DNA of 64,000 bases. It comes from Struthio camelus (Eukaryota > Chordata > Aves > Struthioniformes > Struthionidae). A program made the position numbers and the translations under genes. The number at the start of each line of letters is the position of its first letter. Position 1 is the stretch's first letter. The stretch spans positions 26,037,068 to 26,101,067 of the forward strand of contig NC_090952.1 in NCBI RefSeq assembly GCF_040807025.1. The letters run 5' to 3'. The notes under the pieces are model-generated. The model saw nothing but the letters and a program-made list of their open reading frames with translations. It did not search any database and was not told where the DNA came from. Below are positions 1 through 64,000 of this stretch, piece after piece.

Positions 1-944
1 CTTTTACAGCAGTAGTTCCTACTCTTTTTTCAATCTGTTATCTCAAATAGGAGGATTCTGGCGTCTTTCCTTGTATTATTGCTGTATCTTTGGCATGTGA
101 AGGAAGGAATTCCCATATTGTTTTAAGAAAACTTAAGTCAGCCAGCGGCAAAGAGCTGGAATCGTTAGTAGCTAACCAGAAAACTTCTCACTCCTGTGCT
201 CTGATCACTGGACTTAGGTTTTTCTTCTGAATTCTGTAATGTGCTAAGTACAAAGCGCTTCTGCCATCTCCAAGCCCTGTGGGAATTTGGGGCTGTCTTG
301 TGCTGCCTGAAGAACTGAAGATGGCACTGTTCAGCTCTCTGCAGGATCCATGAACAGGGCTGCTGTTGTTGGCCTTGTTAGTTCCAGTGGTTGCATCTAA
401 GAAGAGTAGCCAATTGCTGACAGCTGGCGTAGGACTCTCCATGTGCCTTTTTCTCTGAGGAGTCTGCAGGGTAATTAACATGACAGGGTGGTCTCTGGGA
501 AATAAGAAGAGCTAGTGCTTATTATGTAGAACAACTGTCAAGTTGCATTACTTCCAGTGGCTTCCATTTCTCTACTTGGTGAATGGAAGTCTCCCTTCTT
601 AAAGATACACTGCATGTTTCTGCTGCTTGCAAGGCTGTATGTCACTTCTTGCAGGGAGCCTTTATGAAGGTGACTTTGTCCCATGCAAGCTAGTCACATA
701 TTGCTCATCCAAGAGATGACTCTCATCAGGTATCTTCTTATTCTCGCGGGAGAGGCTGGGTCTATGCCAAGTAATAAAGCACCATTCTCCTGCCTGTACT
801 TTTTAAAACCCATAACAGAGAATTTGATGGTCTCTTTGGAGGAAAACAATTTCTTAATTCTCTGTATAAGCATTCCTTCGCCTTTTTTCAACACTAATCT
901 GTAGTAAAATTTAGAGGCATCTAATTTTTTTTTTTTCCTCTCAG
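1..944. other. CENPI intron, nothing else seen
   Basis: This stretch precedes the first CENPI exon visible in the window and ends in a pyrimidine tract and AG at 943-944. It should be intron of CENPI. The open frames in it are short, unlike known proteins and lack splice context. I see no repeat or RNA gene in it. Confidence 0.6.
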
Positions 945-3900
945 GTATCGAACCAACTTGGTAGCTGCAAAAGAAAATGAGCTGATTAAAAAGGTATTGT
1001 GGACAAATCTGGCTACATGCTAGAATGGACCTCAGTAAGGAGCTGGGATGAATGGAAAGGAGGTGTTCTAATAGCCTTCTTTTTAAGGACTAGAAGGAAT
1101 ACACAAGTGCTCTGAGGATGCAACTTACTGATTTGTTTTCTTGTTCCTCAGAAAATACTACAATTCAAGTTCAGTAGTCAGACCTACCAAGAGTACAACC
1201 AGTATATAATAGCCATGGTGGGGTGCCTGTGGACATCCAGTGCGTTCCAGAAGGATATTCATCCTCAGGGTGTTCGTCTGGATGATGAAGTGCTGAAGAA
1301 AACCAGAGTACAGGAATTCAGAACCAGCTTTAACATTGTCTATCACCCAGCCATGATGGGCTATGCTCTCCTCTTCCTGCAGCAGGTAATGGTGTAGGCC
1401 AATGCTCGGCCCTTTGACAGTACCAGATGTTCTGTCTTGGCAGTTTCTCTAGAGAAGTGTCTCGGTACACTGGCAGAGTAATTGGCACTTTTAGAGTCAA
1501 CAGAGCTTTCAAAAGCTGTTATGGCATTCTGTGTGCATGTCAGATCAGTGGCACAGTTTGAATAGTTTTTGTTTGTATGGTATGAAAGTATGAGTGTAAC
1601 AGTTGAAGGATGTGAATTTGTGCTTATGGTCTTTTTCAGGATAGAACTAAAATAGATCAATAATGAAAAAGTAGACTAATCCTGTACAAACTTCCCAAGA
1701 GCGCAGCCTGCCCTACGAAATATGGAGCGTGATGTAAACTTTTAAATTCCTGAAAATCAAGAACTAGAGTTATGGCGTGTGCAAATGCCCACAGTAGAAC
1801 TTTTAGCTCTGCTTCCTGGCTCTTGCAGTAGCTTTTGAGAATGGCTCATTAAAAAAGAGGTATAAGTTCCTATTTCAAGTATATAAGGGAAAAGCAGGAT
1901 AATGTGGTGCTGCTTTGTATTGCCTGATATTTTTGAGTTGTGCTACTAATCTGCTGGAATTCCAAGTGCCACCGTGTGTTCAGTGCAGCTACTCAATAGT
2001 GAAGGGAGCAGCTTGCCACAGCTGTTACTGGGCTGAGAGGTGCGCACTGCCCTCGGAAATCATGTTTTATGGGATGTCCGAGGGGTGTACAAACTGTCTT
2101 TTTGTTGCAAGGAGCGCTGGCAGACTTAAGGCACGTGTAGGTGTGGGCTCCTGGGCTCACTGGGACCAAATGAAGGAAACCTGTGGTCAAAAAGTTGAAG
2201 CAGAGAATCCTGGTTAGGAACATGTTACAAATTTGAGTTGGTACATACGCTCAGTGTTGTGAATCTAGGTAATTTGTCTGTTAGGGCTGCTGACCTAAAC
2301 GCAAGCTTTGTCTTAGCAAGAAGAAGCTGTTTTATTTTTGTTAAATATTTCTTAAGAATGCCAGAATTAAATTCTTTTATTTTCCTTGCTCTTTCTGCTA
2401 TTATAGCAGGATTAGCCTTGCATATCTTTTTGTCTAGTTCCCTTTCTGTTTTGAGGCTTTCTAATTCCTCCTTGTAGTCTGTGTATGTAGACACCTGCTG
2501 GTGGAGAATTCTTGCATTCTTCCTACTGCGGGATCAAGAAAAAAGTTTTGCTTAGTAGCTGTCACAGACGCATCTTAAGATAGGAAAAACTATTAAGCTG
2601 CAGTGCAGTTTTTTTCTTAAACGCTTCAGTGCTGAGCACCAGAGGGCACTGCTCTGCAGCACACTGAGAACAGAAGCAATAAACTAAATGTCAGTTGGTT
2701 TTCTCCTCTTGCTGTCTCACTATTGGGAATTGTCTATCTAATGTTTTGAAGTATTGGCTCGAACACTGTAGAGATACAGTGGTTAAAGATATCTGTAAAT
2801 GTGCTATGTTGTTATCCAGAAATACTGGATAATTGCAACAGGGGGCAAGAGGGTCTCCATGTCATCTTGCTCTTGTGGACTGATTTAAGTAGAATGCTGG
2901 AAGTCCGTTCTTGGGCATGATTAAAAATCCCTAAACTTCCTTGTACACCTGGAATTCATGGTATAGGAGGAGACCAAGCATTTTCGATGTACTTTTTATC
3001 TGACTTAATACTGTTTTTATTCCCTTTCCTTAAGGCCTGGCCAGATGATAACACCTTAAACTTCAGTTTAATTAAGGTAAAGTTTCTTTTTTTGGTGAAG
3101 TGAAAACAGGCTATTTTCAGCAACCACTTAGTCAGAAGAGGGTGAGGTGATAATATTCACTGACTTCAGAAGTGCTCTGTAGAAATTTTGAAAGACAGAA
3201 ATTCTGTCTCTAGACATGGATTTCAGCTCCCAACATGGCCAAACTCAAGTACATCAGCATCTGAAAATTTAAGTTATGTGTCTAGTGATCTGTGGTTAGT
3301 GAGCTGAGATTTTTATATGTCCTGAACTGATTCCTGGACAGAACAAGAAGGCTGTTTATCTTTCTTCTGTGCAGACTCTGGAAAAAGCTATTTTTGCTGC
3401 AACTAAAGCAGAATTTCAATTATTAATAATGAACTTAAATAATATTTAAGTGTTGCTTAATGTTGCTTTGTTATAGCAGGGGTCCTCCACTGAATAAGTA
3501 CAGTGGCAGTTTCCCTTCCTGCATCGCAGTGTACCTCAAACCTGATCTGGAGGAATCACTGTTGGTGATGGAAGGAGGACTTCAATATCCATGTTCGTTC
3601 AGTCCTTGACTTCTTCACTGGTGATGCAATAGTCTTTGCCCTCTTAGGATGGGGATTTATGTGCATCTTCAATGTTAAAAAAAGATTATGATTTTTCCAC
3701 GTTCAAGCTAAGAACATGTAATATACAAGTGAGAAGCTTAGGCATCGGGGGAAAGGATGTAACCTCTGTATAGCTGTGGATATTTATGGAGTAGGATGGA
3801 TGTGGCTGAACTGTGGCAAGTGATATTTGCAGACGTTTTCAGATGGGCTCAAGAAAGGGACAAAGCTATATACTGCACATCTAACTACTCTTTCTGTTTT

Positions 3901-4037
3901 TATAGGGAAGGAAGTGGAACTGGTATCTGGAATATCTCTATGCACAAGGTTTAAAAGGCCTGAAACTCTTTATCGAAAGCAGCATCAATCGTGTTTCTCA
4001 GGCCTCTCAAAGCAAAGCAGGGAATGTGCAGGTGTGA
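945..4037 (+). CDS. CENPI: Centromere protein I, C-terminal exons (partial)
   Basis: CENP-I is a member of the constitutive centromere-associated network and works with CENP-H, -K and -M at the inner kinetochore. Four exons of its C-terminal part are visible: 945-993, 1152-1385, 3035-3076 and 3906-4037, with TGA at 4035-4037. All have AG/GT borders and frames that join without a break; the first exon begins with the last base of a split codon. The translation matches the end of vertebrate CENP-I as I know it: YRTNLVAAKENEL, then SQTYQEYNQY, MVGCLWTS, then GRKWNWYLEYLYAQGLKGLK, followed by a short polar tail. About 151 residues are covered; the N-terminal bulk lies upstream of the window. The exon at 3035 encodes only 14 residues. 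DRP2 lies downstream on the same strand, as on human Xq22. The poly(A) site is not clear: the first plain AATAAA is at 7427-7432, so a nearer variant signal may be used. Confidence 0.93.
2225..2525 (-). other. Unexplained charged open frame antisense in a CENPI intron
   Basis: On the minus strand an open frame of about 100 codons has a lysine, glutamate and leucine pattern like a helical or coiled-coil protein, for example DYKEELESLKTERELDKK and IIAERARKIKEF. It has no ATG at its beginning (a GTG lies at 2492-2494). A CAG preceded by pyrimidines just upstream could be a splice acceptor. It lies inside the CENPI intron 1386-3034. I do not recognise the protein. It may be an old exon, a piece of a retrocopy, or chance. 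Confidence 0.25.
2636..2651 (+). promoter_or_regulatory. CTCF-like motif
   Basis: GCACCAGAGGGCACTG fits the core CTCF consensus (CCASYAGRKGGCRS) at nearly every position. A weaker match in the same orientation, CAACAGGGGGCAAG, lies at 2836-2849. Both are in the CENPI intron. Motif match only; binding is not shown. Confidence 0.4.
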
Positions 4038-5210
4038 CCCTGGGACTCACTGGAGCCTTTTGAGCATCTGAAACAGGAAAGCAGAATATAATGGATTGTG
4101 TCATTAATTCTTTCCTCCTTGGAGGAAAGAAATAGAGCAATTACACTTGTTTGCATTTTGATACTGACGTCTATTTTAGGAAAGTGAAGATGTAGAAGGA
4201 ATGATTCGGCTGCCTTGGTTCACTAACACTGAACCCCTCTGTCCCTGCTGAACTTCTTTGGTCTGAAGCTGCTGAGCTCGTATGCTGTGTAATGTCCGCA
4301 TTTTCATTGTTGTTTTTCTTATAATGGAATAGCTGCTTTGATTGAGGAACAAACATTTTCCATCTCCAAACTGCAACGAGCAGTGCTGCTTCATTTAGAA
4401 GTAATGTCTGCTACCTGGCCTGCTTTACTTCTCTCAACAGTAGGTAATGAGGAACAATTTAATCAGTCTTTCAGGGATACTGTGTTAGGTAATGGATCAG
4501 AGGACTTACAAGCTTCCTGAATCCCCTGTTGTACCATGTATATGCTGAGTCTGAGCATCTATAACAGGCTGGCCAGACTAACCCTCTTAAATACTTGTTT
4601 CAGTATGAAGCTTCCAAAACATACTTTTGGCTAATATTGCTTGTGGTGATGTTGTAATGGATCTGGAAAAGTTGCTGCTCAGTGGATGGTTTATTGATGC
4701 TTTGAGCGCCTGAACAGTGTTGCCAGCAGGTCACCATTTTCTTTTGATAAGTTCAAATGTAGTTTTCCTTTTTGTGTTTTTAGCTCTGTACATGTTGTGT
4801 ATTATATGTGTACATATATATAATTTATATTCTGTAAAATGTTTGCAACTTGCCACTTTCAAGGGATTCTACTACAAAATGTATCTTCTCCTGTGATTTC
4901 CTTTTAGCACTTAGTAGAAGTCAGGAGAAGCTGAACTCAGGTCTCCAGAATTTGGATGAACTTTATTTCACTGCTGTAAAATGAGGTCGTTACCACTCAG
5001 AAGACGGGGCAGAGAATACTGAATTTTGCATTGTGAATTTGTACTTTGATCAAGTAAAGGAATTACTTCAGTTCCTGAGAGGGACTCCAGAGTCACTAAG
5101 GATATGAAAGATATTAATGGTTTCTTCCCCCTCTTAAAATCATATGGGCTCCAGGTTTTGTAGACTTGTCACACTTTTCAACTCAGACAGTTGATCTGAT
5201 AAATATATGC

Positions 5211-5271
5211 AAACATGCATACATATATGTATATATATTTTTGTATATATATATTTATACGTATATATTTA
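5211..5271. repeat. TA-rich microsatellite
   Basis: Imperfect alternating TA/TG/CA tract interrupted by T runs, about 60 bp long, in the region after CENPI. Confidence 0.7.
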
Positions 5272-6994
5272 ACATGATAGCAATGGCTGTTGGGTACCTT
5301 ATTCTTCATAGATCCTACGTGACTTTTAGGAATCATATCTGTCTCTCCAGAGAATAAGAAAATCTTTCATTGAAGACTTTGAAAATAACTCTGACAAAAT
5401 AATTTTTTTTTCTTCTGAGAAGTTAACTCATGGTGGATAGGATCTTATTGGAATTCAACACTGAACTCTTCCGTGTCTTCAAGATTTCAGCCTCATTGAA
5501 GGTGCTTGTTCCCATTTCCTCTCTCTCTCTTATTCAATCAGTGCACTGGCTATCTTCCACTCTTTGCAGTTCTTGCAGGGAGATTTGCTTAGAAGAAAAT
5601 ACCTTTTCTTTCGCATCTGGCTATGTTATTCTGGCTAATGTAGAAGCTGCTTGGTGATTTCTGTTGAGAGAAACAGATTTTCAAAAATCCAGATTATACT
5701 TTCTCATTGCAGAGGCAACTCTACTGCTTACAGATTCACCCGACTGGATATGATTCTAAGTGTGGCCCTAACATTGCGAATTATCTCTTTCAAAGGGTGG
5801 TATTGCTATTTTGGACTGGGTCAGTGCTTCATAGTTTGGGACTATCCCAGCATCCACCTCCCCAACACCACTGGCCGGCAATCGCTATCATAATGTGTCA
5901 CCTCTTAGTTGTTAGACTCCTTCTTATATTCCTGTTTCAGCTAAGGACTCAATGAGGAGAGCTAGCACTATGTAATTGCTTTTATCATGCCTCTGTGAAA
6001 CAGTTCTCTTTTCAGAAAAATCTGAGAAATGCTAGGGCTTATGCTGGAAAACTTGCACACTACATTCCTTAAACATCCTTAGCCTTCATCCTTACATCAT
6101 ACAGTTATCTTCAAATGTTGGCCAAACTTATCCGAAGACTTGTACTTCTGTATTGCTACACTGGGATTCTGTATAGGAGTAGGACTGGAGAGATTGTCAG
6201 CCCCAGGAAAATCCAAGGTGAAGGCATGCTGACCATAGCATCTGCTCTGAGGACTGAAATGGAGACTGTCTAGCCCCATCCGTTTTCTGGTAAGTGACAA
6301 AAGAAATTAATAATGTGCCTATAGTGCCCTTTCCTGCTCTTTGTCAGATGCCTGGTGTATGTATTCACCGTTAAAGTGCAGCAGAAACAACTGTCTTGAG
6401 GTACAATTCAGTAGAAACAATGCTGCATGCAGCACCCCAGAATGTTTAAGTTCAGGTCAGGCCTGTAGCCTCTCCCTGCGGTAATTATATGTGACATAAT
6501 TCACTCTTTAAACAACAAAAAAAATTTTTAATGTGCCTGTAAACGTTTTTAACATTTAAATTGTTCTTTATCTTCACTTGTTACTTTTTTTTCCCCCTCC
6601 TAAAGCTTTGATAGGTTTTCTCTAGAAGGAAAGTGCATGCTTTCATATCAGTTGAGTCTCCTGCGAGTGTTTTTTCTTTCTAGGGGATGCTGTTTCTGTG
6701 TCCCAACTTCTAAGGTTCTGCTGATCTCGGGGAATGCTGTTTTGTGTCCTGTGCGTTCCCATAAGTCAATGTTGATTTGCTCCAATAGCTGTGTGTTCTT
6801 CCTTCCCTAGAGACTTCTATGTGCTTTCAATTTAGGGGATTCATAATACCACAAGCAGGCCAGGGCAGCAGTCGTTTTAGCTCTGACCTGCATTCTGCAG
6901 CTTTTCTAGTAGTCTGTTTAGGTGATACCAAACAGTGAGGCCTTTCCCTTTAGGAAAATCTCTAAGCAGGTGTTAGATAGGATTTCAAAGTACA

Positions 6995-7083
6995 GGCCCA
7001 GAACCTTATCTGGGGTAAACTGGCATAGCTCCACTGACTTCTAAAGGAGCTATGTTGAGTTGCACCAGCTGAACATCTGGTCC
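6995..7083. repeat. Worn palindromic (MITE-like) element
   Basis: The two halves are imperfect inverted copies around a centre near 7040. The left half reads GGCCCAGAACC...GGCATAGCTCC, and the right half reads back as GGACCAGATG...AACATAGCTCC. It resembles a family of palindromes containing CATAGCTCC and CACCAGCTGA that I associate with turtle, crocodile and bird genomes. The family assignment is from memory; the inverted symmetry is seen directly. Confidence 0.55.
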
Positions 7084-10000
7084 ACAGTTCACAGAACCAG
7101 AGCCATTAACCCCTCCACTGCAGACACATTGCCCTGAACGTAATGCTTCTGAAACCACACATGCTTCAGGCTGAAGTTGAATTATTTTTCTGAAGCCATG
7201 TTTGTATTATGTTTCTGTTAATCAAGACTTTATTTTGTAGGGATTCATTCGTGCATCTTTATTCATCAGGCAGTGTTGCCCTTTCAGAGACAGCTTGCTC
7301 TGAAAGAGTTAACAATTTCAACCTGTTTTCAGCTGGAATGAAGAAACTGGTTCCTCTGTGTCCCTGCTTTCTATTCTCTTGTTGGCCTACTTCCCTCTGC
7401 TTGCATTTTGCATTCCTAATGCCATGAATAAATCAGGACCCAAGGATTTAGAAGGTGGTACAGCTGTAGCCACTCAGAAAATCAAACCTCTGAGGCTTGT
7501 ATTGCCGCTCTAACAACTGCCAATATGTGTGCTTCTGCACCCTTCTAATAACGTTTAACTGGTACCAACGTAAAATTCCCTTCAGTAGCCTTTGTCAATA
7601 AGATTTAAACTCTTGTACCACTGTCTCCTCACTCGGCTTCCTTTGTCTTTGAGTTAAAGCTCTAGGGTGGTCCGTCAGCTCCCGGTCACTGTGACGAAAT
7701 GTTTTATCTCAAATCTTTGCACACAGCAGAAAAGAAAAAAGGAAACTGAGGAATCTGACCCGGCTAAGAGTTCATTTTCTCTACAGAATCTTTAGCACAG
7801 TGAAACTCTGCTCTCTGGCTGGGGTGCTAGACGTTCTAATAATGTGTTGTTAATAATATGCAGTGGACTCCTTTCATCTGTAGCAGTGTGGCTCCTGAGA
7901 GAGTGTGAGGGAGCTTTATTTGCTGTTCTGTTAGAGGAGACATCTAGTCTGGGTGACAAACAACAAATACTGGTAACGAGCTTGCTCTGGAGGATGCATA
8001 TCTTGAAAGAGTAAAGTCTCCAGATATTTCCTTCTAGGAAAGATGACTTCTGTTGCAGCAATGACTATCTCTTATTAAAGCGCTGCTTTTATGAACAAAA
8101 GTAATGGTTCTGATCTGATGCTGGCTTGATTTTGCCAAATTTTCCTTTTGACTAAAAAGATAATAAAAGCATATGGTGGTGTGGTGTTACGCACAGGATT
8201 CCTGAGATCTGTATTCAGTTGGTAGACCTGCCCCAGTAGTTTCCAAGTATTTATAGCTGGCAAGGCAGGCACCGATGTGCATAAATATCTTGGTGACTTC
8301 AATAAGGTGCATATCTTGTGATACGAAGCAGAGAAATGAAGCAGTAGTTTCCTGCCTTGTAGGAGTAAAAAGCCTCCGTAGGAGAAGGTAAGATTGTTTT
8401 TAAAATGCCTTAATTACTTTGGTGTCTAAATTCCATTTTCAAACTGACTAAAATCTTTTACAAGCATATAGGTTCAAGTAGTCAGTCTTCAAAAAAAGCT
8501 GCAGGTACTTTACACAGGCTCTAAATAGGTTTTTAGCCTTGGCAGCATTTAGAAATCTGTAAGCTCAGACACGTGATCCCATTCTTGCAGCTTTAATGAG
8601 TTAACGTGCATCAGCCAGACTCTGGTACCCATCTGAAATGTGACACAAAATGGACCGTTGTAGTACAGGTTAGGGGATGTGATATTAAGTCACTGTAACG
8701 TGGCTAGGTTCCTGAGCCCTGAGTCTCAGGTACTATGTGTAGATGCAAGTCATAACAAACACTTCTGAAAATTTTACTCTCTGCCTACATCATTTGGACT
8801 CTTCCCTTAATACAGTAAATATACAGGATTAAGCTTCTTGGCTACATTTTTATATATATATATGTATATAATGTAGGCTGTATCCTCATGCAGTGCGACT
8901 TGCTTTCCTCCAGTGTCTGTACTGCCTGCAAGTCTGGAGTGTGATCTCTCCAGGAAGAGGCTGCTCTCTGCAGCTTTTCTCCCAACCCTCTCTTTAGACT
9001 TTCTAGGCCTGTAACATTCCCATCATGGTTCATTGTATACGGATCACTAAGCAGTTTCCTTTCTCTTAGGGCACCTCTGTTCTGTGTCTAAGTGAATCTT
9101 CAGCAGCTCCTCTGTGATCGTTTTTCTGCTCCTTTGTGTGTAAAGCCCAGTAAATAGGGAGGGGGATGGAAAGGCACAGCATAAACATGTTGACAGCCTT
9201 TGAAGAGCAGAAAGGTCCCTGAAAACACTTCCCTCCCCTTTTCTCCTGCATGTCTTTACTTTCTTTCCTATCATTTTTTTCTTTCCATTTTTCTCTCTTC
9301 TTTTTTTTTTTCTTTCTTTCTTCGTCCCTGCCCCAAATTCTGTTGCACTCTTCACACCCAGCCCTTGTTCTTTTGGTGCTCTTTGCTCCAAAAAGGTTTC
9401 CTCTCTCCGCTATAGTCTTTCTCATTTCTCATTCAGGAAGGGCTTTTTTAATCCTTACGCAGCAACAAATGAAAAGGGAGATTCATTCTATTTCTGAATG
9501 CATGGTAACTGTCTGCTTATATGAATTGCCTACCGATTCTTCCTTCTCACCCCAGGTATCATGCTTTTAGAAAGTACCCTGCTGTTTTTCTACGCATTTT
9601 GATACTAATGGTAGGCAAGGTAGAATCTGTGCTTGGAAAAATTTTGTGCTTACTGATACTGCCGAAGGAGGTGCAATTATTTGCTTGACATCAGTTATTT
9701 AGACAAATGAAGGAACTGTATGGCAGATGTTTGGGCAACCATTCCTGACTCTCTTCAAGCTGAATTTAGAGCTTCCTTCCTTCCTTGTGAAAATGGGCAC
9801 TTTGTGCTCTACTCACAAGCATGCTTGCCTACCTAATGTACTGGAACTGGGCAGATCTGTCCCTCTGCATGCGATCTGTTCTCTCTAGCTTTGCATTTGC
9901 AGGTAGGCACAGCGTAACCAGTGTGATCAATGGTCCTGCATCAAAACCGTATTACTGTCATTTTGACGAGGATGTCTGTGCCAGAATTCAGAGTCCCATC

Positions 10001-12044
10001 TGTTACCTCAGTTAGGAGGAGACCCAGATGATGGAGTCGTGTGTCCCTGGAAAGCAGGTCTTTGTAGGATCTCAGAGATAAACAGGATTCCTTCAAGCCA
10101 TCAGGTACAGTTTTCCTGCTTGCAAGCCTTTCACCATTCTCCAGCAGCTGGATACACAAATACACTGTGAGTGTACGGCTCTAGAGAAAGAGTTCTTTTT
10201 TTTTTTTTAAATCTATTCCTCTATTCTCTTTTTAGCAAGTATACACTTTAACATATATTCTCAGTCAATATTTAGCTCTGTCTGTTTTAGCAGGAGGCAT
10301 ATGCATTCAATTTGGGATTTGGAGGCTGTTAGGATATCAATGACTTGTTTCTGTATGTAGGAACTTCATGATCTCCAACAGCTTCTCCAGCCCTAGTTTA
10401 GGAATTAAGCCCACCAGGCTCCACCAGCTGCTTTTCGGCTTGCAATGTCATGTGGGTTTCTCATCAAAGGTTGCTTGACAAAACGCTGCAGTGCTTTATG
10501 TGCAAGCCAAAGATCGATTGAATACAGACACGTGAACATGCTCTAAACTGCTGCCTTCCTCACTGCTGCTGTGCTGTGCTCTCTGCAGCCTTTCTTCACT
10601 TTGCATTCTCCATGTTCACAGCAGTGCCCTATATGAGAGATTATTGAGAATTTATTCCGCACTAGTAAATCATAATCTTCTTCCTATCGCAATCCGCTCT
10701 CTAGACTTCTTTCCCAAGAATACAGTATCGTTCTTTTAAAATACTTTAATTGGAACAAATCACGATCCCAAACTTCTCTCCCATTCTTATGCTCTAAATC
10801 AATGCATTTCTATATAGGCAAAATGAATCAGCATCCCTTCTCTGCATGGATGCTAAACCTCTGTAGACTATGTTGTCTAACAGTTGGTTCCTAGGTTGGT
10901 TCCTTGGCTTTAATTCAGAAGTATGTTATCCTGGTGATTTAGCATGTTTTATAAATAGTTTCAGGATATTTGAATCAAGAAAAACTGAAAAATTATGGAA
11001 GTAATAAAAATGATACCTGTCTCTTGCACAGTGCTTTCATCACTAGATCCCAAAGTGCCCAGGAAATGCTCCCTACCATTGTTAGTGACATCTCTCAGAT
11101 TCGGAAGCAGGAGAGAGAGTTTTTGTGATCTGTTCTAGCTTCCTTGGCAGCCTAATGGCAGAGTTGCAAATTAAACTGACCTCTGACTCCGAGCCTGATA
11201 TTTCATTAACGCAAGCGGGAGCTAAGAAGGAATATGCGAGTTCTGAAGAGGGTCTTAGCATCTTTGTAGTTATAAAACAAAAAAGAGAAAGTTCTTCCTC
11301 CCATTATGGAAATACAGGAATAGGAACAAAGATGTCTGTTTTGAGGATATTATTTTTAAAGAGAAGAAGGATTATTTTGAAGGAAGTTTGGTTAATCCAC
11401 ACATCAATAATTGCGGGGAGCAGGAGGGGAGGATTCTGTGCTTAAGTCAGTAAGGGAAAGAATCTGGTGAATTTTGCGAAGGGTGGCAACAACATTTCCT
11501 CCTCTTCAGTACAAATAAGATGATGATCCTCATCTTTCAGGAGACGTGAGATTACAAACGAAGGAAGTTGCAGTATTTGAGGAGAGGGAGGCTGCATTTC
11601 AGAAAGCAATTCTCTGAGATAAAGACTGTTTTAGAAGAGCAAGTAACAAGAGGGAGATATGGGAAACGAAACAGTCGAAAGTAATAGCCTTAAACTATAT
11701 CGACAGCTGAAGGTGTTGTCTTGAAGGTGGGAATGCTAGAATTTCAGTTAATGTTGTTATTGGTTAGTAATACAAGATACTTAGCGTTATGGATGTTCCA
11801 GCTTAAGAGCCATCTGGCCAAAATTAATATTGGCTTTGAGCACAGAGAAGTAATAAAGACTTTGAGGTCAGGCCATACGCAGCTCTTATTTCTATTTTTT
11901 CATTTTCATACTAAGGTAATGTTAATGTGTCTTCATATAGCGCAGCTTTCACCAGGCGTTTTCAGGTTGCATGCATTTGTATTCGGCATGTTTTGTAGTT
12001 TGTAGATTTGTATGTTTATTCAGCATGGCTGATTTTGATTTCAT

Positions 12045-12136
12045 AAGTGTAAATTGGAATCTGTTTCAGTGATTTAAATTGACTTAAACTCCGTCGTTTT
12101 AAATAGAGTTATACTGATGTAAATCAGAATTTGACT
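12045..12136. repeat. Possible second palindromic element
   Basis: GTGTAAATTGGAAT at the left and AGAGTTATACTGATGTAAAT at the right read as diverged halves of a similar hairpin-type element (spaced TGTAAAT and GAGTTA motifs in opposite orientation). It is much more worn than the one at 6995, so this call is tentative. Confidence 0.35.
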
Positions 12137-14449
12137 TCACTTTCACTCTCATGTCGTGTAAAACCTGGCTCAAATTTATCTATTGTATATTTGTATGTTG
12201 TATTTAGCATTTTGCGTATTGGAATGTCTCTCTTGAGTATGTGCAGATTTGTAGTTGTGCTAACAAGACATGCCTTTACTGTTTAGTAAAACCTAAAAAG
12301 TCTGAAATGTGCTGTTGGGCAAAGGCATGCAGTAGGCACCACTGTGTCTTTTGGAAGCTGAATTCTTGAAGTTCCTTGTGAGATTAAGTTATCTTCAGAA
12401 GTCAAAGCGTATAAAACTTGGCATCTCTTCTCATAAACTTTCCCATACGCTGTACACAGTTGGAGTGTTTACATGAAAGGGTGCATTTATGACAAATCTG
12501 ACTTTATTTTCCTGATTTCCTTTGAGTTCTGAAGTGCTAGGCTGTTTGTGCTAGTTATATTCTTGAAACACGAGGTACCAGGGGGACAAGGATGATGCTC
12601 CCAGCTATGAAAGCAACTCCTTCCCCAGAGATTCTGTTTTGTCTCAAAATTTAAACTAAACTGACATAAAATTTTTTCTTGCTTCTTTTTGCTGTCCCTA
12701 AACTATCAATGATTTAGGATGCATGTACTGCAAAGTACCTTATTTTTGTGGTCCATGCTGTCTGTTAATGTCTTTGTGCTGTGCTCTGTCTCATGTGCAT
12801 GTGTAACTAGGCTTGATACATACTCGCTTTGTTTAGCTGTGTTGTCATGTCCCTTGTACCGTTGATGACAGATGTATGCTGCAGTTTGATTTGGTTGTCT
12901 GTCTGTTGAATGGTGTGTTTGGAACTGCTTGGATAGTTCTTCTAATACAGGACTCTTTCTTCCCCTCCGTTCTCCTTAGTTAACCTAGGACTTATTATTT
13001 GTGTCTGTGTATGTATGCATAAAAATAGCCCAGAAGAAACTCGGTTCTGTTCTGCCTTCCTATCCTTACCTAGTCTTTTTTGTTTAAATATGGCTTTTCA
13101 GAGCGAGAATTTTGTTGCCTCACTACAACTGTTGTGGAAATAGAAGCTACTGAAGCAGCTTTTAAAAGCAGATGTGAAGTGTGTACACATCTTGGGTTCG
13201 TACTCGGGTCCCATTTCAATATAGTCATGTGACGTTTCTTCACGTCTTGCCTCGTTATGTGTTCATGGACTCTGCTCCTGACTCTTCGTTCACTTACCTG
13301 GGAAGAAAGGAAAGGTTCCTTGGAGCTGGCAACTCCTGTGCTGGGGCTTCTAGCTGGTACCGCTGTGACGAGCACATTGGTTTCTTGAGGACTGTCCCAA
13401 AAAGTGTTTTACTGAAGATCAGATATATTTTGACTGCCTTCTCTGGATCTAAACTGGTGACCTAGAAAGGCTTCTGATCCTGTTTGTATCCACCTTCCAA
13501 CAGTGTTGTGGGATTAGAAAAAATTTTGTTCTATAAAGGTCCCCAAACTGACTGCAATGTAAACTTCACCTTCTGACCTCACTGACCATGGCAGTGGGTA
13601 ACTGAGGTAGGTTGGGCACTGCTGCTCTATGCGATAGCATTTCTTGTCCAATATATGTCAATATATAGCCCACAGAAGGCCATGTGCCACTGGGAATGGT
13701 TTGCCAATGGTGTCTTCCATTGCTGCAGGAGGGGCGTCTTGGATCTTCATTTTGAGTTACAGTAGGATTACCAGTTTTGGGGACTAAACATATGAAAATG
13801 GATGCCCTTTGTAAACAGAGGGACTGTGAAAGCAGTGATATTTCTGTAGAACATGACTATATGAGTGGAAAATTAACATCCTTATTTTGTGAGCCCTGAG
13901 GAGATAAGGGCTAGAGCTCCTTAAAAGTTGTTCTGAAGAAGATCATGAAGTTGGTGTTTCCTGAGTTTTAATTTTCCAAACTCTGTTTATTTTCTTTTAT
14001 ATAAGGTGGGAATAATGTCACTGACATCTCGAACAGAGTTTGAAACTCCTGGGTGGAGGGACCTAAAGAATTGCAAGCTATTTGTTATGTACGGACTGGA
14101 ATCCAAACTCTAGGTCTGCTTGTGTCCTCAGCCAAGTTAGCAACTCAAATCCTTCTGTTTCTGATGAGCTGAGACAAAATACCCTGACATTTAAAAAAAA
14201 ATCTTGGATCAGAATTTCTCCCCAGCTTTGAGAATTGGCTCTTCTTTTACTTATTTTCCTCTTTTAAGGAGAATAGGAAGCATATCTAAAATTAAGTGGT
14301 TATCTTATTTTTCCTCCTTAACTTAAAAATAGCCCATTTTAAATTTAAAGTTATTAAATCTCACGCCAGACATCCAAACTGCAGTTCAGAAAAAAGGTGA
14401 ATGTGTCTAGCATTTTCTAGCATACACATGGCTGAACCTAACACAAAAT

Positions 14450-15010
14450 GAGAGCTGCCAGCCCTGAAACACAGTTGAGAGCCATCAGCAAGCAGCAGGA
14501 AGCGTGTCTGAGTCCAGCAGTCTGTGTAAGGTCTCAGGAGGTCAGACTACAGCGCCTTTTGTGTGTGTTTGTATTTCTCCCCTCCTCCCTTTCTCTCCTT
14601 TTCTCTCTCCCTCCATGTGTATTTTGTCTCCTCCTCCTCCTATGCGTGTGTCTTTCTTTGCATCTCCGCTCTTCTCCCTCCCCTCCTTTGGATTGATTGC
14701 TAGCCAAGGGACCTCCAGAAGGTCCAGGCACTTTGCGGGATTGTCCTTGTTCCTCCCGCATTTGCCGAGTCAAGGGTATCTCTCCCCAGGCTGGGAGAGA
14801 TGCTGTTACTCCTGGTGATATGATTGCATAGCAACCCAGCAGCACAGGGCGGTGGAGGAGGAGAGACAGTGAGAGCGTGCACACAGCAGCGCTGAGCCTC
14901 AGCATGCATCCCTGTCACAGGGACTCCTTTGCTGATTCACAGAGGCAGCCCCAGTCCCTGCTCCCGAAGCCCAGCTGCTGCCTGCATTTCAGACCTGGCG
15001 GACTCGGAAG
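14450..15010 (+). promoter_or_regulatory. Candidate upstream promoter and first exon of DRP2
   Basis: A GC-richer island in AT-rich surroundings. It has an RFX-type motif (GATTGCATAGCAACC, 14823-14837) and then a purine-rich stretch. Next comes an ATG at 14904 with 35 open codons that end at a good donor (CGGAAG|GTAGGC, exon end about 15010). The frame does not continue into the known DRP2 exons and its product is unfamiliar, so it would be a non-coding leader or a separate transcript. The link to DRP2 is inferred only from position and strand. Confidence 0.3.
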
Positions 15011-17990
15011 GTAGGCCATGACAAAATTTGTTTCCCACTCAAATCCTGGCTGTGCTGGAAAGGGGAAAACATCAAAGGATGTTTAACCTCGGAAATACAC
15101 TCTGTGTTTGTGCGCGTATGTGCATGTGTATATCCCTTCACAGTAACACTGCCCATGTACGTGCGGGTGAGGAAACTTGCAGAGAAGAAAAAAACGGGTG
15201 GAGGGGACACAGTGGGAGAGAGAAAGGTGGCCAAGACTGATTCCACAGGGGAGAGGCCAGGAAATGGCAAGCGATGCAAATTCCCAAGGCAAGCAACAGT
15301 AGCAAGCATCCCAGTTATCCCTAGCTTTGATTCTGTTCACATCGAAGGCTTATTTATCCTCACCGTGTTTTTGGCTGAGCTGAAGGGCTGCTTAAAGCAG
15401 GGTGTACGGTGGCCTTCTAGCATCCTCTTGAAAGGTTTAGACCACAGGCAAAGCAGAGCCTGAAATATTTTTTGAGTAGTAAGTTGGACTCGGGCAGTAG
15501 TCCCAGCTCTGCCCTTTTCATTAACTTCCTTGCCCAGTCCATCCTTGCTCCTTTTGTGTTTTGGCCCTCCCTCCCCCCAGCTTCTTCCCAATCCCTTTCA
15601 CTCATTCCTCCTCCTCTCCCAAGGCCTTATGTTGCCACTGACCTTCCTTTTGAGGAGGGCAGCCCAGAGCTGCTACAGAACCATCTATAGGAGACGTGGG
15701 ACATTTGCCGCTCTGCAAGGCTGAGCGCTCTGCCTCCCTCTCCTTTCCAGACAGGGCAGCCGAGGGAGCAGTCGATGAAGATTTAGTACTGCTTGGCACG
15801 ACGGATTCTAACTGGTCCCCAGTCCAGCCCCTTCCCTTCAGTCTTCCCGTCTCCACGGCGTGGCAGGCATGTAGCTCCGATGGCGAAATTATCGGCACTT
15901 TATTAACAGGGTCTCTTTGCTGAGATTGTTCTTTGTGGCAAAGGGGAGAAGCGTTTGCTCTTGTGCTTTTGAATGCTGTGCTGGCTATGAGAGAAACTTA
16001 GGTTTGACAATTAGATTTTGTTTATCATTGAAAAAAATTCTAGGCAAACCTTCCTAAGTCTATGTTTTATTGTACCCTAATACTAGATCCTTTACACCTT
16101 CTCTCTTGCCACTCACTGATCACTCTGGAGCCATGAGAATTTTTGCTTTATTACTCTTATTAATGGCCTTTATTGCTCTACTACAGTACCCTACGCAAAT
16201 ATACCATGTGAAGTCCCAGCTGTAGGGCTCAGTCATGTTGGGAGGGATTCCTTTTTCCTGACAGATCTGCAAGTGTGTGTGTGTCCTGATTTTGGTTCGA
16301 TCGGGCAGTTGCACATGGTGAGAGTGTCACTTGACTGCTGCATGGATTGCCAGGCAGGACTCTGGCAAGAGCAAGTGTGGAATGGGACTCCAGAAAGGGA
16401 ATGGCATATAGCCAGGGAATTTTAAGCTATCTTGTTTTGCAGCGCTGTGTCTAGGAGCACATGTGCCTTGAGCGTTGGAGTGGGAAGGCAGTTGGGTGTT
16501 GTGTTGTAAGGCTGTGTCCAAGTTCTCTTGTTAATTAAAGAAATTAAGATGAGGACAGTCTCTCTGCAAGTTAGTACCTGAGACAGATAAATCACTAAAA
16601 ATGGCCGAGCCTGTGACCACAGATGGAGTTGTTCAGATTGGAGTGGCTCTTCTTAAAACTAAACAGAACGGGTTAGTGAAGGGATTAGGTAAATGGATTG
16701 AAACGAAAGCCCTGAGTTCTTGACATGAATAGTGAATTTCTGACTATAATACTATTCTGACGAATCCATTCAAGACTTCCACTTTAGGCTAGGTGCCAAT
16801 GATAAAAGCACAAAAGTGGAATTGGAAATCTCATGTAACAGGACGTACTGAGCAGACAGAATTCACTCTTCAAACAACCTCATTTTCACAGGTGTATAAA
16901 GATCAAACTGAGTTCTTAAGAGTTGAGCCAAAATAGCTCCATCCCTTTTCCTTTACTGTTTTCCCTAGCATAAGAATAAGGTAGCTCTAATGCATCTCAG
17001 AAAAGAAAAGGAGGGAAATGTGACTTCATGCAGCACGCAATCCATTTATAAAATGCGTTGCCTTACAAGCCCAGAGAACTCATTGCTGTGGCTGGGAGTT
17101 TAAAAAGCTGTGCTTTGGTGGGGTACGGAACACTCAGCACACAAAAATATATGTTAATGTAACAGTGAGGACGAGAAAATGCGTCAAGGAAGCCAGAAGT
17201 TAGCACAACGTTACCTTTGTTTACGCTGCGTGGTTGACGTGCTCTTCCCATCGCTGCTAATCCTTTATATAGTATGGCAAATGGATGATGCGTTTTCCAC
17301 AATGCAGCAAGACTTGTTTCCTGTCTCTGACAGCGGGGAAGGGAGAGCTCAGGTTGTTAGAAGAGAAAGACAAAGACAAGATTCAGGATTTTTAGTGAGT
17401 TTGAATAGCCTGTTTTCAAGGCTACAGAACATGACTGAGTCTCTGAAGAACTGGCTTCAATTTTTAAGGTTGTTGCAACCTCCTTCCAGTCATTAGGCAA
17501 GTTACAGCTCCCCTGCTGTTCCCTGGGTGAGGTGGGGAGGATGCTTGCACCTTTCCCTATTTCTTTTGTCTGGCAGGTCTGTTAGACAGCAGCTTCTCTC
17601 TGTCTAACACAGTGGGGCTGTGTTTGCAGCTGGGTCACTGAGGTACTAGGATAATTATTTGTATTACTTGCCTAATTGAAGGAGCAGGAGAAGCTATAGG
17701 AAGAATTCCTACGCAAGGTGACTTTTAGGGGCAGCAGCTTAAAACCCACTTGTGAAGCTGGAAGAGCCTGTGAAAGAATTTTAGATTTTAGTCTTCCTAA
17801 ATAAATTGCCCAAAGTTATTTTTAAGCAGAGTGAGGAACAGTCAGTTCTGCATGGCCATGCTATGGGCAGGCACCCACACTCATCTGGTCAGCTGGGGAC
17901 ATCAACTTCCCTGTTTCCTGGTGCAAGAATGTAATTGGTGGAATATTTCAGCTTGAGTTTTTACAGAAGACACTGTATGTGTGTGTATAG

Positions 17991-17992
<2 letters not shown>

Positions 17993-18026
<34 letters not shown>
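17993..18026. repeat. (AT)17 microsatellite
   Basis: Uninterrupted AT dinucleotide tract of 34 bp, preceded by a short GT-rich run. Confidence 0.9.
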
Positions 18027-18028
<2 letters not shown>

Positions 18029-21000
18029 TTTTGCCTAGGAAAATTGAGATTGAGTGAGCAAGCAGAAGAGACCCTTCTTCTTTATTAGGACTGGTGCCAC
18101 CTATTTATCCCTTGAATTCAAAGTTCATTTTGGTTATGAGCTCCAACTCCAAATGGTTATTTAATAATGCAACTCTGTAGATGCCAGAGTGCCCCACTTC
18201 ACCTGCATTCGGTGAATACAGTATCTTCTATACCGCTGCGTTGCTACCAGACACAGCAGAGATTTTGCGTTACTTCTTAAGGACAGCTGCCTCATCATTA
18301 TGATTAATGAAGCAGACCTGGGTACTTAGGAGGAGGTGTCCTGTCCTGCCTGTGAGGACAGGCACTGCTGGAGAGGCAGTGGGAGAAGGTGGAGGTTCCT
18401 GTCAGCTCAATGTGCCACAACACGTGCACTGCTAAAGCTGGCTGCAGCTTTGGCATCTGGGCTTTCTGCCCTTGGAGGATGTGCCTCTAAATGCCCGTTC
18501 ATGTGGAATATTGCTGATGGTCCCTGTCCTCTTTCCTTGTACAAAAGAGCAAGTGAGATTCAGGGGACTGTGGAGTGATTTTAAGGAGCATGTCTGGCTA
18601 TCTACTCCTGCTTTGTAAAGAGATGGAGACTAAGGACCCATGCTCCAGGAGGCAGATGTGTATTATTTATAAGCTTGGTCCTGGTAGGGCAAAACCTTCT
18701 CTTCCTCTTCTCACCAAACCTTGACCTGGTGAGGTCTTGGGAAGTAGGTCTGCTGGCCCTGGATCCCAGGCTTAAATTATTTATTTATACACGTGGAAGG
18801 CAATTTATTCTGGAACAGGATATGCTGTCACACTGTCAAGGGAGTCTAGCTGTCTCTGCCAGCTTGGGAATGCTCCTTTTGTTAGTATATGCATGGGAGC
18901 TGAACTTTGAAGTATCCACAAGCCTCTCACCTTTCCCCTTAAAGGACACTGAGCATACTGAGCTCAAATGTTATTACTTCTCTTGTTCAGTAAGTTAAAC
19001 AAAAACAAAGTCATTAACATTTCCAGCAGCAGGGAATGTGTTTATATTTCCATTCCCCTCATGGGATAAAGGCTGAGCTGCCTTGCCTCATAATGTTGCC
19101 GTATTTTTTCCTTATGGGCCAAGAACTGAAGTGGAAAGTTTCAGTCTAGAAGGAACATTTTGGAGGAAATTAGTAGTTCAAAGCATAAGCCTTGTGATAG
19201 AGAGACCTTCTTGACCTATTTGTTGTTGTTATAGGGAGTAGAGAGCTGGAAATACCAAATCTGGCATCGGATTCTAGTTTCCGTGAACGGTGCCTGATCC
19301 TTGGGGTTAACAGCAGAGATGCAGGTTAGCCCACAACACGAATTGCCTTGACGTTTAGGAGAGTTTGGATCTGAGGTTGTATCAGGACTATTTGTAACAA
19401 TGACAGTGAAATGTTATGCTCCTGGATGTCAATACCTAAAAAGGTGAAGGAAGAAATACTCTTGTGCAGTGCACGCTCTTGTGGTAAGCTGTTCTTTCTC
19501 TTGCATGGGATGGAGAAGGTGCTGCAGAAGATGGGTCACAGTCTGTGTACTTGAGTGCTGCCTTCCAGCCAGTCAGCACTGCTGCTGCCGTGGAGCTGTA
19601 AATAGGAGCAATGCAGAGATCCCTGAGCAGAGCAGTAAGTGATGTTGTAGAGCTGAAGCAGAACTGGTTGTGCAAGGGCCATTATAGCTGCCTTTGTCAG
19701 ACAGCTTGGAAAGCAGTGCAATGAGCCAGGCTCTCCAGTGCTGATTTTGTAGAAGGAACAGCTCAAGCAGGAAGAGGAAAAAGGCAACCGCTTTGTTTTG
19801 AGTACTCCTCAGTGCAGGAGCATTCGGCTGTTGAAATGCAATATCAAGACTTTTTACTTCCTTATTTTTCAGCTAGGGGATCATCACTAGGCTAAAGGGT
19901 TGTGGCTTGGTTACTAATGTGTTTGGAAGCTGTAACACAGCAGTGTGAAACATGTAACACTGTGTTTCTTAAGGTGTACTAAGAGCACAGGCATGTTTTG
20001 GGTGCTTTTGGTGTTGGAGGATGCCAAGCAATCACCCACCTTTAAGGAGACTGCATTTCTAGAGTGATCTGATCTTTGTGCCTGGATCAGGTACCTCCAG
20101 GAAAGGCCAGGTGCCATGTGAGATATACACTAGCGAGAAAGGTTTTGCTCCATGCTCTCTCCACCGCAGGGGAGTGCCTCAGTGCCTGCTTTGTGGTAAA
20201 CCACAAGGCCGTTTCTCATGATGAGCTCACATGGAAATTTTCGCCGGCTCCTCATTACATAGAGGTTGAATTTTCCCTCTTGCACAGGAATGTGCCCAGA
20301 GGATCAACCTAGCTTTGAATATGATGTGGGTGCCCGGCCACATGGCTCCCCACTCCTTGGCAGGGCCAGAAAGAATATTTTGTGTAATAAGCTGTGGAAA
20401 GCAGCATTCTGGCTGCACAGAATGGGGCTGATTCCTGCAGTTCCCTTTGTCCAGGCGAGTATGAAAGGTGACCATGAAAGGTGTAAGCTTTCTCCTTCCT
20501 TGCGAAAGCTGTTTGTACAGTGGGTGTCATCTCCTAGAGCCTCCATTGGGCTAGTGGCAAGGCCTAGAGGTGATTACAGTCTAATGCAAGTGCAGCATCA
20601 ACATGATGTTTTCATAGGGCCCCAGAACTGATCTGGAAAGGGGAAGCTCTAGGCTGCTTAATATTCCCTTGTGCATATGCTTCTACACAAGCACAACAGG
20701 ATCCGCTGTTCTGTGCGCTGTGGTTGCCATTCTTGTACCGTGACCCTGGTTCAGCTCCTGGGAGATGGTTCTGTCTCACTACACGTGCAGGGCCACGCTG
20801 ATCTCCATCAACAACTACCTTTCTTTTTGAAAGCATGGTATACCTTTTCCTTCCTCGTTTGGGGCATGGCAGGCAAAAACGTTTCCCTGCTGCACCAAGC
20901 TATGGAGGGATTCCAGCTGATAAGAAGCTGTGCTGCATCTCGGCACAGGACTGGATTTGCAGGAGACTGTTCTGTCCAGCTGGTTCAACGATCAAGAGAG

Positions 21001-21937
21001 ATGGAGCTTTTGGCTTCTCCAGATCATCTGTTTTGTAGCCTCCTTTCCCCCCTCCTTACTCTGATAGTCAGATAGAGTTTTCTTAATTACACTCCTTTGT
21101 ATTTCGTGCTCTCTCTCCCCTCCACCCCTCAAAGGTAACCAACCTTTGAATGTCTACAATCATTTGGCGTGGATTTTTAGCCAGGCCATTTTAGCTGCCG
21201 ATGTTTAAATTTCTTTCACTGACCTTGTGACTTGGCAGTAGCACGCCTGATTTCCAGCATCAACGAATAGCAGAGTTCACAGGGATGAGCACTGGTGTGG
21301 GAGAGGCGAGGTGGATCATACAGCTCAGTTCTTGACAAGCACAGGCAGCAAGCAATAGGCATTTAGTCCAGAAGCATCCACAGCACATCTACTCTGCATG
21401 CTGCAGTGCTCAGACACTGTACCATACTGGAGCTGGAAAGTAAAAGTGCAAGATCCAGGGCTATTTTGTGTGCTACTGCAAAGGAGCAGAAATCAAGAGC
21501 TTTTCTCCTTGCCTGGCTCCTTCAATAGCAGGGAATTTGGCAAGTGATCACATGTAGTGCGTTTGCTTGCAGCCGTGCCTCACTTCCTGGTTGTCTCTCT
21601 CTCCCGCTAAGTATCTTTCTTTGTATTTAGTTACTTCCACGGGTTGTTTTTTTTTTTTTTTTTTTTTTTTTTTTGAGTTCTCCATATCTTGGCTTTATCT
21701 TTGCTATTTCAGAGTGGCAAAGAACAGCTCAGCTCTTTCCACCAAACCTGTAAGGAAGGTTCCTGTGTGAGCAAGGTATTGCACAGGATATGCTTGAGGT
21801 AGTGGCAAAAGCCTTAGCTTTCCAGCTTTCCAGCTCTTGTTCTGCTACTGCTGCCTCCGACAGGCTTTTGCTCACTTGTGCCATGGCTCTGTGTCCTCCC
21901 AAACTTTGTCATTGCTCAAGGAATTAAGGACCCCAGC

Positions 21938-22008
21938 ACCCAGGAGATGCTGAATGTTAATGGGGCAAATTCACCTTGTGTAACTCCAAGGGAGCAGTGG
22001 ATGATGCC
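21938..22008 (+). repeat. Left arm of an inverted repeat
   Basis: This segment recurs in inverted orientation at about 22588-22672. A core of about 52 bp (from AATGTTAATGGGGC to GAGCAGTGGATGA) differs from its partner at only four positions by my reading, all transitions. The shared TGGGGCAAATTC and TTGTGTAA blocks resemble the palindromic elements elsewhere in the window. Confidence 0.65.
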
Positions 22009-22587
22009 TCCTATCCATAATACTGGTAGGGAGCATGGAGACCTACCACATCCTACATGCAGGTACCTGTAGGACATGGCATCCCCTTTTTTTCAGAGCC
22101 CTATCTACCCTGTGCAAGGAGGCTTATTCTGAGCAAAATTCAGTAAGATTAGAGCAACCTTCCTAGAATTGCTCCCCCTCTCTGCCGCTGGTGGTGGGAG
22201 TAGGAGATGATGGGAGGGCTGGCAGCAGGGTATCCCTGTGCCCATTGTTAGAGGGGCTGGGTGAACCTGCCTGGCTAGCATGCCTCATAGCAATTACATT
22301 GCTCTGTGCCACAGAGAAACTGAGGGTCTTGGGATGGTAGTTACCATGAGACATTGCAGAATCTCATCAGCAAAATGCCATGAATTTTCCAGCCATGTGG
22401 GATTCCTCTGACAGCACCTTTGAGGCAGAAGAGCTCTCTGTGCCCTGAGGATTTTATCTCCACTAGATAGAATTTCTTGGCTAGCCTCATCTAGAGGTTA
22501 GTTGGATGTTCAGCAACAGCTCAGACCTCGTAATAGGGTAAGTGTTGGCAGAATAAGGCATGTGTAGTGCGTGTTAGTATCTTCTGC

Positions 22588-22672
22588 CAAAGGCAGAACT
22601 CATCCACTGCTCCCTTGGAATTACACAAAGCGAATTTGCCCCATTGACATTGTGGGGCTCTGAAGACCCTGG
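22588..22672 (-). repeat. Right arm of an inverted repeat
   Basis: Reverse complement of the arm at 21938-22008, about 560 bp away. Similarity fades outside the 52-bp core but remains visible on both sides. Either two copies of one element in opposite orientation, or the ends of one larger decayed element. Confidence 0.65.
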
Positions 22673-23979
22673 GATTTATAACCATTAATGTGTCATGATA
22701 ACGCTGCCAGTGACAGGAGAAGGGTGGGGGATGCTGTGATACACAATCTGTCATGCTTGTTTGTGCAAATGGGTGGGAAGGGTAGAGGATGGGACCTTGG
22801 GATTATCAGCATATTGGAGAGCTCAGTACAGGCTGTTCTGCTGGAGGAGGAGAGAATTATGGCTCTACAAACTGCTAAGGGATTAAAAAAATCATAACAG
22901 GATAAGCTGCTCTCTTAATGTGCGTAATGGAGGGGGGAGAGGCAGTGAAAGCCCAGGCAAGGGAGTGAGGGATGGGAACGTGCAAGAGATGGGCAGTGTG
23001 TACCAGGGCCTGGGGCTTTCTCCTCGCCTGGCTGTCCACTGCAATTGCTCTCTGGGGAGGACACGCTTCTTGCTCCTGCCCTGCCAGGACCAAGCACTAA
23101 GTGTCTGAGCTGATCCAAGTGGGCTGGATGTGAAGGAGGCAACGTACCTTCTTCCAACAGCATCGCTCTGCCGGTACCTTGCAGGCAGCCCCACCTCTGC
23201 TTTAATGTGAGGCCTGGTGGCTGGAGCCAGCTGATGGTCTGCTTCTAAAAGCAGAAAAGCAATCACAGAATCCCTCAGCGCTGCATCTTAGCCCTTCACA
23301 GGCAATACTCAAGCTTCGCTCCTGAGCTGCCAATTTGTTTGACCCTGGAAGTGCCGAACCTTTATGGGCAAGGCCCTGGGTAGTATTCGCAGTTTTTGCA
23401 TGTTAAGTCTCCAACCTGCTGTGAACCTGTTTATGCTCAGCTCCTCTTGTGGTGTTGGCACTGACTAAATGTACAGTTGCATGATCGGTCTAGGGATTTG
23501 TCCAGTTCAGGTAAACCATTACCTTGCACCATGCTCTCTGGGCTTTTTCTCATGGCTTTCTGTAAAGCTGAAATGATGCTGGCACTGGGATACTCACTAT
23601 TTTAGTTCCGTTACAGTGAAAACCAAAAGAAGCAGCGCATTGGCCAGAGGTTATGTTTCAGATCTGTAGAGTAGGCAAGGGACCCCTGTTAACTGGCTTT
23701 ATGGATCATACAGTTTTAAAAACTGCCTAAGAAGAGTAAATTTTAAAATTCATAATGAGTAAGAGCTCATAATGAGGTAGCTGATCATGTGAGATGCATG
23801 TACAGATGACTGAAACTCTAGAAAATGTTCTTTCTGAACATAAAAGGGAAAAATAACGTGTCTGAAAATGTTTAAACATAAATAGTCATGACAGTGCCCT
23901 GAGGACAGCGAGATCTTCTTTCCCCTATGCTTTTAAACTCTGTTGGGCATCTCTTATAGTTCAAAAAACCCAACCCTTT

Positions 23980-24103
23980 AAGATGCAACACAATCTGTGG
24001 AACTCACTAACTCAGGATATTGTTAAAGCAAATTATATAACTAGGTGCAAAAAAGGAGTTGGATATTTATATGGAAAAAACTTGTAATGTTAGCGCTAAG
24101 ATT
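23980..24103 (+). mobile_element. CR1/L3-type LINE remnant, 3' part
   Basis: Phrases typical of the region after the CR1/L3 reverse transcriptase are present in order: TGTGGAACTCACTAACTCAGG, then AAAAAAGGAGTTGGATATTT and ATATGGA. It is short and strongly diverged, so an old copy. It ends at an A run of 20. Confidence 0.55.
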
Positions 24104-24308
24104 AAAAAAAAAAAAAAAAAAAAGTTGCCTCGTCTTGGTCTTCATGCAGTTGCATCTTCCTAGTCTTCATGCTTGATGAAGGAAGCACACTGGGCAGCTG
24201 GGAAGGGGTTATCTCCGTGAGGAGGTGTGAGCTGATCCAGGGGCTCTCATGCTGCATTTCAGGTGCTTGTGCCCAGAGTCGTCTGCATCCCCATGAACAT
24301 CGGTTCTG

Positions 24309-27300
24309 ATGCAGCCCCTGGTCGTGCAGGAATGGCCCTCTGTCCTCCCACGGTGTCCTGAGTGGCATGTTGCAGACCAGGCGCAGCACAGCAGAACTGC
24401 CCACCCGCTGTCTCAGGTAAGAGTCTGGGAGCCTTTCTCATGGCAGCTTCTTGCAATGGTCACAGATGTCTGTATGTAGACCAAACAGGACCTCCTCTGT
24501 TCCTGTTAGCAGTTAGCTCCAGCCCCCCATCAGCTTCTAGTTAGCGAGAATGTTAGCTCTCCTGGTGTGTTATAGCTGCCAAGTTTCCCAAAGTGGAGCA
24601 AGAGAAAACAACCTGCAGAGCTGGATTTCAAACTTCCTTCAGCATTATAAAAAGAGGTGGCCACCTTTAGTGGTTCCTGTATATTTGGTTGGGTTTACTT
24701 TTTCCTGGAAATTTGGAAGAATGTTGATTTTTTTTTTGTTTGTTAAAAAAAAAAAAAAGTTTGTTTCTAATCTTTCTGGTTGCAGAGAAGAGCTCAGAAA
24801 TATGCCTCTGATGGATGCTAAGGGCTAAGATACCAGAAGGCAGAGGAGGAATCTGACCTTTTTCTAATCTAGTTTCCCCAAGGAATGGAGCGTTGGTGCT
24901 CATTGTGGGGCTTGCTGGGAGGGAAAGGGAGCTGGGACAGGACGCCCCATGGTACCCACTGTGGTCATGCTGCAGACTGGCATGCAGAGTGGGTGCAAAC
25001 ACACAGCTTGGGTCATATCCACCGAAAGTTTCCCCCTTCCCTGTCCGAGTTTGGCATTCTGCTGTGCCGGGTACCAGCATGTTCAGTGCCATGCACCAGC
25101 AGGCTGCTGGCTCCTGCAAAAAAGACAGCCTGCCTTGCCTGAAGGGTCTGCCGTGCCCTCCTTGTCACAGGGGTAGGTGTCACCTGCTAGGAAACAATCC
25201 TCCTCTGTTGTGCTCAGTTGTCCTGAAAGCTCCCAGCTTCCTCAGCTGTGGATAACCCACCCTTAACAGTGCCCTGGCCTTGCTGAAGCACCCTCCTCTG
25301 GCCTGCAAGCGAGTCCTGCATCTGTTGGGGCCAGAGGCATGGAGACAGGCAGAGGACAAGGTGGTGGGGAGAGGAGGCTGGCTGGGCTGGTCCGGGAGGG
25401 AGAGACACCAGCAGTCAGATGCGCAGGCAGGGAAGGAGGGGAAGAGAGGGAGAGAGATACAGGGAGCTTTTCATTCCTTCCCTGTAGGTGGAGGAGAGCA
25501 TGGAAACAATGCTGGGTGGCGGGACTCCGGAGAACGCTGTGGGGGATGCAAGGAGCCAGCCTAGAGCCTTCTGGCAAAAACAAACTATTTGCACCCAGCT
25601 CAGGCAGGCAGGAGTTGTGGCCGGGAGTGTCCGTGTCCTGGGCACCCAGGAGAGGGCTAGGGCACCCAGTGCTGGGCGTGTGGGGCACAAGCAGAGCATC
25701 TTTGGCTTCTTGGGGGTTAGGTTTTGAGGACCCGACTGTTTACCTTCCTGGTAGTCAAAGCTTGCAGGGACCATGCTCTGGAGAAATCCCTTCCCTGGTA
25801 AGCCCCCCAGCTGCCCTCTGTGCACTCAGCGTTGGAGGGCTAAGGGGCTCTGCTGCTCTCCTGGTCACCCTGTCCCAGAGCAGGGTCACCTTTGCTGTGC
25901 CCTTCCAGAGCTGGAGGTTCCCTGGTGCCTGGAGTCATTCCTTTGCATGCATCAGCTTCCCGCCAGGGGCTTTTCCACTCCAGGGCACCCTGCAGTAGGC
26001 AGCTGCAGCTGCCCCCTGCGCAGGCAGCTGCAGCGGCACCCCCAGGGTTAAGGCAGGTTGGAGGCCGCTGGAATGCCTCCGGACAAAGCTGGGATTGAGG
26101 CTGGCAACGCAGCGCTGCCGCCCCCCTCCAGATTCCTGGGGGGTCAGTGCTCAGGGCAGTCACCACCGGCCCTGCCCGTCGGCCCCGCTCTTCCCTGCAC
26201 ACAGCGCTCGCCGTCCTCCCTGCCGGGTGCTGCCTGCCGGCACCCGGACGGGTGGGAGGCAATGCCCGCTCCTCTGGCGAAGCTGGGTGGCCCTGCTGTG
26301 GACCTGTGGCTCAGTGCAGGTAGAGGGGCTCTCCAGAGCCCGTGTGTGCGTGAGTGTTACCCGTTTGAAAAAAAAGCTGTTTGGGGGCGGGAGGGGTGGG
26401 AATGCGGATACAGACTGTCACTGCTGCAGCTCTTGGGAAGGGATGCTTCAGGGAAAGCACTATTTTTTTCCCTCTGCTTACTTGCAGGGGTTTTGTTCTA
26501 GGGCAGCAGATGTTCAACATCTGGCCAGTGCTTGGCCACTGTCACTCTAGCTCATCTACAGGTTGTGGTCAGGGAGTCACAGGCTTTGTGGACTTTTAAC
26601 CTCCTCTTAACTAGTCTGGGAGGACTGTGTTTTCCATTGAACTGTGCTGCAGCTGTGCTCAGATAGAGCTGGTCCTCTCCTTTGGCATCCCCTGGGACGG
26701 AGGGGAGGGGTGGGGTCTTCCTTGGCAGTGCTGTGGGGCTCACCTACTTCTGTGTCATGAAGATGTGTGCAAGCAGGGTGTTGGTTTTCTATGTGCAAGC
26801 AGCAGTTTTAGCTTGAGTAATTTATTATTCATGATCCTAAGGTTCCTGTGAACTCTGTGGGTGATGGTTTTCTCTGTTTTTGTGATACTCCTGGAGCGTC
26901 AGGATGGGGAGGCAGAGAACAGCCTGGCATTAGATGTTTTTAGATGAAAGAAACTTAACACCAGACCCGGTGATCGTTTGATTCCTCCCTGAGAACCAGC
27001 GTGGAAGGGTAGTTTTCTAGCTATGTGGCCAGCTCTTCTTCTGACAGTTGGCTCCTGTCTGTTGCTCTCCCTGGCTCCAAGAGAGGAAGGGGTTGTCTCC
27101 AAGCTCTGGCTTGACTGTGCCACAGTGCCGAGGGGTCTCTGGCAGGCACAGGGGCCTGGCTGTCCTGTATCTCTTCCCTGGATACCTCTGGGAGCCCTCA
27201 GGCAGGCTGAGCAATGAGGACCTGCACATTCCCTTCGGAAGAGCTGCTGTTTTCCCCCAGATGAGGCTGCCCTGCTCTGGCAAAAGGGTGCCTGTTGGAT

Positions 27301-30300
27301 GTGCTGCTTAGAAAGTGCTAATACAGTTAATTATGGTTGATTAATCACCTGGGGCTAATTATCACAAATGAGCTCTAATATCAAAGTAGAATTGGAGTGA
27401 AATGCTGCCATTTCCCCAACACAGCACAGCAATGCCTCGCTTGTGAAAACACAATACGCTTATGTGTTTTGGGCAGCAAATGATTTTTTTTGGAGAGGAA
27501 ATCCCCTTTTGCTCACCAAGTCCTAGGTGAGATGCTTCCAGTCCAACATAGCGTATGTTGGTGTTGCCAGCAAGTGCAATGATGCCTTTACTGCCCTCAC
27601 AAGAGGGAGCGCAGTACAGCACTAAACGCTTAGGACAGGATTCCTTCCCCCCTCGGATTTATTGTTCAGCGCCCAGCACCCCGTTTCTGAGGCTATGAGT
27701 GGCGCAGCGTCTCTCTGGGGGACGTCTGTTTGACTGTTGGCTGTGCGGTGCCCTGGGGCCCCAGCTGAAGTTGTCTGCAGTGCAAAGTGTGCTTCCTTCG
27801 TGTGACTGGGTTAAGTTTTGCTGCAGCTGCTCCAAGACTTTTCAGAGCATCCTTCACACCGCTGTTCATGTTGGAGAGGTGTGGAGGAGAAGCAGCATGT
27901 CAGAGACTTGCTGTGCAGGCTTTCTGTAGAGAAGCTGGTGGCAGCTCAGAGTACTATGGGTGGTATAAAGGAGGTTGGCAGGTCCCCTTGGTCACAACAG
28001 GAACCCGCTGTGCCACCTCTTCTTGAAGCACTGGAGCCTCTTGCGTGGCATGGAGAGAAATTGCCTTTAGCCCTCCAGGGACTGTGACACATAGCAATCA
28101 ACTCTGATTTAATAAATAGCAGTGACAAGATTCAGCCAGTTAATTACAGAATAACTGGGGAGTGCAGAGATCCTGCAAAACAGATGTGCAGTAAACCTTT
28201 CCTCCCTGGAAATGCCACTTTTGCTCTTTCCTGGCACATAATCCTCTCTCTGGACATGACCATCCATGTATTTTGCTGGAGCAGCTAACAGACCCCTCTG
28301 GGAGCAGGATGATCCCCTTGAGTTAGAAAAGTAAGGCAGAGCTAAGGCAAAGGGGATAGTCTGAGGCAAGTGCTGGAATCACTAGGCAGTGCTCTCTGGA
28401 TGCAGTGTGTCAGCTGGGTCTGTTTCTGCCTAGGTTAGAGCCTCTCAGGATGGTGCTGGACCTTCGTGTGTAACCCCCCAGGCTCCTAGCGGTGCTGCCA
28501 GGTCCCAAGCTCCCCTGGAGATGAATCTTTGTTGGAATGAGATCAAAAAGAAATCCCACAGCCTTCGGTAAGAGTCCTTGCATGGAGCAAGCCCCTGGGC
28601 TGGTTTGGTGTTGCCTGCTGCATATACTTCTCAGGTGTTTTTTTGAGCTTGTTCACTCCTCCTAAGTGCACAGTGACCTTGGCTTAGGTCTGTAACGTGC
28701 AGAAATCTGAGTCCCTGACTTTCTCCCTACACCTGAGAAATATCCTTTTCAATTTCTACTGATTCCTTCCTTCTTCCTCTCCTTCGTATCTGCTCTGTCT
28801 CTGCCACTCTCTCCATCCTTCACAACTACTGCCTCTGCACCTAGTGTCGTTTTGCCCCTGTGGCCTTCTCACTACCTCCTCTGCCCTTGTCCCTTTGCTG
28901 GGAGCCCTCTCCAGCTGAGCGGGGCAGAGCAGGCTTCCTCAGGCCTTCAGAGGTTGCGGCTCCACAGCCAGCATGATGGAGAGCTTAACTGGGGCATATT
29001 AATCGTCTCTTGCCTTAACACAAGGCTCCTGGAAGCTGTCCAGCCACGTAAACCTGGATCCAAGCCCCCTGTGCTAGCCAGAGCACAGACCATGAGTGCG
29101 TGGCAAATCCAGAGCAGCTCTGTCCTCTGCTCCTAGCTTCAAGGTCAAGGATAGCTCTGGATTTTCTGTTCCCTGAACACCTCCAAGCTGCATCCCGCTT
29201 GGCAGCACTATGTCCATGCTAGCTGGGGGGCATGGAGCTGTTGGTGGGGTCCTGTGGGGTGCCCTGGGCAGAGCACCAATACACTGGTGGTGCGCTGCCT
29301 TCCCTCCCTGGGGAACCTCCTCCGGGCCTGTCTCTCTAACCACCTTCATGCTGTCCCCACTCTTTCTCCAGGGCTCGGCTGGAGGCCTTTTCTGATCACA
29401 GTGGGAAGCTGCAGGTCCCTCTTCAGGAGATCATAGATTGGCTTGGGCAGAAGGATGAGGAGCTCTCGGCACAGCTACCGCTCCGGGGAGACGTCCTGCT
29501 GGTGCAGCAGGAAAAAGAGACGCATGCGGTATGTTCCCCTCAGCCCTTGTGCATCCCCTGTTATCTCACCCCAGTCCATGTCACTGCCCATGCCCACAGC
29601 TGTAGCTACAGCCTGTGATTAGTACACCAGTCCTTGCCTGCCTCTATCTCTGCTTCTTGTGGAAGGACAGAGCCACAGCCCTGTAAGAAATATCCAGACA
29701 GCCCTTCCCCACAGCGTGCAACAGGCAGAGCCCACCTGGCTTCAGATAGTAAATCTGCATTAAAGTCTCAAGGTGCCTGCAGGCACTACAGCTGGTAGTG
29801 GACCCACGCTATCATCACTCATTTCCTGGACTGCTCCCTGTGTCCCAGCGTTGCGATGGAGAGAATTGCTTCTTACTGGCTTCCGCTTTGGGGATCCTGG
29901 GGCCTAAGGAGAATGGTTTCTTTAGTTGGTCTAAAGGTGACCTGGTGATCAGGACATGAGTGATTCTCGCACGTTATCGTCATATCTGAAACTGGAGGTG
30001 CATCTGTACAGATCACAGCTTCTTGCTCCCCTGATCAGAGTGTTTCCTTCTCGTCTCATTGTCGGCTATTGGGTTTTGGTTGGTTTTGCCTGGAAAACAA
30101 AGCTAAAGAGTTGATTATTGTTGCTATCTCTTCTCCTCACCAAAGCTAACCACTTCCCCAGTGCATAAACCTCAACCAGGTAGCACCGGGAGGGGCTGCG
30201 GTGGGAGGGGAGGAGAGGACATCCAAACCAGCCTGCCTCCAAAGTCTGTCCTGCTGGATGCTCTGCTTTGGTGTGTCCTGTTGTTCCCTCCTCTGTCCCT

Positions 30301-33300
30301 CCAACAGCTGTACCAGTTGCTAAACAGCTGCTAGAACAACTGTTTGCATGACCCTGCTCTCACTGAGAAGGGGGAGCGTCTTCAAGCAGTGCCTGTGAAA
30401 GCATCATCAATAAAGCAGTTCCTGTTGTGCAGCTCTGACTCAACACGTCCCTGTCCTGGGCTTGCTGCTCGGCTGTCCCCCTCCAGCAAGGCCCAGGCCT
30501 CTGCACATACTACCCTTCTTGCAAGAGGTCGTTCCTTCCCTGAACTGCAAAAATATTTCTCTGTTAACTTCCCTTTGTATTTCCAGTGAGGCTTGGGTAC
30601 TTTTTCTCTGGCAGCATCTCCTTAAGATGTTGCTTACAAGGCTGGGCTGGTAGCTGATTTGGCCACTGGAGTGAGTAAATCACTGCAGCCCTTGGCTACG
30701 GGTGGCAGGGGCGTAACACTCTGGCTCAGCCTGTTGACTCATTTCTGTGCTCTGCTTTCCTCTCCAGGCTTTCATGGAAGAAGTGAAGTCTCGGGGGCCA
30801 TACATTTACTCTGTCTTGGAGTCAGCCCAAGCTTTCCTTTCCCAGCATCCGTTTGAGGAACTGGAAGAACCAACTTCAGAAAGCAAAGGTCTGTGGCGCT
30901 CCCCCTTCCTTGTCCTCCCATAGCAAAGCACAGCTCCCAGCTGTCACTTTTGCTCTCCATTCCCCTGCTGCTTTGCAGATGTCTCTCCCCGGCACCGGAT
31001 CCAGAACATCAGCCGCTTTGTGTGGAAGCAGGCGAATGTGGCCAGCGAGCTGTGGGAGAAGCTCACAGCCCGGTGTGTGGACCAGCACCGTCACATTGAA
31101 CGGACACTGGAACAGCTGCTGGAGATTAAAGGGGCCATGGAGGAGCTCAGCACAACACTGGACCAGGCTGAAAGCGTGCGTGAAACCTGGGAACCCATTG
31201 GGGACCTCTTCATTGACTCCCTACCGGAGCACATCCAGTCAACCAAGGTACATCTAACCCTGAGAAGGGTCTGGCCTTGGCTCCACAGGTGATGGGATGC
31301 TACTTTCCAGCAGGGCAATGCTTTTCCTCCTGACTGCTCAGTCTGACACAGCCTTGCTACTTGGGGATCCAAGGGCCAGGTCATACCCTGGTCGGCTCCC
31401 CAGCTTTGTGAGGGTGGATTTGACTTGTGGTGTCCTGAGGAATTGGCTGTTCTGAGTACATTGTTGTGGCACGGCCTTTATACAGGTACAACGGCTTAGT
31501 ATAGGTGGGACATTCCTGTCCACGTTCCACTTCTCAGGAGATTTGAGTCATCTCCATCCTGGCTGCTACTATTGCCTGGTGTGGTTTTTTTTTTTCCTGC
31601 TAAGATAGCTTGGCCTGCAGGAGGATTAGGCAGCAGTATCTTGCAGCATGCCAGCCGCTAACCCACCCTAGCTCATAGCAGAGTACTGACTGCTTGCTTG
31701 CTTCTTTTCCTTCTTCTCCTGCCCTGTGCCTGTTGACCTGGGCATGGGGGCTCCAGCTGTTCAAAGAGGAGCTCTCCCCCATGAAGGATGGGGTGAAAGT
31801 AGTCAATGACCTTGCACACCAGCTCGCCATCTCGGATGTCCACTTGTCCGTGGAGAACTCCCGCGCCCTGGAGCAGATCAACACACGGTGGAAGCAGCTA
31901 CAGGTGGGAAAGGCCAAGCAGCACAAATGCCCCACAGGTCGGGGAGACATTGGGGAAGGGCTGCTACTGAGGAGCTTCAAGGATGCTGAAGTAAGGCTTG
32001 GCATAGCAGGGAGGGTGTATCTGGCACCCTTTGAGGAGAGCATCAGGTGAGCATGGGGAAGGTAGCTGGTAAATGTGCAGAGGTCTGGGGCAGGAGGAGG
32101 TGATAAGAGGAACAAAAGAAACTATTTGAGGAGATTCAGGGTCTGTTGGTGGCTGATTTCCAGAGGTGTTTTTGTTGACCTCCGTGAAAATATGAATACA
32201 GGTGAGCTGTGCTGCCCCAGCCTGTGGAACGATGCGTAGGGGGCTGAGTTGTCTGGGGAACGCAAATACCAAGGCAGGCAAGGAAGGAAGAGGGCTTGGG
32301 TGACTGGGGCATGTCTAAACGTGTCCACGTTCTCCCCTGAATGGGGCTTTGGTCTGAAATGACTGGTGGGCTCCCATTAAATTCCTGTGTCCCCTTTTCC
32401 AGGCCTCCATAAATGAACGACTGAAGCAGCTCCAAGATGCCCACCGAGACTTTGGACCAGGCTCCCAGCACTTCCTCTCCTGTACGTGAGCAGGTTGAGA
32501 ACAAGGCACAGAGTCCTACTGCTGTAGCCATGCCTGGCTGTAGTCCAGCAGCCCCCAAAGCCGCAAGCATGGCTAGAAAAGGGCCTGAGCCAGCGGTACA
32601 TCTTGTGCCCCGTGGGCCTTGCCTGCGTTACAGGGACTGGAGTAGGAGGCATCTCCCAAAGATAGTGCCTCGCTAGCCTTCTAGGATCGAGGTAGGACAT
32701 AAGCATGCATCCTCTTCAGAGTATAGAGCTGTGACAATTGCAGCAACAGCTCCCAGGTGATACTGGGACCGTGCCAGTTTCAGTGATTGTGTGGGTAAGA
32801 TGACAGATGGTTAAAAAAAGGCAGTTCCACGTATCTCATGTTAGTCACTTAGGGGCCAAGAATGTGCATGTTCAGGAGGCTTTCATTCCCCTGGTGAGGC
32901 AGAGGGGATGCCATTCCTACAGAGCCAAACTGCTGCTGGCTGGAAGCTCTCGGATCTGCAAGGGACATGCAGCAGATCACAGACTGGGGCCTATCCTCAG
33001 AAACGCCAATCCCCGCAGGGTTTCTGGAGGTCTGTGGGGTTTTTTGGTCCTGGTATATTTGCAAATCAAGTGCTTCCATCTAAAAGGAAGACCAGAGTTT
33101 TCAGCTCTGAATTGATAAGCTGCCTGTGACAAGTGGAAATAGCTGAGGGTCATAAAAGGGCTTCTGTCCTCTAGATAACGAAGATAAGGTTGCAGACAAC
33201 CAATACAGTTATGGGATAAGTCCTCATCTGCCTGAGATCCTTCAGCTGATATGCAGAATTTGAGTTGACAGCATCAACATGAAGGAGTATCTGGTGTTCA

Positions 33301-36300
33301 TCTAACATCTGTATCTCTCTCCTTGCAGCCTCTGTTCAAGTCCCTTGGGAGCGAGCCATTTCCCCCAATAAAGTGCCATACTACATCAAGTGAGTGCTCC
33401 CCCAAAGGCAGCTCCTCTGTCGCCTGTGGTTTTCTCTGGCCCGGCAGAAGCAGGAATTGTGGACTGATTTGGCGGGTGGAGGACCAGCAGACTGGTTTGA
33501 GCGCTGACCTCCAGGGAAGTGCAAAATGTGTCACTCCCAGTCTGGCAGGGTCAGGCCTGCCCTGCCTGCTGAGATGCCCCAGATGAGAGGGGTGCACCGT
33601 GGTTCCCCAAGGCAGAGAGGACTGGCTGCGAGTAGGGGACAGAGCCCTGTGGGCATCCTCTGCTCTGCTGCGGCTGGGGAAGTGCAGCACGCAAGGCGGG
33701 ACCTGCTGCCCAGGGCTGGCCAGGCCGTTTGTGTCCCCCACGGCAGCTGCTTAATCCCCAGCCTGACTCTTGGTTTCTTTCTATTTTCTCTCTAGCCACC
33801 AGGCCCAGACGACCTGCTGGGACCACCCAAAGATGACAGAGTTATACCAAACACTGGGTAAGGAAGTTGCCACAAAATTACTTCAATAATGGCTGCCTTT
33901 CCTCTGTGTGAGGTGCTGTACAAGGTCCCCTGGGCCCCTCTGCTCCTCTCTGTGGTGGGGGGTGGTGTGGGGGCCTCTCCACGCTCAGCCTCCCAGTGCA
34001 ATGGGGAGACTGGCACAAGCCAGACTGTGCCCTTCTTCCTCCTTCACACGCTCAGGCCTGTGCCTGTGCTGGTGGGGGCCGGCGTTTGGGAGCAGCAAGT
34101 GCTGTTTCCTGCCCTGGAGATAAAGACACTGAGCTGTGGTTTCATTTTTCTTTTCCTGTGTTTTGGCAGCGGATTTGAACAACATCAAGTTCTCGGCATA
34201 TCGGACAGCCATGAAACTGCGACGGGTGCAGAAAGCCCTGCGATGTGAGTGTGGGAGGCATTTCCCTCACACTGGATCTCCCTTGATAGAGTCATTAAAC
34301 TAATACAGTCTTTTACCAGCACATCAAAGGCAGGAGCGTGCCAGAGAACAGGTGGCCGGAGCGAGAAGCTCCAGGAAGATGAGAGTGTAGCTGAAAAGCT
34401 TAAGCAAATTCATTGGCGAGGTTTCTGTGTTAGAGCTTTCTTTTGCAGAGCTTAGGGTGGAACTGCCTCAAGGGCAAGTGTTAGTAGAAGGAATCTGAGA
34501 ACAAAACGATGAAACGTAGAGTAACAAATCTCTGGAATCAGACAAGAGCTCACCCGGGAGCCCTAGGGGAGCCTGAAGAAGCACTGAATGTAACCAAGAG
34601 CAGAAACCAGCTTTGCTTGCAGAGGACTGGTAGGGGGCAGATAGGGCTCCATTACTTAAAGAGGAAGGGAACCAGTAAACCTAGCTTCTGCGCTGTTGGT
34701 AAAACTTTAATTAAAAGTAGGATTAGTAGGCATGTGAATATGATGCATTAGGAGTTCAACATGATGCATGGCTCTCAGAGGGAAAGCTGTTCCACAGAAT
34801 TTGATGAGCACTCTCTGGGGGAGTCAATGAACAGACAGATGGGGATCTAATAGATACAGCGCACTTGACTGCCGTAGAGCTTTTGATAAGGCCTTTCACC
34901 TAAAATTTATCAAACTTAAACAACCACAGGATGAGAGGGAGAGTTCATTCCTGGATTAATTATTCCCAACGAGGAGCAGAAGCCATCTGTTGGTAGTCGG
35001 GTCCCAGGAGGACCGTTGCTCTTGGATTTGTTGTGAGGGGCCACGAAGAAGGTGATAAGTGAGGTGAGAGGGGAGGCTCAGAACTCAACAAAGTGGGCCT
35101 TGGCTGCAGAGTAGTTTTGTGACCAGGCTGTCAGACCCCTGGGGAAATTCAGTGCTGATATTGTGCACGTGGGGGGAAACAACAGTTAGCTATGGCGACC
35201 TTGCAAAGATCTCTGCTGTAGTCCTGGTCAGTTCACTGTCTAGCGGTGGTTAGAGAAAGGTCCTTAGGCATGACTAGAAAAGGAATAGAGAACAAAACGA
35301 AGCCCTTTTCTAGGCCACTTGTAGACCTCTTGTTGCCCATGTCTTGAGTGTCATGTACTGTGCTGGCCCCTCTTCCCCAGCACAGAAACAGTGTGGAAAA
35401 ACTTGAATAAGTGCTTTGTATTCAGGAAGTACTGGAGAAGGGCAAGGAGGCTGCCAAGGCAGCACGGCTGTGAGGGTGAGTGGGAATGATGTTCGCTAGC
35501 GTGTGAATTTGGGGTCCCCGCTTCCCACACTGACTCCGCAGGGACTCAGTGTGTTCGGAGGCCGAGTCCGGGTGTCTGCGGCTCTGCACAGCCCAAGATA
35601 GGGAGAAGGAACCTGTTGTGGATAGTTATTTCTATGGCTCTGATTTTGGTCATGGTGACAGGGAAGGACAGTTGCACGGAAAGGTGGCTTCAAGTCAAAT
35701 CCAGGTGGTGACATGAGTATTTTCAGGTGGAATTTACAAGTGGGGGACCAATGCTGGGAGCAGTGCCTGTCCTCCCAGCATGCTGTCCACATGCTTCCCT
35801 TTTGCAGTGGGACTGGGGCTGCCTCAGATCAGGTCAGGGCTGTGACTCCTTCCCCTCAGTTCTCATCTCTGCTGTTTTTCTTCTTCATCTCTGTTTCCTC
35901 TGTGCTTTCCGCTTAGTGGACATGGTGACCCTGGCCACAGCCCTGGAAATCTTCAATGAGCATGACCTTCAACCCAGCGACCGGGCGATGGATGTGGTGG
36001 AAGTCATCCACTGCCTGACTGCCCTCTACGAGAGGCTGGAGGAGGAGCGGGGCATCTTGGTCAACGTGCCTCTCTGTGTGGACATGAGCCTTAACTGGCT
36101 GCTGAATGTCTTCGACAGGTACCGGTCCCTCTGCACTTCCCATCTCCCTGGAGCTGATCTGTGGGGCTGCCCTGCTTGGAGGGAAACCTCAGTGCTGCAC
36201 TGCCAGCTGATGGTGCTGCAAAGAGGCCCTGGCTGCTAGGGACAGGGCTGGCTGGTGCAGGCTTGCCTTGCTGACCTCCCAGCACTGAAAACAACTTGCA

Positions 36301-39300
36301 AACCCATGCAACGTCTCGCCTTGCAGCGGCCGCAGTGGGAAGATGAGGGCCCTCTCCTTCAAGACGGGCATTGCATGTCTGTGCGGGACGGAGGTCAAGG
36401 AGAAGTTTCAGTGTGAGTCTGCCTGTCTCCCTCCCTTAGGCTGGTGTGGGCTCCTTGGAGTAACCTAGAAAAAGCAGGAGTGAGAGGTTTTCTGGCTTAA
36501 ACCTTCTTTGCCCAGAAAGAAGCAGCAGCTTTCATGCGGTGACTAATCTGCTTGCATTGCCACCCCTCCCCTCCTTCCCTCCCCAAGCCTACGCCGCCTA
36601 ATTTAGAAGGTGTTTTTGCACACTGACTGGTGCTGCCGTGATCTTGCTTGCATGGCACTATAAGGAACGTTGCAGAGAAGGCAAACAGACAACAGTTATT
36701 CAGTGCTTCTCATAAGGAAAAAAACCTGGGGGCACATGGCTGGGCAGCAGGTTTCAGACAAATTAAAGCAAGCACCTTTCCTCACAGTGTTTAACCGTGG
36801 AGTTCACTGCTGCAGGATACTGTTGAGGCCCAAAGCGCTGAGGGGTTTAATAAAGGGCTCAGACAGCTCCTTAGAGGACAGGCCAGCCATGGCTATTAAA
36901 GAAGTGATGTGAATGTAACCTCTGTCTCAAGTACACTCTAAACTTCTGATTGTTGGGAGCTAGAAGGATACTGGTAAAGGTCTTTTAGTCCTAGTTCAGT
37001 TTCTTTCCCGCTGCCCTTAAGCATTTGCTTAAGCTCCCTGTTGGAGACAGGCAGCTGGACCCCTGGTCTGACCTGTGCAGCACTCTCCCATGCTCGCATC
37101 CTGCTCTGTTTGTCAGGGCATCAGGTGTGTCGCTAACATGGATGTCTCCATGTCCATCTGGATGGCAGATCTCTTCAGCCAAGTGGCAAACCCTGGGGGA
37201 CTGTGTGACCAGCGGCACCTCGGCGTCCTGCTCCATGAGGCCATCCAGGTCCCACGCCAGCTGGGGGAGGTGGCGGCGTTTGGGGGCAGCAATGTGGAGC
37301 CCAGCATCCGCAGCTGCTTCCGCTTTGTGAGTAACATGCCTGTGGCCTGTGCCATCCCCTTGCAGCAGTCATGCTGAGGGAGAGGCTCTCGGAGATGGTG
37401 AGGAGTCAGCAATCTGTTGGAGCTGGCGCATAGCTCTGAGCAGCACCCTCTCGCTCTCTTCTCCCAGAGCAACGGGAAGCCTGCCATCGAGGCATCCCAG
37501 TTCCTGGAGTGGGCCAACCTGGAGCCACAGTCCATGGTATGGCTGGCTGTGCTGCACCGGGTGACCATGGCTGAGCAGGTGAAGCACCAGACCAAGTGCT
37601 CTGTCTGCCGGCAGTGCCCTATCAAGGGCTTCAGGTAGGGGATGTGATACGGGGTCATGGCCACCAAGGGGAATGCATGATGTCTGGTGGGAGCTGGGAT
37701 GGGTGTCGTTCTCCTCTCCCTACGGAGGCTGTGGGGAGCTGCAGGACTTGGGGTGACAGACAGGTACTGAGCATTTTGCTGCCACGTGGCTACTTTAGGG
37801 TCTGCCTCTGGGTCCACAGAGGTGCTGGCCTGGGTGGTGAGCTTGAATGAGGCTTCAAGGCATGAGCTAGTCCTGTCGGAATAGCATAGCTGGAAATGTC
37901 ACCCTGACTGGGCGCAGACTGTCCCAGAGATGTGGTCGCTGTCTGTAAGGGCTCCTTGCCCCAGCCTGGGAGGGAACTGCGTTTACGCCATGCTGTTGGG
38001 GGAACCTAGATCTCTGCAGCAGCAGTACTTCAGGCAGGTCAGAACCAGCTCCTCCTGGTGGCACCAGGAGAGGGGAAGGAGCCTGATGCTCTTCTGGAGA
38101 CTTCGGCCATCAGCACTGTGGGTTCAGAGGAGTATGATTAGCGCCCGTAAGCCACCTCTGTCCCTTGTATGTGTGCTTAGCATTTCTCGGGCTCTGAAAT
38201 GGCGCGTCTTTGCTGACTCTCATTACCTCCCAATGGCCTCTCCATCTTTCCAGGTATCGGAGCCTGAAGCAGTTCAACGTGGATATCTGCCAGACCTGCT
38301 TCCTGACAGGGCGAGCCAGCAAGGGCAACAAGCTGCACTACCCCATCATGGAGTACTACACACCGGTACGGAGCTGGGCTGGCCCAGGATGGTCTTGGCT
38401 CTGGGCAGCTCCCCCATCGGACACATCCAGCCTTGTGGTGCTTAGGCTGGTACAGCCACAGAAGTGGCTCCCTTGTACTTTTTGTTCCTCTTTGCGTGCT
38501 GGAAATTGCCTTTGGGCTTGTGGTGAGCAGGATGCCCGGATCCCCCAAGCACTCAGCTTGGCTTACGCCAGGCCCCGTGCAGGGCTGACTGAGCAGCCAT
38601 GTGCTCACCTTGCCTCCTGGGTTGTGTCTGCTTGGGGGAACTGCCTCTTTCTCTGTTGAGCTTGCAACCAGCCTCAAGGGATTTCTTTTCTGTGGATGTT
38701 GGCTCGTGATCCCTTGCTTTTTGTTAACCATAGCCTCGGTGTGTCTGTTTCTCTGCAGACCACATCCAGCGAGAACATGAGGGACTTTGCCACAACACTG
38801 AAGAACAAGTTTCGATCCAAGCAGTACTTCAGCAAGCACCCTCAGAGAGGGTACCTGCCTGTCCAGTCCGTGCTTGAGGCCGACTTCTCTGAGACGTGAG
38901 TGTTGGCTAGGCCCTGTGCCATGCCATGTCAGGCAGGGCTGAATGTGGGCTCCACAGGGGGAAACAGCATGTCAGCTGCAAGATGGGGCTCCATGGGGAG
39001 GGCTAGAGAGGGTAGCTTGCTGGGGGCTGATATAGCATCTTCATCTTGGAGGGGCAGAGGCTTCAGTCTCCCTCTCCAGCCTGTCCCTGGCTCTTCTCAG
39101 CCCAGGTGGGACCAGGGCAGGCTCTCCAACCCCTAGCTTTAAGTGAGGACTGCAAAGCCTTGCTGACCAGTGTGCGTCTCTTCCAGACCAGCTTCATCCC
39201 CGATGTTACCACATGCCGACACCCACTCCCGGATTGAGCATTTTGCAAGCAGGTATCACCGCTAGGCACTGTTGTCATGCCAGGCTGTGGAGCGTGGCTC

Positions 39301-42069
39301 CAAGGGATGCAGAGAGGCTTCAGGACAGAGGCACAGTGACCTCCCCACTGCATGCAGCCCCTGCCATGCTTCCTCATGTGCTACACAGCAGATATAGGTT
39401 GGCTCCAGCAGCTTGAGGCTGCGCTGTCGTTGGGAAGAAGATAGTGCCCCAGCTGCAGAGCTGGGCAAACCTGTCTGCTCCCACCTGCATGCACCACTTT
39501 GGTCTTGCCTGAGGCATGCCCGATGCTCTTGCAACAGGTCTTGATTTTTCTTTGTCTTAGGGACAGAACAGCCTCCACTTACTGACATGCTCTTCCCAGT
39601 ATGAACTCCTGACTGGGCCAGTGGGATTTTCCCTTGATGATTTAGACCTTCCAATTCATTCACCAATGTTACTTGCAAGATCCCTGTTGCTACTATTTTG
39701 TAATTTGTAACTCCTCCATCCTCACCACAGGCCCAGGCAGGGGAGGGACCTGAGGCATGCACGGAGCCTGTAGCCCAGGCCAGGACGTAGGTAGTGACTG
39801 TTATATACTTTTATCCTGTACCCTTGAGTATGCAAGAGGAGACCAAACCAGCTGCATGGCAGCCCTTTGTTCCTCAGACTGTTGCCTTGAATCAGCAGTG
39901 TTGTTTATTTCTAAAAAGGCAAAACTCAGTACGAATCTGTAAAGAGGGACAGACTAGAGCAGGTCAGCTGGGAGACTTCTACCAGAGAGGGCCCTTGCAG
40001 GGCTGCCACGGCTGAGGTGTATTGAACAGACGTTTAGGGTGCCTGAACGTGTCTCAACCTGTTTTTGTTTCCTTCAGGCTTGCAGAGATGGAAAGCCAGA
40101 ACTGCTCTTTCTTTAACGACAGCCTGTCCCCCGATGATAGCCTGTGAGTCCTGCCTCCTTTCCCTGCTCTGCAGTGCCTGCTTAGCCAGGACTCCTGTGG
40201 CCCTGGCCGCACCTGCCCAGGTCACATCAGTACTTCTCCTCTCAGCCACTTTGGGACTGAGGCTCCTGGGCACCACCAGCTACCCAGAGATGCTGAGCTG
40301 CTTCTGAGCTTTGTACCTGGAGCAGCCAGAATAAATTCCCATACAAAACCACGTCCCTCTGGGCTGCCCTTCCCTGAGGGCCTAGCGAGCCCCCGAGAGC
40401 GATGCTCCTCACTAACATGTTTCCTCTGCCTGCGGTAACAGGGATGAGGACCAGTACTTGCTGCGCCATTCCAGCCCCATCACCGACAGAGAGCCCGGGA
40501 GCAGCCAGCAGGCCCCGCACAGCCTCAGCACGGAAGACAAGGGGGAACTGGAGCGAATCCTGGCCCACTTAGAGGATGAAAACAGGTAGGGACACGGGCA
40601 GCTCTAAAAGTGGGATCTTGGTTCTAAGGGCAAGGAGCCAGAGAAACTCTGGCTTAGCCACAAGGGCAGAGCTCCAAGTGGAGCTGTGGAGTGGCTGCCA
40701 AGGCCAGAGGTCCTGGGAATAGCTGAGTGGGATTGGTTTGGAGGGTATCTAGGCTAAACCCTACTAAACCTTCGTGAGAGCACAAGCTCAGTGAGGACAT
40801 GCTCCCCAAGGAAGGGAGAAGGCTCTGTTTCCCAAAAACATTCCTGCCCCATTCCCAAAATATGTTTCCCTCTTAAACCCAAAGCTGGCTGAACTGAACC
40901 CAGGGCATTTCCATCTCTTGTACCCTGGGCTCCCTCGCAAACAGTGGCAGTGCTGCTGTGGGCTATGTGAGGTAAGGCTCTGAGCAGCGCAGCTCAGCTC
41001 AGGAGGAGGTTACTGCTATCCCTGCTCTTGTTCCCAGTCCCTTAGTGAGTAGCTTGCATGTCTCTCGTTTACTGCCTAAAAGGGATAGAGCTGCAGGCAG
41101 GCCACCCTATAGTGCAGGATGGAGTCCAGCACGGTGCAGGTCTTCCCGCGCACCAAAATAAAGCCCCCTGGGGTGTTTTGTCTCAGAGTTACTGGCCATT
41201 CCCAGCGCACAGCCATCAGGTGGTTCCAGCAGTCTTTGCAAAGGAGGATGGTAGCATTGATCTGGGCTGTCTTGCAGGATCCTCCAGGGAGAGCTGAGAC
41301 GTTTGAAATGGCAGCATGATGAAGCTGTGGAGTCTCCAACCTTGGCTGCAGGTTCCCCTGAATCAGTGCAAGACCCACGTAACGATGAGCTCCTGGCAGA
41401 AGCGCGAATTCTTCGGCAGCACAAGAGCCGTCTGGAGACCCGCATGCAGATCCTGGAGGACCACAACAAGCAGCTGGAGTCCCAACTGCACCGGCTGAGA
41501 GAGCTGCTGCTGCAGGTACCCACACAGCAAGGATTGGGGCAGAGCATATCCTTGGGGGTGGGCTTTGCCATGGCAGAGCTGGGGCAGTGGCAGAAAGGGA
41601 TGGTCAGAAGGTGCAGGACAAGGACAGAGGACTGTGACAAACCCCTTCTCTCTCCAGCCTCCGACAGAGTCAGATGGCAACGGTTCGGCAGCTTCTTCCT
41701 TGGCTTCGTCTCCGCACCAGTCTGAGGGCAGCCAGGTGAAGGAGCAGGAACACAACACCCCTGACACCGAAGCTGCAGGTGAGGATTGTAGCTGAGCTCT
41801 CATTCCTGCTCTCACAGTTTGACTGCTCCAGGGGAAGCTGCCACCCGAACACCCCATCTAGCCAGCTAGCAGGCAGCTCTGCATGTCCAGAGAGCCTACT
41901 AACCCCAGCTCTGCCTCCTCTTCCTGCTGCAGATGAGGTGGAGGCCAAAACACAGGATGTCAGTGTATGCCTGGAGGACATCATGGAGAAGCTGCGGAGC
42001 GCCTTCCCCAACTCTCGAGGTACTCGAGTGAAATCCCCGTCTCTGGCCTCTTACTGTTCCCTCAGATGA
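24309..42069 (+). CDS. DRP2: Dystrophin-related protein 2
   Basis: DRP2 is a short dystrophin relative; in mammals it binds dystroglycan and periaxin in Schwann cells. Coding exons: 24309-24416, 28482-28567, 29372-29528, 30768-30888, 30979-31247, 31757-31903, 32403-32481, 33329-33389, 33796-33857, 34170-34244, 35917-36118, 36327-36412, 37169-37326, 37468-37634, 38254-38365, 38759-38895, 39187-39252, 40078-40143, 40442-40585, 41278-41515, 41658-41778 and 41933 onward. All phases join, giving about 932 residues (human 957). Two spectrin-like repeats are followed by a WW domain ([20 protein letters not shown], about 325-355), EF-hand-like region, ZZ finger (CSVCRQC...DICQTC, about 580-630) and C-terminal coiled coil. 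The first exon ([16 protein letters not shown]) resembles human MQPMVMQGCPYTLPRC. About 28 human residues after it have no exon found here. A shorter form could start at [11 protein letters not shown] (28521). The end is uncertain: unspliced it stops at 42069, spliced to 42809 it ends GMTSLI. Confidence 0.93.
34490..35470 (+). mobile_element. Old CR1/L3-type LINE fragment in a DRP2 intron
   Basis: Lies in the intron between exons 34170-34244 and 35917-36118, in the sense direction. Ordered matches to the reverse-transcriptase part of CR1/L3 elements include AGAGCTTTTGATAAGGC (RAFDKA, the motif before the catalytic block), GAAATTCAGTGCTGATA, AGATCTCTGCTGTAGTCCTG, and CATGTCTTGAGTGTCATGTA (HVLSVMYC in place of the usual HLEYCVQFW region). 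Many small changes break every frame, so it is an ancient copy and not active. Confidence 0.6.
36680..36925 (+). mobile_element. Old CR1/L3-type LINE fragment, 3' part
   Basis: In the DRP2 intron 36413-37168. The order of blocks matches the 3' region of CR1/L3 elements: GTGGAGTTCACTGCTGCAGG, then GTTGAGGCCCAAAG, GGGTTTAATAAAGGGCTCAGA, and GAGGACAGGCCAGCCATGGC. An exon separates it from the fragment at 34490-35470, so it is an independent insertion. Confidence 0.55.
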
Positions 42070-43502
42070 AGTTTCCACCTCCACGGAGCCCTGCCCCAAT
42101 CCCACCCTCCCTGCAACGGCTGGTCCCCCGCAGCACCTGTAGCCACAGCGCTGCTGAGACTGGCACGCAGCCTGGGTGTGGAGAGGATGAGGAGTTCTTC
42201 CACCTGCGAGAAGGTCAGAGCTGCTGAGGGTGCTGACCCTACCGGGCAAGCTGCAAGGCAGACTCCCACCCTGCGCGGGGCCCTGCATCCCCATGGGCTG
42301 TTCCCCACAAAGACGGACAGACCTGACAGCACTGGGTTTGCAGTGATCACTTTAAACCACCTTCCTGCTTCTTTGTCCCTGGCTGGACCCCCCCTCCTGC
42401 AAGATGGGTGAAAGCACTGGTTACCTTGCAAAACTGAAGAAATGGTGCAAGCTCTTCTAGCTGCTCATGGATGGCTCTTCCCAGCAGGAACGGGACCAGG
42501 GGATGCTTGCGTGAACATCCCCCCTGCTTCCTGTGTGGAGTTTGGTGTTGGCACCAGTGGCCCCTGCTGTTACTTTCTGCCTGGCCCTTTTCTCACCCAA
42601 GGGGCAGAGACCTGCAGCTCCCTGCTTGACACCCTCCCTCACCCAGGCTGCGTGCAGCAAGGGGACGTTGCTTGGTACTAGCACTAAAACGGCAGCAAAA
42701 CTTCCTCTGCCTACGCATCCTCGCCCACTTTCTGCTGTTTGTTAACTTGCCTATCCTAACCAGGTGGCTCCAAGCGTCATTCTCCTGACCTCTCCGTTTC
42801 TCTTTCAGGTATGACCTCCCTTATCTAACACCTTCTGTGAGCCAGAGGCTTTCTCTAACCAGCTACCTGGCTGCTTTCCTCCCCTTCCTCTTAACTGCCA
42901 TGCTCCCCCTGCGGCAGGCCTCACCTGGACTCCCTCGGGAGCACCCTGGGCCGGTCACGCACAAGGCTTGCCAGCTCCAGAAGATCTCAGGGGAACATAG
43001 GCCACGTGGGAGCAGGGCTGTGGGCTCCTCTGGGGTCTGGCTCGGTTGCTCAGCCACAGCATCCAGGTTTGGATTCACCAGACTGCACAGAAAAGTTGAG
43101 AAGAAAGAGTTGAAGCTATGGAAGCTACGCGTCTCCCTCGGCACTTACGGGCTGCTGCCTTTGGCTGCAGGCCTTGGAGGACGCAGAGCTCAGCATCCTG
43201 CTCCTCTCCGGTTCTGCCCAGTGTCACCCAGGTTCATGGGTACCATAATGCTCCAGCAGCCACCAAACAGCCACCCAGTCTTGAAACTCTTTTTAACAGC
43301 ATCCAGCTACCAGCTTTACAGACTGAACTCTGCTGCTCAGCTCTTCGCAGCCACATGGGCACGTAGCATCTGGTGAGGAGAGTTTGCGAGGGTTACAGGG
43401 TAGGGAGGAGTCCATGTTAGAGCTTCAGCCCAGCTAGTAGCCTTATCTTGAGAGGAGCTTTATAACAGAGCCTTATCATTTAATTTGCATATATTTCTTT
43501 AT

Positions 43503-43530
43503 TATATATACATATATATATATATATATT
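43503..43530. repeat. TA microsatellite
   Basis: Tract of TA with one CA interruption, just before the ATTAAA at 43562. Confidence 0.8.
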
Positions 43531-44189
43531 CTGTACTTAAATATTCTCATGGACTCACTCCATTAAATTCTAATACCTTGTTAAGCAGCAGTTGCACTTC
43601 ACTGTTTTAGTCCAGCCCAACATCTGCTCCTGTGAGGACCAGCACCTTCCCTGCTCCCTGTGCTGCCTTGGAGCAAGGACGCTGTGAGGGGAGCTTAGCG
43701 CAGAGGGCCAGGCCAGCAGCAGGTGGTCAGTCTTGGGGAGCTGGGCACAGAGAGCCTGTCCTGCCGCTCCATCCAAGCTGGAGCTCCTCTTTGCATGGCG
43801 GGGGACCGGCTCCTGGCAGCTGCCCGCCCTCGCTGTGCTGAGGGATGGGATTCCTCCAGCCACAGGCTCTGTGTGCTCTGCTCCCCCGGCCACCATGCCT
43901 CAGCTCTGGCCCTGGTGCTGCCACGATGTTGGGCTGTGATGCAGGATCAGAGTGGTGCAGCCAGGACAGGCAGGGCGCCTCCATGCCACCCTCAAGGAGG
44001 GAGATGGGCTGCTGCTGTCCCCTGCCTTGAGCTGGGCTGAGGGGCTGGAGGTGCTCGCTGGAAGCAGGTGAGTCCCCTCGGACACCTGGGGACATGAGGG
44101 GAGGCAGAGGAGGCTCTTCTGCAGGGTTGCTTGGTGGCTCCTGGACCCGAAGGCTCCCTGAGGCTGCTGTCTAGGGCTGTGTTATGTCG

Positions 44190-44850
44190 AGAAAGCTGTC
44201 GAGTCAGGTGCTGTAGGGCGCCTCGGAGCGGGGCTGGAGGCCCCAGTGCTCCGGGGCTGCAGAGGGATGGGACGCCAGAGCCCTCGGGGCACGGCAGGGC
44301 AGGCTGCGCGTCGGTGCGAAACGTCCTGCCCAAAGGGTGCTTGCTGCGGGGACAGGACCAGGCTGTTATTGCCGGCTGCGCCGGGGTGCGATGGGGAGCT
44401 GTTTGGGGAGGTTTGGAGCAAGGCAGCGTGCTGGGCGCCGGGGGTCTGCGTGCTGCTGGACTTGGCGCGTTGGCAGAGGCGTGAAGCGGGGCGCCTCGCT
44501 CTGTGCCCGGAGGAGGCGGCGCGAGCCCCGTCCTGGGCGCGTGGGGCGGCAGTGCGGTGCCGAGCGTCGGGGTCCCTGTGCCGCGGTGCCCGCCCGCAGC
44601 AGCGTGGCTCGCGCTCCTTGCCAGGCGAGCGGCCGTAGCGCGCCTGGTGTTGGAGGCGGTGGCAGTGGTGTTCGGCTCGCTGTAGCCCGCTGTGCGTGAG
44701 GCTTCTCGGGGCGCCCTGTGTGCCCCGGGGCGGCGGGCGGTTGGCTGCGGCTGCAGTAGGCTGAGGGCCGGAGTGGCGTGGCCGCCGCGCACCGTGGCCT
44801 GGCCGGGGGCTGGTGGTGGCTCAGGGTGGCAGAGAGCAAACGGGGCATGA
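44190..44850. other. CpG-rich block between two convergent genes
   Basis: Dense CpG sequence with no exon of a recognisable protein, sitting between the ends of DRP2 (+) and the AIPL1-type gene (-). Long open frames cross it on both strands, but they are arginine-, proline- and alanine-rich and only reflect base composition. It may be DRP2 3' UTR, an orphan CpG island with its own start sites, or both. Confidence 0.5.
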
Positions 44851-45937
44851 GGTTACTGCAGAGGGCCAGAACGGGGGAGCAGGGCCGAGCGAGCTCTGCA
44901 GGGGGGCTCAGGCTGTGGTTGGGTGCTGGGCAGGGAGGCGGGCGGGCTGGCTAACGCTCTGGTAACCATGTACTGCGGTGCTGCTGCCCTCGCTGCTTCT
45001 CCATCTCTGCTCTGGAAAGAGAATAAATTTGTATTTATACCGAGACCTGACTCCTTGCCTTGGCCTCTTCTTTCTGCACTGTTTTCCCTCGCTCTCAGGC
45101 CGGTGGGATGAGGATGTCCCGGTGCCCTGGTCCGCCCGCTCCGGCGGGGAGAGCAGCAGCCCTGAGCTGAGCCCTCGCCTCCCGGGCTGGGGCGGCCGGC
45201 TCAGCGCCCCGAGGAGGATGCAGGCACGTCCTCTGGCCTTCACCTTTGTTTTTCCTCTTCCAGCAAGGTCTGTGCAGAGCCCCATGACGGCCTGGAGCTG
45301 AGTGCTAGCTGCGCGGAGGCAGGCCCCCCTCCTAGCCCAGGAGCTTCTGCTGTTGGAAACCCTGCAGCCCCCGCCAAGGAGGAGAAGGCAGGAGCTCCTG
45401 CTGGAAGTCTCCTTTCCCTCCGTGCTTTTGGGCTCTATTATGTCTCCCAAGGGATATCTGGGTGCTTTTGCCCCGCGTGCTGCCTCTGTTCCCTGTGGCT
45501 CTGTATTGCAGCAAGGTGCTCGGCTGAGCCCTCGCCCAGGGCCAGGGCGAAGCTGGGGGCTCAGGGGCCCTCCCCGCCGTGGGAGCTGGGGCTGGTCTGC
45601 GGCCGACAGCACAATCTCCCCAGCGCTCAAGGTTTCACCCTCTGCACGGGTCAGATGGTGCTGGGCAGAGACCCGACACGCTGCTCCCCGGGACTGGCCG
45701 TGACTCCCCGTCGGCTGAGCTGGGATGGTTCGCGCACACTCGGGCCTGGGGCAAAGGTTCAAGACCTTAAATGGGGATCAAATACAGCCTCTCCTTTAAA
45801 TCCCTCTCTCAAAGGTCGAGCAAAACGCCCCAGCCTGCTGCCGCGCTCTGCAGGGCCAGGCAGGAGCCGTGCGGCTGCGAGTGGAGATGCCAGTCACGTC
45901 CAGGAACAAATCCAGCACACGCTGCCAGCAAAGAGTT

Positions 45938-45943
45938 TTTATT
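45938..45943 (-). terminator. Poly(A) signal of the AIPL1-type gene
   Basis: AATAAA on the minus strand begins only 16 bases after the stop codon at 45960-45962. If used, the 3' UTR would be a few tens of bases, unusually short. Its presence supports the chosen frame as the true end of the last exon. Confidence 0.6.
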
Positions 45944-45959
45944 TCTCCGCCAGTGAAGC

Positions 45960-48900
45960 TCAGCGTGGCCCCGGCTGAAAGGCCCTGGGGCCGGCAGTCT
46001 GGCGTGGGGCAGCCTGCCCGGCGGCCACCGCCCGCTGGGGCCGGCTGCGCCCCGCTGTGCTGGCCCCAGGCCCCCTTTCCCCAGCCCCTGGGGCTGCGCC
46101 GGCCCCTTCCCCGGCTGGTGCGGGGCAGGATGGGGGCTCTTCTGCCCCTCCAGCTGGCTCCTCGTCCCCCCCAGGGGGCCCAGCCTGCAGCATCGCCCTG
46201 GCAGTGATGACCGTCTGCTCCGGCGGGGTTTCGCCTTGGCTGGCGCTGCCTCGGCTGCCTCCAGCACGCTGCCACCTGCAGCTGGCCCCTTGCAGCTCCC
46301 CTGGGGCGGTTTCGGACCCCGGCTCCAGCTCCGTGGGCCCTGCGCTGTGGCCTCTGCCCACCCGCCCCAGCTCCTTGCTGGGGGACCCCGGCTCCCCGGC
46401 TTGGGCCAGCTCTGCCCTGGTGGCGCATTGCTCGGCCCTGTGGGCTCCCTGCGCTGCGGCCCCTCCAATCTCGGCCTCCTCCAATGCCCCTCTGAGCTGG
46501 GCCTCCGCCGCCCCTCCGAGCCCGGCCTCCTCCTCTGCCCCTCCGAGCCCGGCCTCCTCCTCTGCCCCTCCGAGCCCGGCCTCCTCCTCTGCCCCTCCGA
46601 TCTCAGCCTCCTCCTCCGCCCCTCCGATCTCGGCTTCCTCCTCCGCCCCTCCGAGCCTGGCCTCCTCCTCTGCCCCTCCGATCTCGGCCTCCTCCGTCGC
46701 CCCTCCGATCTCGGCCTCCTCCGCCGCCTCTCCGAGCCCGGCCTCCTCCTCTGCCCCTCCGATCTCGGCCTCCTCCTCCGCCCCTCCGAGCCCGGCCTCC
46801 TCCGCCGCCCCTCCGATCTCGGCCTCCTCCGCCGCCCCTCCGATCTCAGCCTCCTCCGTCGCCCCTCCGAGCTCGGCCTCCTCCTCTGCCCCTCCGATCT
46901 CGGCCTCCTCCGCCGCCTCTCCGAGCCCGGCCTCCTCCTCCGCCCCTCCGATCTCAGCCTCCTCCGCCGCCCCTCTGAGCCCGGCCTCCTCCGCCGCCCC
47001 TCCGATCTCAGCCTCCTCCGTCGCCCCTCCGAGCTCGGCCTCCTCCTCTGCCCCTCCGATCTCGGCCTCCTCCGCCGCCTCTCCGAGCCCGGCCTCCTCC
47101 TCCGCCCCTCCGATCTCAGCCTCCTCCGCCGCCCCTCTGAGCCCGGCCTCCTCCGCCGCCCCTCCGATCTCAGCCTCCTCCGTCGCCCCTCCGAGCTCGG
47201 CCTCCTCCTCTGCCCCTCCGATCTCGGCCTCCTCCGCCGCCTCTCCGAGCCCGGCCTCCTCCTCTGCCCCTCCGATCTCGGCCTCCTCCTCCGCCCCTCC
47301 GAGCCCGGCCTCCTCCGCCGCCCCTCCGATCTCGGCCTCCTCCGCCGCCCCTCCGAGCTCGGCCTCCTCCTCTGCCCCTCCGAGCTCGGCCTCCTCCTCT
47401 GCCCCTCCGATCTCGGCCTCCTCCTCTGCCCCTCCGATCTCGGCCTCCTCCGCCGCCTCTCCGAGCCCGGCCTCCTCCGCCGCCCCTCCGATCTCGGCCT
47501 CCTCCGTCGCCCCTCCGAGCTCGGCCTCCTCCGCCGCCCCTCTGAGCCCGGCCTCCTCCAGCCCTCGCTGCTGCCCGTCTCCCTTTCCCGGCTCCGCGGC
47601 CCCGCTCTCTTCCTCCACCTCCTGCTCTGGCCCCGTCCCTGCCCCGCTGCTCTCGGGCTCTGCCCCGCGGTCACGTGCGTTGGCGACTCCCCCCGGCCCG
47701 GCCCTCGCCGCCCCTCGCCCCGCTGCCCCTTCGCGCCCGGGGCCCCCCCGCTCTGCTCCGTCGGCCCCCGCGCCAGGGGGCCCCCGCGGCTGGAAGAGCC
47801 CCTGGTAGCGCTTCCGCTCCTCCACCTGCTTCTTCCTCATCCTCTCGCCCAGCAGCTTCAGCTCCTTCTTCACGGCGGCCGCCATGGCGGGGTCGAGGTG
47901 GGCGGCGCGCGCGAAGTCCTCCCGCGCCTCCCGCTCATTCCACACGGCCGCGTGGGCCTTGGCCCGCTTGAAGTGGGCCTTGGCGTTGCCTGTGCCGGGA
48001 GCGGAGCCGGGCTGGGGTCCCGCCGCCCGGCCCTGGGGGCGGGAGCTGGGGACGGGAACACCGGTGCCACCGCGGGCACCACCGTGGGTGGAGGGATGGG
48101 GACACCAGCACCACCATGGGCACCACCATGGGCAGGGGGAGGGGGACACCGGTGCCATTGTGGGCAGGGGGACGGGGACACCAGCACCACCACGGGCAGG
48201 GGGAGGGGGACACTGGCAATGTGATGGGCAGGAGAATGAGGATTCAGGTGCTGTCACAGGTAGAGGGATGAAGACACTGACACCGCCATGGGCAGGGGGA
48301 CCTGGGACACCAGCACCATTTTGGGTAGGGGAATGGGGACACTGGCACCATCGTGGGCAGGGGACAGGGACACTGGCGCCGACGAGGGCAAAGGGATGGG
48401 GACACTGGCACTGTCACAGGCAGAGGAATGGGGGACACAGGTGCTGTCATGGGCAAGGGGACTGGCACACCAACACCATCGTGGGTAAGGGGATAGGGAC
48501 ACCAGCACCATCATGGGCAAGGGGACCTGGGCCATATGGGGGTCGAGGTGGGACCCAGGGACATGGGTTGAGCACCATCAGGGACATGGGCAGGGCACCC
48601 GGGGACATGGCCCCGTGCGGGCAGGTCCCCGGGGCCGTGGGCAGCGCGGTGGCCGGGGTGCGGGTACCGTTGTGCTTGTGGAGCAGCTCGGTCGTGTGCT
48701 CCAGCACCTCGTAGTACTCGCCCAGCTCCAGCTGGCACTGGCAGTAGTTGAGCACCAGCGGCGTGACCAGGCTCTCCAGCTTCAGCCAGGCGTCCTCCCA
48801 CGGCTTCTCCTGCCCCAAGAGCAGCAGCGGGTGGGACGTGGCCACAGCCACCCCCGGGGAGGGCGAGCAGGGCCCCGCGGTGGCCGCTTTGCCAAGGAAA

Positions 48901-50532
48901 CCCGGGCGCGTGGCAGAGCTGGGCTCTGGAAGGTGGCTGCTGGCTGGAGGGTGGGGGGCCACCACGGCCCCAGTTTGGTGGCCACGGCCGGCTCCCACTC
49001 ACCTTGGCCTGCAGGTTCCTCAGGCAGATGACGGCCTCCTGGTACTTCTCGGCCGCCTGACGAAACTCCTTGCGGAGGACGAGGCGGTTGCCCTCACTGT
49101 GCAGCACGGGCACCGCCGCCAGCTTCTCCTCCTTGCTCATGGCCCAGGTGTCCCGCTTGTAGGCCAAGGGCTCCTCCACCTGCGTGGCAGCAGGGCTGAG
49201 CCGGCCGCTCCGGCTGCACCGCCCTGGCCGCCGGCCGGCCCCGCGCCTCCCCGCTTACCCGGAACAGCTCCATGATGAAGATGAGGGGCTGCGGTGCCCG
49301 CTGCAGCTCGTCCAGGTCGGCGTAGCCCGTGCTGTGGTAGTCGAACATGTTGCCCATGCCGCAGCGGTGCTTCTGCCCTTCCAGGGGGTCCCGGCCCTCT
49401 GCGATCCGTCGCATGCCCTTGGAGACCAGGGCGTACATGCCCGTGTGCTGCAAAGAGGATGCACCGCTCAGCTGCGCCGGGACCCCTCATCCTCAGGGCA
49501 GACCCCCTGTGGTGGCCAGGGCTCAGAAACCCAGCAGCTTGGCCTTGGGGAAAGGGGGAGGACCCCCCCCTCCCCCAGGTTGGGCCCCCGCGAGCCCAGC
49601 ACTCACGATGGCGTCGCACCAGAACTCGGCCACCTCCCCGGCCCGCATGGAGCTGAGCAGCGTCTCCCAGATCTCCAGCTTGAACATCTTGCCCACGATG
49701 ATCTCCATGGGGATGCCAGCCTCCCGGCTGTCATCGATCACCGTCCGCTCGAAGTCGTCCTTCAGTGTCTGGAAGTGGAAGGTGATCTGCCCCGGAGAGA
49801 GCGTGGTGCTGCTGGGGTTGGCGCTGCAGCAGGCGCCCTGCGCCAGCCCCGGCCCCGCTCGGCCGCGTGCCCCGGTGGCAGGACAAGCCTGCTCCCAGCT
49901 GAGCGCGGGCTTGACTGGCAGCTCTCCATCTACGGTGCAGAGATCGAGCCTGCTACCAGCTTGTCTTAGACAGAAAGCAGATGGTGGAGCATCTTAACGC
50001 CCATCGGTGCTGTATCTGGCTGCTCCTGTTGGATACTGCTTTATAACCCAGTGCAGGAAGTGCTCCTATAGCCAGGACCTCATGGTGCCCACGTGGATCT
50101 GGCTGTACCCACGGGCTGGTGGCCTCAGAACCCCCTCCCCCCCCCCCCAGTGCTCCCTGTTGGCACCTCCGCTCCTGCTTGATATGCGTCAGGAAAGGGA
50201 GGCAGATTTGCAGCAACCTGCCGTGGCTGCTGAGCTCCGCATCCCTCGCAGGGAGCAGGTGGGTATCAGCAAGGTGCACCCACCTTGCGTGGGGTCTCCC
50301 GGTACCACAGGCCTGGAGCTCAGCTCGTGAGCAGGGTACAGCCACTGGGAACTCAAGCCTGGGGTTGTGGGCGGGGATGGAGTTGTCCAGCCTTCCCCCT
50401 TTCTCTCCGGGCTTTGAGGCAACGACCCATGCTTACCTTGCTCCCATCTTGGAACTTGGGCAGCTCCCCTTGGCCTCCGTGTAAAATCTTCTTTTTGACG
50501 CCTTCCACATTCAGCAGGTAGGTTTCCTCCAT
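45960..50532 (-). CDS. AIPL1: AIPL1-type FKBP/TPR co-chaperone with long acidic repeat tail
   Basis: Mammalian AIPL1 is a photoreceptor co-chaperone that works with HSP90 to fold PDE6. Six exons on the minus strand: 50437-50532, 49607-49786, 49259-49447, 49003-49179, 48668-48809 and 45960-47989, of 96, 180, 189, 177, 142 and 2030 nt. The first five sizes equal those of human AIPL1 as I know them. The FKBP-like domain ([40 protein letters not shown]) spans about 1-160 and three TPRs about 175-320 ([46 protein letters not shown]). These are closer to AIPL1 than AIP. After residue 328 the frame stays open: a Gly/Ala/Arg linker, about 41 copies of an acidic 9-mer (405-772), then a 165-residue tail. 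Total about 937 residues (human 384). The location is not that of mammalian AIPL1 (17p13), so this may be a moved ortholog or a paralog. Whether the full tail is made is unproven. Confidence 0.88.
46467..47565 (-). repeat. 27-bp coding minisatellite with 162-bp higher-order period
   Basis: About 41 tandem units of 27 bp in the last exon of the AIPL1-type gene. On the coding strand each unit encodes nine residues of the form (A/E/T)EEA(E/G)(I/L)(G/R)(G/E)A. Units fall into subtypes, and a block of six (162 bp) recurs: the same junction appears near 46915, 47077 and 47239. One unit near the 5' genomic end lacks a codon (AEAQLRGA). Because the unit is a multiple of three and has no stop in several frames, long open frames appear on both strands. 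Confidence 0.92.
48040..48540. repeat. Minisatellite in intron 5 of the AIPL1-type gene
   Basis: Tandem degenerate units of roughly 36-42 bp built from GGGGACACCAGCACCA and CATGGGCAGGGGGA fill most of the intron 47990-48667. Units differ by scattered substitutions and length changes. The plus strand is G-rich. Open frames across it are periodic junk, not a protein. Confidence 0.85.
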
Positions 50533-51100
50533 GGCCAGTTCCTGCCGCCCCCAGGCCCAGGTCACACGTGCTGGCCCTTCCCGAGCTGAGCCTCTTCCTC
50601 AGGGCATCTTCCTTTCTTGACTATATGGCCCCATGTGTCATCTCTCAGAGCTGCCACGGGCCTTTTGCTTGCTGCACAGGGGGCTGGGTGCTCCCACCGT
50701 CAGGGCAGCCTCTTCTCCTTCCTCTCCCCCTCAGGCTGCGAGACGAGCCCTCATGCCGAGGCACCCCCTCACTGATGCCTAAGATACCCTCTGTCGCCTT
50801 CTGCCAGCTGCGGCCTGGGACTGCTTCTCTAATCCGCTTCCCACCCTGCCAGGTTAATCTGGGATTTGCCTGCCTAGTCTGTGAGGAATTAAAGAAACTC
50901 CCTCATCAGAAGGACTTCATTCCCTCAGCAGGCTGAGAGCTTGCGAAGTCCCCTTCGCAATGCAGTCTCCCTTTGACGCAACCACGCGAGGAGCCTTTAC
51001 GAGGCCGGAGCCCAGCAGTGCTGGTGCAAACACCAGCCAGGAACTCCGTGCAGTCAGGCACAAGCTGAGCAGTGAGCACCAGAGGGATCACTCACCTGGC
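50533..51100 (-). promoter_or_regulatory. Candidate promoter of the AIPL1-type gene with CRX/OTX-type sites
   Basis: The only space for a promoter lies between the start codon at 50532 and the TAF7 poly(A) signal at 51144-51149. It contains TAATCC at 50830-50835 and TAATCT at 50855-50860, both fitting the homeodomain motif bound by CRX and OTX2 in photoreceptor genes, about 300 bp upstream of the ATG. A TATA-like CATATAG lies near 50616-50625 on the minus strand. Motif evidence only; such short motifs also occur by chance. Confidence 0.4.
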
Positions 51101-51143
51101 TCCTGGAGAACATCAAGGAACAGAACAGGGCTGTAAATGGTGC

Positions 51144-51149
51144 TTTATT
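51144..51149 (-). terminator. TAF7: TAF7 poly(A) signal
   Basis: AATAAA on the minus strand, about 400 bp beyond the TAF7 stop at 51543. The sequence between it and the stop holds no other gene and should be the TAF7 3' UTR. Confidence 0.65.
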
Positions 51150-51542
51150 GAATCTGGTTTGCAGATACAAACAGTCCCCAAACACAGAAACAAGCTCCCA
51201 GCGGGCCAGAGCCCAAGTCCAACAGCCAATGAGATGCAGAAAGCTGTACGGCACGGGCCCAGCGAATTAAACCCCTTTGGGAGAATGGCCCTCAATAGGT
51301 ACAGTAAACCCGCGTGTTTCTGCTGCTCTCACAGGCAGTCTAATTCTTTCCTTTAGCCCCACCAGCTGAACCCGGCATGAGGTACATGAGAGCAGCTCTG
51401 GACACCGAGCCTCTAGCGCTGCCCAGAAGCACTTCTGGCAGCAGAGGTGTGGGACCAGAACAGACTTCAGCACGGGGGATGAAGCAGCATGGCAGCAGGC
51501 CTGCTCAGAGGCACAAAGACCCGCTCTGGCCAGGACTGCTCC

Positions 51543-54500
51543 TCACTTCTCCATGAGAGATTCCAGCTGCTCCTGCAGAGAGGTCATCTGGGAAGAGGGA
51601 GCGAGGTGTCAGAGTAAGGCACGGTAGGACCCCTTGCATCTCAAGCCCAAGCAGTAACCCTTATGCTTGCGTGGACCTTCCACCTACACTAGTGACTGCC
51701 TTGCTTGCCCACCACAGCGAGCCGTGCTGGTGCAGCAGGGGCCTGTTTGGAGAACCAGGCTGGCACACAACTGCCTTGCAGCCACTGCTGGGCAGAACAA
51801 CACGAAGCAGGGTGAGAGAAGAACCTGGGCAGGCAAGTGGGTAACCTCCTGCCTCGGCACCTGACTGAAACTGCCAGAAGAGTTCACCGGGCAGGAAACC
51901 TGCTGAGCCGCACCAGCTTCTACCCTTCTCGTACACGGGTGCTATGAGGTCTCGGTGTCATGCTTTATCCCAGCAACCCTGGATTTCTAACTAGGTGTGG
52001 CTTGGCTCACTGCTCCTCCAGAGGAAAGGCTCCTACACCCGTCTGCATCTTAGAAACCTCCACACAGCTACGGATGAGGTACAACCCAGCCCGGTTTGTA
52101 GTGCTGGAATTCAAAAGCAGCTGACATGGTACAAAATTTAGGAAACTGTGTCAGAGACCAAACCTAGAACTGTGCCTTTTAACTGAGCCTCATGCCCCAG
52201 TATTTCCCACTCTGTTGTGTGAGCTTTCTCACCTGCTGCTTCTCTCGCTCTTCCTGCTGCTTGAACTCATCCAGCACGGCTTGGAGACGTGTCTGCAGAG
52301 ACAAATACACCAGACTACAATTACCAACGTGCTCTCAGCTGAACAGCTGCTGGCACAATGTGTTCAGTGGTGCAGCAAACCCCAAACTGTGCTGACTGCC
52401 AGGGGCCTTATCTCCTGTACAGGTTCTTGGATTGCCTTGCCTCCATGGGGAAATGCTGGAGTGTATGGCCATGCCGCAGTTAGTTTTAACCCAGCACACA
52501 AAGGCCCCTTGGCTTTTCCAGGACAACAGCTGAATCAGTTTGCTGGGTCTAATATCAAGCTGGTGCTGAACAGAACACAAGATTAGAAGAAGAGGTCCCA
52601 AGAGAGCTCTCACCTTGAGGGCCAGGTTCTCTACTTTCATGATGAGATCCTCCTGGCGTTTCCTCCTGTCCTGGGTCTCCTGGAGTTTACTCTTCAGGTT
52701 GTCGATCTGTTTCTGGATCCCCATGACTAAGGGAGAGAGCAAGCTCAGATCTGCAGCAGCAGCGGAGCTGGGCAGCGCAGCCTGCCTAGCACACCACATC
52801 CTGCTGCGCTCTGCCGCCTGACTCACCTATCTGGTTGGACCCCTCGTTCTCCTGCTGCTGCCCATCAGACTCATTCAGCTTGTCCTGCAACTGCCTCTCC
52901 AAGTCCTCCTCCGTGTCCATGATGTTCAGATCCTCGTCATCATGATGATCCCTCTCATCCTCATCTTCGCTGCTGCTGCTGATGTCATTAAATATCTCCC
53001 GCAGTTCATCATGTTCTAGGTGGTGCAAAAGGAGAGGACAAACATAGCTGATGATGGCCCAGCACCCTTCATCTGTCAGGGGCCTCATCAGTACACGGTG
53101 CCTGTCTCCATGCAGCCTGCTATCCTTCAGACATTGCTACCCAAACTAACTACAGCGTGCACAGGGTCTTTCTCATAGCTGTTATCTACTGCTACGGCAA
53201 ATGGGTACCTGATCCAGCAGATTACAGGCTTGTGACACACCGGCCTCTCCTTGCACCCAGGGTGACACCCATGCACATCTTGCATGTGTTTGCGAGGTCT
53301 CTGGTTCCAGCTTACCCCAGAGAGAACAGGCCCCACTGATTACTTTATGGCTAGAAACAAAACGATAGCCTTCCCCATGGTACCTGAGGAGCCATGGCCT
53401 TGTTTATGTCCAGACATCCCTGGGGAGGAGATGTCTAGGCTGGTGAGTGAGCCATGGTTATCCACTTCTTTAGTTTCATCTTCAGCAATGACTTCCCAGC
53501 CTGACAGCAGGAACAGAACGAGTCAAGGGAAAAAGAGGACCATGGAAGATGCAGTACAACAACAGAAAGCTAAAATCTGCAGGAGATCACTGCTCCCTCT
53601 GGCCTTGCAGCTATAGATTTCCAGGCTGAGCCACCCTGGTGTTTGTTCTTTGAAGGCCTGTCCTCTGCTGTTACTTAATGCTGTGCTCAGTGCATGAGCA
53701 CAGTCCCCAAGGAAGATCCCCATGGAGAAACAACACGCTTTGAACAAGGCAAAGGTAAAGCTCTAACTTCTGTTTCTCTTGTGTGCTCATCTCTGAATCT
53801 CTCACACCCACGCACCAAGCTGAACTTGTCTCTCCTTTCCACAGTTCCAGATCACACCTACTGCCCCCTCCCCAACTTGAGTTTTTTTTTTTTGCTCCTG
53901 AAAGGATACGGACACTGACAGCTTCAGCATCGGTGCTCAGGAGACGCTTCACCTCTTTTTCCACATCAGGAGACTCAATATACTGGTGCAGAAAAGGCAA
54001 AGGCAACAGAGACACTGTTAAATACCTTGTACAGGTTGCTGCACACTGGTCAGCTCCCAGCTTCCACTGCTGGACAGAGCCCTATTTTGAGCCTCTCTGC
54101 TCTTATTCTTTTTACTTGGCCTTCACTCATGCTCCACCCAAGAAGGTATTTTTGCATCTCTAGAAAGTGCCCCATCTTTTTCTGTACAGAGCTCCTTGGT
54201 GGGTTGCATATTCTCACTTTTCTTTCACTCTGGCAGCCATCAAGAGCGCTTATGAAATCAGACATTCTGTGTGTATACTGGAAGTGCTCAAGGTGCAATT
54301 CACTGATGGATAGACAACTCAAGTCCCTCTCTTCTCACTCAAAAGAAGGTTTCATTTTTCACTTTTAAATTAGCCAGGGATCTTAATTACTGACACCACA
54401 CCTTTTCTGTGGGCTATAAGAATGTCTAAAGTGATTTGTTTCCCAAATGTCATGCAAAATATCACTCCATCGTGTTCTCAGAAAGAAACTGCAGAGCAAG

Positions 54501-57500
54501 AAGAATGAGTCTTCCTAGCCTCACGGTGCTGCACCTCCCCAACACCTTTCCTGGCTTGTGCATTTGCACAGAGACACCGTCTCCGAGCTCCATCTGTTCC
54601 CACTCCCCCAGCTGAAATGACAGTTATTCTATTTGTAGTGTTACTTGCTGGGGAAGTGATCGGGCAATGCACAGAGTTAGGATTCCAGCTGGGAAAGCAG
54701 CAATGAGTGAAGTCTCATTTGCATGGGACTCTTCCTTTCTTCTTTGTGAGCAGAAGGAGATGCACTGTGGCAAGGCAGCCACAGCAACGGAGCCTACCCA
54801 TGCTCTGCACCAAGGAAATGTTCAGAGGTACTAGTCTCCCCTTTTCCCTCTTCTCTGGCGAGGAAATATGTAACGCAAAGCTAAGAAACTCCATGTTTTC
54901 CGGACTGATAGACAGCTAGAGCTCTAATGCCTCCACTTTTCTTTCCCTTGGCTATCGTATCCGCACCTGTATCAGCGTGAGGGAGAAACAACTCACCTTC
55001 TTCTTAGCTGTTTTCCGGAATCGTCTCTTCCGCACATTTTTCAGGGGAAGAGTAACTGCGACAAAGGAAACAGATTGTATGTGTCAGGCAGATGGCCTAA
55101 GGGGAGAGCCGGGTCTGGCAGACTCAGAGAGAGCACTAAAAATGGTGCAGCAGCACTGTCGACACATGGCAGCGGTGAACACCCTGCACAGCTATGGGAA
55201 CGGGGGGGTGCGCAGAACCTCTACTCACTGCCATGGTTCCAGATGAACTTCTTCTCTCTGTCCTTGTCCTTTTTCTTGTTTGCCTTGGGGTCAGTGCTCA
55301 CGGTTTGCTCTTCCAGAGGGGGATAGAGGTCACCATCCACAGTGCAAACAAGCATCTGAAATCCCCCCCACAAACACAAAGCTTGCTTATGGCAACGGAA
55401 GGGAAAAAGGATGTGAAAGCTTTTCAGGAAAATCAACAGTGACTTCTACTGCACGTAGTTAGCCAGAGGGATTCACAGGCACGGGGGGGATGAGGAAAAC
55501 CATGTTTCACAGCCAACACAGTTCATGACTAAACACAGCTGCAGTTAAGCTGTTATAAGGACAGTGAAGTGTCATGCTTCAGAAAAGGGAGATTCCCAAA
55601 CACCAGGCAGGGGTGGGGAATTTTAAACGGCTAATAGTGTAAGAACAGAGAAATTAGCTATGTTATGTCAGGTGTTCTACTGGCAGAGCATACCACGATT
55701 TTCCTGGAGAGGGGAATCAGCAAAGAAGCTGTTGGGGTAGGAACGAAGGACGGCCCATACCTGGCAAATATCTGCTGTCTTATAGAAGGTTTTCTTATCA
55801 ATGGTTTTTAAGCTCTCAGTGATGCAGGGCAGATCCACCAACTTGGCTGCCAATGGAACTCGGTCTACGCGGACAATCCCATGGCGCCCATCCGCTGCAG
55901 AAAGCCAAAGGAGAGGTTAGTGCTGCAGACAGCTCACTAAACAGAACAATAGACTCCTGGGCAGGAAATTTCACAGGAAAATACATGCAGGAGGCAGGAA
56001 AACCCAAGTTCTGTGCAGTTTCGCTTGCGGGCAATCACAGGAGTTTTAAGATGCCCTTAGCAATGTGGTCTCATGTCAGAGCAGAAGGGCAGACTGCTGG
56101 CTTGCACCCTACAGCTGGGGGAAGAGCCTTCTCGTGCCAGGGCAGGCACGTGAACTCTCTCCTGAAGGTCCGTCATTTACAGGATCACAAGAGTAGCTGC
56201 AGTTTGAAGGCACCTCTGCAGATTGTCTGTCCGAGCCCCCTGCTGCAACAGGGTTGACTACAGCAGGTTGCCCAGGACCACGATGGGTTCTGAATACCTC
56301 CAAGGTTGGAGACTCTACAACCTCTCACGGCAACCTGCTCCAGCGTTCAAACACCCTCACAGCAACCAAGCGTTTTCTTAAGCTCTAGCGGAACTTCCTG
56401 TGTCTCAGTTCGTGCCCGTTGCCCCTCGGCCTGATTCTTGACCAACAATCACGTCCTTGTTAGCACAACAGCGAGCGACACCACACAGCTGATGTTTCAC
56501 CTGAACCAACATTTTCACCTCAGAATCCCAAGCCTTTCTGATGTGCACTGGGAAGCTGAGGTGAGAACACACATTTTCAAGGTTGCAGAAATCAGCAAGA
56601 TCAGGCCAAGAGGCGCTACTAAAGACATGGCCTCACGTGGGTGAAGATGGGCTGCTCAGCACGGCCGGGAGTTTCTATCGAGCCAGGCTGTTTTGGGGAG
56701 CGCGTGGGGTAAGCAGGCTCTTCCATCCTGACACAGCAGAAGCAGGTGTGAAAACCAGGCCAGTTAGAACGAAAGCAGGTTTTACTAAGGCACACTTCTG
56801 CTGCGGAGGCTGCGTGGCCGGGCGAGCAGACAGTTCCTCATTCGAGGGCAGATGTGTTTCTGACAGCAAGGCCGTCCGGCAAAGCAGGTACTGGCCAAGT
56901 GCACCTCTCCCCAGCGGCTTCTGTTTGATACATATAGAAGCCCTGAAGCCTTAACTGCAAAGCCCAGGGTTGGAAAGGCCTCTTACTTCAAAACCTTCCT
57001 CAGCAGGAGGACTAAAGGCAGCAGATCCTGCTCGCTCACCGTGTAGCTCAATGGTGAGCCTGTCCTTCAAGTTGACGCTGCCAGACTGTACTGCTCTCCG
57101 CACGGTAGATGCATACTCCTGGAAAGGTTGGACAGGGCATGAGAAGACCAGCTTTAAACATCACTGTCATGCCAAGGCAGAACAACTCCAAAACCACTCT
57201 AAAAGGCGCAAGAACAGTACCCTCCGCTCAGAGCCATGCGTTAACCTTGTGGCTCTGCTATTCCCAGGGCACGTCACGTCCCACAGCGTGACCGGGCTAC
57301 AAAGGCGTGAGGCCCCTGACGGCGCTGCCCGCTCAGAGGATGACGGTTCTAGGGGAAGTTAAAGCTCCCCTCTCCAAACTCACGTGCTTTCAGCAGGCCA
57401 CAGGGTCCCAGATTAAGCATACGCTAAACAGCATTAAGTGCACTGACAGCGAGTGAGCGGCCAGAGGAACCGACGGCCCGTCACTTGCAACAGCAAGGAT

Positions 57501-57771
57501 TTTCTCCCTCGTCCTGCGGTTTTGCCTTCCGAGCATGGTCCCCCCCAACAGCAGGCTGCGGAGAACCTCCTCAGAGGGAAGGCCGGCTTACAGCAAACGG
57601 GCGACCCAGGGCCCAAAGCGGCCAGCCGCCCACCGGCGGCTCCCCCAGGCCCTGCGCCCAGCAGGCTGCGCAGAGCGGCCCGGCCCAGGCTGCGAGGGCT
57701 CTTACCGGCGGCAGCCGCAGCACGAACTGGCTCTCCAGCTCATGCGGCGCGTCGTCCTTGCTCTTGCTCAT
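51543..57771 (-). CDS. TAF7: TFIID subunit TAF7 (intron-bearing gene)
   Basis: TAF7 is a TFIID subunit that binds TAF1 and restrains its activity until initiation. Eleven exons on the minus strand join in phase: 57706-57771, 57040-57118, 55761-55894, 55229-55355, 54997-55055, 53910-53982, 53384-53500, 52827-53015, 52614-52726, 52233-52292 and 51543-51587. The product is 353 residues (human TAF7 349). It opens [20 protein letters not shown] and holds the TAFII55 domain ([52 protein letters not shown]), an acidic stretch ([19 protein letters not shown]) and a C-terminal coiled coil ([20 protein letters not shown]). Human TAF7 is intronless and thought to be a retrocopy of the X-linked TAF7L; the place of this gene next to DRP2 makes it the counterpart of TAF7L, though its protein is TAF7-like. 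Intron 6 looks U12-type. It starts head to head with the NIPA2-like gene. Confidence 0.96.
53501..53909 (-). other. TAF7: U12-type (minor spliceosome) intron of TAF7
   Basis: The donor on the minus strand reads GTATCCTTTC, which matches the U12 consensus RTATCCTTT fully. Near the acceptor TCCCTTGACT (53521-53530) matches the U12 branch consensus TTCCTTRAY at eight of nine positions, with the branch A about 22 nt from the AG. The intron splits the codon of arginine in SVRWEV, and reading frame and protein similarity require exactly this junction. The other TAF7 donors I read look U2-type. Confidence 0.75.
56178..56440 (-). mobile_element. CR1 LINE, 3' end fragment
   Basis: Inserted in TAF7 intron 2 in the minus orientation. 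The plus strand shows GGTTGCCCAGGACCACG, then CTCCAAGGTTGGAGACTC, ACAACCTCTC, GGAACTTCCTGTGTCTCAGT and GTGCCCGTTGCCCCTCGGCC, the well-known CR1 block order. The terminal CR1 motif is degraded near 56180. It is younger than the other LINE pieces here, judging by the better match. Confidence 0.85.
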
Positions 57772-58112
57772 CCCGCCTCCTCCGTAAGCCTGCCCGAGGA
57801 GGAGGAGGCGCGTTGCCGGCGGGGAGGCTCTGCCGTCGGTTCCCGCCGCCGAAACGCTGCCCCCGTCGGTGGGGAGGAGGGGGGAGAAGGGGAGGTGGCG
57901 GGGGGGGGGGGGTGAAACGGCCCCGCCGGCCCCTCGGCCCCCTGCCCTGCGCAGCGGGCGCCGCCGGAAGCCGGGCCGGGTGCGCCGGGCCGGGTGCTCC
58001 GGGCCCTGCGCTGGCCGCCGCCGCTCGCGTTCCGCCTGCCGCGCCGCCCCGGGAAGGGTTTTGGCGACGTACCGGAAGCGGCGGCGGTGGCGGCGGCGGG
58101 CGGGGAGGCGCC
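57772..58112. promoter_or_regulatory. Bidirectional CpG-island promoter of TAF7 and the NIPA2-like gene
   Basis: Only 341 bp separate the two start codons, which point away from each other. The interval is extremely GC- and CpG-rich, as is the flank to about 58650. Two CCGGAAG motifs (57964-57970 and 58072-58078) fit ETS/GABPA sites, common in bidirectional housekeeping promoters. A run of 13 G lies at 57900-57912. No TATA box is seen. Confidence 0.8.
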
Positions 58113-61100
58113 ATGGGGGGCGCGGGCGGCCGCCCCGGCTTCTACGTGGGGCTGGGGCTGGCCCTGGCCTCCAGCGCCTTCATCGGCGGCAGCTTCATCC
58201 TGAAGAAGAAGGGGCTGCTGCGGCTGGCGCGCCGCGGCCGCGCCCGGGCAGGTAGCGGCCGGGCGGGTCCCGCCGGGCTGGGGCAGCCCCGGCCCCCGCC
58301 GCCCTTCCGGCCCCAAAAGGCGCTTGCGGGGCAAGCGGCCGGCAGCGGCGGGGGGGGGCGGCGGCCTAGGTCGCGGCTGCTCGTCCGGCCCCCGCTTCCT
58401 CGGCCGGGGCAGCCGGCCGCAGCCCTGCGGCCGCCGGGGTTTTCCACAAGCTCCCGCTCCCCCCGTGCGGGCGCTGCCGAGCGCGGCCTGCCCTCAGCGG
58501 TGAAGTGTTTCCTCGCAGGCTGAGCGAGCAGGCGCTTGCCTGGGCCGGGCCTGCGCGGGAGCGGCTGCTGCCCCGGGGAGCCAGGGCGCCGTGCCGGGGG
58601 AAACGCTGCTGCCCCTTGGTCGCCAGCTGCCGGTTTGGCGGGGGAGCGGGCCTCGCTCCTGCTCCTCTCGCTTCACCCGAGGTTTCTTGTTGCTGTTCCT
58701 TTTTTTTCTTAGGGCAAGGAGGCCACGCGTACCTGAAGGAGTGGCTGTGGTGGGCCGGGCTGCTGTGCAGTAAGTAGCTCCTGTGGAACGGCTGCAAGAG
58801 CGAGAAATGCTGAGCGTGTCGTTGTTTCCACTTGCTTTCATGTTTTATTATCTCGATCAGAGTTTAACCACTTGATTTTTATCTCTAAGCATGCTCAGAG
58901 TGTTGCTGAACTAATTATAAAATACTCTAAAGCCTCATGTGTTGCCAGGCCCCCCCCCTGTGAATAGGACTTGAGGAACTGGGCTGATCGGGTTGGGTTA
59001 AGCGCTTCTGAAATGGCCTGCCCAAGCAGGAACAGTTAGATGATGTCACGTTCAGCACCGCGGGTTTATAGCTACAGGGATTTCAGCAGCTCGTATTTAC
59101 ATTTCTCAAATATGAAGTTAATGAGTGGTTGTACTCGATTGTACCCCTTACAGGGAGCTGTCTAGGAGAGGAGCATGATTTAGAAATATGTAAAGCGCAA
59201 AACTTCTTTCAGCTTTGAGGACAATGTGGAAATATTTTTCTGTTGTTGCTGCTTAGCTGGATAGACATGTAACCAAGAGCCCTGTGTAACCAAGAGCCTC
59301 CTCTTTCCAAGAGGATTGACATCAGAGTTTTACTTATTCTTGTTAGTACTGTCCTTTCGAGGTTGAACAAAATACCTTAGAGAAACAGTGCACTTGGATG
59401 GAAACCAAGGCTCTCTTTTGACTGCACTCAAACGTGTCTTATGCTGAATTGCTTCTACTCTGATGCTCTCCTGGGACTAACAGAGTTTCTCTTGCAGTGG
59501 GAGTTGGAGAAGCAGCAAATTTTGCTGCCTATGCTTTTGCCCCTGCCACGCTGGTAACTCCACTGGGTGCACTAAGTGTTCTTGTTAGGTAAGAAACCTT
59601 GGAAACCTCGGTATCTTGCCTGCTGCCCCTTAATGGTGAAAGCAGTTGCTTTGCTCTCCCCTATCCGCTCCCTCAGATACTCCATCCCTTGGCCTAATTG
59701 GCTTCTGGGGACTTTTTATTTTTGCTTTTTATCTTTCAGTGCAGTGTTGTCCTCCGCCTTCCTGAATGAGCAGCTGAATGTTCACGGGAAGATTGGCTGC
59801 ATCCTAAGTATTCTGGGCTCCACGGTGATGGTAATCCATGCCCCCCAGGAAGAAGAGGTTTCCAGCCTGGAGTCAATGGCAGAGAAGCTGAAAGATCCAG
59901 GTACTTAAGTAAAATGGGTCCTAGCTTCAGACCTGGAAATGACAGTGGAAGGCAGGGTACAACCTGGGTAGGCTGAGAAGGACTGAACTGAAGGGCAAAT
60001 GAGCCATCTGTGCTGTTCTGCACCACAGTGGAGGGAACGTCCCCCTTCTGGGGACGTCTGGGGTAGCCGGCTGATTGCTTTCTGTTTCGGAGGAGGCCTC
60101 CTTGGGTCTCCACCTCCTAAGTGTGAAACATTGGTGATGATCAAACTTAGCATTTAATGCAAGCACTCAGAGGATTTACACCTTAGTCGTTAACTCAAAA
60201 CAAAAGGGGGACATCTCGGCTTCAGAATGCCTTTTTAGGACTGTAGAGTCCTCTTGACTCCAGACAAAAGAAGCAGAGGGGAGCCCCACTTTACAGACAG
60301 GGAGTCTGGGTGATGCTCCCAAGTCACTGGGTCTGTTTTGAAGCAAGGAGGAGAATAAGGGTCACTAACAGTTATCAGATGTGTTTTTTCTGCTGTCCAT
60401 GCATGAGGTGCAGACAGGAAGAGAGAAGAACATCAGAGTTACCTGTCAACAGGCAGGATTGGCCTAAGGCGGTGCTGGGATAGGAAAGGGAATTGTCAGT
60501 ACCTGAGGGTGGCAGCGGTAGGGCTGAGGGAGGTCAGAGAAGGAATGTAAGGTGAAGATGAATGAGATGCAGGGAGTTCAGCCCGAGATCAGGTCATCCC
60601 TGATATTTATATCAGAGGATGAATCAGATTGCAAGGATGTGATTTGGGCAACAGCATTAGCGGCAGAGTAAGCAACAGGAGATGAGGAAAGGAGTAAAAG
60701 GGAGAAGAGCAAAGCAGAGTAACAGGTGAGTGCTGTTCTTCTTCAGAGAGAATGCTCTGGTGGGGTCTCACTTCTGTGAAGTGGAGCTTTTCCTTCCTAA
60801 TTTCTACCCCAACCTGTGCAGTTCTGCTAGCCCTTATCAAGCTTTCTACTGCCCCTCCCGCAGAGCTGTGCCCCAATTGTGCCTCCTGGCCTACACCACC
60901 TGCCCCCCGCCCCAGTGCCTTAGGCCCTGGTTGTGCCACTGCCCCTTCCAGTGCAGACAGCTGTATCTCCCAGACCGGCCAGCTCGCAGCACGGTGCTGC
61001 CATCAGCACTGTAAAGAATTGCTGTTGACTCTGCAGCTTTGCTTGGGCTGGAGACCATCTCTGCTTCCAAACAAGGCCCTAAGGATGGAGGATTCAAAGA

Positions 61101-61848
61101 GTGACTGATGGGGCAATTACCAGTCCTGCCTGTCCTCCCTCTCTACTTGCTGTTCAGTTACATCAGCTACTGTTTGCCACTCTGATATAGCTCTTAATTC
61201 TTCTTTCTCCAAGGATTCATTGTATTTGCTGTGTGTGTGCTGGTGAGCTCCCTTCTCCTTATCTTTGTGGCTGGACCCCGTTATGGACGGAGCAACGTCC
61301 TGGTTTATGTTTTGGTCTGCTCCGCCATCGGCTCCCTTTCAGTGTCCTGTGTCAAAGGCTTGGGGATTGCCCTGAAAGAACTGTTTGCTGGGAAGCCAGT
61401 CCTGAAAGAACCACTGGGCTGGGTGCTCCTGGTTTGCCTCGTGATCTGCATCAGTGTCCAGATCAACTATCTGAACAAAGCTTTGGACATCTTCAACACG
61501 TCTGTGGTCACACCCGTTTACTACGTGCTGTTCACCACAGCAGTCATGACGTGTTCTGCCATCCTCTTCAAGGAGTGGCAACACATGGTGCTAGACAACA
61601 TCATCGGCACCATCAGCGGCTTCCTCACCATAGTGTGTGGCATCTTCCTCCTGCACGCCTTCCGAGACATGCCCTTCACACCCGACCTCCTGCCCCTCTT
61701 CTTGCAGCAAAGCAGGGCAGACTTGCGCACATCATGGAGGAGTGCAGACAGGCATCAGTCATGTCAACACCGGCCTCTTCTGCCCTCGGAAGACAAAGGC
61801 TCTCAGAGTGCAGAGGAGGAAGAGGAGGAGGAAGGGGAAGATGTGTGA
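58113..61848 (+). CDS. NIPA2-like magnesium transporter
   Basis: NIPA proteins are multi-span membrane proteins that carry magnesium. Five exons join in phase: 58113-58251, 58713-58769, 59498-59588, 59740-59900 and 61214-61848. The product is 360 residues, the same length as human NIPA2. It keeps the family blocks [94 protein letters not shown] and [20 protein letters not shown], giving about nine membrane segments. The C-terminal tail after about residue 305 is unlike NIPA2 and ends in an acidic run ([11 protein letters not shown]). It is closer to NIPA2 than to NIPA1 or the longer NIPAL proteins. NIPA2 proper sits beside NIPA1 and CYFIP1 in mammals, so this is probably a separate paralog. 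The ATG at 58113 is the first in the CpG-rich leader and matches the family N-terminus. Confidence 0.92.
60281..60360 (+). mobile_element. Possible old MIR/CORE-SINE remnant
   Basis: CCCCACTTTACAGACAGGGA followed by CCCAAGTCACTGG resembles the conserved centre of MIR-type SINEs (ccccattttacagatgagga, then aagtgacttgcccaaggtca). Short and diverged; in intron 4 of the NIPA2-like gene. Confidence 0.35.
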
Positions 61849-64000
61849 GGAAGTCCCTGAACTGCTGGCTTTCTGCTCCCGCCACTGAGCAGCTCCACTG
61901 TGCAAGTTTCAACTTGCTGCACCAGATGCTGCTAGCTACTGCTGTGCTAGTGGGAGTTAGCAGTTCTCCTCTACCTGCCTTGTGCGCGTGATCCGTGACC
62001 TCCCACTGCCAAGAGGCCGACAGCAGCTTCCTGCAGCTACAGACACGAGCCCGGCAAACAGCACGGCTGGTGGGGTCTAGTTCCTCTTCGCTGTTCCTTT
62101 ACATGAATAATCAATCTGCCCTTGTCAGGACACAGGCTCTGGCTGTGCAGAGGGCTGCAGCACTAACACAGTGCTAACCATTACTGAATGTAAAGACTAT
62201 GCGTTTTGGGAGGCATCAAAGCATTTTTTTAAATAGTTAGAGTAACGGTTACAAAATCTAACATGGTGCTAAGATTACATGGAGAGAAGAGGGGTACCTT
62301 GGTCTTCAGGATGACCCAGAGCATTAGTTCAAAAATTCCTCTGAAAAGTACTTGTTCTGCTCACTTTGCTAGAGTTTATTTACAGATTCACAGCCAAGAA
62401 CAGAACACAGCCAAAACTGGAAAACTGGTGCTGCCACATGCTGCTGTGGCTCTTCCAGAGGAAGCCACCTCTTCATGCAACTTACTTGTCTGTTGTGCAG
62501 GTAGATGAGGCACCTGCTTACAGTATTCTATTAAAACAGATTTGTTCAGTTACCAAGTGGCTAGTGACACATTTGTATTGAGAGCTGGGCCAGCACTGAG
62601 AGGTACAAAGGATTATGGGGGTAGGCAGAACAGTGTGGCCACTTGTGAGAAACTCAAGATAGGGAGAGGGCGGGGGAATCGCTTACTGTGGGAACAGGAG
62701 TGACCTAAAAGCTGTTGAGGTTAGTTTCTGAAAGATGACTCGACAGCGGTATCCTCACTTACAGGCGTTTGTATATCCGCTTTTAAGATGAAGCACAGCT
62801 CTATTTAACACATCCTGAATTTATCCCCAGGAAGGCTGCTGGCTACAAGACACCTGTGTTAGTCATCTCCCACCATCCTGCTCCCAAGCAGAACTGGCTG
62901 TAAGAACTGGATGGGCAGACTTGTCTCCTTGGGCTGTTCAGGACCTCGTGGATGGTACATGCAGTTGGGTGAACCCAGGCAAGGACTACCCTGTCTAAAT
63001 GTCTTGAAATACAGTGCTTTGAGGTGAGCTGGCAAGCACCACAGTAATCACTGCACCTTCCAGAGAGGTAGCAGCTGTGACCACCTCTCCTGGGAAGCTG
63101 CATAGAGACCAGGCACCCAAAGCGACTCAGCTTGGTCTGACCCGATTTACCAGTTTCCTGTGTAGAGCTCTGAGGTGCTGTCCGTTAGTAACACGGGTCA
63201 CTGTGCCTCACAGAGCCAGGCTGCGACACAAACACTGCTGAAACGCTATGCTGGGTTTCCAGAGGGTACATAAGTAGCAATCTGTTGTTTTTCCAGTGGC
63301 TTGCATAGGTTAGAAGTTCCAGTCCCATTCCTAGGGGCAAAGGTCCAGAAAACGCAGACATTGTCCTCTCTCCAGAGATCTGGAGAGAGTAAAGGTGGGT
63401 ATAAAGTAGCTGGTTTCTTTTTTCCTGCATTTAGAGTCTTTCTGAACAAACTTCTTTTACAGGAAAGCATGTACTGTTAACTCATTGGGGAAGAAAGTTA
63501 AGGCCACAGCCTCTCTCCCAAAGGTGAGGTTAGGTTCATGAGACCGAATTCAGTGAGCAAGAACTCTGAATTCACAGCAGACCTTTTAGCCAGAACGCAA
63601 TTACTCTCTCTGCTACTCATTTTGCAATAACAGGATCGTTGGGAAGGAGGGGGAGTGACGGAAGGTCAGATTTTTCAATTCCCAGGGGCCACCTACCTGA
63701 ACAAAGGAGAATCTCATGTTAAAAATTGACCCAATTAATATTTATTACATTGACCAGGAGAAAGCTGTTAATGGAGCAAATCAGTATTAACAGAGTTGCA
63801 CTGCAGTTTGAAAAATTTGTCACTTGGCCACAGGAATGACTTTACCCTATGGAAACCTCAAAATATTTTCTGATAATCATACTGCGTGGGAAGTTCGCCA
63901 TGCCCAACAAGCTCTTCTCACTAAGGATATGTGTGCTGGTGCAGTCCTGTTGCTCCTCCTCAAGTCGCGCTGCACAGTCTGCTGGGAACTACAAGGCTCA
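61849..64000. other. 3' UTR of the NIPA2-like gene and downstream sequence
   Basis: No further coding exon is recognised. ATTAAA at 62530-62535 is a possible poly(A) signal for the NIPA2-like transcript. The remainder to the window end shows no clear repeat, RNA gene or exon. Confidence 0.45.

Follow-up and report, generated by a model that had tools for sequence, protein, structure and literature searches.

On the minus strand of the 64,000-nucleotide stretch of Struthio camelus DNA analysed here (the window), we found an AIPL-type gene whose co-chaperone core continues, within the last exon, into a long acidic repeat tail. We read it as a photoreceptor co-chaperone gene of the AIPL-2 type, in which the last exon codes, in the frame of the TPR domain, for a translated and disordered extension that consists mostly of an expanded 27-bp minisatellite and is apparently free of sequence-specific selection; the probability of this reading is estimated at about 0.6. 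Six exons join in frame, GT...AG is present at 5/5 introns, and the predicted protein has 937 residues and a calculated mass of about 96 kDa. Residues 1-328 form the core and residues 329-937 the extension (609 residues: 75 in the linker, 368 in the array and 166 at the C-terminus), which lies entirely in one exon (Table 1). The extension brings the protein to nearly three times the length of its core, which is intact.

A preliminary description of this DNA had proposed one TPR-frame reading through a linker, about 41 acidic repeats and a tail, ending 16 bases ahead of an AATAAA. The six-exon, 937-residue model bears this out, and 16 bases do lie between the TGA stop and the poly(A) signal. 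The extension total of 609 residues also stands; the tail was given as 165 residues and is 166 in our model. Between 47990 and 45880 the sense strand contains no further AATAAA or ATTAAA, and a scan of the same interval with a few strict consensus patterns gave no splice donor or acceptor within the last exon. Splicing inside this exon was therefore rejected at the level of the strict patterns.

Table 1. Positions of the features of the AIPL-type gene in the window
Feature	Position	Strand	Basis
Exon 1, ATG at 50532, start of AIP/AIPL FKBP-like domain	50437..50532	-	aligned to solved AIPL1 8eoa_C
Exon 2, FKBP-like domain	49607..49786	-	Pfam and alignment to solved AIPL1
Exon 3, FKBP-like domain	49259..49447	-	Pfam and alignment to solved AIPL1
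Exon 4, end of FKBP-like domain and start of TPR domain	49003..49179	-	alignment to solved AIPL1
Exon 5, TPR domain	48668..48809	-	alignment to solved AIPL1
Separate, more diverged minisatellite in intron 5 (units ~32/64/160 bp)	48108..48526	-	
Exon 6, end of TPR domain and entire extension, stop TGA 45962-45960	45960..47989	-	
Last 66 TPR codons (...YQGLFQ), GC3 0.98	47790..47987	-	
Linker, 75 residues, T 1.8%, fourfold GC 39/53	47565..47789	-	
Array of 41 acidic nine-residue repeats, 368 residues	46461..47564	-	
C-terminal tail, 166 residues, net charge -1	45963..46460	-	
AATAAA poly(A) signal	45938..45943	-	sole AATAAA/ATTAAA on sense strand, 47990-45880

Family and paralogue of the core

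The best Pfam match of the protein is PPIase_AIP (PF23322) at 69.9 bits (cut-off 27), and TPR_2 alone scores under its cut-off (20.4 vs. 27). Among solved structures, AIPL1 (8eoa_C) matches with 459 bits and spans query residues 2-325, including the TPR domain from end to end; the AIP chains 8h77_F and 7zub_C reach 412 and 409 bits. The core is identical to AIPL1 8eoa_C at 192/324 sites and to AIP 8h77_F at 174/321, and AIPL1 and AIP share 164/319 with each other. Fifty-seven sites are common with AIPL1 only and 39 with AIP only. The FKBP part agrees with AIPL1 at 104/160 sites and with AIP at 89/160, and the TPR part is nearly equal in both comparisons (87/159 and 85/161, respectively). Judged by these alignments, the core is an FKBP-TPR protein of the AIP/AIPL family, nearer to AIPL1 than to AIP, and the difference sits in the FKBP part. 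The Pfam result, the structure matches and the gene model all support the initial identification of an AIPL-type FKBP-TPR protein with a last exon continuing into an acidic repeat tail.

The neighbourhood was examined by Pfam on 10 neighbouring open frames, 5 of which matched. On one flank lies an EF-hand region of dystrophin type (EF-hand_2, with dystrophin as the top match among solved structures), together with a spectrin-like exon whose match is under the Pfam cut-off; TAF7 (TAFII55_N) lies on the other flank. The dystrophin-family gene is compact (30900-42200, plus strand), stands tail to tail with the AIPL gene, and on its sequence is probably DRP2. The TAF7 gene (51500-58100, minus strand, TAFII55_N in 55680-55916) contains introns. 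Human TAF7 is an intronless copy, and the intron-bearing gene found here is probably the ancestral form. The neighbours of human AIPL1 at 17p13 are presumably not those that flank the present gene. DRP2 and TAF7L fall in one deletion interval at human Xq22.1, as far as can be taken from the available text of PMC10201758 and from a reference title in PMC9440042, and human AIPL1 has been mapped to 17p13 (PMC12733016).

According to the accessible text of a review, vertebrate AIPL proteins fall into AIPL-1 and AIPL-2 clades, the platypus, bird and reptile homologues all belong to AIPL-2, and zebrafish aipl1b is an AIPL-2 gene (PMC12733016). The same text says that birds and reptiles hold only AIPL-2, and states, in its own wording and despite the platypus, that AIPL-2 was lost in mammals and amphibians; the reference it cites for the phylogeny turns out, in its list, to be a paper on gene therapy (PMC12733016). 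Because of the synteny (dystrophin-family gene, AIPL gene, TAF7) and the phylogeny given in the review, the gene is probably an AIPL-2 paralogue of the zebrafish cone aipl1b type rather than the orthologue of human AIPL1. The original label "AIPL1-type" thus holds for the family, and probably not for the paralogue. Human AIPL1 and its proline-rich tail would therefore be paralogous comparisons.

Composition and turnover of the extension

The array consists of 38 full 27-bp units preceded by one diverged 27-bp unit and followed by a diverged 24-bp and a diverged 27-bp unit, 41 in all. Tandem Repeats Finder reported a period of 27, 40.9 copies and 0% indels. The array is rich in Glu, Ala and Gly and carries a net charge of -125 over 368 residues, and the last 60 residues of the protein are mildly basic (net +3). 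In the tail as a whole, 612 residues were counted: 156 E, 145 A, 138 G and 29 P, which sets it apart in both composition and length from a proline-rich tail of ~56 residues. When the last exon was modelled by itself with AlphaFold2, from a single sequence, 550/675 residues received a pLDDT below 50. In means over ten residues, the first 60 exon residues, which belong to the TPR domain, scored above 90, and exon residues 491-529, at the end of the array, formed a helix of low confidence (64-72). The extension is predicted to be disordered.

The 38 full units differ at 10 sites, with 3 silent and 7 amino-acid-changing variants. Each unit offers 21 possible silent, 56 changing and 4 stop changes, and the observed 3:7 corresponds to the neutral ratio. 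Similar silent-to-changing ratios were found in the other five frames, so that the test of selection has little power. At this low power, purifying selection on the repeats was not apparent, and weak constraint would be compatible with the 10 variable sites. The sole length variant in the array is the 24-bp unit of eight residues, which differs by 3 bp and thus in whole codons. We considered whether the linker and the tail are worn copies of the 27-bp unit, and rejected this. Their lag-27 identities were 0.38 and 0.34 against expected values of 0.40 and 0.33, and their best matches to the unit were no better than those of most shuffles.

The composition of the array could also point to an acidic tail under selection for a function of its own, such as a platform for polyglutamylation or a ciliary or cytoskeletal tether in the manner of RPGR ORF15 or the GARP part of CNGB1. 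We regard this as doubtful. The strong negative charge, the Glu/Ala/Gly-rich composition, the predicted disorder, and the succession of an acidic array and a mildly basic end would all suit such a domain. The variants among the units speak against it, within the low power of that test, as does the net charge of the C-terminus taken whole (-1). In addition, GEEEG, EEEG and EEG, which we take to be glutamylation motif strings, occur 0 times each in the protein; this is a crude check, as the published motif may differ from these strings. For the analogy to RPGR drawn in the preliminary description, the mildly basic last 60 residues are in favour and the absence of these strings is against, at the level of this crude check. 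The CNGB1 GARP region, a glutamate-rich, acidic and disordered photoreceptor segment, is alike by description and belongs to a different protein. RPGR ORF15 resembles the present tail in being a purine-rich, repetitive, Glu/Gly-rich segment of a photoreceptor protein, with an ORF15 region of 567 residues in the available text of PMC9897430. RPGR is glutamylated by TTLL5 via the Glu-Gly region and a basic domain, which is conserved, and it has 11 glutamylation motifs (PMC9897430, as far as accessible); neither such a domain nor such motifs were seen here in the crude check, and the host protein is unrelated.

Evidence for and against translation

In the TPR frame, the frequency of G at codon position 1 minus that at position 2 (G1-G2) was 0.240 for the linker, 0.163 for the tail and 0.187 when the two were pooled, with about 0.16 in exons 1-5 and about 0.25 at the end of the TPR domain. 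Among non-coding frames these values were reached by 1/7368 (linker), 7/6996 (tail) and 0/6726 (together), and when the controls were limited to frames with a GC content ≥0.55, by 1/1500, 0/1056 and 0/894, respectively. The controls were overlapping segments of the same length at a step of 31, with the DRP2-like, TAF7 and NIPA-type gene regions left out. G1-G2 was picked after the table of G by codon position had been seen; the frame had been set beforehand by the TPR domain. A profile built from the 38 full units also favored the TPR phase, both in the linker (-48.1 vs. -55.9 and -59.4) and in the tail (-54.3 vs. -59.3 and -60.6).

The extension is also poor in T, with 6.0% in the tail and even less in the linker (Table 1), as compared with 14.5-20.6% in four introns measured whole. 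None of the segments elsewhere was as T-poor (0/4922 for the linker and 0/4880 for the tail; overlapping, both strands). The T content changes 18 bases before the stop and the GC content at the stop (45962). We rejected these change points as strong coding evidence, since stop codons need T and the coincidence with the stop is partly mechanical. Taking the phase statistics and the T content together, we consider that the extension is most likely translated.

The uninterrupted frame emphasized at the outset is real in that no stop is present, and it is weak as coding evidence, as open frames are common here. The array can be read through in two of the three sense frames and the tail in all three, and 26.8% of 1000 dinucleotide shuffles leave the linker plus tail without a stop. 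Another same-strand frame is open for 675 codons (47836-45812, minus strand); it overlaps the AIPL exon, is rich in Arg and Ser, runs beyond the poly(A) signal, and is probably a mere by-product of composition. Because the exon is G-rich and T-poor, and other frames and shuffles are open as well, absent stops carry little weight, and open-frame length was rejected as coding evidence in view of the 675-codon frame and the open shuffles. The array itself exceeds chance; the lack of stops does not.

Codon composition changes at the end of the core. GC3 falls abruptly straight after the TPR helix (...YQGLFQ), and G or C occupies 137/144 of the fourfold sites of the core as against 142/196 of those of the array and 84/112 of those of the tail, with the linker as given in Table 1 (Fisher test against the core: linker p = 6e-5, tail p = 5e-6). 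The wrong phases score alike (44/48 and 43/54 in the linker, 81/108 and 70/107 in the tail), and fourfold GC therefore fails to mark the TPR frame. It was rejected as proof of non-coding DNA too, as a value of ~75% is within the range of real exons in the window: 58/83 in a NIPA-type exon, 8/10 and 10/11 in TAF7, and 27/32 in the dystrophin family. The NIPA-type exon, the one of these with a measured GC content (0.52), lies in much less GC-rich DNA.

The codon-position chi2 of the tail was 9.3 (p = 0.16), and non-coding controls gave a median of 6.2 and a 95% value of 14.0 (n = 40, overlapping). For the linker alone p was 0.07, and for linker and tail together 0.007. The codon usage of the core predicts a chi2 of ~30-32 for linker and tail each, and 0/1000 simulations were as low as the observed values. 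The low chi2 and the fall in fourfold GC place the extension outside the codon regime of the core. We read this pattern as that of a young or fast-turning-over coding extension, and not as proof of non-coding DNA.

The same shift in codon regime would also fit an extension that is untranslated in most transcripts, either through a base-count error in the linker or through a splice or polyadenylation choice that hides a short tail, with the array an untranslated minisatellite. The linker contains homopolymer runs (G5, C5, G5, G7 at 47749-47743, and G6), and a single-base change at the G7 run would suffice: one base more closes the frame at 367 residues, and one base less leaves no stop before the AATAAA. 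The drop of fourfold GC to about the GC content of introns (0.64-0.74 in four introns) would fit as well. We nevertheless think this explanation unlikely. The G1-G2 signal holds the TPR frame in the linker and again past the array, contrary to what a linker frame error would produce; the sense strand of the last exon offered neither a second poly(A) signal nor a strict splice match; and the T content is far under that of the four introns.

Within the array there is a 162-bp higher-order period and a 283-bp exact self-match at lag 162, which means that the latest expansion is recent or that the assembly misjudged the length. That the array length is an assembly artefact, by collapse or duplication of a 162-bp block, is very unlikely: the self-match is perhaps beyond short reads, but the units vary along the length of the array and are diverged at its two ends, as a real minisatellite would be, and an error of whole units would keep the frame and alter the repeat number only. 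The minisatellite of intron 5, just upstream of the repeat exon, has one or two stops per sense frame. With this second minisatellite the locus seems prone to such repeats.

Possible function and known systems

AIPL1 is a folding partner of the phosphodiesterase of phototransduction and a blindness gene. On its similarity to the family, the co-chaperone core described here is probably functional: its FKBP-like pocket would accommodate the PDE6 prenyl group, and its TPR domain would engage HSP90 and the PDE6 gamma subunit. We infer that the gene is expressed in cones. In zebrafish, Pde6c is markedly decreased in the aipl1b mutant (PMC5381001, available text). The extension, if active at all, would most likely serve, by analogy with the human tail, as an entropic brush of charged residues attached to the last TPR helix, which would raise solubility and electrostatically tune access to the TPR groove. 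Slippage in steps of whole codons would change its sequence and length, with no apparent sequence-specific selection, and the copy number should therefore be polymorphic. A more specific proposal is that in this lineage a PDE6 co-chaperone of the cone type has come to carry, in its main expressed form, a length-variable brush of about -125 charges, in which the 27-bp copy number sets how far the TPR groove is screened from HSP90 and the PDE6 gamma subunit. This we find quite unlikely; if true, the copy number would be a natural VNTR dial on the supply of cone phosphodiesterase.

One precedent is zebrafish Aipl1b, the AIPL-2 cone co-chaperone affected in the gosh mutant. In the accessible text of Iribarne and colleagues, aipl1b lies on chromosome 14, its product is 45% identical to human AIPL1, and the mutation is a nonsense change at Gln413, so that the protein reaches at least residue 413 (PMC5381001). 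As Aipl1b extends past the TPR domain, an AIPL-2 protein with a tail has a precedent. Its C-terminal region is described there as not homologous to the proline-rich domain, and that text mentions no repeat array (PMC5381001).

The proline-rich domain of human and other primate AIPL1 is alike in being disordered, repetitive, rich in negative charge and C-terminal to the TPR domain, and its length varies, probably by slippage (PMC12733016, available text). It differs in being a primate-specific, proline-rich tail of ~56 residues on the AIPL-1 paralogue (PMC12733016), whereas the tail described here has 609 residues, mostly Glu, Ala and Gly, on a probable AIPL-2. The accessible part of the review reports that the acidic disordered human tail modestly lowers HSP90 affinity and adds to general chaperone activity, and that a later study found it dispensable (PMC12733016). 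The present locus offers a natural test of this disputed AIPL tail, as repeat number should vary between individuals and species.

No comparable AIPL tail was found in titles and abstract openings of the open literature searched, and such tails may already sit in predicted bird or reptile entries. Pattern scans matched 3 stretches in viral contigs and 18 in genome contigs, with 0 relatives in either, in a collection expected to be without vertebrates. If birds and reptiles run their photoreceptors on AIPL-2, the locus is an example of the form this paralogue can take. It serves as a warning, too, that in G-rich, T-poor sequence an open frame is nearly worthless as evidence; here only the frame-phase statistics favor coding.

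Two further features were noted in the window. At 2228-2533 (minus strand) there is a Lys/Glu-rich, coiled-coil-like open frame of 102 codons, maybe an exon, which had no Pfam match. Exons of a NIPA-type magnesium transporter are located at 59576-61845 (plus strand; 198.8 and 64.6 bits), and the open frame of the last of them terminates in a run of Glu codons.
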